Assembly: GCF_026914265.1 (NCBI RefSeq)
Contig: NC_069133.1
Coordinates: forward strand, 3,199,566-3,263,565
From: Mya arenaria
Taxonomy: Eukaryota; Mollusca; Bivalvia; Myida; Myidae
Length of the DNA: 64,000 nt
Reading direction: 5' to 3'
Shown: piece by piece, positions 1 to 64,000 of the stretch
Layout of the letters: the number at the start of each line of letters is the position of its first letter
Position numbering within the stretch: the first letter of the stretch is position 1
Notes under the pieces: generated by a model
What the model saw: the letters and a program-made list of their open reading frames with translations, nothing else
Databases searched by the model: none
Told to the model about the DNA's origin: nothing
Translations under genes and position numbers: made by a program

Positions 1-74
1 CATAGTATAGCCATGGACAGGATTCTGTGTTTATAAAAAAAGTCTCCTTAAAGCTTCAACTGAATTTATTATGT

Positions 75-400
75 CTCCCCAATTAATGGGGAGACATATT
101 GTTTTTGCCCTGTCCGTCAGTACATCCGTCACACTTCGTTTCTGCTCAATAACTAAAGAACGCTTGCACTCAGGAACTTTATACTTGGTATGCTAGTTGG
201 TCATGACTAGTAGATGACCCCTATTGATTTTGAGATCAATAGGTCAAAGGTCAAGGTCGCAGTAGATATTCACTATTTAATACAGGTGAATAAACCAAAC
301 TTCACTGTTGGTTTGTCTCCTGTCCATAATTACAAATTTCATGTCCATCTTTTTTTTTCTCAGATACGACCACACAATAGGGGAGACAAGCGCTTTTTCA
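75..400. repeat. Dispersed repeat fragment, mollusc-type
   Basis: The segment opens with GGGGAGACATATTG and closes with a matching GGGGAGACAAGC motif. In between it carries a GTCCGTCAGTACATCCGTCA tract, a GATGACCCCTATTGATTTTG block and AGGTCAAAGGTCAAGGTCG. Blocks of this kind recur at several places in the window (34.1-34.4 kb and 38.6-38.96 kb). From memory they resemble an abundant interspersed family in bivalve genomes. No coding capacity is evident; the open frame across it has no protein-like composition. Confidence 0.45.
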
Positions 401-420
401 AAAAAGTAATCTCTAGTTAG

Positions 421-1319
421 GAATTGTTTCACATGAAATCTCCAAAACAATGCAAATAGTCCCATTGGGGCCAAATATTTAAAGACCTAGTCGGAATAAT
501 ACATATATATATGGTCGAACAATAATTGTTTTAGCCTTTTATCAGATTTGAACGATATCTACTTTGTTATAGTAAAGCATAATTGAAGACCTTGTATTAT
601 ATTTCCTTTTAAACATATAGTAGTATCAATAATATATTATTCTTACCTGAATATACTGCAATGACCCCATTGTACGTTCACAAGAATTTCAGATTCCTTC
701 ATTAATCGTTGCAGGTTTTCTCACAAAATAAAAACACATGTATAAACGTTTCAACATATATATGAAATAAGAATTCTCTTAAACAAGAGAATATATAAAA
801 ATATTTTTAAAAAAATCGTGCATTTCAGGTGTTTATTTATATATTTGGTTTTGTTAGATACAAGTTTTATTTTGGATTAAATCATTGACGATGAAAAGGT
901 ATTATGCATTGCACTCATTTCAACACTTGATAATTACGAAAACAATTTGTCGCGTTTTTATTGTCGTGTTTACATTTGTGGTAACTTAAACGAGCTGTCG
1001 GCATGAACAATCAAGACAAACTCATATACCCCGAAATATAAAACTTAATTTATTTACCTTCAATCGACTTAAAACATCTATTTGTGGTTAATTAAATAGT
1101 TTGAAACACTGCTAGTGATGCATCAAAGTTTTGAAACGTTCACACGATATTTCATCTTTGTTTTTAATACAAAATAGACGTCCTGGAAAAGACTGTTAAA
1201 TAAAAGAAAAGATTACCTTTTGTTATAACTTATCGTAAATTAAGGTAAACAAATCAAATATTAGCTATCGTGACGAGTGGAGGTATATTTTTTCATAGTG
1301 AAGAATTAGTCTTGCTTCC
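421..1319. other. AT-rich stretch, nothing recognised
   Basis: This is very AT-rich non-coding sequence with poly-A and poly-T runs. I see no open frame of protein-like composition, no RNA gene and no clear repeat structure before the LINE remnant begins. Confidence 0.5.
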
Positions 1320-3440
1320 TCGGTGTATAAAATTTATTGTACTGTTTTAAATGATCGGCTTGGTTATTGGGTTGAAAATCAAAAGTTATTAGAGGACGAA
1401 CAGGGCGGTTATCGCAAAAACAGAAGTACAATAGACCAAATCTCTAGTCTTACTAGCATTATCGATACCAGGAAAAAACGCAAACTGTCGACATTTACAG
1501 CGTTTATTGATTTTAAAAAAGCTTATGATTTTATTAATATGAATAAGTTGTGGACAAGATTATTTGGACTGGGTTTATCTGGAAAAATGCTTAATGCTGT
1601 TATGTCGCTCTATTCCTCCGTCAGTTACGTGTGTACGTGTTAACTCTCTTTGTACAGACTGGTTCAATGTTTCTAGTGGCCTACGGCAAAGTTGCATACT
1701 GTCACCATTATTGTTTAATCTATTTCTAGATGACCTAGTTAAGTACTTAAAAAGTTTAGAGGTTGGGATTTCTATTGAGGATGAGAAAATGTGTGTTTTA
1801 TTATATGCAGATGACATTGTTCTCCTAGCTTCAAGCGAAGCTATTTTACAAGTGCTTTTAAATGCTTTAACTGATTGGTGTAATATTAATGACATGACTA
1901 TTTATACAACAAAGAGTAATATAGTTCAATTTCGTATCCAATCTGTACAACGTACAAATTTCAACTTTATATGTGGCAATGACCGTTTATTTGCAGTTGA
2001 TAAGTATACTTACCTTGGCATTGTAATCAATGAATTTCTTGATTATAATGTGACTGCTAAAGCCGTTGCTCAGAGTGCTCGGGCTTCTCATTGCTAAATG
2101 TAAAATCGTTGGTGGTATGCCGTATGAAGCATACACTAAATTATATGACTCTGTTGTTTGGCCGATTATAACTTATGGCGCATCTATCTGGGGTGTGAAC
2201 TCGTTTTTCTGCATCAACGCCGTGCATAATAGAGCCATACGTTTCTTTCTCGGCGTTGGGAAATACACACCTAATGATGCTGTTTCAGGCGAAATGGCAT
2301 GGGTACCACCGATTATCCGTCAGTGGAGGTCTATAGTCGGGCATTGGTCTAGGTTGTGTAATACACCTGTGACACGTATCAATAAACGAATAGCACTTTG
2401 GGCAAACAACAAGGCATGTAGTACATACAAATCTTGGTTTTATTATGTAAATGATAAAATGTTAAGCCTTGACTTAGATATATATATTAATATGAATGAC
2501 AATGTACCAACATCCACCGTTGTTAGCCAATTTTATGATAAAATGATGTCAATGATTGGCACGATTCTATAGATAGACCAAAAAGTATACGTGGAAGGGA
2601 CGGAAATAAGTTAAGAAACTATTGCAACTATAAAATTAACTATTCTTTTGAAAATTATTGTAAATTGATTATGCTTAATTACTTGATTAAAGTAAAATTA
2701 GATGCGGGGTAGCCCCTATTCGAGTGGAAACGGGCCGATATGAAAAACTTGCCGTAAATGATCGTCTTTGCCCTTTTTGCCGCTCTGTTGAATCAGAAAT
2801 TCATGTGTTTTACTATTGTAGGTTGTACAATAATATACGAATGCCATTGTTAGAAAAGGCGAACACAATCAATCCATTATTTCAAAGTATGTCCGATATA
2901 GATAAGTTGTCTTATATTTTAGCAAAGAACATGTTGTCAAGACTTAGTGCCAAAACCTGCAACGATATTCTTACGTATAGGATGTTTTATTTGTGTAAGT
3001 AATACTGTTGTTATTTCAAACATAAAATATTGTGGTATTTTATGTATCGCTAAAAATAAATGCTTATCAGTTCATCTGTAATCTGAACGGGGTGATAATC
3101 GATTTTTACACCCATTTCTTAAGTGTGCACGATTGTGCGTGTTAATTTTTTCAGTATTTTATTTTGTTTGATTTAACTAAGTTTTAAAACAAGATTAGCA
3201 TTCGTTTCTAGTTTCTTACTTGTTAATAAATATATGGTATCCAATAAGTGTGCAATACTATGTGTTGTGTATATGTATCGATTTAAGATGTTGTATAAGC
3301 AATGTATAGTATTATTTTTTGTGTGCTATAGTCTCTTATAACTCATACACTGAGAGGCAATGCATGTTTTAAGGTATATTTATTATGTGATGTATATATG
3401 TTGTATTGATGAGACTTTAATAAACTAATCAAATATAATA
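1320..3440 (+). mobile_element. 5'-truncated non-LTR retrotransposon (LINE)
   Basis: This is the 3' part of a LINE. It begins inside the reverse transcriptase, with no endonuclease domain upstream, which is typical of incomplete target-primed insertion. The coding part runs to about 3002, followed by a 3' UTR of about 430 bp with AATAAA at 3419-3424. I did not find a clear poly-A tail or target-site duplication, so both ends are approximate. The coding region is in several frames (see the pseudogene entry), so the copy is inactive. Confidence 0.8.
1323..3002 (+). pseudogene. Decayed LINE reverse transcriptase (finger/palm plus C-terminal Cys-rich tail)
   Basis: Four frame segments read in order as one LINE ORF2 remnant. 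Segment 1323-1643 has the early RT motifs (DEQGGYRKNRST) and catalytic motif A (FIDFKKAYDFI). Segment 1564-2097 has SGLRQSCILSPLLFNLF followed by the catalytic YADD box at LLYADDIVLLAS. Segment 2066-2572 is the thumb/connection region (YDSVVWPIITYGASIWG). Segment 2724-3002 has the Cys/His tail CPFCR...EIHVFYYC common in invertebrate LINEs. Reading frame changes near 1625 and 2080 and again before 2724, and at least one stop separates the parts. The catalytic Asp pair is still visible, but no continuous protein can be made. Confidence 0.85.
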
Positions 3441-5280
3441 TAGTTACGTCCACGAGGTGTCTATGCAACTTAGGCCACGTGAACTAAAATAAGGTTCTTG
3501 TTCTTCGGTTAAATGAATAAAAGATAATGCAAATATCATTTAACTTAATGAACAGCAAACAAAGCGCATTGTGGTTTGGCTAGGAAATACATTTAGAGTC
3601 CTAGGACGGCACTGATTTGAAACGGATGGTTGAAAATATTATTTATGATTAAAACTGACCATGTTAACAGGTTTCACCATGTTATTCAGATTCTGTTATT
3701 ATTTAATTGGGATAAAAGTATGAACATTTTGAATTTGTGCTGTGCTGATTGAAACGAGAAAGCGGTTATAGGGAAAAAACTAAAAGGTTTCATTTCTAGA
3801 TGTTTTTACTTTATATAATGTTTTAGGATTTCTGATTTTCAGATCTTGGACTAAAGAAAATCGAAGAAATGAGTTGGTTTGGCCTTACTTTTAAATGCGC
3901 TTTTAACTTAAATGTAACGTAAATGTTACGTAGAGGGAAAACATGAAGCATTTTTGTGAGTTATAATTTTGTAGTTTGGATATATATTTTACGCCCTTGG
4001 AGCACTAGTCCAGATTTTCGAAAAGGATAAATGCCTTTGCTTGCACATGTCAAGTGTTTTGCCTAAATAATCTGCAGAAGTGGATGCGGGTTGATCCTTG
4101 GTGGATACAGTGGACTTTATATTTACACATTGATTGTTACCAAACAGTCGGGTTTATTGTAGACCGTCATCCTTGGACTTTCTTTTGTTTCCAGAGATTT
4201 AACGCCATTATTGTCCTAAATATCCATTGAGTGCCAGCCAAACACACCAAGTCACGACCCGAACCTCACCCGATAGGTGCATTACTTATACGATAAAACA
4301 CTGTTGGCAATGGCTTTTGGATGATAATTTCCCAAGTGGAAAGACAATGCCCGTATTTAAGTCGCAGGAAGTCTTAAAAGTAAAACTAAGAATGACAAAA
4401 ATCAAAATGGTTTTGAATGATATTTATTTAGCTATTTAAAATAACGACTAATTTGAAATGAAAAAAGCAAACCTTTTTTAAGTGTTTTCGCAATTAGACG
4501 TCGACAAATTTTCATTCTTCCCTTATCGGATTATTTCTTGTTTACGTACGTCGGATTATGTTTATGATAATATGTGAGCACAGCAAGGGTCGATCAAGCA
4601 TTGGAACAGTTTAGTTATTGTCTTTGCTTGAATGACCCTACGCATTTCGCTTGAATGACTTGCATTATTCAACAAAATATTTAAAACGAAAAATGTTCAA
4701 CAAAAAAATATTTCTTTTCACTGTTTGACCTTCGCCGAATGTAAGCTTTGATAACTACACTTGGCTCGTAATACTTTTCATTTGGTAATTATAAGAGTAT
4801 TTTATCACGGTTAATATAATTATTTTATACTGCTTTTTTCAATCTTATATACACATTGTTTATATTATCAAATTATTCAAGAAACAAAGGTTTACTCGTT
4901 TGCTTGAGATGAACTGATGCACGGTTAAAAGATAAAATATACTTCCAAAATTATGCATTTGTATCGGCATATATACCTAACCATATGACCTGTCTACAAA
5001 TAGTATGTAAATCTGGATAATATTGTATCTTTGAACGATTTTGCATATGCAGCTAGACACCATGAGGCCACAACAAATCTATAGCGATTTAAATAGTGGA
5101 ACTGCCAAACAAATGATGTTAAGTAATTCAGGTACTGCTGTATTCGCTTCTTTACATCAATTTTGTCTCGAGGAATCCGTGTTCTCAGGAATTGGATAGA
5201 TATTTTTTTATATTATAGATAACGTGTATTTGAGAAATGGAGAAACGAAATAGCGCATATTATAGAGAGCGTGGTCTAAA
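3441..5280. other. No gene recognised
   Basis: AT-rich sequence without a convincing exon, RNA gene or repeat. The frame at 4227-4439 has no domain character, no paired splice sites and no recognisable similarity. Confidence 0.45.
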
Positions 5281-5289
5281 TAATAATCA

Positions 5290-5600
5290 AGAATATTTAA
5301 CAGCGACCGGTACCCAACTCAATTCAAGCAGACGAGCGACATATCATACCACAACTTTACATACACATTTATTTGAACATGAAAGCTGACAAAACAAAAC
5401 TCCACAAACAACACACTGCATATATAATATATAATACTAGGTTTTTTTTATCAAGGATTATTAGGTACCGCCTTGAAACGGTCAATTAAATGTAAATTTA
5501 CTGGGGGTTTAGACTCATAAATAAATACTTCAGGACTTTTGAAGCATGTTCTGTAAGTTCAGTTGGTATACAAGAGCAAACTTCTCCAAGCGTTTTTCGT
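5290..5600 (+). repeat. Dispersed repeat copy (same family as 20.5-20.95 kb)
   Basis: A run of CAAAACTCCACAAACAACAC, an ATATA tract, ACTAGGTTTTTTTTATCAAG and CGCCTTGAAACGGTCA appears in the same order as the corresponding blocks at 20660-20770. A shorter reverse-oriented copy lies at 38490-38600, in the 3' UTR of the plus-strand zinc-finger gene. It is probably a short interspersed element family. The boundaries are soft and I saw no terminal repeats. Confidence 0.5.
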
Positions 5601-7340
5601 TAACATAATAGTCTGTTTTAAATAGTTACAAAATATTTGTACTTAGCCTTTGTACATTATTATTTATTACAGGTATTGAAATTTTCACAGTGTGTATGTT
5701 AAATTACTTGTGTAAAACTATATGTAGTGATTTTTTTGTTTAATTTGTTTGCTGGTTTATCTGTTGCATTTGATTGTCGTAACAGTCCAAGTCGACCGTC
5801 TTTACAAACAATTCACCAGCTACACTAACTTTACCTATTTCCATAGGCTCATACAACCGCAAAGTTTAAATTTGCGCTTTTCATTTGTGTCGGCTCAACT
5901 TGCCAATTTATTTGTACGAATGACGGGTTTGAAGTGTCGAAACCAACGTTAAAAGCTGCTTAAAATGGCAATGCGATCATGACTTGTTTAACTTATTAAA
6001 GAGGACGTTTTGCTAAATTCATTTTCAAACACTACTAATGAAAATATATTAAAACCCCTTCAGAAAGCAAACCAAACATTTAATTTAAGAAATGTTTATA
6101 AAAAGATATAATTTATATTATGTTTTTAAAGTGAAATTGAATTTGGATTCATTGTTATAATTATTTTGTATTCTAAATTCATCATACGAAATTTTATTCA
6201 AAGACCAACGAATCAACCAAACTGTTACAGTTGTTTGTTTCGAATGTATCAAACGGTAAGGACCAGCTTTTGTATTGACAATATATTCCTTTCCAAATCA
6301 AAGTACACTTTTCTCATTATTGCTTCGTGTACACTTTATTGAGTTTCAGCAAATCGATATTAAAACTTCAAAATATGTTGTTGTTTGTCCTAAAATATTG
6401 TTGCACTGAAATGACTTCCGGATCAGTTGTTCATGTAATTACAAACAGTCGCGAAATGCATGAAAATCAATCATTTGAACAATTTCCTGTCAGGCTGAGA
6501 TTACTTAATATGTGCAATTGTAATTAAAGCTCCTTATGCGGAATACCCTTGGATAATTATAATTATGTTATTTTGTGGGACAAGGTATATTGTGTCACCA
6601 CTTGAGTTCGAACACAGTGAATATTGAGGATCTGTGGAGAAAATATTCGATGTCAAAGAGGAAGAAGTCAATGTTATCCGATTTGACCAGTAGGGTAGTC
6701 GCCGTGCAATCCCTTGTTGTATTTATTCCTTTATACATTTAAATTGCTAAAGGAAGTCGTGTTTAAAATAAAATTAGAATACAGTTTTAACGTTAATAAT
6801 GACGATCAGTTAAAAAATTCAGATATCAAATAGTACAAGCATTTCGTACTAAGTGACAGCAGACTTGTGCTTGCTGATTCTGCCGGTAGAGCAGTCTCCG
6901 TTTACTCACTCTGGTGTTTTTGTCATTCATGTGTTTAATTTGCTGGCGAAGGTCGTGTTGGAAGCGATGGAACACAATTCCGGTTCATACGATATATTAT
7001 TCGAATTAACATGAAGCTAAATTGACGAGCCAAGTATTATTATTAACACTAGATCTAATTTACAGGTACCTATACCGTATGGCCACACGATTAAAGATTC
7101 GAATATCAAACACGACAGTACAGCTTTAATACAGCAGTTGTTTTATTTTATCACATCCGCAATTATTGCAGGTTTCAATAACTTTGTAAAAGGACAAGTC
7201 AAAAACCAATTTAATCCGTGTTTTATTTATTTTGACCTTTGGTTAGAAGTTTTAAGCATTTTTCATTTTGCGGAAAACAAATATATTTGTACGCCTGTGC
7301 GTACTGGAGCATGCGTTGGCATGCTCCTGATTGCACAATG
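5601..7340. other. No gene recognised
   Basis: AT-rich DNA. Frames at 5749-5952, 6327-6527 and 7138-7353 are short, compositionally like translated AT-rich noise and not bounded by matched splice sites. Nothing else was identified. Confidence 0.45.
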
Positions 7341-7713
7341 TATCTTAAAGTGACACTCCTATTCAAAATCAATACATGCACATGTATAACAAACATCAGT
7401 TTTGACTGATAAACCTTAAACTACTTACCAAATGAATCTTACTAAATAATGCATATATGGAAAATATTTACTACTGATAACAAGATTGTAACCGTGTATG
7501 TGATAGCGGAAAGCGCTAAAATATTAAATGATTGGTGAATGCTAAAGTATTTAGAAGGTAGAAATAACGTGTTTCATGCTCATTTCTTTCAATCAAACTC
7601 GGTATCCTTCATAACAACTATTTTTTCTGACATTTATTCATTCCTTTTGGAATTTTAAAAACAATATCATTATTGTGGTAAATCTTATTTGGGAGTAAGA
7701 GTGCATCTATAAA
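7341..7713. mobile_element. Candidate MITE with TTAA-type ends
   Basis: The left end reads TTAAAGTGACACTCCTATTC. The right end reads GGGAGTAAGAGTGCATCTATAA, whose reverse complement begins TTATAGATGCACTCTTACTC. The two ends therefore form imperfect inverted repeats next to TTAA-like targets. A related end (TTAAAGATGCACTCTTATTC) starts at about 8275. TTAA targets point to the Kolobok or piggyBac type. There is no coding capacity. Confidence 0.35.
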
Positions 7714-8525
7714 ACTGGTGCTTGGTTTTGTTTCTGCACTTGTCCATGTAGTTCCCATTACTTTAGCAAATTTATGTAGAATACACATGATAAAATGTTT
7801 GATTCTTCTGCAATCTCTAAAACGTCACAGATATGCCGTTGCCAGGAAGAAATCCTTGGATAGAAAGATAAATAGTCTACATGCAAATACATTCTACAGT
7901 ACCTACACATATTTTCGAAGCTTTTAAAAAGATTATAAGCGTTAAAACCATAAACCTTTCACATACATATATATCAACTACATTATAAGATACTTAAATA
8001 TGTTTTGATGATATTTAAATCTTGAATCATGTAGAACATGTTATTATTACGTTATTATGATTTGAATGTGTGCACATTATGTAACCATATTTTGTCTGTA
8101 ACTATATTTAATAATACAGTGGAAACAACAAAGACAAGACCACTAGTCGAACATTTAATGAACACCTGTTTATTTTAAGCATAACGCAAGAGCCAAAACG
8201 ACAACGACTTAGAGACACAAACGTATAAACTCCACATACACAAATACCAGCATCACAGACAGACGACACACTCCTTAAAGATGCACTCTTATTCCAAAGT
8301 AGATGTTCCACAATTATTACATTTTTTTTTTAATTTATCGAAAAGGATGATTAAAAATCGAAAGCAATGCTTCTTATGAAGGATATCGTTTTTGATTTAA
8401 AAGAAATGTGCATCAAACATGGTAATTCTCCTTATGAGACGATAGTTGATCACTGTAAGTCTTTTACCACCCACCAGTCATTTAATATGTTCTGCATTTT
8501 CAGCTATTAAATATACAATGAAATA
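7714..8525. other. No gene recognised; partial MITE end near 8275
   Basis: AT-rich sequence. The only structure seen is a solo TTAAAGATGCACTCTTATTC end resembling the element at 7341-7713. Frames at 7718-7927 and 8108-8311 lack any protein-like signature. Confidence 0.4.
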
Positions 8526-8705
8526 AACCACCGTAAATAAATCGGCGGTATACATAACATTGTATGACATATAGTAGGTAGAGTTTCGCAAACGGTATGC
8601 AACTAATGTAATTATAACGTTGGTATCTACTTAAAATTACTCTGCCAAAAACACCGTGCAAGAACATTTGCAAGGACATTTTATGGGAACAAAAATAGAA
8701 ATGGG
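8526..8705 (+). repeat. Dispersed repeat, partner of 14606-14960
   Basis: Blocks GGCGGTATACATAACATTGT, TAGTAGGTAGAGTTTCGCAA and CTCTGCCAAAAACACCGTGC reappear in the same order and strand at 14617-14665 and 14888-14910, with spacing differences. This is a two-copy dispersed repeat or an old segmental duplication. No function is evident. Confidence 0.5.
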
Positions 8706-11030
8706 AGGCTTAATTGTTGCCAGAAATAAAACATTGTTACAGCAATCTGAAATAAACTCGATATTACTATCTTAAAAAGCAATTTTCAGAATGTTTGGCT
8801 TGCTTGAAACATGTTATTAGCGCGTTACTAATTTACGACCTATTGAGCCTGCCTAAGCTGCCTGACATAAAACCGGTAGCATATTCCGTTTATTGCTTCT
8901 TACAACATTTAGCAGACAAAGAGACTGCAAATTATTACTAAATTTATACAATGTACCTGATTACAGATGTTCGTTAATTAATAAAACTGATATGGACTCT
9001 ATGAAGACTTTGTGTTTCAAGAAAAAACAGTACAAACGCGTTGTTGCACCAAACAATACACGAGTCGTAACTGTTTATATATGATTTTCATCCCTTTTTA
9101 TATGCCGTAATTATTCTAGATAATTTAGAGTTCTGGTTCTTATAAAAACTTAAAATAAATACCATTGCCTTAACCCAATTACACTTAGTGTTAATTAAAT
9201 GCATATTTTATTTCTTGGCAAGGTATTTGCACTGATCTTGTCAAACTAACTCGATAAAAATAGGCATGAACTTTGGAGATATTGAATAACATTTTTAAGT
9301 ATAACTGTTTATCATGAGTGTAAATGAAGCTAATAATATTTTATTAACAGTAACTGTGTTTTTTACGAATAACAGCATCAAGACTTTGTGATGTGTTTTG
9401 TTTGTTTAACATATTGAATATTTGAGTTTGTTTCAACAAAATCTTTAAAATTTCTTGCGATTAGAAATCCAGCCACCATATAGTTTGGCTCAACCCTTTG
9501 GCCTTAAATCTTGGCTATCTCAACAAGCTAATTAATTTCATCGTTAAACACTATTACCTTTACAATGTACTATTCATGTGACCAAATTAATGTGCTCTAA
9601 ATACACCATGTGTTTGATTTTCATTAAACCGAACAATCAGCGGTCATATGGCGCAGTTAAATTGAGCCTAACAAAATATCCGAATATATACACATTAAGT
9701 TAACTGGGATACTTTTATCAGGATGCAAGAAAACTGCATATCTAATTTTCATTTAAACATGTACACGTATAAAACAAAATACTGTTTTGTTTTCACATTT
9801 GTTTTGATGTATTTTGTGTGCTTTTTGAACTCTCTATCTTAAACCTATTGATATGCAAATATCATTTTTATGCGATTTGCATATTGAAGTGTTTCGTAAT
9901 TCTTAGAAAGCCATTTTATAATGCCGAAACACAGAACTCATTACGGAATCATTATGTCGTTTACGTACCAGGATGTATATATTCTGTAATTTGGAGCCGT
10001 CTGCCAATCTTCTTGCAACATAAAGACGAATGTATTGCCGGGTAATTGCTATTTATTAGAAATGTCGTAGTAAGAAACATTTCCTATATAGTCAGTCAGT
10101 TTGTGCATATTTCGGTCGTCGTAAGAGGCTTAATTGCTCAAAAATAGAATCTGTCACGGTGATATGTTTAGTTACGACCGCTTGTTTCGTTAACTTGGTA
10201 AAAACAGTAGAGCGAATTGGAACGAATGATGTACAAGTATTCTGTGTCTAATCTCAAATACATTGAATCAAGGACTTTGCAATACTTAAAATAAACTAGT
10301 GTATAATTTTCGTTTATTATCAGAATGCGCTGTATACAAACACGAAAGACGAGAATGCATACGACTTACTGTTTTTATCATTCAAATGTTTTGAATTTTA
10401 CACATGAAAATGAAAACTGAAAATATAGAAATAATTATTGTATGTGAAATAGTAAACGTTGCTAATCACGGAAGTATATTATGCGGTAGAAATGTGAAGA
10501 CTATTTTAAATCAGTGTGCTCAAATCACTGTTATTCTATATAGTGTAGCAACGTCCATAACTCTGACTTTTTAATCGTTAAGATATGCCCTTGATCGAAA
10601 GAGCATCTTAATAAGTTTCACCTATGTTCGCATCAATATTTGCTTCTTGTACTGTTGTGTTAATATTTCACACAATTATTGAGGGTATAGCAATTTTAAT
10701 TTTTATATGAAGCTTTGTTATATATATTATATGTTTATAACATTTTATTATCGCATTCACCAAATTAAACGAACTATTATTTAAAACAAAAGTTAATTTA
10801 GATCAGTATAAAGAAAACATAATCTGTTCCAAATCACAGAATATTTCCTGCTATTATAAACTACGTTTCGATGTAAAATGAGTAAAGGGAGATGATATCA
10901 TACAAACAAATATTCGTGAACAATCTCAGTAGTCAAACCTTTTAAGATGATATCCAAGATATTAAATGTATATTTTTACATGATTATTTTATATATTTAC
11001 AATGCCGTTTTGTTATTAAAAGTTATTTCA
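8706..11030. other. No gene recognised
   Basis: Long AT-rich stretch. Frames at 8893-9084 and 9818-10045 are short and featureless. I see no splice-bounded exon, RNA gene or tandem repeat. Confidence 0.45.
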
Positions 11031-11032
11031 TA

Positions 11033-11276
11033 TTGAGACATTATACAATCGCATGTGTAATTGTGTTTAGTTCTTTATTGTTTTGGGTTTTTTTCGAATA
11101 TAAAACTGAGAGTTTTAATATTCAAATTACATACAATCAATACAGCGAAGATATAAAGAATGAAAGGCACTTAACTAAAAAAGAAAACCCTAAAAGAATT
11201 GTTGAAATTCTTAAGAAACAAAAGCGCCAATTGTCGCAAATTACGCCCATCCTTTTTAAGAACAACAAAATTGGTG
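11033..11276 (+). other. Possible orphan exon with a hydrophobic segment
   Basis: An open frame encodes a strongly hydrophobic stretch (ACVIVFSSLLFWVFFEY) followed by a Lys/Arg-rich, polar region, and it ends at a good donor (GTAAGT at 11277). That layout resembles the first exon of a type II membrane protein such as a Golgi enzyme. However, there is no ATG before the hydrophobic segment in this frame (the first start-like codon is TTG) and I could not find a partner exon. It could equally be chance. Treat it as a hint only. Confidence 0.2.
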
Positions 11277-11479
11277 GTAAGTGGTTGTACTGTATATTTT
11301 GCCATATTTGGAGGTGGTGTCTAAGTTTATTTATACACGCACTCAGGGAAAGCCAATATGGCGAGTGCTTCGATAAGAGTTTTAGTTATGTAAGGTTTTT
11401 AGAGCAAAGTGCACAGACAAAATGTGTTAGAGCTACCATGGTTCTTTAACGTGCACAAATATAAAGCAATGTTACACGG

Positions 11480-11607
11480 GACCCTCCCCCCCCCCATTTA
11501 ACGTCCCTCCGGGAAAACGATTAGTATTTTAGTAATGCAATGGGGAATCAAACCTGCGATCCCTGGATTGATTGTCAAGTGTGGTACCTCTAGACCACGT
11601 ATCCGCC
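11480..11607 (-). mobile_element. tRNA-derived SINE head
   Basis: Read on the minus strand, the segment begins GGCGGATACG and carries a pol III A box (TGGTCTAGAGG, 11587-11597). About 33 bp further on is a B box (GGTTTGATTCC, 11544-11554, one mismatch to consensus). The spacing fits a tRNA-like promoter, but the sequence does not fold as a convincing complete tRNA and lacks a proper 3' acceptor half. A tRNA-related SINE is therefore more likely than a working tRNA gene. The body beyond 11535 and the tail are not clearly delimited. Confidence 0.55.
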
Positions 11608-11649
11608 ATATTTGGAGAACGAACCATGTAAATTACGTTTGCGTTAATT

Positions 11650-11960
11650 AAAGGGTAATAACTCTTGAGTGAGTAAAGCAATATGGATGATTAATCAACT
11701 TGTTTCAGATATTATACCAATTCACATATTAACCACATTTGGTTATGATTTGAGTTTTCTAAAATGGTCCGATTTCTATTATAAAAGGTCAATTACTCTC
11801 GAGTGGCTAGAGCGATATGGTTGGTTATCGAACAAGTTTGATATATATTGCCGATACATATTCTGTGCATAAGACAAGACTGTTGTTCGACTATATGGTT
11901 GGTTATCAAAACCTACTAAGTACGACTGTAACAACCTGTAAGAGAAGCCACACAAGAACT
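11650..11960 (+). repeat. Dispersed mollusc-type repeat
   Basis: The pattern GGGTAATAACTCTTGAGTGA, GCAATATGGATGATTAATCA, then AGATATTATACCAATTCACA and a GGTTATGATTTG block appears, followed by a second, partial copy from about 11788 (CTCGAGTGGCTAGAGCGATA). The same ACTCTTGAATGCTCGAGCAA core occurs in the duplication at 12.07-12.32 kb. The composition matches, from memory, a very abundant interspersed sequence of bivalve genomes. Confidence 0.5.
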
Positions 11961-12072
11961 AATTAAGAAATATTACACACAACTGAGGGTCATATGACAT
12001 TATAATGACCGGCCAGTCAGCCAACAAGTCCAAGATATAGTGCCAAATTACGTTCTAATTAGGCATTTTTAA

Positions 12073-12317
12073 ATTCAAGGACGATAACTCTTGAATGCTC
12101 GAGCAATATGATAACGATTGCATATCAAAGGATATGCGTTGAACCAACTAAGCGCCATGAGAGTGTAAATATTGGAAAGAGATAACACAGGACACAATAT
12201 TCAAGGACGATAACTCTTGAATGCTCGAGCAATATGATTACGATTGCATATCAAAAGATATGCGTTAAACCAACTAAGCGCCATGAGAGTGTAAATATTG
12301 GAAAAAAATAACACAGG
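12073..12317 (+). repeat. Two-copy tandem duplication, 126-bp period
   Basis: The block starting TTCAAGGACGATAACTCTTG occurs twice at a 126-bp offset (cores at 12081 and 12207) and is nearly identical over about 118 bp. Both copies end in GTAAATATTGGAAA and an ACAC tract. The high identity implies a recent duplication of a fragment of the neighbouring dispersed repeat. Confidence 0.85.
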
Positions 12318-12799
12318 CCATTAAATGAACTCACATTTGCTTATGTTTGCAACAATTCTTTTCAACTTTGATTACATGGAGTTATTCTACTTACCCTTAC
12401 AAAAGAACACTAGAAATCAACTAGCAGCTGATTCCCATTTAAACAAGATTTCGTAAGCACCTATCCCCAAATTGAGAATTTAATGTCTCAGTTTTAAGAT
12501 ATTATTGACAATAGAGCTTTTAATTGAGATTTTGATGAAATTTTATAATTCAAACAAGCCCTAAAAACGCAAATGAGGTCCTTAAAACTCAGAGTATTAA
12601 CAACACATTATAAAATTATTATAGTTCTAACTAAAATATGCAACAATGAGTAAACTGTGCGGTCACTTTGCCGTATCTCATTCCTAGAATGCAAAAAATA
12701 AGTAAACATTTACTGGGTTTCTTTACATTCAGTTTTTAAATGTATTAAATGTTAACATATGCTATGTGCAAACTGTTACCAACTGATATCAATAATACA

Positions 12800-12970
12800 C
12801 TCAAAACTTGGTATGTCGAAGGCGTCGGGACCGCATAAACTACTTCGAGATAACGAACATTCGATATATCCGAAATACAAAACATGTCAAATTGAACCCC
12901 AACTATTCTAAAACAATTCGACATAACCGGTGCATCAGGATAACATATTTGACATAGCGAGTTTCGACTG
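12800..12970. mobile_element. Degenerate pogo/Tigger-like MITE end
   Basis: The right end GACATAGCGAGTTTCGACTG is followed by TA (12971-12972). It matches the style of the inverted ends at 25550/26018 and 42075/42370 (CAG-TYGAA...; TTCRACTG). The interior repeats CGAGATAACGAAC and CGATATATCCGAAA phrases typical of this family. I could not place the left end with confidence. Confidence 0.4.
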
Positions 12971-13007
12971 TATCATCAATCATAAACTGTTGTATTGAGC
13001 AGCCACG

Positions 13008-13690
13008 AACAGGTTTAAACCCCTAGTGATTTTTATGTCGAGCGATTACGAGCTGGTTTCAACCCCTAGTGATTTTTATGTGGAGCGGCTGCGATCTGGT
13101 TTAAATCCCTTGTGATTTTTCTGTCAAGCGGCTCCATCCTGGTTTTAACCCCTTGTGATTTTTATGACGAGCGTCTACAAGCTGGTTTAAATCCGAAGAT
13201 ATTTTTATGTGGAGCGGCTACGATATGGTTTAAACCCCTTGTGATTTTTATGACGAGCGTTTACAATCTGATTTAAATCCCAAGAGAATTTTATGTAGAG
13301 CGGCTACGATATGGTTTAAACCCCTTGTGATTTTTATGACGAGTGTTTACAAGCTGGTTTAAATCCCAAGAGATTTTTATGTGGAGCGGCTACGATATGG
13401 TTTAAACCCCTTGTGATTTTTATGTCGAGCGTCTACAAGCTGATATAAATCCCTAGTGATTTTTTATGTCGAACGGCTACGATCTGGATTAAACCCCTAG
13501 TTATTTCTACGTCGAGCGTCTACGAGCTGGTTTAAACCCCTAGTAATTTCTATGTCGAGCAGCTACGTTCTGGTTTAAACCCCTAGTAATTTCTATGTCG
13601 AGCGGCTACGTACTGGTTTAAACCCCTAGTAATTTCTATGTCGAGCGGCTACGTACTGGTTTAAACCCCTAATGGTTTCATGCTTAGTAT
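13008..13690 (+). repeat. 43-bp minisatellite, about 16 copies
   Basis: The tandem unit is about 43 bp and built on CCCCTAGTGATTTTTATGTC followed by GAGCGGCTACGATCTGG and TTTAAA. Copies differ at scattered sites, and adjacent runs share variants: CTTGTGATTTTTATGACGAG in the middle, CTAGTAATTTCTATGTCGAG at the right. This indicates local amplification waves. No open frame is maintained. Confidence 0.9.
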
Positions 13691-14340
13691 TCACTGACCA
13701 CGCAAATGCGGTAACCAAAATATCAACTGATACAGATATGTTTTATATGTGCCTCCTTTAGTGGACATTAAACCTTTTAATTTCAAATTGAGCTTAGTTA
13801 CTTTGATTGTCCGTTCTGTTTTCATTGCTGTATCAATTACATCTATAATCCTCATTTTAGTGAGATGAATAGGATACGTCATTTTTGGTATATGAGCATC
13901 TGTAAAATGCAAAAATGTAACTTTTTGCCGTTGCTGGAAACAAATTTTGGGACAGACAAATGTCGTTTACTTGCGAATATTATATATCTAGGGTACTTAC
14001 GAAAAATTATTTTCGAATCTTTAATTTTGATTATTAGCTCCATAGCCGATAAACATAACAATATAGATATATACCCTTAATTATTAGATACGAAAATATG
14101 TGCGTTTTGTTTTAAATCTTATGTAGCGTGTTACATTTAGGATTTATAATGACATGTGTGCATAATATGTTGCCATTTATATTTTAGTCGGTACTAGAAG
14201 GTTGCCATCAGGATATTTTGCTCTATAAGGACCAACGCAGGCTTTTATGATGTTCTCAAATAAATATCACACACCCCTTAAAAGGCTATTTAGTATTTAA
14301 ATATGGTGTAACTGATGGCTAGTGTAAACAAGCAGGAATG

Positions 14341-14584
14341 TGTTAGGATAACTATGTTCTGGATGTTTGAAATAATAGAACCAACGCAGGCTGTTCATGG
14401 TGTTAGGATAATTATGTTCTGGAGGTTTTAAATAATAGAACCAATGCAGGCTGTTCATGGTGTTAAGATAACTATGTTCTGGAGGTTTGAAATAATAGAA
14501 CCAACGCAGTCTGTTCATGGTGTTAGGATAATTATGTTCTGGAGGTTTGAAATAATAGAACCAACGCAGGCTGTTCATGGTGTT
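14341..14584 (-). repeat. 60-bp minisatellite, four copies
   Basis: Four near-identical 60-bp units contain TTCTGGAGGTTTGAAATAAT and GAACCAACGCAGGCTGTTCA. Because 60 is a multiple of three, the minus strand stays open and would give a repeating PPEH...WFYYFK peptide. Nothing else suggests translation. A single diverged unit fragment lies at 14230-14260. Confidence 0.9.
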
Positions 14585-14605
14585 CTCGAATAGTTTTCTG
14601 AGTAA

Positions 14606-14960
14606 GTAAAGCGGTGGTATACATACAAGTGTATGACATAGAGTAGGTATAGTTTCGCAAAGGATATGCAACAAAAGTACATAGATTTATACGACATTGA
14701 CGCTATATTGACGCCTGAGAAGGGCTGAAACTAATGTTGAAATTACTTGTAGCCCAACCCATTTGTTCTTTTTGTTTTATTTGATTGTAAGTGTACGTGT
14801 AAATTGTGTGTAATTAGTACTGTTTAAAAAGAGCAATAAAATATGATTAAACTAACAAAAGTACATAGAACGGTGGTATATTATTTTCTCTGCCAAAGCC
14901 ACTGTCCAAGAACCATATAATGAACACAGAATACTATTTATAGAAGTTTTTTAATTTGCC
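14606..14960 (+). repeat. Dispersed repeat, partner of 8526-8705
   Basis: Carries GCGGTGGTATACATACAAGT, GAGTAGGTATAGTTTCGCAA and, further on, CTCTGCCAAAGCCACTGTCC. These match the blocks at 8.53-8.70 kb in order and strand. An inserted segment of about 200 bp that includes AATAAAATATGATTAAAC separates the blocks here. Confidence 0.5.
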
Positions 14961-15370
14961 ATTTGTATTTTTTTAAAGCTTCGGCTTACTGGTTCTATGT
15001 ACCAATTGACATATATTATATTGCATGATGCTAGTACGGCTTATATACCGGATCCGCGTTAAAAATCACAATGTTTAATTATACTATCTAAATAAAACCT
15101 ATGTAACCAACAATACAAAACACAAAGATTTACCGCTATGAACAAGTGAAATGATGAAATGACTGGACACCAGATGGCTCCGAAATTGGCAAAAAAGAAC
15201 TTCCTCAAAACAAGCACAGAATTGAGAATACAAGCTACATTTTACATGATTTAAAGAATACAAGAAACAGTCATGTCGTCTTACACGATGCCTCATTTAA
15301 TGAATTAGTTTTAAAAGTTAACAAATTAGTTGGAAATGAACGACAAACCAATTTTAAATATAGATGTTGT
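14961..15370. other. No gene recognised
   Basis: AT-rich sequence. The 65-codon frame at 15099-15296 has no domain or splice context. Confidence 0.4.
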
Positions 15371-15378
15371 TAATTAAA

Positions 15379-15550
15379 TATCCTTTTATCGGTTTCATTT
15401 AAACATCACGTGACGGCTCTCGTCCACTCAATATGAAGAATTAAGGTTGTAATGTTACACAAAAGAAAACCCTGATCGCTATGTATATTGTGACTCGCTA
15501 GGTCCGTATCTATGGAGGCCATTCGTTGCCAAAAGTCCAGACGCGTATGT
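15379..15550. repeat. Mosaic dispersed repeat, left copy
   Basis: Two blocks occur here, TTTATCGGTTTC...CACGTGAC...CTCGTCCA and ATGGAGGCCATTCGTTGCC. Both occur again at 17.9-18.03 kb. The first is in the same orientation there and the second is inverted, so one block must have moved or flipped relative to the other. Confidence 0.45.
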
Positions 15551-15850
15551 GTGTATTTTAGGTTTGTAACATTGATGATTTACCAATTTACATTTTACAA
15601 CCGCCAACTCATCGGTTGTATGTTTACATTTTACACTGCACATTATCATTTTTCATTGTACCGATTGGAGTTTTATTCTCGTTGCATCTATTCAACAGAC
15701 GATTCAGTCGTGTTTATAAAGTTGTGTATGGTAAACACACGTCATTCTGTGAAAGTCACATGCCGAGTTCTACAAAGTACATTGTATGGTGGTGACTTTT
15801 CATTCGCAGTTGAGCATGATTACGAGATGAATTTAATTTATAGATAGCTC

Positions 15851-16219
15851 CGCCTTAACCATGGCTTAACTCCTCCTTATGTCTTTCGGAAATTCCCGCT
15901 ATCTCTCGGCTCTATTTAAACCAATTATGGATACTTTGGACCATGGACATTGCGAACCTTATTATGGACATTACGAATCATCTACATTATGACACTATGG
16001 ACTATGATTTGGAAACAGGATGGATTATAAATTATTTCATGTCGAATAAAATAATATATGATATTACAACATGTTTTTGTCTATATTATAGTAATTAATA
16101 CGCACATATGATATTAAATGAGATGTATGCAAAATGATACTTGACTCAAACACAACAAAATGTAAGTCATTAGCATTAAATTATACAAGAATGAAAAGTC
16201 CCATTGTCTTATTTTTCTT
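15851..16219. other. No gene recognised
   Basis: AT-rich. Short imperfect repeats of the TATGGACATTACGAA type lie at about 15930-16000. No exon or RNA gene is visible. Confidence 0.4.
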
Positions 16220-16223
16220 TTAA

Positions 16224-16562
16224 ATCTGCACTCTCACAGATTGACCTTGTTGACAACTATTTTTTTTTTTGGAATGAGCCAAATTTTGCGTAAATGTCTG
16301 GATACCAGTAGTATATGACTGCTGACAAAAGATCAGATAAGTTTTTCAATTTTACGTTCGCAAATTGATATTTTATGGCTAAAAGTGATACTACAGTAAC
16401 GTTTTAAGAAAAATGAAAAAATGTCGGCAGTTTTCCAAACAATTAAGATCTGTTTTATTGTGAGTAGTCTTATTATTTGTATAGAAAGCATTGCTGCCAA
16501 AATCAGCCGAGTCTTTGACAAAAAAAAGGTTGTCAAAACTGTCAATCTGTGAGAGTGCAGCT
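16224..16562. mobile_element. TTAA-flanked MITE, 339 bp
   Basis: The ends are inverted repeats: ATCTGCACTCTCACAGATTG on the left and CAATCTGTGAGAGTGCAGCT on the right. TTAA flanks them directly (16220-16223 and 16563-16566). A TTAA target with A/T-rich, coding-free interior points to a non-autonomous Kolobok- or piggyBac-type element. Related copies are at 31505-31741 (left part degraded) and 53395-53765 (right end tandemly amplified). The interior ATTTTATGGCTAAAAGT is shared with the 31.5-kb copy. Confidence 0.75.
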
Positions 16563-16566
16563 TTAA

Positions 16567-17899
16567 ATTACTATAAACACTATTTTAAATTCTACCATTA
16601 GAGGACACTTTCTTGCCTTTTTGCAATGTTTTAGATTGCAAGTAATATAGATAATTTAAAACTTACGAAGAAAAAAATCTAAATTTTAATTAAGTTGAAA
16701 TGATTCACTAAGATGCCCCAGAGGTTTATTACCTGGTAGCTGGAACTAACCCTAACCCTAACCCCTAACCCTAACACCATACATGCTTATTACGATAGTA
16801 AATGTATAACATCAGACAAAACTAGGTGGATATCATTATGATGTCAATCAAAAGTTTCGTGGGTTTGCTGGAGCAGATTTTGAACAGGGACTTGCGTTTG
16901 AGGGGCGTTATTTAGGGGCACAACTTTTTGGACATGATCCCTCGAGTGGGCATGACATAAATATGTTTAAAATGTGGGAAGTGGGGTTTAGGGGTACTCC
17001 CCCTAGAATATTTTAAATAGTTTTAGTCTGAATTGGTGCATTAAGGCGTAATTAAGTACTTTTTCTGAGAAATATTGACAACAAAATTAACCTTTAAGTT
17101 TACTTGCGGGCCAACTGGTGGGGGGCACAGGCCCTACAGCTCCCCCCACTAAACGACCTGCCCATGGTCCACTTTTAAATAAAATAAATGAACAAGATTT
17201 GCTTGCTTGGGTATATAAGTAAAAAAAACTGACAGTGGCAGTATAAATATGGGTCCGTGAGCCCAGCTCAGATACACCCAACTGCAATTGACTAAATAAT
17301 ATGGGGATTTATAACCCATTTAGGAACATTGATCGTCAAAATAAAATAAAAGATGAAGTAAATTTTAGTTTTTATTGTGAAATAAAGAGAGAGTACTCAG
17401 ACTGTGGTACAACCGGGAATTTACAGGAAGTAGGCGAAGATGTTATCTCCCTTGCTTGATTCTACGGAAATAAACGAAATGAAATCCGATTCGTTAGCTC
17501 CGCCCATTCATATTCGTTTCTTTCCGTGACATTTACCATATAAGGTATAGGTGAAATCGTCTATCCTTGTAATTCTGAACTTGCCAATTCACTTTTGTAA
17601 ACCTGGACTTGTTGGCCTGCAAATGTTCCTTTTACGATTGCGAGTGTCGACTGTAGGATTGCAGTTTTACATATGCATGATTCGGCTTTCTAAATTACAT
17701 CATCATCTTGTTAAGGGCAAGTTATACGATCTATGTTTTAGTGGTACAGGGTAGATCTGACAAATATTTTGATTACTATAATGACAAATGTCAAACCAAT
17801 ACGGAAAAACTGACGAATAGAAACAACAAATAGCACGTCTACATTGACAAATGTAAGAGATATTTAGTACGATTAAGAAGCACATTGTGGGAATTACAC
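16567..17899. other. No gene recognised apart from a telomere-like tract
   Basis: AT-rich sequence with one GC-richer patch at about 17105-17170 (ACTGGTGGGGGGCACAGGCC). Frames at 17087-17287, 17551-17754 and 17703-17996 have no protein-like features. The telomere-like tract at 16748-16775 is listed separately. Confidence 0.4.
16748..16775 (-). repeat. Short interstitial telomere-like repeat
   Basis: About 28 bp of AACCCT/ACCCCT units (TTAGGG on the minus strand), four to five units with one extra C. It is short enough to be chance or a repair scar. A weaker AACCCTAACCCTCAAC lies at about 52960. Confidence 0.7.
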
Positions 17900-18030
17900 G
17901 TCTCGACTTTGGGCAACGAATAGCCTCCATACGTATCAGGATATAATGCGATATGTTTGTAAACATTATTTTATCGGTTTCTATTAAAAACACCACGTGA
18001 CTACGCTCGTCCAGTCAATATCTTTATTGC
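17900..18030. repeat. Mosaic dispersed repeat, right copy
   Basis: CGTCTCGACTTTGGGCAACG and AATAGCCTCCAT are the inverse of the block at 15511-15545. TTTATCGGTTTC...CACGTGAC...CTCGTCCAGTCAATAT is a direct copy of 15383-15436. The relative rearrangement is described in the left-copy entry. Confidence 0.45.
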
Positions 18031-18888
18031 AATACGCATATTTTCTTTATCGAGTCTTTGCTTTAATTATTTTTACGTTTTATTTGCATAATGGCAGTCA
18101 TTGCCTGTCGTTTGGAAAACAATAAAGTATATTCAAAGGGGAGTAACTACCGTGTAGTCATATCGATAACAACAGACCGCCAAAATTTTTGTCAGCTACG
18201 CTTTTATAATTAAGAAAGTATGTAAGTAAACTGTTGATTATAGTAACATGTGAACATAGCATAATAACATTGCATAATGAATAGTTTTATATTTACACCC
18301 GGCCAATCGGGCCTATAAGTCACCTATATATCGGCAGTATATGGAGCATAATTTCATATAAAATATAAGTTGTATGTTACAGTGCAGATATACAAACAAT
18401 CAAGTACTATTTTACGTAGCATCAATGAGTGGAATTAAGATAGACATAATCAATCGAGTATAGTGCAAATATCGCAAAATGATACATTAAAGTGATACAT
18501 TCAATGCCTGTGCAAGAAATATTATAAATAAATGAAGATGTTTATGTGTACAATGTGCATGTGCTGTTAACAGTGATAATAGAAAATACAAATTTATCAA
18601 CGCGATATCAGAAGTTAAGAGAATAGGACGCTTCGTCTAAGCATGTAAGTTTTTACAATATATTTCGCTAATTGTCTTATATTGTTTTGCATTAAATGTG
18701 TATTTTTTTCCTAAATCAGACAGATGAATGACAAAGATTATGAAAAACATTGTTAATATTCCGGAATATATAATCATTATACTAGTTTAAAAAGTGACAT
18801 AATGTCATGAAATCTGTTTGATAGTACACAAGAAACATTGCAACAGTACCAGTCATAAAGTATTTTGTTCTTCATTCGTGTACAGCGC
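18031..18888. other. No gene recognised; downstream flank of gene A
   Basis: AT-rich sequence beyond the 3' end of the minus-strand zinc-finger gene. No further exon or repeat is recognised. Confidence 0.4.
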
Positions 18889-18894
18889 TTTATT
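18889..18894 (-). terminator. Candidate poly-A signal of gene A
   Basis: TTTATT on the plus strand reads AATAAA on the minus strand, 43 nt beyond the stop codon at 18937-18939. This is the first canonical signal after the stop. Confidence 0.5.
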
Positions 18895-18936
18895 CCATAA
18901 GAAAGATGTATTTTCGGTCTGACGTGTAACATGCCA

Positions 18937-21900
18937 TTACTGCACAAAATCCTGATCATCATAAAATTCAGGAAGGTAAATACCACAGAAGCTATTTCTT
19001 TGTTTTGGCATATTTTCTTTTGACGTGTCATCAGTGTTATATGAAGTACTGACATCGTTTTTACTTTCCAGCTCCTTTTCCAACTCCTCGAGACGGTTCC
19101 GTAATATTCCCTGAGGTTTGTATTCAATATCAGGGTGATTCCGTTTCCTATGGTGATCAACAGACGATCTATTTTTAATTGGGATATGACATATGTCACA
19201 CGCGTATAGTTTCTTCTCCGAGTGACTGATGTAATGCTCCAATTGCTTTATGCGGCTCGAATGGCTTTTTTCGCATCCTTTTACAACGCATACAAACCGG
19301 TTGCCTTCTTTATTCACGTGTTTAATGCTTTGTAGACCAGATGTACTAGGACAATCAGTTATTAAGTTATTGTTCAGCTCTGGTAAAATATTCTTAGTAT
19401 GCCTGAATTTCCCTTCTGTTGACGATTGTGTTGTCGCTTTAAATTTCTTAATTTCTGAGTTGCCCTCAATGGTCTGGTGTGTCCTCTTTGACCCTGTCGA
19501 TTCCAGTTCCAATGGTTCGGGTAGCAACTCTGAGTCTGACAGGAGTATATCATCATTAATTGAATCTTCATCAGTACCGAAACCCAAAATGTCTGAACTT
19601 GAATCATCGAAATATGACATTTCCTTGACAAACATGTTCGGTGGTTCATTCTTGTCTTTGAGTGGTTGTTTCCCTCTATCATTACCTTGACTAGTGGATA
19701 TATTTCTTGGTTGTGCTGGATTTTCATCTTGTCTTGGTTTTAAATAACGTTCTTGCTTTGAATTGGGGTTGATTTTACGATGACCGTTTTCTGAATCCTT
19801 TCTGGAAGGTATCTCCATCTTCAGATACGTTTGCAGTTCACTGTGTAGGGAATGTCCCGTGCTTGTTTCAGGGCCTTGTTCAATCCCATGGTGTCTTTCA
19901 GCTGTTTGGTGAGCTTTTTTTTTGATTTGTTCTAAAAAGAAAATATCTCTTATGAGAGTCATTGTCTATTGTTCCCTTAGTAGTACTGTTTCAAAGAAAT
20001 GTAAAACAAGAAAGATATTGTGGCCCTTAATCGCTCATCTGAATATATTAGCAGTATCGCTGAATTAGAATAATATGTAATTACATTGATATAGGTTTCT
20101 TGTACAATCCAGTTGGATGAGTAGCTTACAGTCCAGAAGAAACCATTTTTACACTGTTTAACATTATCTTTGATTTCAAATGTGACCCTGACCTTCAAGG
20201 TAGGCAAATGTTTTTGCGTGACATGGCGTTTCATCTGTTGAAAATTTTGGGCAGGTATGTCAAAATGTGGCAATGGATGACAAACGAGGGTGCAGAATTT
20301 GCAAAGGGGTGCTATCACAACGGATGCATAAACAGACAGTAAGTTTACTATTGGTTGCCTCCTTTTATGATAGTATTATAGTTCAAATATTTCGTAAAGA
20401 TCGGAAATTAATGAAACATACATTGTGTTAAGATTTTTTTCTAATATAACGCCTAGAAACCGTGTTCTTTTTTTTTGGTTAAACAAAATGTACCCGTATA
20501 TGTAACTACTTAAGATTTAACCAATACGTATATGAAAAACTACAAAAAACAAGCTCAGTAGCAGGCAAAAAGTTTAAACATGCACCCTGTTTAATGGCAC
20601 AGGGTAAAAGCCAAATACATATAACACAAAAACAAACAATCACAAACAAGGAACATGTAACTACAGCACAAAACTCGATAAACAACACAGTACATATATA
20701 CTACATGTATATAAAAACTAGGTTCTTTATCAAAGACAATCATTCCGACGAAGTTTCGTTCAAAGTGGTGCGTAATGGGACCTATAAACTGTAAAAGGCA
20801 CAAGGATCTACGGTTGGATTTGATAAGATGAAAAAACCAGCCTCTATTGGGTATATAAGATATGAACTTGTGACTTTTATGTATTGATTCTAGATGATAC
20901 ATATTCGGATCCACCCGAGAATTCATCAAAACGGTTTTTCGGACCAATTTGCAGACGCGTTTTTAATAATATGTGACCTTTAGAATGTTGACGACAGTCG
21001 ACGCATGTCGGATAACCGACCTATCACAATAGCTAAACAATAAAAGTACAGAAACCACTTTATCGCTGTAACACACATTGTTGTTGTTGATGTTGTTGAT
21101 ATAACTGACACGTGACTGTTCCTATAATAGTGTACTATAGTATCGAGAAAAAGCGGCCATAGTGATGCATCGAGGATAATGTATCTATCGGTACTTTAGT
21201 GCATGATCGTATTAATAAGTAATGTTGTTTCGTGAATTAGTGGTAACCATCTAATTCAATTTGATGGATGTCAAATTGTCGCAATAGCTGCCTATACTGA
21301 CGATAACTGCCTGTTACGGTTCTTTCAACAACTATCGATGACTATCGTGCATACCAATAAAGAGTTAAAGTTCTGAATCACACAGATCAATGTCAACATT
21401 GTTACACTCACCAACGTGTCTGGAAAAGGCTCTCTGAATGCCTTGAAACAAGATTCTACAGTAGGCTACCCCCTTGTCGGAGCCTAGAATATTTGGGTTT
21501 GTGGCAGTCACCACAAAGCACTCCTCTCCGTTCTCAGCTAGTCGACGAGTCTGTATTTAAAAATATGCTTAGTTAAATATGAGTGTTTTCTATACCATTA
21601 AGTGTTTCGCTTAAGTGATAACCTTATACTAAATTATAGTTTCAGATGTTAACTTCTGACATATGTGTTTCTATATATTTCTTTTTTGATATTGGATGTA
21701 TTGTAAAAGTGTGATGTAATTTGAGCTATCAGTGACAGTCTATAAGTTTAACGACGTGGCTGTTGAAATACGTCGGTAATGAGTGAAGAACAAGTCTCCA
21801 TTCTTTCATATTAACACCATTAGATGGACATTGGTTTTACGCTCACCTGATATACAATCATAGATCGGATCGCCTTTCTGTCATTATTAAAATCATCGAC

Positions 21901-24644
21901 GACTTGGTTTGTGTAAACGCTTTCAAGCATGTCCTGTTGACCTGGAATGGCAAGGAGCGAAATTAATTGAAATCGGCATATTGTGATGTTTAGATTTACG
22001 ACACTGCCATGAGTTTACATGATGCGAAATAAAAAAAAACTTGAGTTAGTATTCCAAGATAGATTACCGAAACAGAGTTTTATTAGTGAATTCCATATTA
22101 AATTTCTCGTTCGGATGCAAAATATCAAGTCAATGGCGCTGTCGCCCTCTTTATTTAATTACATTTGGTCTTCCGACTGATCTTATTAACAGACAAATTA
22201 ATAATACGTGTTCATTTTAATATTTTGTTTATAAAGATGCTGAATGCTGTTTTCACTTATATACAGAGATATCATCCATGATGACATACTTAAATATGGT
22301 ACAAACTCCTTCTGCACGCCTTTAAAGTTTGCCTTTATGAATTCAACTCCCATGTTTGAGCCTATTAAATGGGATCCTTCATCGACTGCACAAGCAGTGA
22401 TAATAAAACAGTCTTCCCCATCATTACTCAGCAGTGACGCCTGTAAAATATACGATAGTTTAGCAGGATACCAGTACATATTCATTTCTTACTAAGCAGT
22501 TGTGCCTGTAAAATATATGATTCTTCAGCAGTATATAATTACACCCCCTCCTTACACAGAAGTGATGCCTGTAAAATATACCAGTCTTCAGCAGTATATA
22601 AGTACACCCCCTCCTTACACAGAAGTGATGCCTGTAAAACATACCAGTCTTCAGCAGTATATAAGTACACCCCCTCCTTACACAGAAGTGATGCCTGTAA
22701 AACATACCAGTCTTCAGCAGTATATAAGTACACCCCCTCCTTACACAGCAGTGATGCCTGTAAAAATATACCAGTCTTCATCAGTATATAATTACACCCC
22801 CTCCTTACACAGCAGTGATGCCTGTAAAACATACCAGTCTTCAGCAGTATATAAGTACACCCCCTCCTTACACAGAAGTGATGCCTGTAAAACATACCAG
22901 TCTTCAGCAGTATATAAGTACAGCCCCTCCTTACACAGAAGTGATGCCTGTAAAATATACCAGTCTTCATCAGTATATAATTACACCCCCTCCTTACAAA
23001 GAAGTGATGCCTGTAAAATATACCAGTCTTCATTAGTAAATAATTACACCCCCTCCTTACACAGCAGTGATACCTGTAAAATATACGATAATTCAGCGGT
23101 AAATAATTACATATTCCTCTTTAATCAGCAGTTATGCCTGTAAAATATATGATACTACAGCAGTATATAATTACACCTCATACTGACACAGTAGTTATGC
23201 CTGTAAAATATATGATACTACAGCAGTATATAATTACACCTCATACTGACACAGTAGTTATGCCTGTAAAATATATGATACTACAGCAGTGTATAATTAC
23301 ACCTCATACTGACACAGCAGTTATGCCTGTAAAATATATGATACTACAGCAGTGTATAATTACACCTCATACTGACACAGTAGTTATGCCTGTAAAATAT
23401 ATGATACTACAGCAGTGTATAATTACACCTCATACTGACACAGTAGTTATGCCTGTAAAATATATGATACTACAGCAGTGTATAATTACACCTCATACTG
23501 ACACAGCAGTTATGCCTGTAAAATATATGATACTACAGCAGTGTATAATTACACCTCATACTGACACAGCAGTTATGCCTGTAAAATATATGATACTTCA
23601 GCAGTATAAAATTACACCTCATACTGACACAGTAGTTATGCCTTTAAAATATATGATACTACAGCAGTGTATAATTACACCTCATACTGACACAGTAGTT
23701 ATGCCTGTAAAATATATGATACTTCAGCAGTATATAATTACACCTCATACTGACACAGCAGTGGTGCCTGTAAAGTATATGATACTACAGCAGTATATAA
23801 TCACACCCAATACTGACACAGCAGTTATACCTGTAAAATATATGATACTACAGCAGTGTATAATTACACCCCATACTGACACAGCAGTTATGAGTGTAAA
23901 ATATATGATACTACAGCAGTGTATAATTACACCCCATACTGATACAGCAGTGGTGCCTGTAAAATATACCAGTATTCGTCTGTTTATAATTTTATTCAGC
24001 AGTAATGCGTGTAACATGTGGAATACCTCTGCAGAACAAACTGTTGTATATCTTTACAAAGCCTTCCTTACTCAGTAGTGATGCCTTTAAAATATACAAA
24101 ACTTCGGCAGTGTATAATTGTACGTTTTACCTTACAGTGATGTTTGAGTTCCGCTGTGCAAAAATAAAATTCATGTGTTGACAGGCCTCAGTCTGTTAGT
24201 CTAAAAATATCATAAACTGTCAAAACAAGTTTAAACATCTAACTAATATTCCATAATTTCATTTAACCTAGTTTTGGCCGTGTTTACGTCACGTCTGGAC
24301 TGAACTTTCTTTTGTGATCGAACGTATGTCAATTTCATTCATCAGAATCAATCGAGTTAGTTTTCCTTTGTTCATTCGAATTAAAGGTTTTGAATATGCG
24401 AATCTACTCTCTTTACCAATTTCAGTCGACTTACTCAAGTATATTCATACTAATCTTCTGAACAAATTGATTCAAAAGTCGCTCGACACCAAATTACTTA
24501 CACAAGATATCAAATATTCCGAACAGTCATAAAGCGATATATAGGGATATTTTCGATTAAATTAAAAACCTTCATTAAACTTACCAAGTGTTCCAACTGC
24601 GACCGAATCACTTCCCTGCGAACACTTACAGTGCGGTTCTCCAT
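18937..24644 (-). CDS. Gene A: twin-module C2H2 zinc-finger protein, 479 aa
   Basis: Five exons on the minus strand: 24644-24585, 22440-22290, 21941-21847, 21550-21412 and 19931-18937. All introns are GT-AG with phases 0, 1, 0, 1, and the joined 1440 nt form one frame ending in TAA. Residues 1-70 hold module 1 (REVIRSQLEHL, then GEDCFIITA and LIGSNMGVEF). Residues 71-149 hold a linker and module 2 (RKAIRSMIVYQ, then GEECFVVTA and LGSDKGVAY). Next is a Lys/Ser-rich, then Asp/Ser-rich disordered region with a SYFDDSSSDILGF patch. Two C2H2 fingers follow (C-x4-C-x12-H-x3-H at 363-385; C-x2-C-x12-H-x4-H at 393-414), then a charged helix (LEELEKELESK). The ATG was chosen by alignment with gene B; an in-frame ATG 20 codons upstream lies beyond a likely acceptor at 24668 and is less likely. 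Probably a nuclear DNA-binding protein (inferred from the fingers). I do not recognise the twin module. The paralogue is gene B, facing away on the plus strand. Confidence 0.8.
20200..20311 (-). other. Finger-like open segment inside gene A intron 4
   Basis: After an AG at 20312-20313 the minus strand stays open. It encodes CKFCTLVC, a loop of about 20 residues and MKRHVTQKH, so a C-x2-C ... H-x4-H pattern resembling a BED-like or atypical C2H2 finger. It is in frame with exon 4 of gene A (phase 1). The visible donors (after LPTLK, GTCAGG; further down GTAAGC) are phase 0, which would shift exon 5 out of frame. It may be an alternative terminal exon, a remnant of another gene, or chance. It has no counterpart in gene B. 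Confidence 0.25.
20500..20950 (+). repeat. Dispersed repeat in gene A intron 4
   Basis: Contains AACAAACAATCACAAACAAG, AGCACAAAACTCGATAAACA, CTAGGTTCTTTATCAAAGAC, CATTCCGACGAAGTTTCGTT and GTGCGTAATGGGACCTATAA in order. Parts recur at 5290-5600 (same strand) and 38490-38600 (inverse). It is a short interspersed family of unknown class. Confidence 0.6.
22441..24150 (-). repeat. 63-bp intronic minisatellite derived from the gene A exon 2 acceptor, about 25 copies
   Basis: Tandem 63-bp units fill most of intron 1 of gene A up to the acceptor of exon 2. On the minus strand each unit holds TATATTTTACAG followed by GCATCACTTCTGTGTAAG, and real exon 2 begins TATATTTTACAG then GCGTCACTGCTGAGTAATG. 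The unit is therefore the acceptor plus the exon start. Two subfamilies exist: about 22502-23130 (GGAGGGGGTGTA type) and 23131-23990 (CAGTATGAGGTGTAATTA type), with diverged edge units at 22441-22500 and 24000-24150. Because 63 is divisible by three, long repetitive frames stay open on both strands, up to 314 codons on the plus strand. These are periodicity artefacts rather than genes. Confidence 0.9.
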
Positions 24645-25547
24645 CGTAAACACTTGAAATGTTGAACCTGTATACGAATGGGGAATGAAATCAATTTCAT
24701 TCTTCATTCAAGTCAGTGTACACACCATGACAATAGGTATTAATGTCCATTTCAACATTACGTACACTAAGCCATCGTGATATAACAATTAAATGCAATG
24801 AAAAGTTTGTTTGCATTATGATTTTGGATATCTCTGGTTATATCCATTGAACTTAATTTCCAATAAAATTTACTATTTCTGTTTCAACTTTGTTGATAAC
24901 ATAGTACGGTCATATACTAGAAGTCTGACAAACCAGACTTTCAAAACATTATCGTTTTAATCAGAAAGAGGCTACTTTCGGTCTCAGCAAACTTTAAGGT
25001 AATTGAAGAAAAGGTTAACGAAGCGTAAAGCGTAAGCTTAATTTAGCGAGATCAACTAAGATCGATACATTTTGGGATATAATAAAAGAGCGAGCGGAAC
25101 AGCATTGGTGTTCCTAGCTCGAAGAATACTTGTTTATGAAGATATGGATTGACTTAAGCAAGGTTTACAAACGAAATACAATGTAAATATAAATCTCGTT
25201 AAATTTCAAACGACTTTTGACTGTGGAAGGCCCTTATGAGGACGACTATGGGCCGTGCCAGTTATTAGACGCCTGTATGGGGATAAATGTTTACAAATGT
25301 CAATGGGGGAAGTGTTTGTATATGAATAGATTGTATTTATATAAGAAAAATATGATTTCCCAAGGAAAATAAAAAATCTCATTCAACTTTGAATATGGGG
25401 TTAAAAACCGTGTTGATGCGTGTTTAAACTCCCAAAACGTCATATAACATCTTTTTAAACGGCATATTATATGAATTAGCCTTACGGTTATTCACTTTCT
25501 TTTAATATTGGCTGGTTGCCAGTCATACGAGTTCGCCATGTAAGAAA
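24645..25547. other. 5' flank of gene A; no further exon located
   Basis: A probable 3' splice site (TATACAG on the minus strand, AG at 24669-24668) lies 23 nt upstream of the gene A start codon. This suggests an untranslated first exon further upstream that I could not place. No TATA box or CpG-rich promoter is evident. Confidence 0.35.
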
Positions 25548-25549
25548 TA

Positions 25550-26018
25550 CAGTTGAACACCGTTAATCCGAAATCGTGGGGACCAAACAAATTATTTCGG
25601 AATAGCGATATGTCGGATTAATAACTTTTAGAAAATGACAGCGTTCGCAAAATATAGATGACATAAAATACTAAGTCGTGAAGATTGGAATGTCGGTTAC
25701 ACGTTACCAATACGATACATTCGGTTTAAGTAAAGTTTCGTATACAAAAATATGTGTTTATTTATTGTTTAGTACGTGACAAATAACTCGAAGTATGGTG
25801 TGAAAAACTACGACATGATCGAGTTCGAAATAAGAATTGATAAAAAGGTGTGAAATACCAAATCGGGACCGTAATTTCTACTTCGGAGTAGCGATTGTTT
25901 CGGACTAGCGATTTCGGATTTAAGATTAAAAATTTAGTTAAAATATCGGGACCGAAAAATAGTTTCGAAATAACGATAATTTCGGATAAACGGTGTTCGG
26001 AAGAGCGGTGTTCAACTG
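25550..26018. mobile_element. Pogo/Tigger-like MITE, 469 bp
   Basis: The left end is CAGTTGAACACCGTTAATCC and the right end is GGTGTTCAACTG, its inverse. TA flanks both sides (25548-25549 and 26019-26020). The interior repeats TTTCGGA-TAGCGAT and GGGACC phrases. A TA duplication with CAGTTGAA ends is characteristic of pogo/Tigger-type non-autonomous elements. No transposase is encoded. Confidence 0.8.
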
Positions 26019-26020
26019 TA

Positions 26021-27518
26021 ATCATATTAAAAGAACACTTTATAGAAACTTGTCGTGCTATTATATAAGCATGGTATAATACACGGGCATATTGTGTAAT
26101 AGTTTATATATTTGATATAAAACTATAATTGGCATAACATGCAAGGCACCAGTCGAGATCTAGATAGTCGTTTCGGCATGGTTACACATGTAGGAGATGG
26201 CCGAGAACTTTTCTACGTTTGAGAAAGTTGTGCAAAAATATTGTCCAGGCCAATAATGTGTTGCTATATTGTCATGTGATAAATCCGTCATAATCCGGAT
26301 ATTTCTGTATTTATACGGAATGTTATCACCATGTGTTTGTACGAGCTTAATAAACGTTATCATTAACAAACTGACTGAAAAGACTGATACATAATTTTGA
26401 GGCCAAAGGCTGATTTTTACCCCCACCGATTAGTGAGATATTCGCCAAAGGAGTAATTTTGTACCAAAAATGCCACAAGCCCTGCGATGAATGACATCTA
26501 GAGTGGTCCAACATCTCTGACTATTTGATATGGTTTCATTACTCTAGTCTTAACTTAACTAGTTGTAATTTAGAATTTTGATAGTACATGTGTCTTCAAA
26601 AGCATTACCTAAAGTAAGAATAGTATATTTAAAAGGATGAGCAACACTCGCGGTCAGTCAAATGAAAGCGTCCAGTCTGTATACATATATAAACTGACCA
26701 CTTTCTTTTCGATGCCCGGGTTGCCTTATTATTTAAATACTAAAACCTCTTCATAAGCATATTTTGGAAATTCGTCCAACCTATAAATAGCTCGAACATT
26801 TTGGTTAAGAAATACTTATTACATGTATATGATATCGATGTATCTAAACGTACTTAAACTACGGGAATCGACTTACATTGACATAGTTCATTTAATGCCC
26901 ACATGTAACAGTAATTTTAAAAACTTTATACTCCGCGAGTGAGGGGACGAATAGACAGAGTAAATTAACATTAGCAAATGCGCACCTACCACCCCCACTG
27001 GTGCGTTTGGTTATTACACCCATTTACATGCAATCCAATGTATCAGCTATTATTACAGACAGGTCAATAGTCACAGTTTTAACATTCTTTATAAATATCA
27101 TATGAGAATATAATCATAGATTTAAGCTACTTTAGGTTACTAGATAGTAAATGTAGTGTATCGACTGTGAAAACATGAATCTACTTTCGCTTTCGTGGTT
27201 TATATGAAAACAAAAGTATGTAAACATTTAATGAATATTTAGTATGTATGTTAAATTCAAGAACATGTGCTTACCAGTAGGTTATTACGATTAATCAATT
27301 CGCTTTTATTAAATGTTTGTTTAGTATCCTTAAAATGTACAATGTAATTTATATTCTATATTTCTACAAAGTTTCTTATTCATAAAGTGTCTTGATAACA
27401 ACTTCACACAATTCACTGAGCAGCCTATATAAAATATGTTATGTGTTATATATTGCTTTTGAATACACTTTCTTCTTCACACTTAACTGAGTAGCATTCC
27501 ATCAGTATGAGTAATATG
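26021..27518. other. No gene recognised in divergent spacer
   Basis: AT-rich spacer between the two zinc-finger genes. The 88-codon minus-strand frame at 26160-26426 has no motif, splice context or compositional bias that supports a gene. Confidence 0.4.
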
Positions 27519-27526
27519 CGATTAGG

Positions 27527-28882
27527 TGGGTGCAGGACGAAGTGAACCATTTCACAAGTGAACCAGTTCCTAAGTGTACCATTTCAGGACCAAGTGAACC
27601 ACATATGTATTATATAGTGGCTATTGTGTGATGGGACACTGCCTGAAAGGTGATAATAACTAGTAATTATCGCCATTTGAATGCAAGACTTCACACATTT
27701 GCTACACTGTTAAAGATGTGTATTTAGCTGTTAGAAATTGACTTTTAAGGTTCATGACAATTAATATAGTAGCTATTTTTATGATAGTAACATAAATACA
27801 AGAGATGCATTAATATTATTTGTTACAAATCAATAAATGACACATGTTACAGTACAAATAATTGATGTTAATAATAATAATGTTTAAAGCACATGGTTAT
27901 AACAAAAGCACTATATGAATAAATTAAACATGGTAATACATAATTCATAATGCAATACACAACATGTGTAAATATGGAAACATACATGATATACAATACA
28001 TATCATCAACATGAAGATCACAAATACTTGAATACATATTGTCAACATACAGCACAATACACAATTAGTCAATTTATTGTCATACTACTCATCAGCTTCG
28101 CTGCGGTTTTCGATTGATGCTGGGATTGGACCCATACCAATCAGGTGACTGGCTTCCCTGAGCAGTTGAGATGTTGTGAGGTTGTCATCTTCATATTTAT
28201 CCCACATGTATATTCTTGTACTTTTGCCTCTGATTTCTGGTTACAAGGTTGTCTGACACCAGTCTGACGTCCTCCGCTTCGGTCCGCAGGAGTGGAACCA
28301 GAACGTAGAACGGTAGGCTGCACCCGGTGCCAACTTATATACAGGCTTTCATACTAAAAAATGTTTGAGTCATATGTCACTATGTCTGTTCACAGCTTCT
28401 GTAAGTGAGCTGTTAAATTAGTAATTACCAATTAATAAGGCCAATTAAAATTAAAGTACAATTATCCATTAATTACACCCACCCTTATTTGTTTTCGGTA
28501 CATGAATGAGGTGTAAATAACAAAAATAGAGAATTTTTGAACATATCTATGGAATAAAATTCAACAAAGTAGGATGAATTGATAATATATTCTTTATAAG
28601 GATTAAATAAAAAGGTTGTTTTTTTTTCATTTTTCTTTTCCTTTTTTTTCAAAATATTGGTATATTAAAATACATAATTCTAATAAATCAACACTTTGAT
28701 ATGATTAACAATTTATTCATATTATTTATTAAATCATTTATACTCAGGAAAATTAACTCTGAAACATAATATTTCATTAAGAGAATATTCCCTATCTAAC
28801 ATATAGATGGTTCACTTTGTATCACCAAGTGGATCACTTAGTCCTGGTTCACTTGGGAAGTGGTTCACTTCGTCCTACATTC
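27527..28882. mobile_element. Non-autonomous DNA transposon, 1356 bp, with 8-bp target duplication
   Basis: CGATTAGG occurs immediately outside both ends (27519-27526 and 28883-28890). Inside, the left end has TGCAGGACGAAGTGAACCAT and the right end has GTGGTTCACTTCGTCCTACA, which are imperfect inverted repeats. Extra AGTGAACC boxes lie just inside each end (three left, three right), as expected for subterminal transposase sites. An 8-bp duplication suits hAT (also P or Merlin). The interior is AT-rich with no transposase, so movement would have needed a helper element. Confidence 0.75.
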
Positions 28883-28890
28883 CGATTAGG

Positions 28891-29607
28891 TTACGGAGAC
28901 CTACTCGTGTACGCTGTACAATAGAAGTGGGTTTACCCTTATCAGCGTATTTATTGTCCCTATGTTGATATAAGTGTACATGCAAGGACTGGAACTAACA
29001 ACAACATATCTTCGGATTGTATAAAATTCGTACCGTAAGTAATAAACCTTTTTTAATAATTGTTATAATTACGAAACGATTCAACATTAGCCGGGGTGAT
29101 TAAGATACCGATATTAGATTTGGACTAAGGGAAGTGAAATTCTTTTTGCCGCGAACAATGAGGTATTATAACTAAGCACATTAATAGTTATCGTATTGAT
29201 CAACTGTGTTAAGTCGACCGGATAGAAATAACTATTAGGGAAAGTCTCAAATCGAAAGTAGCTTTATTTACGCATTAACGATTAGAACAAGATTAAAGTT
29301 AATCGCCATACAAAGATAACAATAATTTATTGACATACTTTCACTTGATGTGTCCCATAAAGATTTATACAACCATTCAAGGTTACAATGTTGAAAGTTT
29401 CCCGTATGTTTACAAGTTCAAAAGCTCAAATAGAAGGATTGTGTAGGGATATGTAAATGAGTATAACACAGTATGACTAAACACCGAAAAGCAAGAAATG
29501 CAAGGAAAACCGCGAAAAGTACGGCGAAAAGAACAGAAAACACCGAAAAGCACGAAATGCAAGGAAAAGCACGTATATCACAAATGAAAACACGCCGAAA
29601 AGCACAT
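28891..29607. other. No gene recognised
   Basis: AT-rich DNA ending in a short Lys-rich frame from a GAAAAGCACGAAATGCAAGG-type direct repeat (29475-29600). No exon signature. Confidence 0.4.
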
Positions 29608-29965
29608 TCGGTACTCCTCGGCTATTTTCCTTGTTATCACTGCATTTTGGTGCTTAGTCATACGTATAACAACATTTCATTCGGAACACCAAGGCACACC
29701 AACCTCGGATGTATCTGGACGGTTTACAGTGTCAGAAATATGTACATTCAAGTACGCTGCATGTAGATCGCGTAGTAATTTAAACTCGGCAGCGAAATTT
29801 AATGATTTTACTCTTTGGACTCTTATTTATTTATAAATACACTAAAACAATCCACTCACATTAAATTTTAACTTTAAATTAAGATATACAAGATACACGT
29901 TACACTAATTTTACGAACCACTTCTACCTATGTACGTGTATACATTCGAGGTTGTTTTCGATGAT
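29608..29965 (+). mobile_element. MITE-like dispersed element, copy 1
   Basis: Starts near GGTACTCCTCGGCTATTTTC. It shares AACCTCGGATGTAT, GTACGCTGCATGTAGATCGC and GTAGTAATTTAAACTCGGCA with the reverse complement of 37046-37390. Its right end holds the inverse of AACCTCGAATGTATACACGT, so the element has long imperfect inverted ends. No coding sequence. Confidence 0.55.
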
Positions 29966-30053
29966 AAGTTGTGAATGAATAACATATTATATGATTGGCA
30001 GCGATCGAAATCCTGTTAAATTTAATACGGACTTCAGTTGGTATATAACAGGC

Positions 30054-30285
30054 TATTTCGGAGTTTTCCGACAGTATAAGTACAAGCTTTTAAGGAGTTT
30101 TCTGAGCGTGTATATTTAGGCAAATACAGAGTTTGTCGGCTAGGTGAATACAGGCTATTACCGAGTTTGCCGAGTAGGTGAATACAGGTTATTACGGAGT
30201 TTGCCGAGTAGGTGGATACATGCTATTACGAAATTTGCCGAGGAGGTGAATACAGGCTATAACGGAGTTTGCCGAGTGGGTACGT
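30054..30285 (+). repeat. 34-bp minisatellite, about six copies
   Basis: The unit is GAGTTTGCCGAGTAGGTGAA plus TACAGGCTATTACG. Divergence increases to the left (30060-30130). Confidence 0.8.
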
Positions 30286-31500
30286 AGTAAATGTGCACAT
30301 TTTCAATTAAAGTTACTGGCGAAAGTACATCTGATGGAGTGTACTTTCTTTCAGTTTAAGTGGATATTGAGCGTAACATTTCTACTGATTCTTGTTTTTT
30401 TATGGTCTTCGTGATTGTTACAGGATTGCAGATAACAAATAGTTTCTAATCTTTGAAAACCATCTTGCCGTCGGACTTTTAAAGCCACTTGCAGTAGATC
30501 GTTAAACAAATTTCATATAAAAAAGAAATAATTTTGAGATTGAAAGATGTACAAAAAATGAATACTCGGCTATGATAAAGATTTGAACCGCCTTTATGAC
30601 TACAAAGGTAAACACTATTTGCCTGTGCATGTAAAAGTTGAAATGAAGCGGATATTATCGAGACACGTTATACAAAATTAGTTAAGAACACAATATATGT
30701 TTCCCCTTTTGACATGCCATTATAACTATTTCTGATGAAGGTTAATATCGTATCAACTTGTATCTCTCAAAAATTACATTTCAGGAAAAGAAATTAACCC
30801 TACTCCTTCCCCTACCCCATAGTTATTTTTAGTTTTATCTATATTGTTTATTCCATGTATACTGATCATTAATTAGATAAAAACTTGGTAAATCATCATT
30901 CGTAAGTTCTATGAAGCTTTTCAAATATTTTGAACAGCAACAGTTGGTGTAAATAACGTTTCTGTTAAAATGTAACATAAAAGACCACGTTTTAACAAAA
31001 ACAATATGTTACACAGAGTGCTTAAACATATAAAGTCATGTCATTTTGCAAATGAAGTTTGCTTTGAGTATCTAATGGTTGTCAATTGGTATGAAATCAG
31101 TATATCATGGCACCAATAATTACAAATAATATGCCTTGTTCTCACAAAGTATATTTTGAGTGACCTGTGTTATTTTTAAATCTCATCAACATGCTCTTTA
31201 GCGGCTGGGCGCTTGGAATTAAAGATGTGAACTACCGGGTCAGAATTATTTCCTGTTTCAAAGTGGAGAAATATTTGAAATATACATGCTTCCGGCTTGT
31301 CATTGTAAGAGGGTGTTTTGTTAAACAGTCATGTTCATTTACATTTAAAATTAAATCATTTTAGACAGATACATACAAATAAAACATCAAGTAAATAATT
31401 CCGATCTGATTTTTGTATCTATTAAAACATAGGTTCATACACAGTCTGCATGTACATCAGATTGAACCTGTTTTTAGATTGATACAAACCAATCCGAGTT
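30286..31500. other. No gene recognised
   Basis: AT-rich spacer. Frames at 31167-31364 and 31413-31640 carry no recognisable motif. No RNA gene is seen. Confidence 0.4.
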
Positions 31501-31504
31501 TTTC

Positions 31505-31741
31505 ATATTTACTGTCAATTATTGATGTTTTATGGCTAAAAGTATTACTAAAGACTAATGAGTTTATTGGCATAAAACATCAATTTTCGAGCGTATCTAT
31601 GACAAACTGCGATCTGTTTTTTTGTCAGCAGTCTATATAATAACATCCCTGGTTTCAAGACATGAACGAAAGAATGGCTCATTCCATGACAAAAAAATAA
31701 GAAAGAGTTGTCAAAAAGGTAAATCTGTGAGAGTGCAGCTC
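31505..31741. mobile_element. Partial copy of the TTAA MITE
   Basis: Shares the interior TTTTATGGCTAAAAGT and the right end GTTGTCAAAAAGGTAAATCT-GTGAGAGTGCAGCT with the complete element at 16224-16562. The left terminus is missing or decayed and the right flank is no longer TTAA. Confidence 0.6.
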
Positions 31742-31744
31742 TAT

Positions 31745-33040
31745 AAGGCATGATAATTGAAATGCACAAATGTAATGAACAGTTAATTATTACGTTACTT
31801 TGCAATGCGACCGATATTATGAGCATATCACACCTAAGCAAATAATTGCTTTGATTGTTAATTTGATATGTACTTCAGTCATAGACTAGTCGTTTTCAGC
31901 ATTGCGAGAACCTCCATACCCAACACTAGCAACGTCAGTTATAGGCTGCGTAGAAGTCTTTCGGACTTTTCTTTAATAGTTTACGCTAGGTAAAAGTATA
32001 TGTTATTTAGATTTAAGCATAATTTAGTTATTTTCGATCTTCCAATATTATCAAACTTGACTTAAAATTTAATATAGCCTGATTAGCAGCCGTATACGGG
32101 ATGTTGGGTGTCGAAGAGTCCGAGTACTTGAAAATGCCTTGTTTATGTTATAACATTAAGGGTATTTTTGCATACCGGTATAGTGTTTCCGGTCAAGTGA
32201 CCAGTGCTGGAAAACCCGTCTTACACACCAATATAAGATGAGTCACGCGCAACAACGCGCCACTTCTTATTTCTGTTATTGTATTGTTTATGCCATTTCA
32301 ATAAAGCGCTATCAAAATTTCCACAAATTCATAATTAAAATTTGAACTCGATAAACCTCGTTTCGGCAAAACACCCTAGGCTCGGGTCGGAATGAACCTA
32401 ACTTACACTCTCGGCCATGGAAGATACTTATAATCTGGGGTGGGAGAAAAGCAGTTCAGCTTAATTAAATGACAGCGTTATAAACAAATTTACATTTTTG
32501 CTTTTGAAATGAAAATGAAATATGTTTGAACTGTGAAATACAATTGTTACTTTGAAAATGCATTGTAATATTTCATAGAGATACCAATTCGAAAACGCGA
32601 TCGTAGAATATGATCGCTGGTATAATGACCCTTAAATATACTTAAAATTAACAGTTGCCTTATTGGACATTTATCTGTAACTGAATTCAGTGTTTTACCA
32701 TAATTGATTGCGTTTGATTGCTTTCTAATGGCATTCGAACCCATTTTGATATATCAGTGCAACCCAGCTTACATTATAACCTTGGTTTTTACAAAAACTG
32801 CCCGAACTGGCCTATATTTCGACGTAGCAAAGTATGTGTGTGTGGGGGTTGAGGGCGGAAATCCGCATATGTTACGATCAATAATTATCTATGACGCAAT
32901 AAGTTTATAATTATGAATGTTGGGAGGGGAATATTTGTTTTTACAACAAGCTGTATGTATCTGTATGTTGTTTGCAATAATTGACTATATGACTGTATGT
33001 TATAGCTGCTTCGTTATAATTTTGATATTGTGTATTTACA
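31745..33040. other. 5' flank of gene B; nothing definite
   Basis: AT-rich sequence. A CACGCGCAACAACGCGCC patch lies at about 32246-32263. An AG acceptor at 33040-33041 lies 11 nt before the gene B start codon, so an untranslated upstream exon probably exists here, but no donor could be assigned. Confidence 0.35.
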
Positions 33041-33052
33041 GACAAAACAAAC

Positions 33053-36000
33053 ATGGGCGATGAGCTGGCTCTTGAGAGACGAGTTGTTAGATCAGAGTTG
33101 AACGAGTTGGTCAGTATATTTCACGTTATAGTATGGTTGTTTTTTTATAATCATATTTTAGTGTATGTGTTTATCAATGTAGATTTCAACCTGTAAATAA
33201 TATTTGTTTTTAATTTTCTCTAAGAATGGTGTATTTATTTACAGTCAACTTTGTTGAACAAAGCTGGGGATGAGTGTTTTATTGTAACTGCCTGTGTTTA
33301 TGACGAAACACCACATCTGCTCGGCTCGATCAAGGGAACTGACTTTGTAGAGAGCAAATCCCTTATTGTCAAAACGGAATTTCTGCAATACTTAAGTACG
33401 TATAAAAACAGTGGTCTATTTTTACATTGTCGAAAGTTTGTGTTATGTACAACAATCTGCACACTTAAGACCTAGGATCTTATTAATTGATATCAACAGT
33501 TAGGATATAATTGGAAGGTCTCATGGTATAGGAAGAGAGCACCAGAATCCTATAGCAGGTCGTGGGTTCGGAGACAAAACTTTAGTACGTCTTGCACAAT
33601 CCATAGAGTAGCTGCAGTTGCTACTGTTTAGAACCCCGCTGGCATCCATCGAGCATGTTTAATCTTACGTTGGCAGAACAGCTTCACTGTATATGTTAAA
33701 TAAATATGTATGTATTAAGTGTAGTGAAAATAGTATTGGTGGATGACAAGTATATTGAATTGTACATCACATGACCTGAATGAGTTTTACCAAGCTGTTC
33801 ATTCCACAATTGTAGATTTTATCTGCTTTGTTTTACATCATTTCATGTTTGCGTTAATATGTTTCAGAAAACCAGGTGTCATCAGAAGTCGTCAGTAGGC
33901 CAGACGTTATTGACGATCCATGCAGTGAGAGAAAAGTGGTCAGGTCTCTTATGATACATTTGGTGAGTAAAGATGCACCCTGTTAAAGAAAGAAGACATA
34001 AACCGATACCGGGTATGATTAACACACTCAAACAACACTGGATATGATTAACACATTTTCGATATTGGATATCCTACGTCTAAAACACTTCAGTGGTTTA
34101 GCGGCTATGGTCGATAACCATAAATCACGAGTTTCCGCTTTGAGTTATATCTCCCTGCAGTAGTTGGTATGCCTCGTAAGTGTTGTTTATATATTTCATA
34201 CCGCCAGTCTGTCTGTTCGTCCATGCGCCCGTCCGTTTTATTATTGGTACAGCAATATCTTTGGAATAATTTGAACTTCACAGAATTGTAGAGCACTATG
34301 GAAAACAGTATTGCTGTTATCTCACACTTCAAGGTCAAACTTACATATAGCGACCAGTGTTATCCAAAATGGACCTCACGGCAATTGTTCTTGTCCCACA
34401 TAATTGTAAACCACCATGGTAAGAAGTGTCGCTCATATTCTTTGTGCTTGTATCCAGAAGGTCCAGGCATCACTATGGCAAGTTGTGTTACTTATAAAAT
34501 GAGCGCTCTTCAAGGTCACACTTACAGGTTTGTCAAGTACAAGTTGTGTTGTACTATAAGATGTTGTGTATTGTACTAAAAGATGGTTGATGCTGCACTA
34601 TAAGATGTTTTGTGTTGTATTATAAGATGGTTGGTGCTGTTCTAAAAGTTGTTTGGTGTTGTAGTATAAGATGTTTGGTGCTGTACTATAAGATGTTGTG
34701 TGTTGTACTATAAGATGTTGGGTGCTGTACTATAAGATGTTGGGGGTTGTACTATAATTTGTTGGGTGTTGTACTATAAGATGTTGAGTAATGTACTAGA
34801 AGATGTTTGGTGTTGTACTATAAGATGTTGAGTGTTCTTCTATAAAATGTTGAGTAATTTACTAGAAGATGTTTGGTGTTGTACTATAAGATGTTGGGTG
34901 TTCTTCTATAAGATGTTTGGTGTTGTACTATAAAATGTTGGGTGTTGTACTATAAGATGTTGGGTGTTCTTCTATAAGATGTTTGGTGTTGTACTATAAG
35001 ATGTTGAGTGGTGTACTATAAGATGTTTGGTGTTGTGCTATAAGATATTGGGTGTTCTTCTATAAGATGATGGGTGTTGTACTATAAGATGTTGGGTGTT
35101 GTACTATACGATGTTGGGTGTTGTACTATAAGATGTTGGGTGTTGTACGATAGGAGTTGGGTGCTGTACTTTCAGATGTTGGGTGTTGTTGGGTGTTGAA
35201 CTATAAGATGTTTGGTGTTGTACTATAAGATGTTTGGTGTTGAACTATAAGATGTATGGTGTTGTACTATAATATGTTTGGTGCTGTACTATACGATGTT
35301 TTGTGTTGTACTTTAAGATTTTTGGCGCTCTACTAGACGATGTTGGGTGCTGTACTATAAGATGTTGGGCGCTGTACTATAAAATGTTGGGCGCTGTACT
35401 ATACGATGTTGGGTGCTGTAATATAAGATGTTAGGCGCTGTACCATAAGATGTTAGGTGTTGTACTATAAGATGGTTGGTGCTGTACTGTAAGATGTTTG
35501 GTTCTGTACTATAAGATGTTGGGCGCTGTACTGTAATATGTTGGGTGTTGTACTATAAGATGATGGGTGTTGTACTATAAGTTGGTTGGTGCTGTACTAT
35601 AAGATGGTTGGTGCTGTACTATAAGATGGTTGGTGCTGTACTATAAGATGGTTGGTGCTGTACTCAATTAACACTACAATCATCCGAGGTATAATTTAGC
35701 TCTACTGGTAAAATGCCAGAAGAGTTTTTGCGATGGTGCGGTGTCCGCCGACCGTCCGTTTTAAGCAATTGCTTTAGAACATGATAAAGCCGATACATTA
35801 GTTTGATATCCATGTGAGTTCGGTTCCTCTCGAAACGCAGGCAGATCCGCCTTTGTATGATTAGATAATTGCACATAAAATGCAAAGGAATTTTAGGGAG
35901 ACAACTTTGTACAGAGAGTTGTGCATAATTGATGTGTTTGTGTCCCGTTGAAACATGGTTTACTAATTGCTATGATTATGTGCCAGTAGACCATAGACAC

Positions 36001-38481
36001 TCATTATGTTTTATATATGTTCGAATCTCTACTATATTTCCATCGCAAAACACATACGTTTTCTTGAAACCCTTGTCTTTCCTACGGATGTCTCCAATCT
36101 TTTGTCGTTGGCCTGGTGAACGACGTGTTCGACAGGTTGTTACGAAAGAGCGTTTATTCGACCCAGGTGTCCGTCCGTACCGGAACTTATTACCACCCAC
36201 GACAGATAAGAGATAGAAATGTATTGTGTGATAATTACAAGCAAAGTTAGCTTAAATCTCACACATACCTTTATAAATTATTGTTTGTTAACATTATTTT
36301 TACAGGCGGGTAAATTACACGCCAACGGGGAGGAGTGTTTTATTGTGACTGCAAAGAATCCAAACGTTCTTGGCTCCGACAAGGGGAAAGCTTACTTCTG
36401 CGAGAATTTCAAGTTTTGTCAGAAAGCATTCTCTCGCCACATTGGTAATTATCGGGCTTTGAAGTGTTTTAAAGTAAGACATTTAGTTCCACTTCAGAGA
36501 CTGAGATGTAATATTCTTACCTTTAATGCATTTTTCCTGATCGTTTTCATTCGATGGCCGTTAGAACCTGGGCATGAGTTCCTTATATTGGTATACTATT
36601 AATACTGAAGGTGAAACATCGTGACTTTGTAACTTTGTAAGTAAGGTGTTCAAAGGTGAATATCTGACATCCAGAATGCTTTGTCACAAAAATATTTCAA
36701 ATTGACCCTATGAATGTATCATAGCTATATTTTAATATTATTGGTTTAACATCTCATACTCAAGAAACTGATTGTATGTTTCAAAGAAAAACAAAGAAAA
36801 AACTCACCTACACCTATATAATACACATATACGGTTAATGACCATTTATGAATACGGCCCCAGATTGATTGGCCTACTAAACAGAGTTCGTTCTCGACGC
36901 CACTGTACAGCCCTTTTTGTATTTGGTCAAACTAATCTAAGGATCGGTGCTAAAATATAGGGTAGATTTAGACATTTGAAATAAATAATTATCTTTATTT
37001 AGGCCTCCTTAGATCGCCGATGGTTCTCTGACTGTATCAAGCGTTAAAACATTCGAAACTCCTTGGCCATTTTCTACCGTAAACAACCTCGGATGTATAC
37101 CTGTACATTAATAGAAGTAGATCGTAGATTTTGAGTTATATGATTAATTAATTAAAATGTAGTGTTTTAACGTGTATTTGTATTTCTAAGTTTGAATTGA
37201 TTGCCCCTGAAGTGTAGTATTGCAAACATAATTAAGATTCCATAGAGTTAACTCATTAATTTTTACTGCTAAATTACTGCTAAATTTAAACTACTACGCG
37301 ATCTACTTGCAGCGTAGTTGATGTGTACAGATTGCTGATATTGTAATCCGTCCATAAACATCCAAGGTTGCCGAGGAGTTCCGATTTGCGTTAACACTAG
37401 TGAAAAAGGAGTTTATTTTTCAATTATAAGGAGCCCCTTTGTGTGAATTGTCTTTATTGGCCATAAATCAATATGAAAAAAAAATAAAACGACATTTTTG
37501 CATATACCGGTATATTTTGAATTGTGAAATATGTATTGACAGTTATATGTTCTGTTAATAGATGAAAGCAACCTTGATGCCAGTAAAGTCGGGGGAAAAC
37601 ACGTCGAAATGAGCACACCTAACGTGTCGTTTGCTCAACATTCCAGACCTACTGATGGAAACAGATCAAGTCAATCCGTGGTACCAGTGAAAGTTAAAAA
37701 TGTTTCGGATAATGTGAAAGTGAACACTAAAAGGACCAATATAGATGACCAAATTAAGGAATCGCCTTCGCTCCTTCTTGGAAAAGCTATATCAAACGAG
37801 GGGACTCCAAGAAAGGCAAATTTCGATCATCCTGTCGTACCTATAACACCCGCCTTTTATGATAATGATAATGACCGTTGGTCGAGTTCAGATGACGAGT
37901 TTCAAGAAGTGTCGGAAAATGATTTACCCGACATGAATGCCTTTATCGGAAGGACTCCGATAAAACTAGATCAAGACGCCACGCGGTCAGTACAGTCACC
38001 TCCAAAATTATGGTCAGCTTTGCAAAAGAGAAAGGAAGCGTGTCAAGAGCTGGAATCGCCAAACCAAAATAAACAGAATGAAGATAATGGAATACGGTCA
38101 AACATAAGCGCTGGAGAAAACGAGAGGGCGACGAAGACAATTGCAGGGACATCTGATGAGTGTAAACAGGGAACTTATTCAAACACATTAGAAATACAAA
38201 TATTTACATGCGTTGTAAAAGGATGTTCGAAAGAATTTACCACCCGTTGGCCGTTATTACATCATTATCAAAGTCATACTGATAGGAAACTAATCACATG
38301 CAGAGAGTGCGATGAACAATTTAAAAGCAGCACCAGCGCAAACAAACATTGTCAAAGAGCCCATTATGATATTGAAAACCTGAAACCTCAATATCCAACC
38401 CGACGGCAACTTGAAGATCTCGAAAGGGAGATTATGGCGAAAAACACTGATGGCATCTTCAATTCGGAGACTAAAAATTGA
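33053..38481 (+). CDS. Gene B: twin-module C2H2 zinc-finger protein, 453 aa
   Basis: Five exons: 33053-33109, 33245-33395, 33868-33962, 36306-36444 and 37562-38481. All borders are GT-AG with phases 0, 1, 0, 1, and the 1362 nt join into one frame ending in TGA. Module 1 is at residues 1-69 (RRVVRSELNEL, then GDECFIVTA and LLGSIKGTDF). The linker and module 2 are at 70-148 (RKVVRSLMIHL, then GEECFIVTA and LGSDKGKAYF). A disordered region with an acidic WSSSDDEFQEV patch follows. The C2H2 fingers are C-x4-C-x12-H-x3-H (364-386) and C-x2-C-x12-H-x4-H (394-415), then an RRQLEDLEREI helix. Internal exon lengths and finger positions match gene A almost exactly. Canonical AATAAA signals lie about 100 nt after the stop. 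Probably nuclear and DNA-binding; the function of the twin module is unknown. No disabling change is seen. Confidence 0.82.
33511..33720 (+). mobile_element. Candidate tRNA-derived SINE in gene B intron 2
   Basis: AAGGTCTCATGGTATAGGAA resembles an A-box region and, about 40 bp further, GTCGTGGGTTCGGAGAC resembles a B box. These are followed by an unrelated body and a TTAAATAAATATGTATG tail. The layout fits a tRNA-headed SINE. Box matches are imperfect and I saw no flanking duplication. Confidence 0.4.
34100..34420. repeat. Dispersed mollusc-type repeat in gene B intron 3
   Basis: Contains GTCTGTCTGTTCGTCCATGC, a TTGGAATAATTTGAACTTCA block and TTCAAGGTCAAACTTACATA. These are phrases typical of the interspersed family also seen at 75-400 and 38.62-38.96 kb. 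Confidence 0.4.
34548..35664 (+). repeat. 22-bp minisatellite in gene B intron 3, about 50 copies
   Basis: The unit is ACTATAAGATGTTGGGTGTT-GT (22 bp), with variants GTTTGG, GGTTGG and GCTGTA. It is about 1.1 kb long and occupies nearly half of intron 3. Homogeneous runs of the GATGGTTGGTGCTGTACTAT variant at the right end show recent local expansion. Confidence 0.92.
35665..36230. other. Intron 3 sequence with dispersed-repeat character
   Basis: Contains TCCGCCGACCGTCCGTTTTA, CTCTCGAAACGCAGGCAGAT and CGACCCAGGTGTCCGTCCGT. These are moderately GC-rich phrases suggestive of decayed interspersed repeats. Small frames on both strands (35664-35885, 35929-36216) are not supported as genes. Confidence 0.35.
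37046..37390 (-). mobile_element. MITE-like dispersed element, copy 2, in gene B intron 4
   Basis: The reverse complement matches 29608-29965 (CTCCTCGGCAACCTTGGATG, GACGGATTACAATATCAGCA, CGCTGCAAGTAGATCGCGTA). The left end ACTCCTTGGCCATTTTCTAC is the inverted counterpart of the right end GCCGAGGAGTTCCG. Non-coding and about 345 bp. Confidence 0.6.
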
Positions 38482-38489
38482 TACAGTTG

Positions 38490-38600
38490 TTTTTATATAT
38501 TATACATGTGGTATTTTTGTTTTGGGAGTTTTGCGCTGTTGTTCAATGTTCCTGGTTTGTGATTGTTTGTTGTTATACAATAAACTCAATAAACTCTTGC
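38490..38600 (-). repeat. Dispersed repeat in the gene B 3' UTR
   Basis: GTTCCTGGTTTGTGATTGTT, GAGTTTTGCGCTGTTGTTCA and the TATACATGTGGTAT tract are the inverse of 20640-20720. The repeat supplies the sequence leading into the poly-A signals of gene B. Confidence 0.6.
38579..38593 (+). terminator. Candidate poly-A signals of gene B
   Basis: Two AATAAA hexamers, 38579-38584 and 38588-38593, lie about 100 nt after the stop. They fall within a dispersed-repeat segment. Confidence 0.5.
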
Positions 38601-38619
38601 TTTAGATTAAGTTTAGTCA

Positions 38620-38960
38620 AGATATGTCATTCCTAACTAAAGTTATTCAGTTTTAACCGTTTCTCTATTTTAGTAACAGTGACATTGACCTTAACCCTAG
38701 GGACACCAAACGCATTCCCATGAAAGGTATTCATAAACTCTTTCTATAGACCAAGTTTGGTCAAGATATGTCAACCCTTACTAAAGATATTCAGTTTCAT
38801 AGGTGGGTTTGACGCCGCCCGGCCGCCCGCCCGAACAACGACGTTTGTCTTTCTTATAACCAGGTTTCACTATGTGAAAATCTGGTTAATAATCTACCAA
38901 ACCAAGTTTCATCCATCAATTCTACAAACCTGTCAGCCTTACAAACAGACTATTCCAGTC
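38620..38960. repeat. Dispersed mollusc-type repeat
   Basis: TTAGTCAAGATATGTCATTC and TTTGGTCAAGATATGTCAAC mark two partial repeats. CAGTGACATTGACCTTAACC and a GCCGCCCGGCCGCCCGCCCG block follow, then ACCAGGTTTCACTATGTGAA. This pattern matches the interspersed family seen elsewhere in the window. Confidence 0.5.
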
Positions 38961-39291
38961 TAATAACCAGGATTGTTTATTGAGAAATCCGACTTCAGAT
39001 TGAGAAAATGCAGAATGACAGTTTGGCATCTTATTTGGTAATTTATTAAAAATGCCATTTTTTATATTTTTTCACATAACCAAACAAAATTAACATTTTG
39101 TTTATAAAAAGTCATATCATCTGTTGCACGATTTTGGAGGACCTAACATTATCTTAAGATAGGCACCCACATTTGTTAAGAATGCTACTTAGTTAATATT
39201 TGCTATCAACATACGTGTAGGGCTTGTGTAGTGTGGTTACCTCCCCGGCATTCAACCTTACCTGCACCACGCTGGTGCAGAGTGGCAGGAT

Positions 39292-39452
39292 TCACGTCTT
39301 CGTTCGACACCATGCCCTGAAGTACCACCAGCTGGCCCATCTTTGTTTCCGTAAAAGTGTAGCAAGGAACCAAACATGGTTAGGATCAACATGTCTGGAT
39401 GCTTTGCAGTTGTCAGGTGCAACCAGGTTTTCAATGTGTACATCATATACAC
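39292..39452 (-). other. Candidate orphan terminal exon, about 53 codons
   Basis: On the minus strand an acceptor (TTAACAG) is followed by an open frame ending in TGA at 39294-39292. It contains HVDPNHVWFLATLLRKQRW and SWWYFRAWCRTK, an unusually tryptophan-rich segment that looks more like coding sequence than its surroundings and is higher in GC. I do not recognise the family, found no partner exon, and cannot rule out a fragment of a mobile element. Confidence 0.3.
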
Positions 39453-39559
39453 CTGTTAACAATGAAATATCCAGTCAAAGTATATACAAGGTGGCACCAT
39501 CGCAGTATAGTCGCATTTTCCATTTTGACAATGGCGTTCTTCATTAGGATAAATGTATA

Positions 39560-40900
39560 CTAATGGCCAAAAGTCTTGTCCGGTATGGGTTTCCATAATA
39601 TCTTTTAAACGCGTGAAGTTACGACCTTGAAATTTTGCCTAATTTATACCGCATGTATTTCAAACCGGTTTCTGAGTTTTGATAGTCGTCTGCGCTCTAA
39701 CAATGGAGATACACTACCGGCGACGTTTTTCACGTGCTCCCTCATGTATACATAAATGTGACCAATTGGATAAAATGATTAACCTTATCCTTTTGTCTAA
39801 CGATATCCAGACCGGAAGACATCAGAATATTTGAAGAAAATATTGATTTTCATTATAAAATGAAGCTTTCAAATGAGCAACGTGCGCGCGCTATAGGCCA
39901 ACTTGAGGCTGGTGCAACTGGCGCACATGTAGCCCGTCATTTCGGGTTTAATGAGAAAACCATTCGTCGATTACGTACAAAATTCGCAAGGCATGGCACC
40001 GTGGCAGATCTCCCACGTTCCGGACGGCCGCGTGAAACGACCTTACGTCAGGATAGGCATATTCAGCTTACACACTTACGTCATCGTTTTGCCGCTCCAA
40101 ATGACACGGCACGAAACACACCTGCTCGTCATCGACCTCGCATAAGTGCCAGAACAGTACGGCGACGTCTCAAGGCAGTCGGGTTACGTTGCCGACGGCC
40201 ATATCGTGGAGCAAGATTAACTCCCAATCACAGGCGTCAGCGGGTAGCATGGGCGTTACGTCATCGAAGATGGCGCTTGAATCAATGGCAAACCGTTCTG
40301 TTTACGGATGAATGTAAATTTAACGTTGATTCAAACGACCGACGTCAACATGTCTATCGACGCTCTGGTGAGAGGTTTACGGACGCCTGTGTCATTGAGA
40401 ATGACTTGGGTGGGCCGAGCGTTATAGTTTGGGCAGGGTTTACACACCATCATAAAACCCAACTTGTATTCCTCGAATATGGTCGAGGACGCGGTAATGG
40501 CTTAACTGCACAAAGTTACGTAGACCAGGTGTTGCAGCCGATTGTTCTCCCATTCCTAACTGCCCATCCAGGTACTGTCCTACAGCAGGACAACGCACGG
40601 CCCCATGCTGCAAGGCTGACTCAAAACTTCCTGGCGGCAAACAATGTCCAAACGTTGCCATGGCCGGCTTTATCGCCGGATATGAATCCAATCGAACACG
40701 TTTGGGACTACATGAAACGGAGGATTAGGGCACGGAACGTGTACAACGTCCATCAATTACGTGACGCCATTGCTCAGGAATTGGGCCTACTTCCGACTAG
40801 ATTCCTGCACAGACTTGTAGCGTCAATGCGTAAAAGGTGCACTGAACTCACTTGGGTTAATGGGGGACATACACAATATTGAAAACGCCGTTGAATTTAA
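39560..40900 (+). mobile_element. Tc1-type DNA transposon, left end visible
   Basis: CTAATGGCCAAAAGTCTTGT follows a TA at 39558-39559 and resembles Tc1-family termini (GGCCAAAAGTCTTG). The transposase follows 300 bp later. I could not find the inverse sequence downstream of the gene, so the right end is lost, strongly diverged or elsewhere, and the right limit given is only the end of coding. Confidence 0.6.
39860..40882 (+). CDS. Tc1/mariner-superfamily transposase (DD34E), intact 340 aa
   Basis: Single-exon frame from an ATG in AAAATGAAG to TGA with no interruption. The N-terminus has a paired helix-turn-helix DNA-binding region (ERRA-like ARAIGQLEAGAT, FGFNEKTIRRL; second HTH around 85-110, ARTVRRRLKAVGLR) joined by a GRPR motif (SGRPRET, 54-60). 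The catalytic triad is complete: D150 in LFTDECKF, D244 in QQDNARPH and E279 in NPIEHVW, with 34 residues between the second D and the E, the Tc1 spacing. The length of 340 aa is normal for the family. GC content is clearly above the flanks, consistent with a fairly recent arrival. It would cut and paste its own element in the nucleus, but with only one end recognisable this copy may be unable to move itself. Confidence 0.93.
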   Translation: MKLSNEQRARAIGQLEAGATGAHVARHFGFNEKTIRRLRTKFARHGTVADLPRSGRPRETTLRQDRHIQLTHLRHRFAAPNDTARNTPARHRPRISARTVRRRLKAVGLRCRRPYRGARLTPNHRRQRVAWALRHRRWRLNQWQTVLFTDECKFNVDSNDRRQHVYRRSGERFTDACVIENDLGGPSVIVWAGFTHHHKTQLVFLEYGRGRGNGLTAQSYVDQVLQPIVLPFLTAHPGTVLQQDNARPHAARLTQNFLAANNVQTLPWPALSPDMNPIEHVWDYMKRRIRARNVYNVHQLRDAIAQELGLLPTRFLHRLVASMRKRCTELTWVNGGHTQY

Positions 40901-41370
40901 AACACACTCAACGCAATCATTTGTGCCTTGCAAATCCTCAATGTCAATTTTCATCACATTACTGTACCGGCAGTACTGGCTCAAATTCCAAAATTCATTT
41001 TTCATGGAATGCATATTAATGTCCTCTTTCCATCGATACCTCTCATGAGGGACTGAGGAGACTTAGGAGCGGAATATATTATTTTTTTCTTCTTTCTGTT
41101 GGCTGGTACTTAATAGTGCCTTCAGACAATTATGTTAGATAACTCTTCATGATCCTAAATCAAAACTAAAACCTCGGATTGACTTACTTAAAGAATGTTT
41201 GGTGAAAAGATTTCAGCTTGTTGGGACATATGATCATATCTCAAAAAACAAGCTATGAATATAACACTTCACTTAAGTTTAACTGATTTCAACTGCTTAA
41301 AATCAATCTTGATAACAGAACATTTGGTCAATCTACATTATGATTTTAGCTTAACTTTTGCCCATTTTAT
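40901..41370. other. No gene recognised
   Basis: Flank of the Tc1 transposase. I searched by eye for an inverse of the left terminus (a CTTTTGGCC-type sequence) and did not find it. AT-rich thereafter. Confidence 0.4.
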
Positions 41371-41374
41371 TTTT

Positions 41375-41805
41375 AAACCAAACATTCGGTACATTTAAAT
41401 ACTGATTTGAAATATTTGAAAAAGTCATTGACAAATTTACATCAAACTTCATTTTTAAATATTTAACATTTGCACCACTAAACCTTGTTTAGTCAACCGA
41501 ACCCTTTTTATCAATTGCAGTTTCGATTTTAGTTAGATATTGACCATCGATTTTAGTTAGATATTGACAATTTCTATTTATTAGGACGACCGTACATTTG
41601 GTAGTACACATTTAGATACTAATTTTCAATGGTTAAGCATTTTGACGACTTCCAATTGTTTGGACGACCGAACATTTTCTCTTTGGATGTTGTTTGTATT
41701 AAAATACTGATTTTCATTGGTTTCAAGTTTTGACCACTAAACTTTTTTCCGTCGACCGAACATTTTGTATTAATTAAAGTTTCGATTCTAGTTTAAATAT
41801 TGGCC
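41375..41805 (+). repeat. Imperfect tandem repeat, about 110-bp period
   Basis: Recurrent phrases GTCGACCGAACATTTTGTAT, CGATTTTAGTTAGATATTGA and ATACTGATTTTCATTGGTTT return at roughly 100-120-bp spacing, heavily diverged. An exact 29-bp-scale duplication of the ATTTTAGTTAGATATTGACC core lies at 41526-41570. Confidence 0.45.
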
Positions 41806-41829
41806 ATTAAAATATTGAAGAGAGTACTG

Positions 41830-43240
41830 GACAACTATTATCAAACTTAAATTATATGAAGAGAAAGGGGTAGGGACAAGCAGCAGTTAACTAATGGGGA
41901 AGATCTATGTATATATGAGGCAGAAAACAAGTACCAAGCTGCTGTAGTCCTTTGTCGAGATAGAGTAGATAATTAGAATCAGGTTGCATTTATTTGTAGA
42001 GATTGATAGGACAACTAGTGTCTGCCTGCAGGTTTATTTAAAGATGGGATGCACAACACGGGTAAATATATCTACAGTCGAAACTCGTTGGCTCGATATC
42101 TCATGGCTCGATATCCTCGTTGGCTCAAACCAGATTAAAAGGACCGATTTTTTTTACTCTATGTTCATATAAAATTCGATCGGATGGCTCGATATCTTGA
42201 GGGTCCCGCGTAAGAATTCCACACTTTGTTTTGTTTGCTTGGGTCGATGTCAAGACTTTTAGTAACGAATATAAAAAACATTCTGTAAGTAATCCCGCTT
42301 GGCTCGATATTCTCGAAGCTCGAAGTATTTTAGCCGGTCCCTATAATATCGAGCCATTGAGTTTCAACTGTACTTGTTATTTTGATATAGAGTTACAACA
42401 AGTGTTACGTACAAATGAAATGGACAACAAAGTGTCAATACCCAGTTATATGTTTAGTTGGAAAGGACAATTAGATTCCCGCTGCACTATTATAAGGAGA
42501 TCAAGTCGCACATAAGGGTTAAGGCTGCACATGTACATGTATTGATGGAATGGATAACTAGTATCATACTGCTGTTATATATGAGATCGAGAGCATCACA
42601 AATGATAATTGACAAATGTCAACACGTAGAGCCAACCTGTAGTTCTATGTAGTGATGGATTGGAAAACGAGCGTCTTGTAGCAGAACAGTGAGTTGAAAT
42701 CGACAACTAGCTTGCCTATGTAGTGAAGGAAATGACAACATATGACTAGCTGCTGATCTATGTAGAGATGAATGAGATAGCAAGTGTTAGGCTGCATGTT
42801 CAGGTGACCAGAAATATCAGGGTTCTTTATGGTGTTGTGGTAGGAAATTAGAGGCATTTTGCCGTTCTTCGTAGAAATGGGGGGACCCAATATCAGGCTG
42901 CATTTTTGTTGTGATGAAGGGGCCAACGTGTGCCAGGTTGCATATTTATTCAAAAGTGGAATGGATAAGTGCTGTTATATGAAGAGATGCAATGTGTAAA
43001 ACATCAGGCTGCAATGCTATATTTGAGCGATATACAACTAGTACTAGACTGAGGTTACATGCAATAAAGCATGACCCAGCATGCTAGGGGAAATCAAATG
43101 TCCGGCAGTATATCAATGAAGATAACAGTGAATCATAGCTGTCAGGCTGCAAATGATATCGAAATGGAACGACAAGTGTCAGGCTTCAGATCGATCTAGA
43201 GTCGTCTTCTAGTGTCAGGTAGCGTATCTGTGTAGAGGAA
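41830..43240 (+). repeat. Diverged tandem array, about 65-75-bp units
   Basis: Phrases such as CAGGCTGCA, ATCTATGTAGAGATG, AATGGACAACAAGTGTCAGG recur every 65-75 bp from about 41.83 to 43.24 kb. The unit is old and variable in length. The pogo-like MITE at 42075-42370 has inserted into it, so the array predates that insertion. Confidence 0.55.
42075..42370. mobile_element. Pogo/Tigger-like MITE, 296 bp
   Basis: The left end CAGTCGAAACTCGTTGGCTC and right end GAGCCATTGAGTTTCAACTG are inverse to each other. TA flanks both (42073-42074, 42371-42372). The interior repeats GGCTCGATATC. The terminal style matches the element at 25550-26018, but the interior is different, so it is another subfamily. 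Confidence 0.82.
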
Positions 43241-43966
43241 AAACGTCGATAAAAATGGTGATATGCTGGTTTATTTTCTCTCTGAGACTGGTCTCCGTGA
43301 TGTTGAAAGGTTTTCTGAAAATAGAAAAGAAACCATATAGTTATTAGTAGCATAGTAACATAATAATTATATTAACAACATGGTTACTTTTTTAATAATG
43401 TGGCATTTCAAATTATAACAAATTTAAACAAATCATTATTCTAAGCCATCTAAGCATTGTTTACCATGCTTGAAATACGATTTACCTTTTTTTTCGTACA
43501 AGTATTTGCACTATAAAGACGTTCATACATGCACCAAGTCAAAGTTTATTAATCTAACTTGCAATTATTGTTTTCACTGAACAGGTGGTTTCATTGCGTG
43601 AGATAAAGGTGGGCATACGTTTTTGTTTAAGGTAATGTATAGGACCGTCAAACATACAAAAGATAGGCAAAGATACTAAATGCATAGAAAACTAATTGTT
43701 ATTAGAAATGAAAAACAGTACAGAATCAGTGCCCTTTCCAAGGATGTTATGTTTCTTGGTTGGGGTCATTTTATCTTTAAATGTCGGTCAATATTACAGA
43801 ACCAAATATAAGCCGTGCCTTACCGAAGAGGCAGTTTTCCCAAGAGATAAATACATTGTTCTTTTTTTCTTTTAGTGAAGATCTGGGACATTTAGAAGGT
43901 ACCGGACAATACCAATTTCAATACGAACAGTTCTTGTCGTGAATGATAACATTTTAGTAACAAGGA
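43241..43966. other. No gene recognised
   Basis: AT-rich spacer between two tandem-repeat tracts. No exon or RNA gene is seen. Confidence 0.4.
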
Positions 43967-44360
43967 TGTGCGAGTCACAAGGATAAGTGAGTCACAAGGA
44001 TAAGTGAGTCATAAGGATTTATGAGTCACAAGACAAGGATGTGTGAGGCACAAGGATGTGTGAATCACAAGGATGAGCGAGTCACAGGGATTTGCGAGTC
44101 ACAAGACAAGAATGTGTGAGGCACAAGAATGTGTAAGTCACTAGACAAGGATGTGTGAAGCATAAGACAATGATGTGAAAGGCACACTGATGTGTGGGGC
44201 ACAAAGATTTGTGAGTCACAAGACAATGATGTGTGAGGCACAAGGGTGTGTGAGTCACAAATGTGAGTGACAAGGATGTTTGAGTCATAAGACAAGGATG
44301 TGTAGGTCACAAGGATAAAGGATTCACAATTAAGTGCAAGTCACAAGGATGTGTGATTAA
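43967..44360 (+). repeat. Short-period minisatellite, 13-18-bp units
   Basis: Units of GTGAGTCACAAGGATGTGT vary in length (GAGTCACAAGACAAG, GAGGCACAAGAATGT). They are irregular but continuous for almost 400 bp. Confidence 0.85.
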
Positions 44361-44379
44361 ACACCTCATACATAAACCA

Positions 44380-47300
44380 TGTCATCCTCTGTAAAGAGCA
44401 AAAAAAACGTAAGTAGCAACAAAATGGTTCAAACACTTAATAGATGGACAATGTTTGCAAGATTAAATAATCAAAACAACAAGAAATCAAACCGTTGTAA
44501 ACCACATATAAACCATACACCAAGGATGTCAACAAAGCAACAAACACAGAATTGTGTATTAGCAATATTCTTAGAAATACTAAAGATACAAACCATGTCT
44601 GCAGACATAACGGAACAATATAACAAGGTCAACAACAACAAATTTCAAAAGTACATAATGGTTGCAAACAAATAGAACAAACAAAAAAAGTTAGTTTTGT
44701 TATTTAAAATCACATCGAAAACAAGATGATGGATGCAAAGTCAGATGTAAACAAATCATTCAAAATCTATTTATACATAAATAATGATTGCCATCATAAA
44801 AAGTGATATAACAAACTAAGGTCACGCCCAAAATTGTCCACAGTCAGATATAGCATAAACACTGGCTGCCAAAAGCGAAAGCCAAAACAAAATTGGTAGT
44901 AGCATTGGTTAAAACACTTAAAACATAGACCATTGTATCCAACTTAAAATACTTACTTGTAATATAAAAAAATGTTCAAAACATATAACAGAGCTTCCAA
45001 CATAAACCAAGGCAACAACAAATGATTATAATCACCAAACAGATGGTGTCCATGTTTGCAAAAGTAAATAATAAAAAAACACTAAATATCATTCAAAACC
45101 ACGTAAACTTTACAAAAGGCTGTCAACAAAAACATATCATAGTAATATTAATATGGTCCAAACACACTTGCGCCATGGCTGCAGATGTATAGAATTTAAT
45201 CTCGCAAAGTCAACAACAAAATGGTTCAAAATCACTCAATAATGCACAATAAATGTAAACAAATCAACTAACTAAACAAAATGATTTAAATTCACACCAA
45301 ACAAAGATAATGGATGCCAAGAGTAGAGCAAAAACAAACAAGTCAGCGCCAATATCATTCAAACTAACATATAACACGGTTACCAAAACAAACAGCAAAC
45401 GCAGGTAGGTAATGAAACAAAGATTTAAAATCACTTAATACATTGACAATGGTTGCCAAAATATAAAACAAACTAAAATAACAACATATTGTTTTAAATC
45501 ACTTGCATAGCATAAGTAACAAAAGGAACGAAAAACAAATTAAGGCAAATGGATTCAAAATACCTTAATAGATAGACAATGGCTGCACTAAAAGAGCCAG
45601 TAACAGCATAATATAACAACAAAATGGTTCAAAATGAATTATAACGTACACATTGGGTCAGATACAAAGTGCTTCAAAATCCCTAAATGCATAGAGATAA
45701 TGGCTGAATGTTTGAAAAAAAAAAAAATCACTGAATACACAAACCACTGCCAACAAATGATCAAGAACAAACTAAATGAGCAGACATATATATAATTCAA
45801 AATAAAATAAACAAATAGGCTCTGTCTGCCAACAAAAGAGCCAAAACCATACTTAGGTTGCAACAAAATGATTAAAAATCACTTAATACAATGATGATGG
45901 CTGCAATTAAATCATTCATTAAACTGAAAATGATTCAATATGTTAAACTTGACCACGGCTGCCAAAAACAATGTCACAGAGAAACCACGGCTGGCATCAA
46001 AAATAGCTATACAGAAACAAAGATAAGTTTATACAAATTGGTTCAAAATCATCGTGTAATGAGCATGGCTACAAAAATAGTCAATCATAACAAACTAAGG
46101 TAACAACATAATATTTTAACTTCATTTAACATATTGACCATGGCTGCTATCAAAAAAGCAAACACAAGATGAATTAATAACAAAATGGTTCACAATCACT
46201 TAATACATAAACAATGGCTGATGAGTAAATAACAACCTAAGATAACAACAATACGGTGCAAAAATACCCTTTAACATAGAACATGGTTATACTTAAAGTC
46301 AAGAAATTCAAACTGGGTCCAAAACAAAATGTTCAAAATTACTAATTAGGTAAATACAATGATCAAAACCAGAAAGAGCCAAAAAAACTAAGGTAATAAA
46401 ACTATTATTTCTAACATAAACAATGACTGTTAGCAAACAAAGCAAACAAATTAAGGTAGTAAAACGATTATTTCTAACATATGTAATTCCTGTTAGCAAA
46501 AACAGTCGAAACAAACTAAGGTAATAAAACTAGTTCTTCTAACATATATAATAGCTGTAAGCAAACAGAGCCAAAACATACTAAAGTTATAAAAGAATTC
46601 TTTCTAACATATTCATTGGCTGTAAGCAAACAGAGCCAAAAGAAAACTAAGGCAATAAAACTATTATTTCGAACATATATAATAGCTGTAAACGAACAGA
46701 GCCAAATAACACTAATATTATAAAACTATTATCTCTAACAAATGCAATGGCTGTTAGCAATCAGAGCAAAAACAAACTAAGGTTAAAACACAGTTAGTTC
46801 TAACATATACAATGGATGTAAGCGAACATAGCGAAAAAACTAAGGCAATAAAACTATTACTCCTAACATATATAATGGTTGTTAGCAAACGGAACCAAAA
46901 CAATATAAGGTAATAAAACTATTATTTCAAAAACATACAATGGCTGTCAACAAACAGGGCCCAAATACACTAAGGAAATAAAACTATTATTTTTAACATA
47001 TCTAATGGCTGTTAAAACAGAGCCAAAATAAACTAAGGCAATAAAACTATTATTTCTAACATATATAATGGCTGTAACAAACAGAGAATAAATAAACTAA
47101 GGTAATAATACTATTCTTTCTAACATATACTATGGCGATTAGCACAACAGAGTCAAATCAAAACAATGGTAATAATACTACTTATTATTTCTTACATATG
47201 GAATGGCTGTAAGCAAACATTGCAAAAATAAACCAAGGTAACACCTATTAATTATAACATATAGATAAACTGTTAGCACAATAGAGCCAAATAAAACTAA

Positions 47301-49690
47301 GGTTATACAATTATTATTTCCAGCATATATAAAGGCAGGCTGTTAGCAGACAGAGTAAAAACAAACTAAGGTAATAAAACTAAAATATATAATGGCTGTA
47401 TGCGGAGAGAGCCAAAACAAAAAATGTAATAAAACTATTTTTAACATATAAAGTGCCTGTTCGCATACAGAGTCAAATACAAAGCAAGATAAAACAAAAC
47501 TTTTATTTCTAACGTAAACAATGACTGTTAGCAAACAAAGCCAAAAAAGGTAGTACACCTATAATTACTAACATATATAATTGCTTTTAGCAAAAACAGT
47601 CCAAACAAACTTAAGTAATACAACTAATATAATATAATATATAGTATAGCTGTTGGCAAACAGAGCCAAAACAACCTAAAGTTATATAACAAATACTTCT
47701 AACATATATAATGGTTGTTAGCAATCAGAGCAAAAACAACTAAGGTAGTACAACTATTACTGCTAACATATATAATGACTATTGGCAATCAGAGCAAAAA
47801 CAACTAAGGTAGTACAACTATTACTGCTAACATATATAATGGCTGTTGGAAACAGAGCCAAAACAATTAAGGTAGTATAACTATTACTGCAAACATATAT
47901 AATGGCTGTTGGCAAACAGAGCCAAAACAACTAAGGTAGTATAACTATTACTGCAAACATATATAATGGCTGTTGGCAAACAGAGTCAAAACAACTAAGG
48001 TAGTACAACTATTACTGCTAACATATATAATGACAAACTAAGGTAAGAACAAAATGGTTTAAAATCATTGCATACATTTACTACTGCTTTCAACAAAGAG
48101 ACGCATTAACTTACATAACACAAATGTGCTTTAGAGTGACTTAATACAGAGACAATGGCTGAAAGAAAGAGCCAAAAACAAAATGAGTCATTTTAAACAT
48201 ACATGCAATCTGCAAAACAATCAACAACAAACAACCTTAGTCTGCAAATATATCATTACATAGACCATGGCTGCAAAAGGTATTTATCGCAAATTAAGGT
48301 ACCAACAAAAGTTATTGAAAATCACTTCACTGCTAGCAAACAAACCGTGAACATAGTACGATATTAACAAGAAGTTTCTAAATAACTGAATACATAAATT
48401 GTGGCTACCAACAAGGAAATAAAAACAAACTAATGTAACAGTATAAACAGTGGTACAAAACACTAAATACAAAGACGACAGCTACCAATAAAGAGCTGAA
48501 ACAACATAAAGTAACAACACAACAACTTGGAGGAAAGCCGCCTAATTCATACATAATGTCTGCGAACAAATACAAACAAACTTCACATCACAAATAAGAA
48601 GTACAAAACTAATTAATTCAAAGATAATGGCTGCCAACAAAGAGCTAAAATCAAACAAAGGTTACAACACAATAAAATTGTACAAAACCTTTAAATACGT
48701 AGACATCGGCTGCCAACAAAGCGCTAAAACAAATCAAGGTACAGAAACAATTCATTGGTACGAAATCACTTAATACGTAGATAATGGCTGTTAAGGTAGC
48801 AACACAACAATGCAATACAGAGTCACTAATTACATAGACAATGGCTGTCAACAAAACGATAGTAACAAACTAAGTTAGCATCAAAACCAAGTGGTACAAA
48901 ACTATTCAATACAAAGATCATAACTGCCAACAAAGATCTAAACAAACAAACAAAGGTTACAACGGAACAAAGTGGTACGAAATGACTTAAATAACAGCTA
49001 ATGGCTGCCAACAATTAAAAGCTAAAACAAACTTAAGTTTCAACACAACAACGTGGTTCAAAATCATCTAATACATAGAAATTGGCTGCCAACAAAGTGC
49101 CCAAAACAAACTAAGGTACATACATGATGACTGCAAAATGGGATTTAAAAACATAAGAAGGTATCAATAAAAAAAAGTTCAAAATCACTTTAAAATCGTA
49201 TCAAGACTGCTCCCATACAATCCCAAAACAGAGTAAGGTATTAACAAAATGATCCATAATCGCATTACACAAAACCCATGGTTGGGAACAACATGAATAA
49301 AAACACACAACCAAAAAACGTATTATTCAAAATGTACTCATACATATTTCATGACTGCCAACAACAAACTTAAACATAGCCACAATATGGTTTGAAATCA
49401 CTTAAAACTTCGGTCATAGTTGCAATTTAATAAACCATTAATAAACTTACAACATAATGATTTAAAACAATGCCACTCATTACAAAGATCATGATGTTAC
49501 CAGCAAAAAGAGGCAAAACAATGTAATAAAACAAAACAATGGTTCAAAGTGTCTTAAATCATGTTTATGGCTGCCAGTAAAAAGACCTATTAAAACTATG
49601 AGATTAACAATATTGCTTAAAATCAATTAATGCATACAACATGACTGCCAGCAAAAAGAGCTAATCAAATACAAAGGTTACTTGCCTTAT
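44380..49690 (+). repeat. Satellite-like array, 64-75-bp units, about 5.3 kb
   Basis: The whole stretch is tandem. A typical unit carries AACTAAGGTAATAAAACTAT, TTCTAACATATATAATGGCT and GTTAGCAAACAGAGCCAAAA. At 46.4-48.0 kb the period is 64 bp (cores at 47741 and 47805) and adjacent units are nearly identical at 47.7-48.0 kb. Toward both sides the units become longer (about 70-75 bp; AAAATGGTTCAAAATCACTT, ACAATGGCTGCCAACAAAGA) and more diverged. It is A-rich on the plus strand and has no coding capacity. No hairpin-plus-spacer structure as in CRISPR. Confidence 0.88.
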
Positions 49691-50240
49691 TTGCCCACAA
49701 ATATTGCTACTCAGTTTGCTTAACACACATAAATAACATAAATAACATTCTTGACTCAAGTTAGCATCTTCTTAGTGGACTTTTTGGATTAAGTTGGAGT
49801 GTATACATTCTTTTCTTCAAATAGGTCAGTAACTACTAACAGGTCTTTCCATTAATAAAGCTTGTAACTGTTTGTAGGTCCTTGGTTAATTGAAGTTGGT
49901 GACATCTTTTTTGTCCTTTCTAGAAAGACTTTCAAGGAAGAAGTCCTTCTTGCATGAAGTTCTTGGATGCTTGTAGGTCCCTTTATAAATGTTATTGTTA
50001 CCATTTGAATGTATTTTCTTGTATGTACATGGCTTAGCTTCTTGTATGTGCTTGAAAAAAGGGCCACAAAATTATCATCTGAGCTGCTATCTCAAAAATC
50101 TCCTAATACTAATATAATCATATCAAGCACATGTAAACCTATAAAACAAAGAGGCATTCCAAATAAAAATAATGGTTAAAGTAATTTTCAAGAAACATGA
50201 TTTTACAACAGAACATGAAGCATGACAAGCAGAAATGCGT
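49691..50240. other. No gene recognised
   Basis: A transition from satellite to minisatellite. A GTAGGTCCTTGGTTAATTGA / GTAGGTCCCTTTATAAATG pair hints at decayed repeats. No exon. Confidence 0.4.
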
Positions 50241-50249
50241 CCTTGAACA

Positions 50250-50637
50250 AATACGACATTAACAGCAAACATGCCATTAAAAGCAAATATAACATTAACA
50301 GCAAACATGACATTAACAGCAAATATGACATTAACAGCAAACATGACATTAACAGCAAATATGACATTAACAGCAAATATGACATTAACAGCAAATATGC
50401 TAAACAGTTAATTTGACATTAACTGTAAATTTGACCTCAACAGCAGATCTGACATTAGCAGCAAACATGGCATTAACAGCAAATATAAAATTAACAGCAA
50501 ATATGACTTTAACAGCAAACATGACATTAAGAGCAAACATGAAATTAACAGCAAATATGACATTAACAGCAAACACTACATTGACAGCAGGTATGACATT
50601 AACAGTAAGAACATCATTAACAGAAAATATGACGTAA
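50250..50637 (+). repeat. 18-bp minisatellite, about 21 copies
   Basis: The unit AATATGACATTAACAGCA alternates with AACATGACATTAACAGCA. Since 18 is a multiple of three, frames stay open on both strands; the repetitive Ser/Lys/Asn or Leu/Met peptides are artefacts. Copies degrade toward 50.4-50.63 kb. Confidence 0.93.
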
Positions 50638-50639
50638 TA

Positions 50640-51186
50640 GTTTATTGCGGCTTAAAACATAATGGGGAAGCTCATGGTGTAATATGTTGAAAATGACATC
50701 GGTACTTTCTAGGGAATTTATGTATTTAAATTTGTGTAAAACGATTTCAGAGAATTAAAAAATTGGAATTTCAAATGTAACTTTTCTATAGACGTAATTC
50801 ACAAACTTCCACCATAATTAGTCTAAATATGTTTATGTTTGTATAGAAAAATATGAAGATCCACTGAAGGAAAGCATCTCTACAACTGTGGTTATATCTA
50901 AACAAAAACACACTAACTTATAACTAAGCTGTATTAAAAGAATGAAGACATGCCAGTGCAACCAATTAAACAGACTTAAAAAAAAATTACAGACAATTGA
51001 TGTTTACATCAGTAAGAACAGATTAAAAATAATTGGCAGACAGAGTACAGAAAAAATAGCTTTTGGTGAGGAATATATATCTGGAAAAGCATAGTTAAAT
51101 GTGTGTTTCGTGTGTATGTATATCAGAAAAGACAGGGTAAACTTTTTTTGATAGACATAGGACAGGAAAATGACTTCTTGCAGACA
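50640..51186. other. No gene recognised
   Basis: AT-rich gap between two minisatellites, with no exon or RNA gene visible. Confidence 0.4.
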
Positions 51187-51415
51187 GGAGGGGCTGCTGG
51201 TGGGCATTAGGGACTGCTTGTGTGCATGAGGGACTGCTGGCAGGCATTAGGGGCTGCATGCGGGAATAAGGGGATGCTGGTAGGCACTAGGGGCTGCTGG
51301 AGGGCATGAGGGGCTGCTGGGGAGCATGTGGGGCTGCTGGCGGGTATAAGGGTTTGCTGGCGGGCATGAGAGGGTGCTGGCAGGCATTAGGGGCTGCTGA
51401 CGGGCATGAGGGGCT
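51187..51415 (+). repeat. GC-rich 20-bp minisatellite, about 11 copies
   Basis: The unit GGGGCTGCTGGCGGGCATGA has variants. It stands out against the AT-rich surroundings and is purine-rich on the plus strand. Confidence 0.9.
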
Positions 51416-53394
51416 AACAACTCACAAGAGCAAGAATTTGTTATTGTTGGCAAACGTATGGTATCTATGACTATATCGTAAATTAACAGAACAGCGTAAA
51501 TTGTTGTATATAACTTATGAATATAGACTGAATTATTGGTTGCATTCAAAGTGTGTCTGTTTAACTTTGTATTTTAGGGATAAGCCACAATAAAAGAGGG
51601 TAGTACTAATTTGTACATGTTTTGGTCAATGAACAAGTAAATCTGAAGTGTAAAAGTGAGAGATTTAATGAGAAAAGAAATAATGGAAACAACAGTTATT
51701 TGTAATCACTGTTTTACTTTAATTTACTATAGTAGAGATTTGTTTATGCCTTGAGATACATTGCTTAATAAGACATTGAATTATAAGGGATGCATCAATA
51801 CCACATATTTTGGTTGTTAACCTCAAGCAGTTTAACATAAATATGCTTATATAAACCTAAAAACTAATGAGATATCTTCTGTTATATTGTAGTGATCAGT
51901 AATTCAATATCTAGTCTTAATCATTCAGTTCCAAATACAATATCACTTATGATCTTAAAAGTGTCAAACATTTCTTAATTTTTAGAATGTTTTCACATCA
52001 TTTGTTTGTGTTGTATTTATTATCAGATATACAATTAAATGTTTTAATCACTATTACAGACATATCACATTAAATTTGTTTCTTTTTCAATAGGTAATGA
52101 AAATAGGGTTTGCATAGTTTCTATAACTGTTGAATGCCCATATTCCATAATCATAATTTAATTTGAGGCACATTTTGTGGGGCCCCAATAAACTTTTCTA
52201 ATTAATTAATTCAAACTTATAATCAATCTGATTGATTACAAAGGATTACATTTAACCATTGCCCATTTGCTGGTATAGTTTTGTGTGGACAAATTTTCCT
52301 GATGCTGTTGAGTGTGACCTTGACTTTTGAACTGCTGACCTCAAAACCAATCAGGGTTATTTTCTGTCAAGGGCAAGTAGTGACCTTAACATAAGGGTTT
52401 TCGTATGAACAAGGGCACACCACCACTTAAGTTTCATTCTCCAAGATCAAACCATACAGGAGTTATTGTGTGGACAAGATTTGGTCTACTGACTGACTTA
52501 CCAATCAATGGACAGACATTTCCAAACATTTTTTTTTTTTGTAATAACTATAAACTTACATCAGTTTGATGAGTCAGGCAACAGTTCATGTTGAATTTAT
52601 ACTTATGTTGACAAGGCTCATGTTGCATACCGTACTCATGTTGACCATACCATGTTGTGGTGGTGTTACCATGGTTTGGTCCGTTGGTTCTCTCCGTAGT
52701 TCTGAAAGACAGATAATAAAGCATGCATATCTGGTTTATCATGCAGTCAAGCCTAATTCTAGGCATCCCAATAGGGCAGACATTCAGACCAACTCCTAAT
52801 TGAAAGAATCTTTGAAATCCAGAACTTATACCTTCTTCAATCTAAGTTTGTGACTAACATCTTTTATTAATGGTTAAACCTATTATTTGGAGCATCTTCA
52901 GTAATTTTAGCGATCAATTCTTGAGATGTAGCAATTTCAAAATAACAACTGTTGAACCCTAACCCTCAACATTCATTTTTTAGTTGAACAGATCTAGTTA
53001 ATCTAGTGTTATGCACCTTGCTTATATACATTTGTGTATTGTAAGGTATCTGGCAACATGTGTTTCAAGTTTTATTTGCATATCTTGATTTGTTTTGAAT
53101 TATGTCCAAGACTCAAGTCTTTGCACTTGTAATGATGAGGATAAAAAACTGACACCAAGACTATTACAATGGGATAAAAAAATCTTCAAAACCAAGAGAG
53201 CTTAAAACAGGACTTTAACTTGAAATACAGACTCAATTAAGATGTTAGAAACTATAGAGAGTATTTCCAAAATTTAAAAAGTCTTCTGGAATTTTCATTC
53301 TCTATTTAGGGAACAATTTGTCATGAAAGAGGCCTGGCATATTTTGGTGTGGACAATTAATGAGCAAACAGCAGTTGCAAACTGCCGAAAAACT
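51416..53394. other. No gene; one dispersed-repeat fragment
   Basis: Mostly AT-rich. At 52260-52480 there is a fragment with GTGTGACCTTGACTTTTGAA, CTGACCTCAAAACCAATCAG and GTTTTCGTATGAACAAGG, which matches the mollusc-type dispersed family. The frame at 52566-52799 has no recognisable content. Confidence 0.4.
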
Positions 53395-53765
53395 CATTTT
53401 TAGCCATAAATATCAATTTTCGAACCTATATATGAAAACTGAGATCTGATATTTTGTCTTTAGTCTTTTATCACTCGTTTTCAGAAATTTACACAAAAAT
53501 TGGCTCATTCTAAGAAGAAAAAAAGTTGTCAAAACGGTCAATCTGTGAGAGTGCAGCCTTAAGTCCCTAGCTCCACAACAGTTAAAGCCAGAATTTGGCT
53601 CATTCTTAGAAAAAAAGTTGTCAAAATGATCAATATGTGAGAGTGCAGCCTTAAGTCCCTAGCTCCACAACAGATAAAGCCAGAAATTGGCTCATTCTTA
53701 GAAAAAAAGTTGTCAAAATGGTCAATCTGTGAGAGTGCAGCCTTAAGTCCCTAGCTCAACAACAG
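53395..53765. mobile_element. TTAA MITE copy with tandemly amplified right end
   Basis: The interior (TTTTTAGCCATAAATATCAA, ATTGGCTCATTC) and terminus (GTCAATCTGTGAGAGTGCAG) match the MITE at 16224-16562. The terminus plus the adjoining host flank (TTAAGTCCCTAGCTCCACAA) is repeated three times with an exact 92-bp period (GTGCAGCC at 53551, 53643, 53735). The TTAA junction is preserved in each copy. Confidence 0.8.
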
Positions 53766-54879
53766 TCAAATAGTTGCATCTAGCTCTACATGTGGGTATT
53801 ATTTCTTGCAACATGTGGTGTATCAAATTTGGGGCAATTGACACCCCAGTAAAAATGTCAGTGGAATACCAGTGGAATACCACTGTATTCCAGTGGTTTA
53901 CATAAATACACTGGTATTCCAATGAAATACCACATAATACCAGTGGAATACAAATGCATTTCAGTGGTAAACATAATAACACTGGTATTCCACTGGCAAC
54001 CAATAATCCGTAGTGGTATGCCACTGGTCAAATTTATTTCAGTTGTATACCAATGGATTTCCAGTGGACTGGATTAAGAAAATTAAAATAATAAATGAAA
54101 TTAAATCAGGTTGTGCTAAATGTAAAATAAGATATAAGGGTTAGTTTGGATTCTGGTTACATTAGTCATACATGCTATTCTGTGGGTCGATGGGGGACAC
54201 AGTAGGCCCCTTGGTCTTAGGGATGTACTCTGGTGATAGGCAAAGGGCGGCTGGCCCTTTTGAAGCTTGTGGGAATTATGCATATTAATGTTCAAAGATT
54301 GCATTTAAACATAGCTTTTCTAGTTGCTAATGCACCAGTCAGACAATTGTAACCACACACCCCCCACCCCCGGGCTGGGGTACACCAAGGATTGAGAGGG
54401 GATGTTTTAACCTTTCTTGTTAATCAACTTCGTGTACAGATGGTCATGGATTTGTGGCTGTAGAAATATTCTTAACAAGGTGTTGAAAATCAAAAGAAGA
54501 TTTTTTCATGAACTCAAACAACTGGTTCTAAAAAAATTGAATTGGTTAAGAAATAGTTTTCTCATACAACTTCTGTTTTAGTGACCATGCTTTACATATA
54601 TAATTGATAGGCATTCATAGTCGTTTATATGATTTTTTAAACTTCACAATTGACTTACGTTTTGTTTAAGCAAATGTCTGGAGTCTTTGGTTTGCCATGA
54701 CGTCAATGCGCCAAACAGTAGTTTTTAATCTCCACTATTAGACAGCGTGAAAATGTAACACATTGGCTGATAGCTGGTAAGATCAATAATCTATGTGATT
54801 TCTATCCTCTACAGCAATTCAACGTCCATTAATTGTCTTTATTACTGAAAAAAGTGCACACACAACTGAATAACAACAA

Positions 54880-54978
54880 TAAGCCGCCATTTTGAAATGA
54901 ACCGGAAGTACACTTTGCAGACGATAATGGATGAAGCTTTCAATTTTTTAGTAGATAATTTGACCACTATGGCAAACT
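54880..54978 (+). promoter_or_regulatory. Possible promoter and first exon inside the large element
   Basis: GCCGCCATTTTG (YY1-like) and ACCGGAAGT (ETS-like) lie just before ATGGATGAAG at 54928, which runs open to a strong donor (GTGAGT, GT at 54979). A second splice-bounded segment occurs at about 55403-55449 (acceptor CCATTTTAG, donor GTGAGT). Joining them in the simple way gives a stop, so any first exon would be untranslated. The factor assignments rest on consensus words only. Confidence 0.25.
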
Positions 54979-55805
54979 GGTGAGTTTTTACCTATCACTT
55001 GTAGATTATTGTTGAACTAAATTGGTTTGACTCCTTACTAAATGTACAAAATTATTCAATGAAAATATCTAGTGACTGTTATTTCTGGAAAGAGCATGTC
55101 AATCGTCAGTTTGAATTTTCTTTTAACTAATTAAATTTCTTATAATTAAATATTATGATTTTTTACAAAAAAAAAACAACACTTATTGCAATTTCGCTTC
55201 ATCGCTTTGAAATGGTTTTACTTGTGTAATACTTTCATTTGATCGGAAAAGAGACAATTTAAAGAAGTCGCGAAAATATGTGACATTTTAGAATTTATGA
55301 TTTGTGACTGCATTCATTTAATGTTCTTGGGTGATTGGGTGAAGAAATCATGTGTTACTAATAATTGTTTATGATATTCACTGAAATAATTGTCCATTTT
55401 AGACTCAATGGAGACAAGTAATACACAACCAGTTTTGCAGTTAGTTAAAGTGAGTATGTCAACTTTCCCCGTTACCGGTACGGTACGCCTGACCCCTGAT
55501 CACTTTGACACCGTACAGAGCCCCCATCCACCAACATGTCCTGTATAATTTCTGCAGGTGCTCACTTGTTTACGACACTAGGGTTATTGGTAAGGATTAT
55601 AGTTAAGATAATTTTAAAATTTATGAAGTTTTTTTCTTGTCGACTCATGAAAGCGTCATAGTGGATTTCAATGGAACCAAATATATATTTGACAGAAGTG
55701 AGTGTAGCTGTTAATGCAAAGTCGTACATTTATTGTTTTTCCATGGGAGGGCCCATTTCTCTCAAACACAGTCATTCTTCTACGAGAACAATGCCCCTTA
55801 TGGCC

Positions 55806-57942
55806 CAGTCACATAGCCCGGCCGATGTCCGGCATCGGTAGAGCTCGGTGGTTTTTTTTTGGTGCCACCGAGCTCTCCTCATCGGAAGCAGAGCTGGGTG
55901 ACGTGAACGGACTCCGTCCGGACATCTTCAGGCGACCGACCGAACACCGGCCGGTGACCGTACGGAGTCTCTCTCAAAATGCGAGTTTTTTCTGCCGATG
56001 TGGCAGCAACTACCGGCCGGAGGTCGGCCGGACATCGGAAGGAATACGGCCGGTACCCGAGCAGGTAACAGGACACCGTGCGATCGCCGGCCGGGTTGTT
56101 AACGGGCTTTGAACAATGACCGGCCGATGCTCGTCCGATGTAACACGGACTTGGGTGCCGAGCTATTCCGTTCTTCCTACCTGACATTGTCAGTTCATCA
56201 CTATGGCTGCACCGAGGAGACTTCGAATGGCACTGCTCGAACACGAACTGGCTCAAGTAAGGTTCCAGTACAACCTGGTCCTGGCGGCAATACTAGAAGC
56301 CGCCGAGAGGGAGCGACAGAGGGCCCGCAGAAGAGAAAGACGCTGGTGGGTGCGAGAGTTTATCCTACGCAGACCCCTTTTCGGCCAGTACGAGACTCTC
56401 ATGAAGGAACTCGAGGCCGAGCACGCTGCCGACTTCAAAGCCTTCCTCCGCATGGAGCCACAGATGTACTATGAGTTGCTTAACCGAGTTGGCCCCCGCA
56501 TTACCAAGAGTACAACGTAAGTTAATCCGTATTTTGCAAACAAAATTCCCTCCAAACATTATATTCTTGCTAAGGTTTAATCATATTTCATCCTCTCCTG
56601 TTGCAGGCATCGAACCCCCTTGGACCCTGGACTGAAGCTGGCAATCACCTTGAGGTTTTTGGCGACCGGAAGCAGGTACCACGATCTTGCGTTTGCGTTT
56701 CGTGTCCCACACAACACCATCGCCCTTTTCATCCCCGAGGTGTGTCAGGCCATCTACGACGTATACGAGGATGAGATGTGGGCCACTCCCCAGACAGAGG
56801 ATGAATGGCGCCCGGTGGCCGAGGGATTCGGAGACAGGTGGAACTTCCCCCACTCTTGTGGCGCGATCGATGGGAAGCACGTCGCAATCAAGAAGCCCCC
56901 CAAGAGTGGCTCACTCTACTACAACTATAAAGGCTTCTTTTCTATCGTCATGCTTGCGGTGGTAGACTCGAACTACAAGTTCATCTGGGTGGATGTGGGG
57001 TCACCAGGGTCGTGTTCCGATGCCGGCATCTTTAACCGGTCGCGGCTAGAGCCAGGTCTTCGTGAGGGAACGATCGGACACCCCAACCGGATTCGCTGCT
57101 TAATGACGACCGGGACACACCCTACTACATGGTCGGAGACGACGCCTTCCCCCTTCGGCAATACATGTTAAAGCCCTACCCTCATCGTCACCTGGCACGG
57201 GACGAGCGGTTCTTCAATTACCGGTGTTCCAGGGCACGCCGTGTGGTTGAAAATGCGTTTGGTATACTTGACAATCGCTTCAGACGTCTTCTAACAACCC
57301 TGGAAATGAGACCGTCGACAGTTACTAAGACCGTCATGGCCTGCATGACCCTTCACAACCTCATGAGGACTCGTTACCCCAACATCCAGAATGCCGATCT
57401 CGACCGGGAAGATGAGCAGGGCCAGTTCATCGCGGGTGCATGGCGAGACCAAGCCGTGCTCGAAGATGTGCAAGCAGCAGGGAACGGACCATATATATAT
57501 ACTAGCAGAGATATCCGGCCGGGTTACGGCCGAGTTCCGGTCGAGTTCCGGCCGAGCATCGGCCGGTGTCCCTTACATCGGTCAGCCACCGGTACTAGAC
57601 TTTCCAAGGCTCTGTCCCACATCGGCCGGAGCTCGGTCGGAGTTCGGCCGGTGTCCGTTAAAAAAACCTCGTCCTCTGGTTGTCTCAGATGCACGGGACA
57701 CCGGCCGATACTCGGCCGTGCACCGGCCGACGTGTTTTCCGATGTGGTTACGATGGGGCTGCGATGAGGGAGCTCGGTGAGAGCCCGGTGAAATTTAGCT
57801 CCGAAGTTAAAATTTCACCGAGCTGCCACCGATGCGGTTTTAAGCAACAAACGCCACGGATGTCCGGCCGGTGTCCGGCCGGTGTTCGGTGAAAATCGCA
57901 TCGCTGGCTCATCGGAACCTCATCGGCCGGGCTATGTGACTG
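55806..57942 (+). mobile_element. PIF/Harbinger-type transposon, 2137 bp, GC-rich
   Basis: Perfect 22-bp inverted ends at 55806-55827 (begins CAGTCACATAGCCC) and 57921-57942 (ends GGGCTATGTGACTG). Subterminal regions (55820-56110 and 57500-57925) are packed with CGGCCGG, GTCCGGCC and related words. GC content is far above the neighbouring DNA, marking a recent arrival. A 3-bp target duplication expected for this superfamily is not obvious (GCC versus AGT outside the ends). It encodes a DDE transposase on the plus strand. Confidence 0.85.
56203..57767 (+). pseudogene. HARBI1-like DDE transposase, two exons, one frameshift
   Basis: Exon 1 runs from ATG 56203 to 56516 (donor GTAAGT) and exon 2 starts at 56607 (acceptor TGTTGCAG), with the frame preserved across the intron. 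Exon 1 gives an Arg/Glu-rich helical N-terminus (RERQRARRRERRWW). Exon 2 carries LAITLRFLATGSRY, then the DDE_Tnp_4 signatures: CGAIDGKHVAIKKP (first D), GSPGSCSDAGIF (second D), YYMVGDDAFPL and RRVVENAFGILDNRFR (catalytic E). Between GTIGHP and the VGDDAF block the frame changes by a single base near 57085, in a CCCC run, so the protein is broken before the last catalytic residue. After GNGPYIY the frame runs on into the subterminal CGGCCGG repeats and the true C-terminus is uncertain. A sequencing error could explain the shift. If real, this copy is inactive. Confidence 0.85.
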
Positions 57943-57949
57943 AGTCATT

Positions 57950-58860
57950 AACTGTCATAAGACTTGAGAACTTGACAGTAGATTGCAAATAGTTTACTTT
58001 TACTTTGAGGCTTAGGTAAATCGGCCTGTATCTACAATTAATACAAGTGATTTTTGTTTCTGCAAAGTAAAACTTCAATGTGAACTACTTAAAATCTCAT
58101 CAATTCTATAATCCTCTAGAGTAAAAATTTACAATTGGCCTTATTTAAAGAAAGAAGACTTTATTTTAAACTTGCTTCTTATCATTAAAATCTAAATTCA
58201 ATGTCATATGTTTTTCAGGGAAAACAGACTTAAAATAGAGGAAGACAACTGCCATTTGAGAAAAAAAAGGAGTACATGGGCGATATATATTACTTCACTG
58301 CAGTAAAGAATCAAATCATCTACCAACTCCATGTTAGTTGCTGTGGGCATCAACATTGATGACAGTTGCAATTTTGGAAACTGTTCAAAAATATGAGTTA
58401 CACTATCTTAACTAAAGAAGAAGTAAAAACTGTTCCTGTATAGTGAAGGACTGGCTTACACTAACTAGATGCTAAAAAAGTTTGGCAAGTTGCTGTGATT
58501 AAATGAATAACTAACTTTTACAACAACCCTAAAGAAGAAGAACCATCATCATCTACAATGATTACATCATTTTGCAATGTGTATATACTCACAACAGTGT
58601 TATGTGCCATAAAAAGTGGAAGTGTTATAAATGGACATCTTCCTGATTCTAATGATTACACTTGTTTTATTATAACTTCTTAAACACTTACATAATTTAA
58701 TGAATTAGTATTATAAATAAATATGTGTTCAATTGCATTACTTAGTTTTTTTAATATCAAATGTTTTTGTTCTTTAAGTTTGGTTCTATAATGCTGTTGA
58801 ATAAGCTGACCTGGAAGTAAATATGTTGTAACATGTAATATGGATATTGTTTCAAATTAA
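57950..58860. other. Right interior of the large element; no gene recognised
   Basis: AT-rich. An acceptor-like TTTTTCAG at about 58212-58219 precedes GGAAAACAGACTTAAAATAG, but no coherent exon chain can be made with the left interior. Confidence 0.3.
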
Positions 58861-59192
58861 TGTCACAGATTCTAGTGGTATTCCACTAAAAGTTACCGCT
58901 GGTATTCCACTGGTATAGTAGTATACCAGCAGTAAACTTTTAGTTGAATACCACTAAAATTTACCGCTGGTATTTCAGTGGTGTTCCAGTGTAATTCCAG
59001 CGGTAAATTTTGGTGGTATTCCACTAAAAGTTTACCGCTGGTATTCCAGTTGAATTCCACTGAAATACCAGCGGTAAACTTTTAATGGAATACCACCAAA
59101 GTTTACCGCTGGTATACCACTGAAATACCATTGGTATACCACCGGCATACCGCTGGTATTCCAGTGGTATTCCACTGACATTTTTACTGGGG

Positions 59193-60155
59193 CAGTTTCT
59201 GAATATCCTGATTGCTAGTTTGAAGTTACCGCAATGGTTAAGTTTTCAATCATATCAAAATAAGTGAAAGTCAAGATAATTATAATTATGATTTTTGATG
59301 CAGCAAACCTCTCACAAGGGTTAGTAGAACATACATGCCATATCCCCCGCTGGGGGGTAAAATCCCCTGAAATTTAAAAAAAAAATGACAAAGTGAAACC
59401 ACAGTGAGTGAAACTGAATGTAAAGAAACAATTCTGCAAGGGTGTTTAAAAATGTTTGATAAATGCCAAAAGGAAACCTTAACAACAAGTGATCAATTAA
59501 TAAGTAATGATCAAAGGCAAAGAAATAATACTATTTCAGAAAAGGAAAAAAATAATAATTCTCTTAGTGTCTGAACGTCATCATAGCTGATAGTATTAAG
59601 CAGAATTTTTTAAAAGCTTTGGACGAAGTTAATTTTAATTTACAGTATGACATGACAGTGTATCATGAGAATATATGATAAATCATGACATAAAATAATT
59701 CTGTATAATGAAAAAGTTAGTAAGTTTTCATAGCAAAAAGTATGTGATTACATTTTTTCGTGCTTTTGTCTTAAAATACTTTGAAATTTCGCTAACTTAA
59801 ACCTGCTAAAAATCCCCCTGAATACTACCAAAATCCCCCTGTAGACTACCAAAATCACCCTGAATTTTCAGCCTTTCTGAACAAAACCCCCTGAATGGTC
59901 TCCAGAGAATATGGCATGACATGTATAGTAGAATCACTAAAATTGTCTTATTATTTAGATTTCCGGGGGGGGGGGGAGAGCATATGATCCCTCTAAACCC
60001 TCTAGATCCAAAGGGGTTTCTCTTGATTGGTTTTACCTATAAATAATATATTGACAAGGGATTGAACTCAATTTGTCCTATTCCCAAAATATTGAAATTA
60101 ACAAAGTATACAGAGTTAAAGCATGTACACTGGCTGAAAAGTCGTGTCTCTTTAC
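59193..60155. other. No gene recognised
   Basis: AT-rich, with a decayed CCCCCTGAA-type short repeat at 59810-59895 and a poly-G run at about 59965-59977. Confidence 0.4.
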
Positions 60156-60194
60156 CTGTTTACGTAACTCATCGACGATGGCCTGCACGTGCAT
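60156..60194 (-). other. Candidate short coding exon (13 codons)
   Basis: The minus strand reads ATG then HVQAIVDELRKQ, ending at a good donor (GTAAAG). An alternative reading uses the AG at 60184-60183 as acceptor, giving a 27-nt microexon. The peptide looks like a natural helix, but no neighbouring exon was found and a chance match is possible. Confidence 0.22.
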
Positions 60195-60386
60195 ATAGTT
60201 TAACTAATTTAACCTGATAATGACTATATATGTATATCATGAAGTTCAGCAATGAAGCATAACATTAATTTACAATTCATATAATTACCTTTTCAAGGCT
60301 TGCTTCTCTGTTAGACTTCGACTTCTATATACTTTGTTTACACGCGACCCATTTTGAAAATAAATTTGTAAAAAATAATTTTAATC

Positions 60387-60549
<163 letters not shown>

Positions 60550-61420
60550 GTGTGTTAACATCAACTTTAACATAATATAATCTGAATTTCAAATTGCTTT
60601 GAAAGTACTGGGGCGACTCCGATATTGGTACAATAGGTGGTACGTTTTCGGGGTGAGCAACTTTATTAGAACAGTATATGGTTTAAAGATGGAAGATGTA
60701 GTGTATTCACATCATATTTTTTCTACGATATTTTTTTGAAAAAAATATACTTCGGCAATTCGTTGGATTGCTTGGGGGACCTTAATTCGCTAATAAAATA
60801 TCACAATAACACACACGGCAGGAGGGGGTAGCTAGCCCGCTATTCATGTGGATTCATAATTGTGCTTAGCGGGTTCGGGGGCATGAACCCTCAGAAAAAA
60901 AATGAAAACCATGGTGCTATCTGGTGCATTCTGAGGTATTTAATATAGAACTGGAAAATGGACAATGTACTTCACGCAAATTCGGGGGGAGAGGTGGGTA
61001 AATAGGGGACATTAAATTGTCACTGATTCCCATTTCCGAACACAAGAGAGATGGTGATATGCGTACTGGCAACATGTAGATTTGTCATTGTCGAACCTTT
61101 AATAAATGAAAATGCTGATTCCATACGTTTGGGATTTCAACATCTCCCGGGAAATTAGCTTGGCGCGTTGTTTTTTTTTCAAATGACTTTAACGCTTGAA
61201 ACCTCTTAACCCAAAGGATGTTGAGTTGCCTGCAGGTGTGGGATTTGAATCAAAAATAATCTAAATCCCCTCCGTGTGCCCGTCGCCCCCATCCCTGGTT
61301 AAGCAAACATTGATATGTGTGTTTTTAGATGTTCTTGTTGATAAAAATAAGCTAGCCATAGATTGATATAAACATCAAAAAAATATGTGAAAGTTAGCAT
61401 GAAATATGAAGTGAAAGTAA
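60550..61420. other. No gene recognised
   Basis: Mixed composition with GC-richer patches (CACGGCAGGAGGGGGTAGC; GTGTGCCCGTCGCCCCCATC), probably decayed repeats. No exon or RNA gene. Confidence 0.4.
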
Positions 61421-63512
61421 ATGGTCAGGAGAACGCTGTCCCGAGAAAAACGATGGCAACCAGGGTCAAGGGCTCGATGTCCCCTGAAACACGATAGCAA
61501 CCAGGGTCAAGGGCACGCTGTCCCCAGAAACACGATAGTAACCAGGGTCAAAGGCTCGATGTCCCCTGAAACCCGATAACAATCATGGTCAAGGGCACGC
61601 TACCCCCAGAAACACGATAGCAACCAGGGTCAAGGGCACGCTACCCCCAGAAACACGATAGCAACCAGGGTCAAGGGCACGCTACCCCCAGAAACACGAT
61701 AGCAACCAGGGTCAAGGGCACGCTACCCCCAGAAACACGATAGCAACCAGGGTTAAGGGCACGCTACCCCCAGAAACACGATAGCAACCAGGGTCAAGGG
61801 CACGCTGTCCCCAGAAACACGATAGCAACCAGGGTCAAGGGCACGCTGTCCCCAGAAACACGATAGCAACCAGGGTCAAGGGCACGCTGTCCCCAGAAAC
61901 ACGATAGCAACAATGGTCAAGGGCCCGATGTCCCCTGAATTACGATAACAATCATGGTCAATGGCACACTGTCCCCAGAAACACGATAGCAACCAGGGTC
62001 AAGGGCACGATGTTCCCCGAAACACGATAACAACCATGGTCAAGGGCGCGATGTCCCAAGAAACACGATAGCAGCCATGGTCAAGGGCACGCTGTCCCCA
62101 GAAACACGATAGCAACCAGGGTCAAGGGCACGATGTTCCCAGAAACACGATAACAACCATGGTCAAGGGCGCGATGTCCCAAGAAACACGATAGCAACCA
62201 TGGTCAAGGGCGCGATGTCCACTAAAACACGATAGCAACCATGGTCAAGGAAACGCTGTCCTAAGAAACACAATAGCAACCATGGTCAAGGGCACGCTGT
62301 CCTAAGAAACACGATAGCAACCATTGTCAAGGGCGCGATGTCCCCTGAAACTCGATAACAACCATGGCAAAGGACGCTATGTTCCCAGAAACTTGACAAC
62401 AACCATGGTCAAGGGCGCGATCCCCAGAAACACGATAACAACCATGGTCGAGAGCGCGATGTTCACAGAAACACGAAAGCAACAATGGTCAAGGGCACGA
62501 TGTCCCCAGAAACACGATAGCAACCATGGTCGAGGGCACGATGTTCCCAGAAACACGATAGCAACAATGGTCAAGGGCACGATGTTCCCAGAAACACGAT
62601 AGCAACCATGGTCGAGGGCACGATGTTCCCAGAAACACGATAGCAACAATGGTCAAGGGCACGATGTTCCCAGAAACACGATAGCATTCATGGTAAGGGC
62701 ACGATGTCCCCAGAAACACGATAGCAACCATTGTCAAGGGCACGATGTCCCCAGAAACACGATAGCAACCATTGTCAAGGGCACGATGTTCCCAGAAACA
62801 CGATAGCAACCATGGTCAAGTGCACGATGTTCTCAGAAACACAATAGCAACCATGGTCAAGGGCACGCTGTCCCCAGAAACACGATAGCAACCATGGTCG
62901 ACGGCTTGCTGTCCCCAGAAACACGATAGCAACCATGGTCAAGGGCACTATGTCCCCAGAAATACGATAGCAACCATGGTCGAGGGCGCGATGTTCCAAG
63001 AAACTCGATATCAATCATGGTCAAGGACGCGATGTTCCCAGAAACACGATAACATCCATGGTCGAGGGCGCGCTGTCCCCAGAAACACGATAGCAACCAT
63101 GATCGAGGGCGCACTGTCCCCCAGAAACACGATAGCAACCATGGTCGAGGGCGTGCTGTCCCCAGACACTCGATAGCAACCATGGTCGAGGGAACTATGT
63201 CCCCAGAAATACGATAGCAACCATGGAGGAGGGCGCGCTTTCCCAAGAAACTTGAAAGCACCCATGGTCGACGGCACTATGTCCCAAAAAAAAAACGATG
63301 CAACCATGGTCGAGGGCACGTCGTTCCCAGAAACTCGAATGCAACCATGGTCAAGGACGCGATGTTCCCGGAAACACGATAACATTCTTGGTGAAGGAAG
63401 CGATGTCCCCAGAAACACGATAGCAACATGGTCAAGGGCGTGATGTCCCCATAAACACGATAGTAACCATGGTCGAGGACTCGCTGTCCCCAGAAACACG
63501 ATAGCAACCATC
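61420..63512 (+). repeat. 41-bp minisatellite, about 51 copies
   Basis: The unit is GAAACACGATAGCAACCATG-GTCAAGGGCACGATGTCCCCA (41 bp; starts at 61609 and 61650). Variants form blocks: CCAGGGTC with CTACCCCC at 61.6-61.8 kb, GATGTTCCCAG at 62.5-62.8 kb, GTCGAGGGCGCGC at 63.0-63.2 kb. Since 41 is not a multiple of three, the reading frame rotates from unit to unit, yet no unit introduces stops in several frames. This yields long repetitive frames on both strands that I do not regard as genes. Confidence 0.95.
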
Positions 63513-64000
63513 ATAAGTAGTGTCTGTCAAGACAAAATCATGAGAAAGTTTTTTTTCTGAAGAAGGCAATTTCTGACTTTGAGACGACCTGAATGAGAAA
63601 ACATTTGTTTCCCGCATTTGTGCTGGCATTAACATGATATCACGGATGATTTTCATCAAGTTAATTCAGGAAATGATCTTGATATTGATCCCAACAAGTA
63701 ATTTTAATTACATGTCAACACAAAGATTGAACTTGCCGATATTAGCATTAGTCAGATCCTTCCGTACATGCAAACGACAAACATTTCTAACTGCGTACAA
63801 TGCAATAATTAGTTGGCCGACATGCAGTAAAGCCTTAATGATTGAAGATGGGCGTAGTAATGTAATCTAACTGACTAAGAATACAGCCTTATTGGCTGAC
63901 ACATTTTCAGTGCTACGGGGTATGCGTATCGGATAAGTGCGAGTAGGCGGCTTAAAAACACCCGCGAAAGTAGAAATTCTTAATGATTAAGCCTAGTACT
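63513..64000. other. No gene recognised
   Basis: Unique-looking AT-rich sequence to the end of the window. The 78-codon frame at 63634-63870 has no recognisable feature. Confidence 0.4.

Follow-up and report, generated by a model that had tools for sequence, protein, structure and literature searches.

Zinc-finger families that are restricted to one lineage and carry N-terminal domains of their own exist in both insects and vertebrates. The SCAN, KRAB and BTB families of these animals are composed of lineage-restricted, often clustered C2H2 genes whose N-terminal domain serves interaction or effector functions. In the ZAD family of insects, C2H2 fingers are likewise joined to an N-terminal domain, which contains four zinc-binding cysteines; many N-terminal domains of this kind self-associate. 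Here, we describe two genes of the clam Mya arenaria, A and B, which resemble the SCAN, KRAB and BTB genes in being lineage-restricted, clustered and equipped with an N-terminal domain in addition to C2H2 fingers, and which share with the ZAD genes the combination of N-terminal domain and fingers. They differ from the former families in lacking a Pfam match to any of them, in carrying a doubled N-terminal unit with a predicted alpha/beta fold, in having just two fingers and in numbering nine copies. Judged by their sequences, A and B represent a real zinc-finger family, an orphan one whose doubled module has not been described before, and we give about even chances to the reading that its products are Mya-restricted regulators which would reside in the nucleus and bind DNA, with the N-terminal module serving for interaction.

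The window, meaning the whole 64,000-nt stretch analyzed, lies at positions 3199566-3263565 of Mya arenaria scaffold C12. Gene A (479 aa) occupies 24644-18937 on the minus strand and gene B (453 aa) 33053-38481 on the plus strand; both were assembled from the sequence as five exons and stand head to head, with 8,409 bp separating their start codons. The parts are as follows, with the support for each given in brackets (P numbers denote database gene models).

24585..24644, minus strand: coding part of A exon 1, with helix 1 of module copy 1 (assembly; also in model P0012)
22290..22440, minus strand: A exon 2, remainder of module copy 1, GEDCFIITA...LIGS..G (assembly, exon-by-exon comparison)
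21847..21941, minus strand: A exon 3, linker plus first helix of module copy 2 (assembly, exon comparison, model P0006)
21412..21550, minus strand: A exon 4, remainder of module copy 2, GEECFVVTA..LGSDKG (assembly, exon comparison, model P0006)
18937..19931, minus strand: A exon 5, with an acidic segment, a pair of C2H2 fingers, a Leu/Glu-rich C-terminal stretch and the stop (assembly, model P0006)
24645..33052, no strand: intergenic stretch, 8.4 kb from the A start codon to the B start codon (coordinates)
33053..33109, plus strand: coding part of B exon 1, with helix 1 of module copy 1 (assembly, model P0003)
33245..33395, plus strand: B exon 2, remainder of module copy 1, GDECFIVTA...LLGSIKG (assembly, exon-by-exon comparison)
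33868..33962, plus strand: B exon 3, linker plus first helix of module copy 2 (assembly, exon-by-exon comparison)
36306..36444, plus strand: B exon 4, remainder of module copy 2, GEECFIVTA..LGSDKG (assembly, exon-by-exon comparison)
37562..38481, plus strand: B exon 5, with an acidic segment, a pair of C2H2 fingers, a Leu/Glu-rich C-terminal stretch and the stop (assembly, model P0003)

All eight introns are GT-AG, exons 2 to 4 measure 151, 95 and 139 bp in A as in B, and the intron phases 0,1,0,1 are common to both genes. The original prediction of two five-exon genes in opposite orientation, 8.4 kb apart, with equal internal exons and phases and with fingers at matching residues (363-414 in A, 364-415 in B), was recovered on each of these points, as was the paralogy of the two genes, whose proteins share 135 identical residues among 441 aligned. 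Stop-to-stop frames of at least 300 aa occur four times in the window, namely, as exon 5 of A, exon 5 of B, a satellite and a transposase; when the window was simulated 200 times with a first-order Markov model, no frame reached this length (longest, 236 aa), so the long frames of A and B are not due to chance. An acceptor-like AG 11 bp 5′ of the ATG suggests that B may possess a further exon upstream of exon 1.

The N-terminal part, initially taken for a single unrecognized module, turned out to be two tandem copies of a smaller unit of ∼60 residues, one encoded by exons 1 and 2 and the other by exons 3 and 4, which roughly follow the pattern R..(I/V)R(S/A).....L...G(E/D).CF(I/V).(T/S)A...L.GS..G..(F/Y). 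Aligning a profile of first copies (7/9 sequences) with one of second copies (6/8), both made without B2a and B3b (copies described below), hhalign returned a probability of 98.6 and an E value of 1.3e-15 over 57 columns. Within the window, each of the four ways of comparing a first copy with a second one (A-A, A-B, B-A, B-B) gave z scores of 13.9 to 16.8 against 300 shuffles each. The intron within each module copy is in phase 0 and the one following each copy in phase 1, as expected after duplication of a two-exon cassette. The cysteine of the CF motif is present in 9/9 first and 8/8 second copies, and a second cysteine in 8/9 first copies (Tyr in the broken B3b), with none at that place in second copies, in contrast to the four conserved cysteines of the ZAD domain. 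The module is predicted to fold as helix-strand-strand-helix-helix, twice over (P0005 residues 2 to 69 and 88 to 158). Over the bulk of the copies, ten-residue pLDDT means of this two-module model reach 70-89 (copy 1) and 65-83 (copy 2), at low overall confidence (pLDDT, 55.8; pTM, 0.50); a one-module model shows the same order of elements with pLDDT means of 58-70, also at low overall confidence (53.7 for the whole; pTM, 0.44).

That this N-terminal part lacks a family match was borne out by Pfam, NCBIfam, PDB sequence and fold searches, which gave nothing significant. Neither whole protein matched SCAN, KRAB, BTB or ZAD in Pfam at E values up to 5, and seven module sequences searched at E values up to 10 likewise failed to match these four, yielding a few rows far below the cut-offs in a program, HMMER, whose filters drop most Pfam matches above about 0.1. 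The precomputed Pfam field is empty for P0001 and P0002, and NCBIfam, a prokaryote library, contained no significant match to the modules of P0001, P0005 and P0006. Searched against PDB sequences, the B modules alone found none, and the module profile found three chains at E values of 0.47 to 1.5, which we judged to be chance. In the fold search of the PDB with the low-confidence two-module and one-module models, the top rows, including those from second looks, were MHC/CD1 platforms, beta-lactamases, proteasome, GAF and MglB. These are mutually unrelated and of low Z. The idea of a Roadblock-like or MHC-like module was weighed and dropped; absence from fold-search lists was not used as proof.

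NCBI names P0002, the model of copy B2a, PRDM9-like. PRDM9 has C2H2 fingers in common with A and B, which differ from it in giving no Pfam match to PR/SET, KRAB or SSXRD and in possessing two fingers rather than a long array. We rejected the identity, as only the fingers support the name.

To place the pair in its genome, we searched 1.216 Gb in 18 contigs with the B modules and again with the A modules, and both times found nine copies, all on C12 in the interval 3.218-4.177 Mb. Exon-by-exon comparison assigned them as follows.

C12, within the window: copies A1 and B1 (genes A and B), facing
C12, 3.37-3.43 Mb: copies B2a, A2 and B2b
C12, 4.10-4.18 Mb: copies B3a, A3, B3b and A4

The next match elsewhere for the A-module query had an E value of 0.7, which is background. 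A finger-region query, for which 150 of 722 candidates were scored, matched the eight copies that keep exon 5. The next match elsewhere among those scored, on C10 (E 3.6e-4), was rejected as a relative and counted as background: its 444-aa frame encodes numerous C2H2 fingers of the ordinary kind, and a module is not visible in it.

The nine copies form four A/B pairs plus one extra B. Since the two genes face each other in all four pairs and parts of the intergenic space keep their order in the first three, it was the facing pair that was copied as a unit. Specifically, intergenic blocks at 28937-29553, 30601-30797 and 31978-32316 and one from 32433 recur at 81-86% in B2a/A2 and B3a/A3, in the same order; B3b/A4 is without them and shares only 26854-27409 (79%). 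Of the family born of inverted gene duplication that was first proposed, the paralogy stands, with the amendment that the facing pair was later copied as a unit, nine copies being found on C12; the first split may have been an inverted duplication. By its sequence the A/B split is old, preceding this copying; dS between A and B exceeds 2, i.e., is synonymously saturated, in every part. In the four pairs, the facing genes have start codons about 8.4, 7.1, 10.0 and 4.5 kb apart. Usual shared promoters need shorter spacing, and we do not claim a bidirectional promoter at these distances.

Clusters 2 and 3 (C12 3.335-3.465 and 4.07-4.21 Mb, about 0.73 Mb apart) match over >100 kb, and a stretch of 19,420 bases at their right edge is 98.7% identical. 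They may be uncollapsed haplotypes placed in series, in which case the family would have six loci, not nine, or a segmental duplication. In the last exons, A2 and A3 differ at about 36/187 synonymous sites and B2a and B3a at 3/151.

Three homologue searches of a protein database returned 12 distinct proteins, all from Mya arenaria, in keeping with the lineage-specific family that had been predicted; because such a search depends on five-residue words in common and on proteins falling within a length window, the restriction to Mya refers to where relatives turned up. A literature search with six family identifiers found no paper, and titles and abstract beginnings in a sample of the literature on Mya zinc fingers, genome assembly and mollusc C2H2 expansion contain nothing like the A/B family. 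In passages of a 2025 article (PLoS Genet, PMC11978232), neither PRDM9 nor the terms zinc finger, chromosome 12 and transcription factor occur.

Database models of these genes are gene predictions. According to the genome paper, the published Mya arenaria assembly comprises 17 chromosome scaffolds totaling 1.22 Gb, and its annotation drew on MAKER together with RNA-seq of six tissues (Nat Cancer 2023, PMC10663159). P0006 (LOC128211768 X2) equals residues 50-479 of A letter for letter and thus contains the joins of exons 2-3, 3-4 and 4-5, and P0001 contains all five exons of copy B3a. Other models deviate. P0003 (MAR_014711) presents B with the join of exons 1 and 2 and one from exon 2 to exon 5, keeping one whole module in frame. 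P0008 joins A2 exon 1 to exon 4 in frame, again with one whole module, lacks finger 1 and ends where A2 has its early stop. P0005 contains A3 exons 1 to 4 and the beginning of exon 5, without both fingers. P0012 joins A1 exon 1 to exon 4 and stops within the latter, also without both fingers; its first exon is drawn past gene B, at minus-strand positions 39340-39260, so that an A transcript would cross B in antisense, and this distal exon may be an annotation error. Given the missing finger 1 in P0008 and the missing fingers in P0005 and P0012, the one-module models as such may be annotation errors. A further model, P0009 (MAR_014716), fuses B2b exon 4 to B2a exons 1 and 2; the annotation of the family is unreliable.

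Intron 1 of A contains a 63-bp satellite (24 copies, 22429-23968) whose unit resembles the acceptor and the first ∼25 bases of A exon 2 (TTTTACAG up to the splice site, then GCATCACTGCTG...); the true exon-2 acceptor begins its last unit. Related arrays (about 69-78%) adjoin exon 2 in A2, A3 and A4, with strict-word units numbering 24, 1, 14 and 5 in A1 to A4. Some units (9 in A1) include GTAAGG, so that each of these resembles a 13-base exon with both splice sites. Intron 3 of B contains a 22-bp satellite of about 50 copies (34546-35664), which finds its best matches (86%) in the third introns of B2a and B3a. Just 3′ of B, at 39779-40882, is an open 367-aa frame for a Tc1/mariner-type transposase (DDE_3, E 1.5e-16). 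A transposase of the DDE_Tnp_4 kind, which we take to be Harbinger-like, spans 56581-57767 and is probably broken, as it falls into two overlapping frames; a reverse transcriptase fragment (RVT_1, E 4e-15) lies at 1543-2097.

Is the family kept by selection, or is it a birth-and-death cluster of little present function, in which an old pair keeps being copied and converted by unequal exchange along one chromosome arm, with several copies nearing loss? Several copies are damaged, as this alternative would have it: in B2b and B3b the frame of exon 5 is broken (B3b also has a stop in exon 1) and the last base of exon 4 is changed, next to a retained donor GT; in A4, exons 4 and 5 were not found, and A2 has a stop near its end. 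The related satellites that precede exon 2 in each of the four A copies would also fit. So would the synonymous divergence: in five of six paralogue pairs, exons 1 to 4 have diverged two- to fivefold less than exon 5 (p 0.0005 to 0.009; sixth pair, p 1.0), although gaps or misalignment in exon 5 could add to its apparent divergence; between B1 and B2a, for instance, 11/96 sites differ in exons 1 to 4 and 42/148 in exon 5 (Fisher p 0.0015). The pattern points to gene conversion acting in patches on the module half. Set against such a reading, A1, A3, B1, B2a and B3a keep open frames throughout their five exons, and dN/dS (Nei-Gojobori, codon bootstrap with 95% intervals; B3b exon 1, exon 5 of B2b and B3b, and stop codons left out, A4 without exons 4 and 5) is clearly below 1 for B modules, with values of 0.26 (0.08-0.67) for B1-B2a, 0.24 (0.07-0.62) for B1-B3a and 0.35 (0.17-0.68) for B1-B2b; B2b-B3b gave 0.51 (0.22-1.93). 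Last exons behave similarly, with 0.63 (0.44-0.85) for A1-A2, 0.57 (0.41-0.81) for A1-A3, 0.50 (0.34-0.81) for A2-A3, 0.54 (0.36-0.80) for B1-B2a and 0.48 (0.32-0.72) for B1-B3a; B2a-B3a are too close to judge. The A modules scored 0.63 (0.34-1.20) for A1-A2, 0.78 (0.46-1.55) for A1-A3, 0.68 (0.20-3.42) for A2-A3, 0.40 (0.19-0.88) for A2-A4 and 0.91 (0.51-1.62) for A1-A4, the last rising to 1.72 (0.84-5.01) for exons 1 and 2 alone. The purifying selection that had been postulated for the pair is therefore clear for B modules and last exons and not clearly shown for A modules, where most intervals reach above 1. Overall, we consider a largely functionless cluster unlikely.

The preferred reading, that of DNA-binding regulators, takes its support from the fingers, which begin at residues 363 and 393 in A and 364 and 394 in B. 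Both fingers of each protein satisfy the spacing C-X2-4-C-X12-H-X3-5-H, as do 12/12 fingers in the six last exons A1 to A3, B1, B2a and B3a, a count made without the broken B2b and B3b. In contrast, Pfam PF00096 scores B at 11.7 bits versus a gathering cut-off of 25.2 and yields no finger hit for A. Their initial description as classical C2H2 fingers consequently holds for spacing and fails on the profile score, and we class them as divergent C2H2 fingers on these sequence features. Finger 1 may not bind DNA, considering its C-X4-C spacing and, in A, a His at the position where Phe is usual, and DNA binding is weak with two fingers alone. An adaptor acting post-transcriptionally or in signaling, with fingers and module binding RNA or proteins instead of DNA, would suit fingers that are atypical and only two in number in a protein whose nuclear location is itself a deduction. 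What speaks against it is the stretch between the fingers, which has the seven residues usual for C2H2 proteins and includes Lys (HSEKKLYAC, HTDRKLITC), and the presence in both the A and B branches of an acidic segment, in which a 25-mer starting at residue 266 has a net charge of -9 in A and one starting at residue 246 a net charge of -8 in B. This segment lies between module and fingers in a long, poorly conserved stretch, and a Leu/Glu-rich tail follows the fingers in A and B. We regard such an adaptor as improbable. Capture or domestication of a piece of a mobile element or virus, which the nearby transposon genes and the failure of homologue searches to find relatives outside Mya might recall, is very improbable given copies confined to one chromosome within 1 Mb as large intron-keeping duplications rather than dispersed insertions, no relative in two scans of viral contigs and one of prokaryote genomes, and no match for the two-module model at E 0.001 in a viral fold library.

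If the family does encode DNA-binding regulators, the C2H2 fingers would touch DNA and the doubled module would offer a protein-interaction surface, possibly for self-association, that joins two finger pairs or a partner, with the acidic segment contacting the transcription machinery. Splicing might switch between two-module and one-module forms: because the two-exon cassettes have matching phases, skipping exons 2 and 3 or exons 3 and 4 keeps the frame and one module, and one-module forms, once confirmed by reads, would mean that splicing sets the module number. Self-association, activation and use of one-module forms make up our likeliest working model. A bolder version, which we rate as quite unlikely, holds that the doubled unit is a new domain, arisen or become unrecognizable in the Mya lineage and paired with C2H2 fingers, from which splicing would produce one- and two-module regulators, and that the facing A and B are inherited together because their products cooperate.

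The current annotation splits, fuses and misnames these genes, one of them as PRDM9-like. If our reading is true, the clam family would provide a compact case of the birth and spread of a new regulator domain, with a domain in the form of a two-exon cassette, intact copies beside broken ones, and a pair that was copied together.
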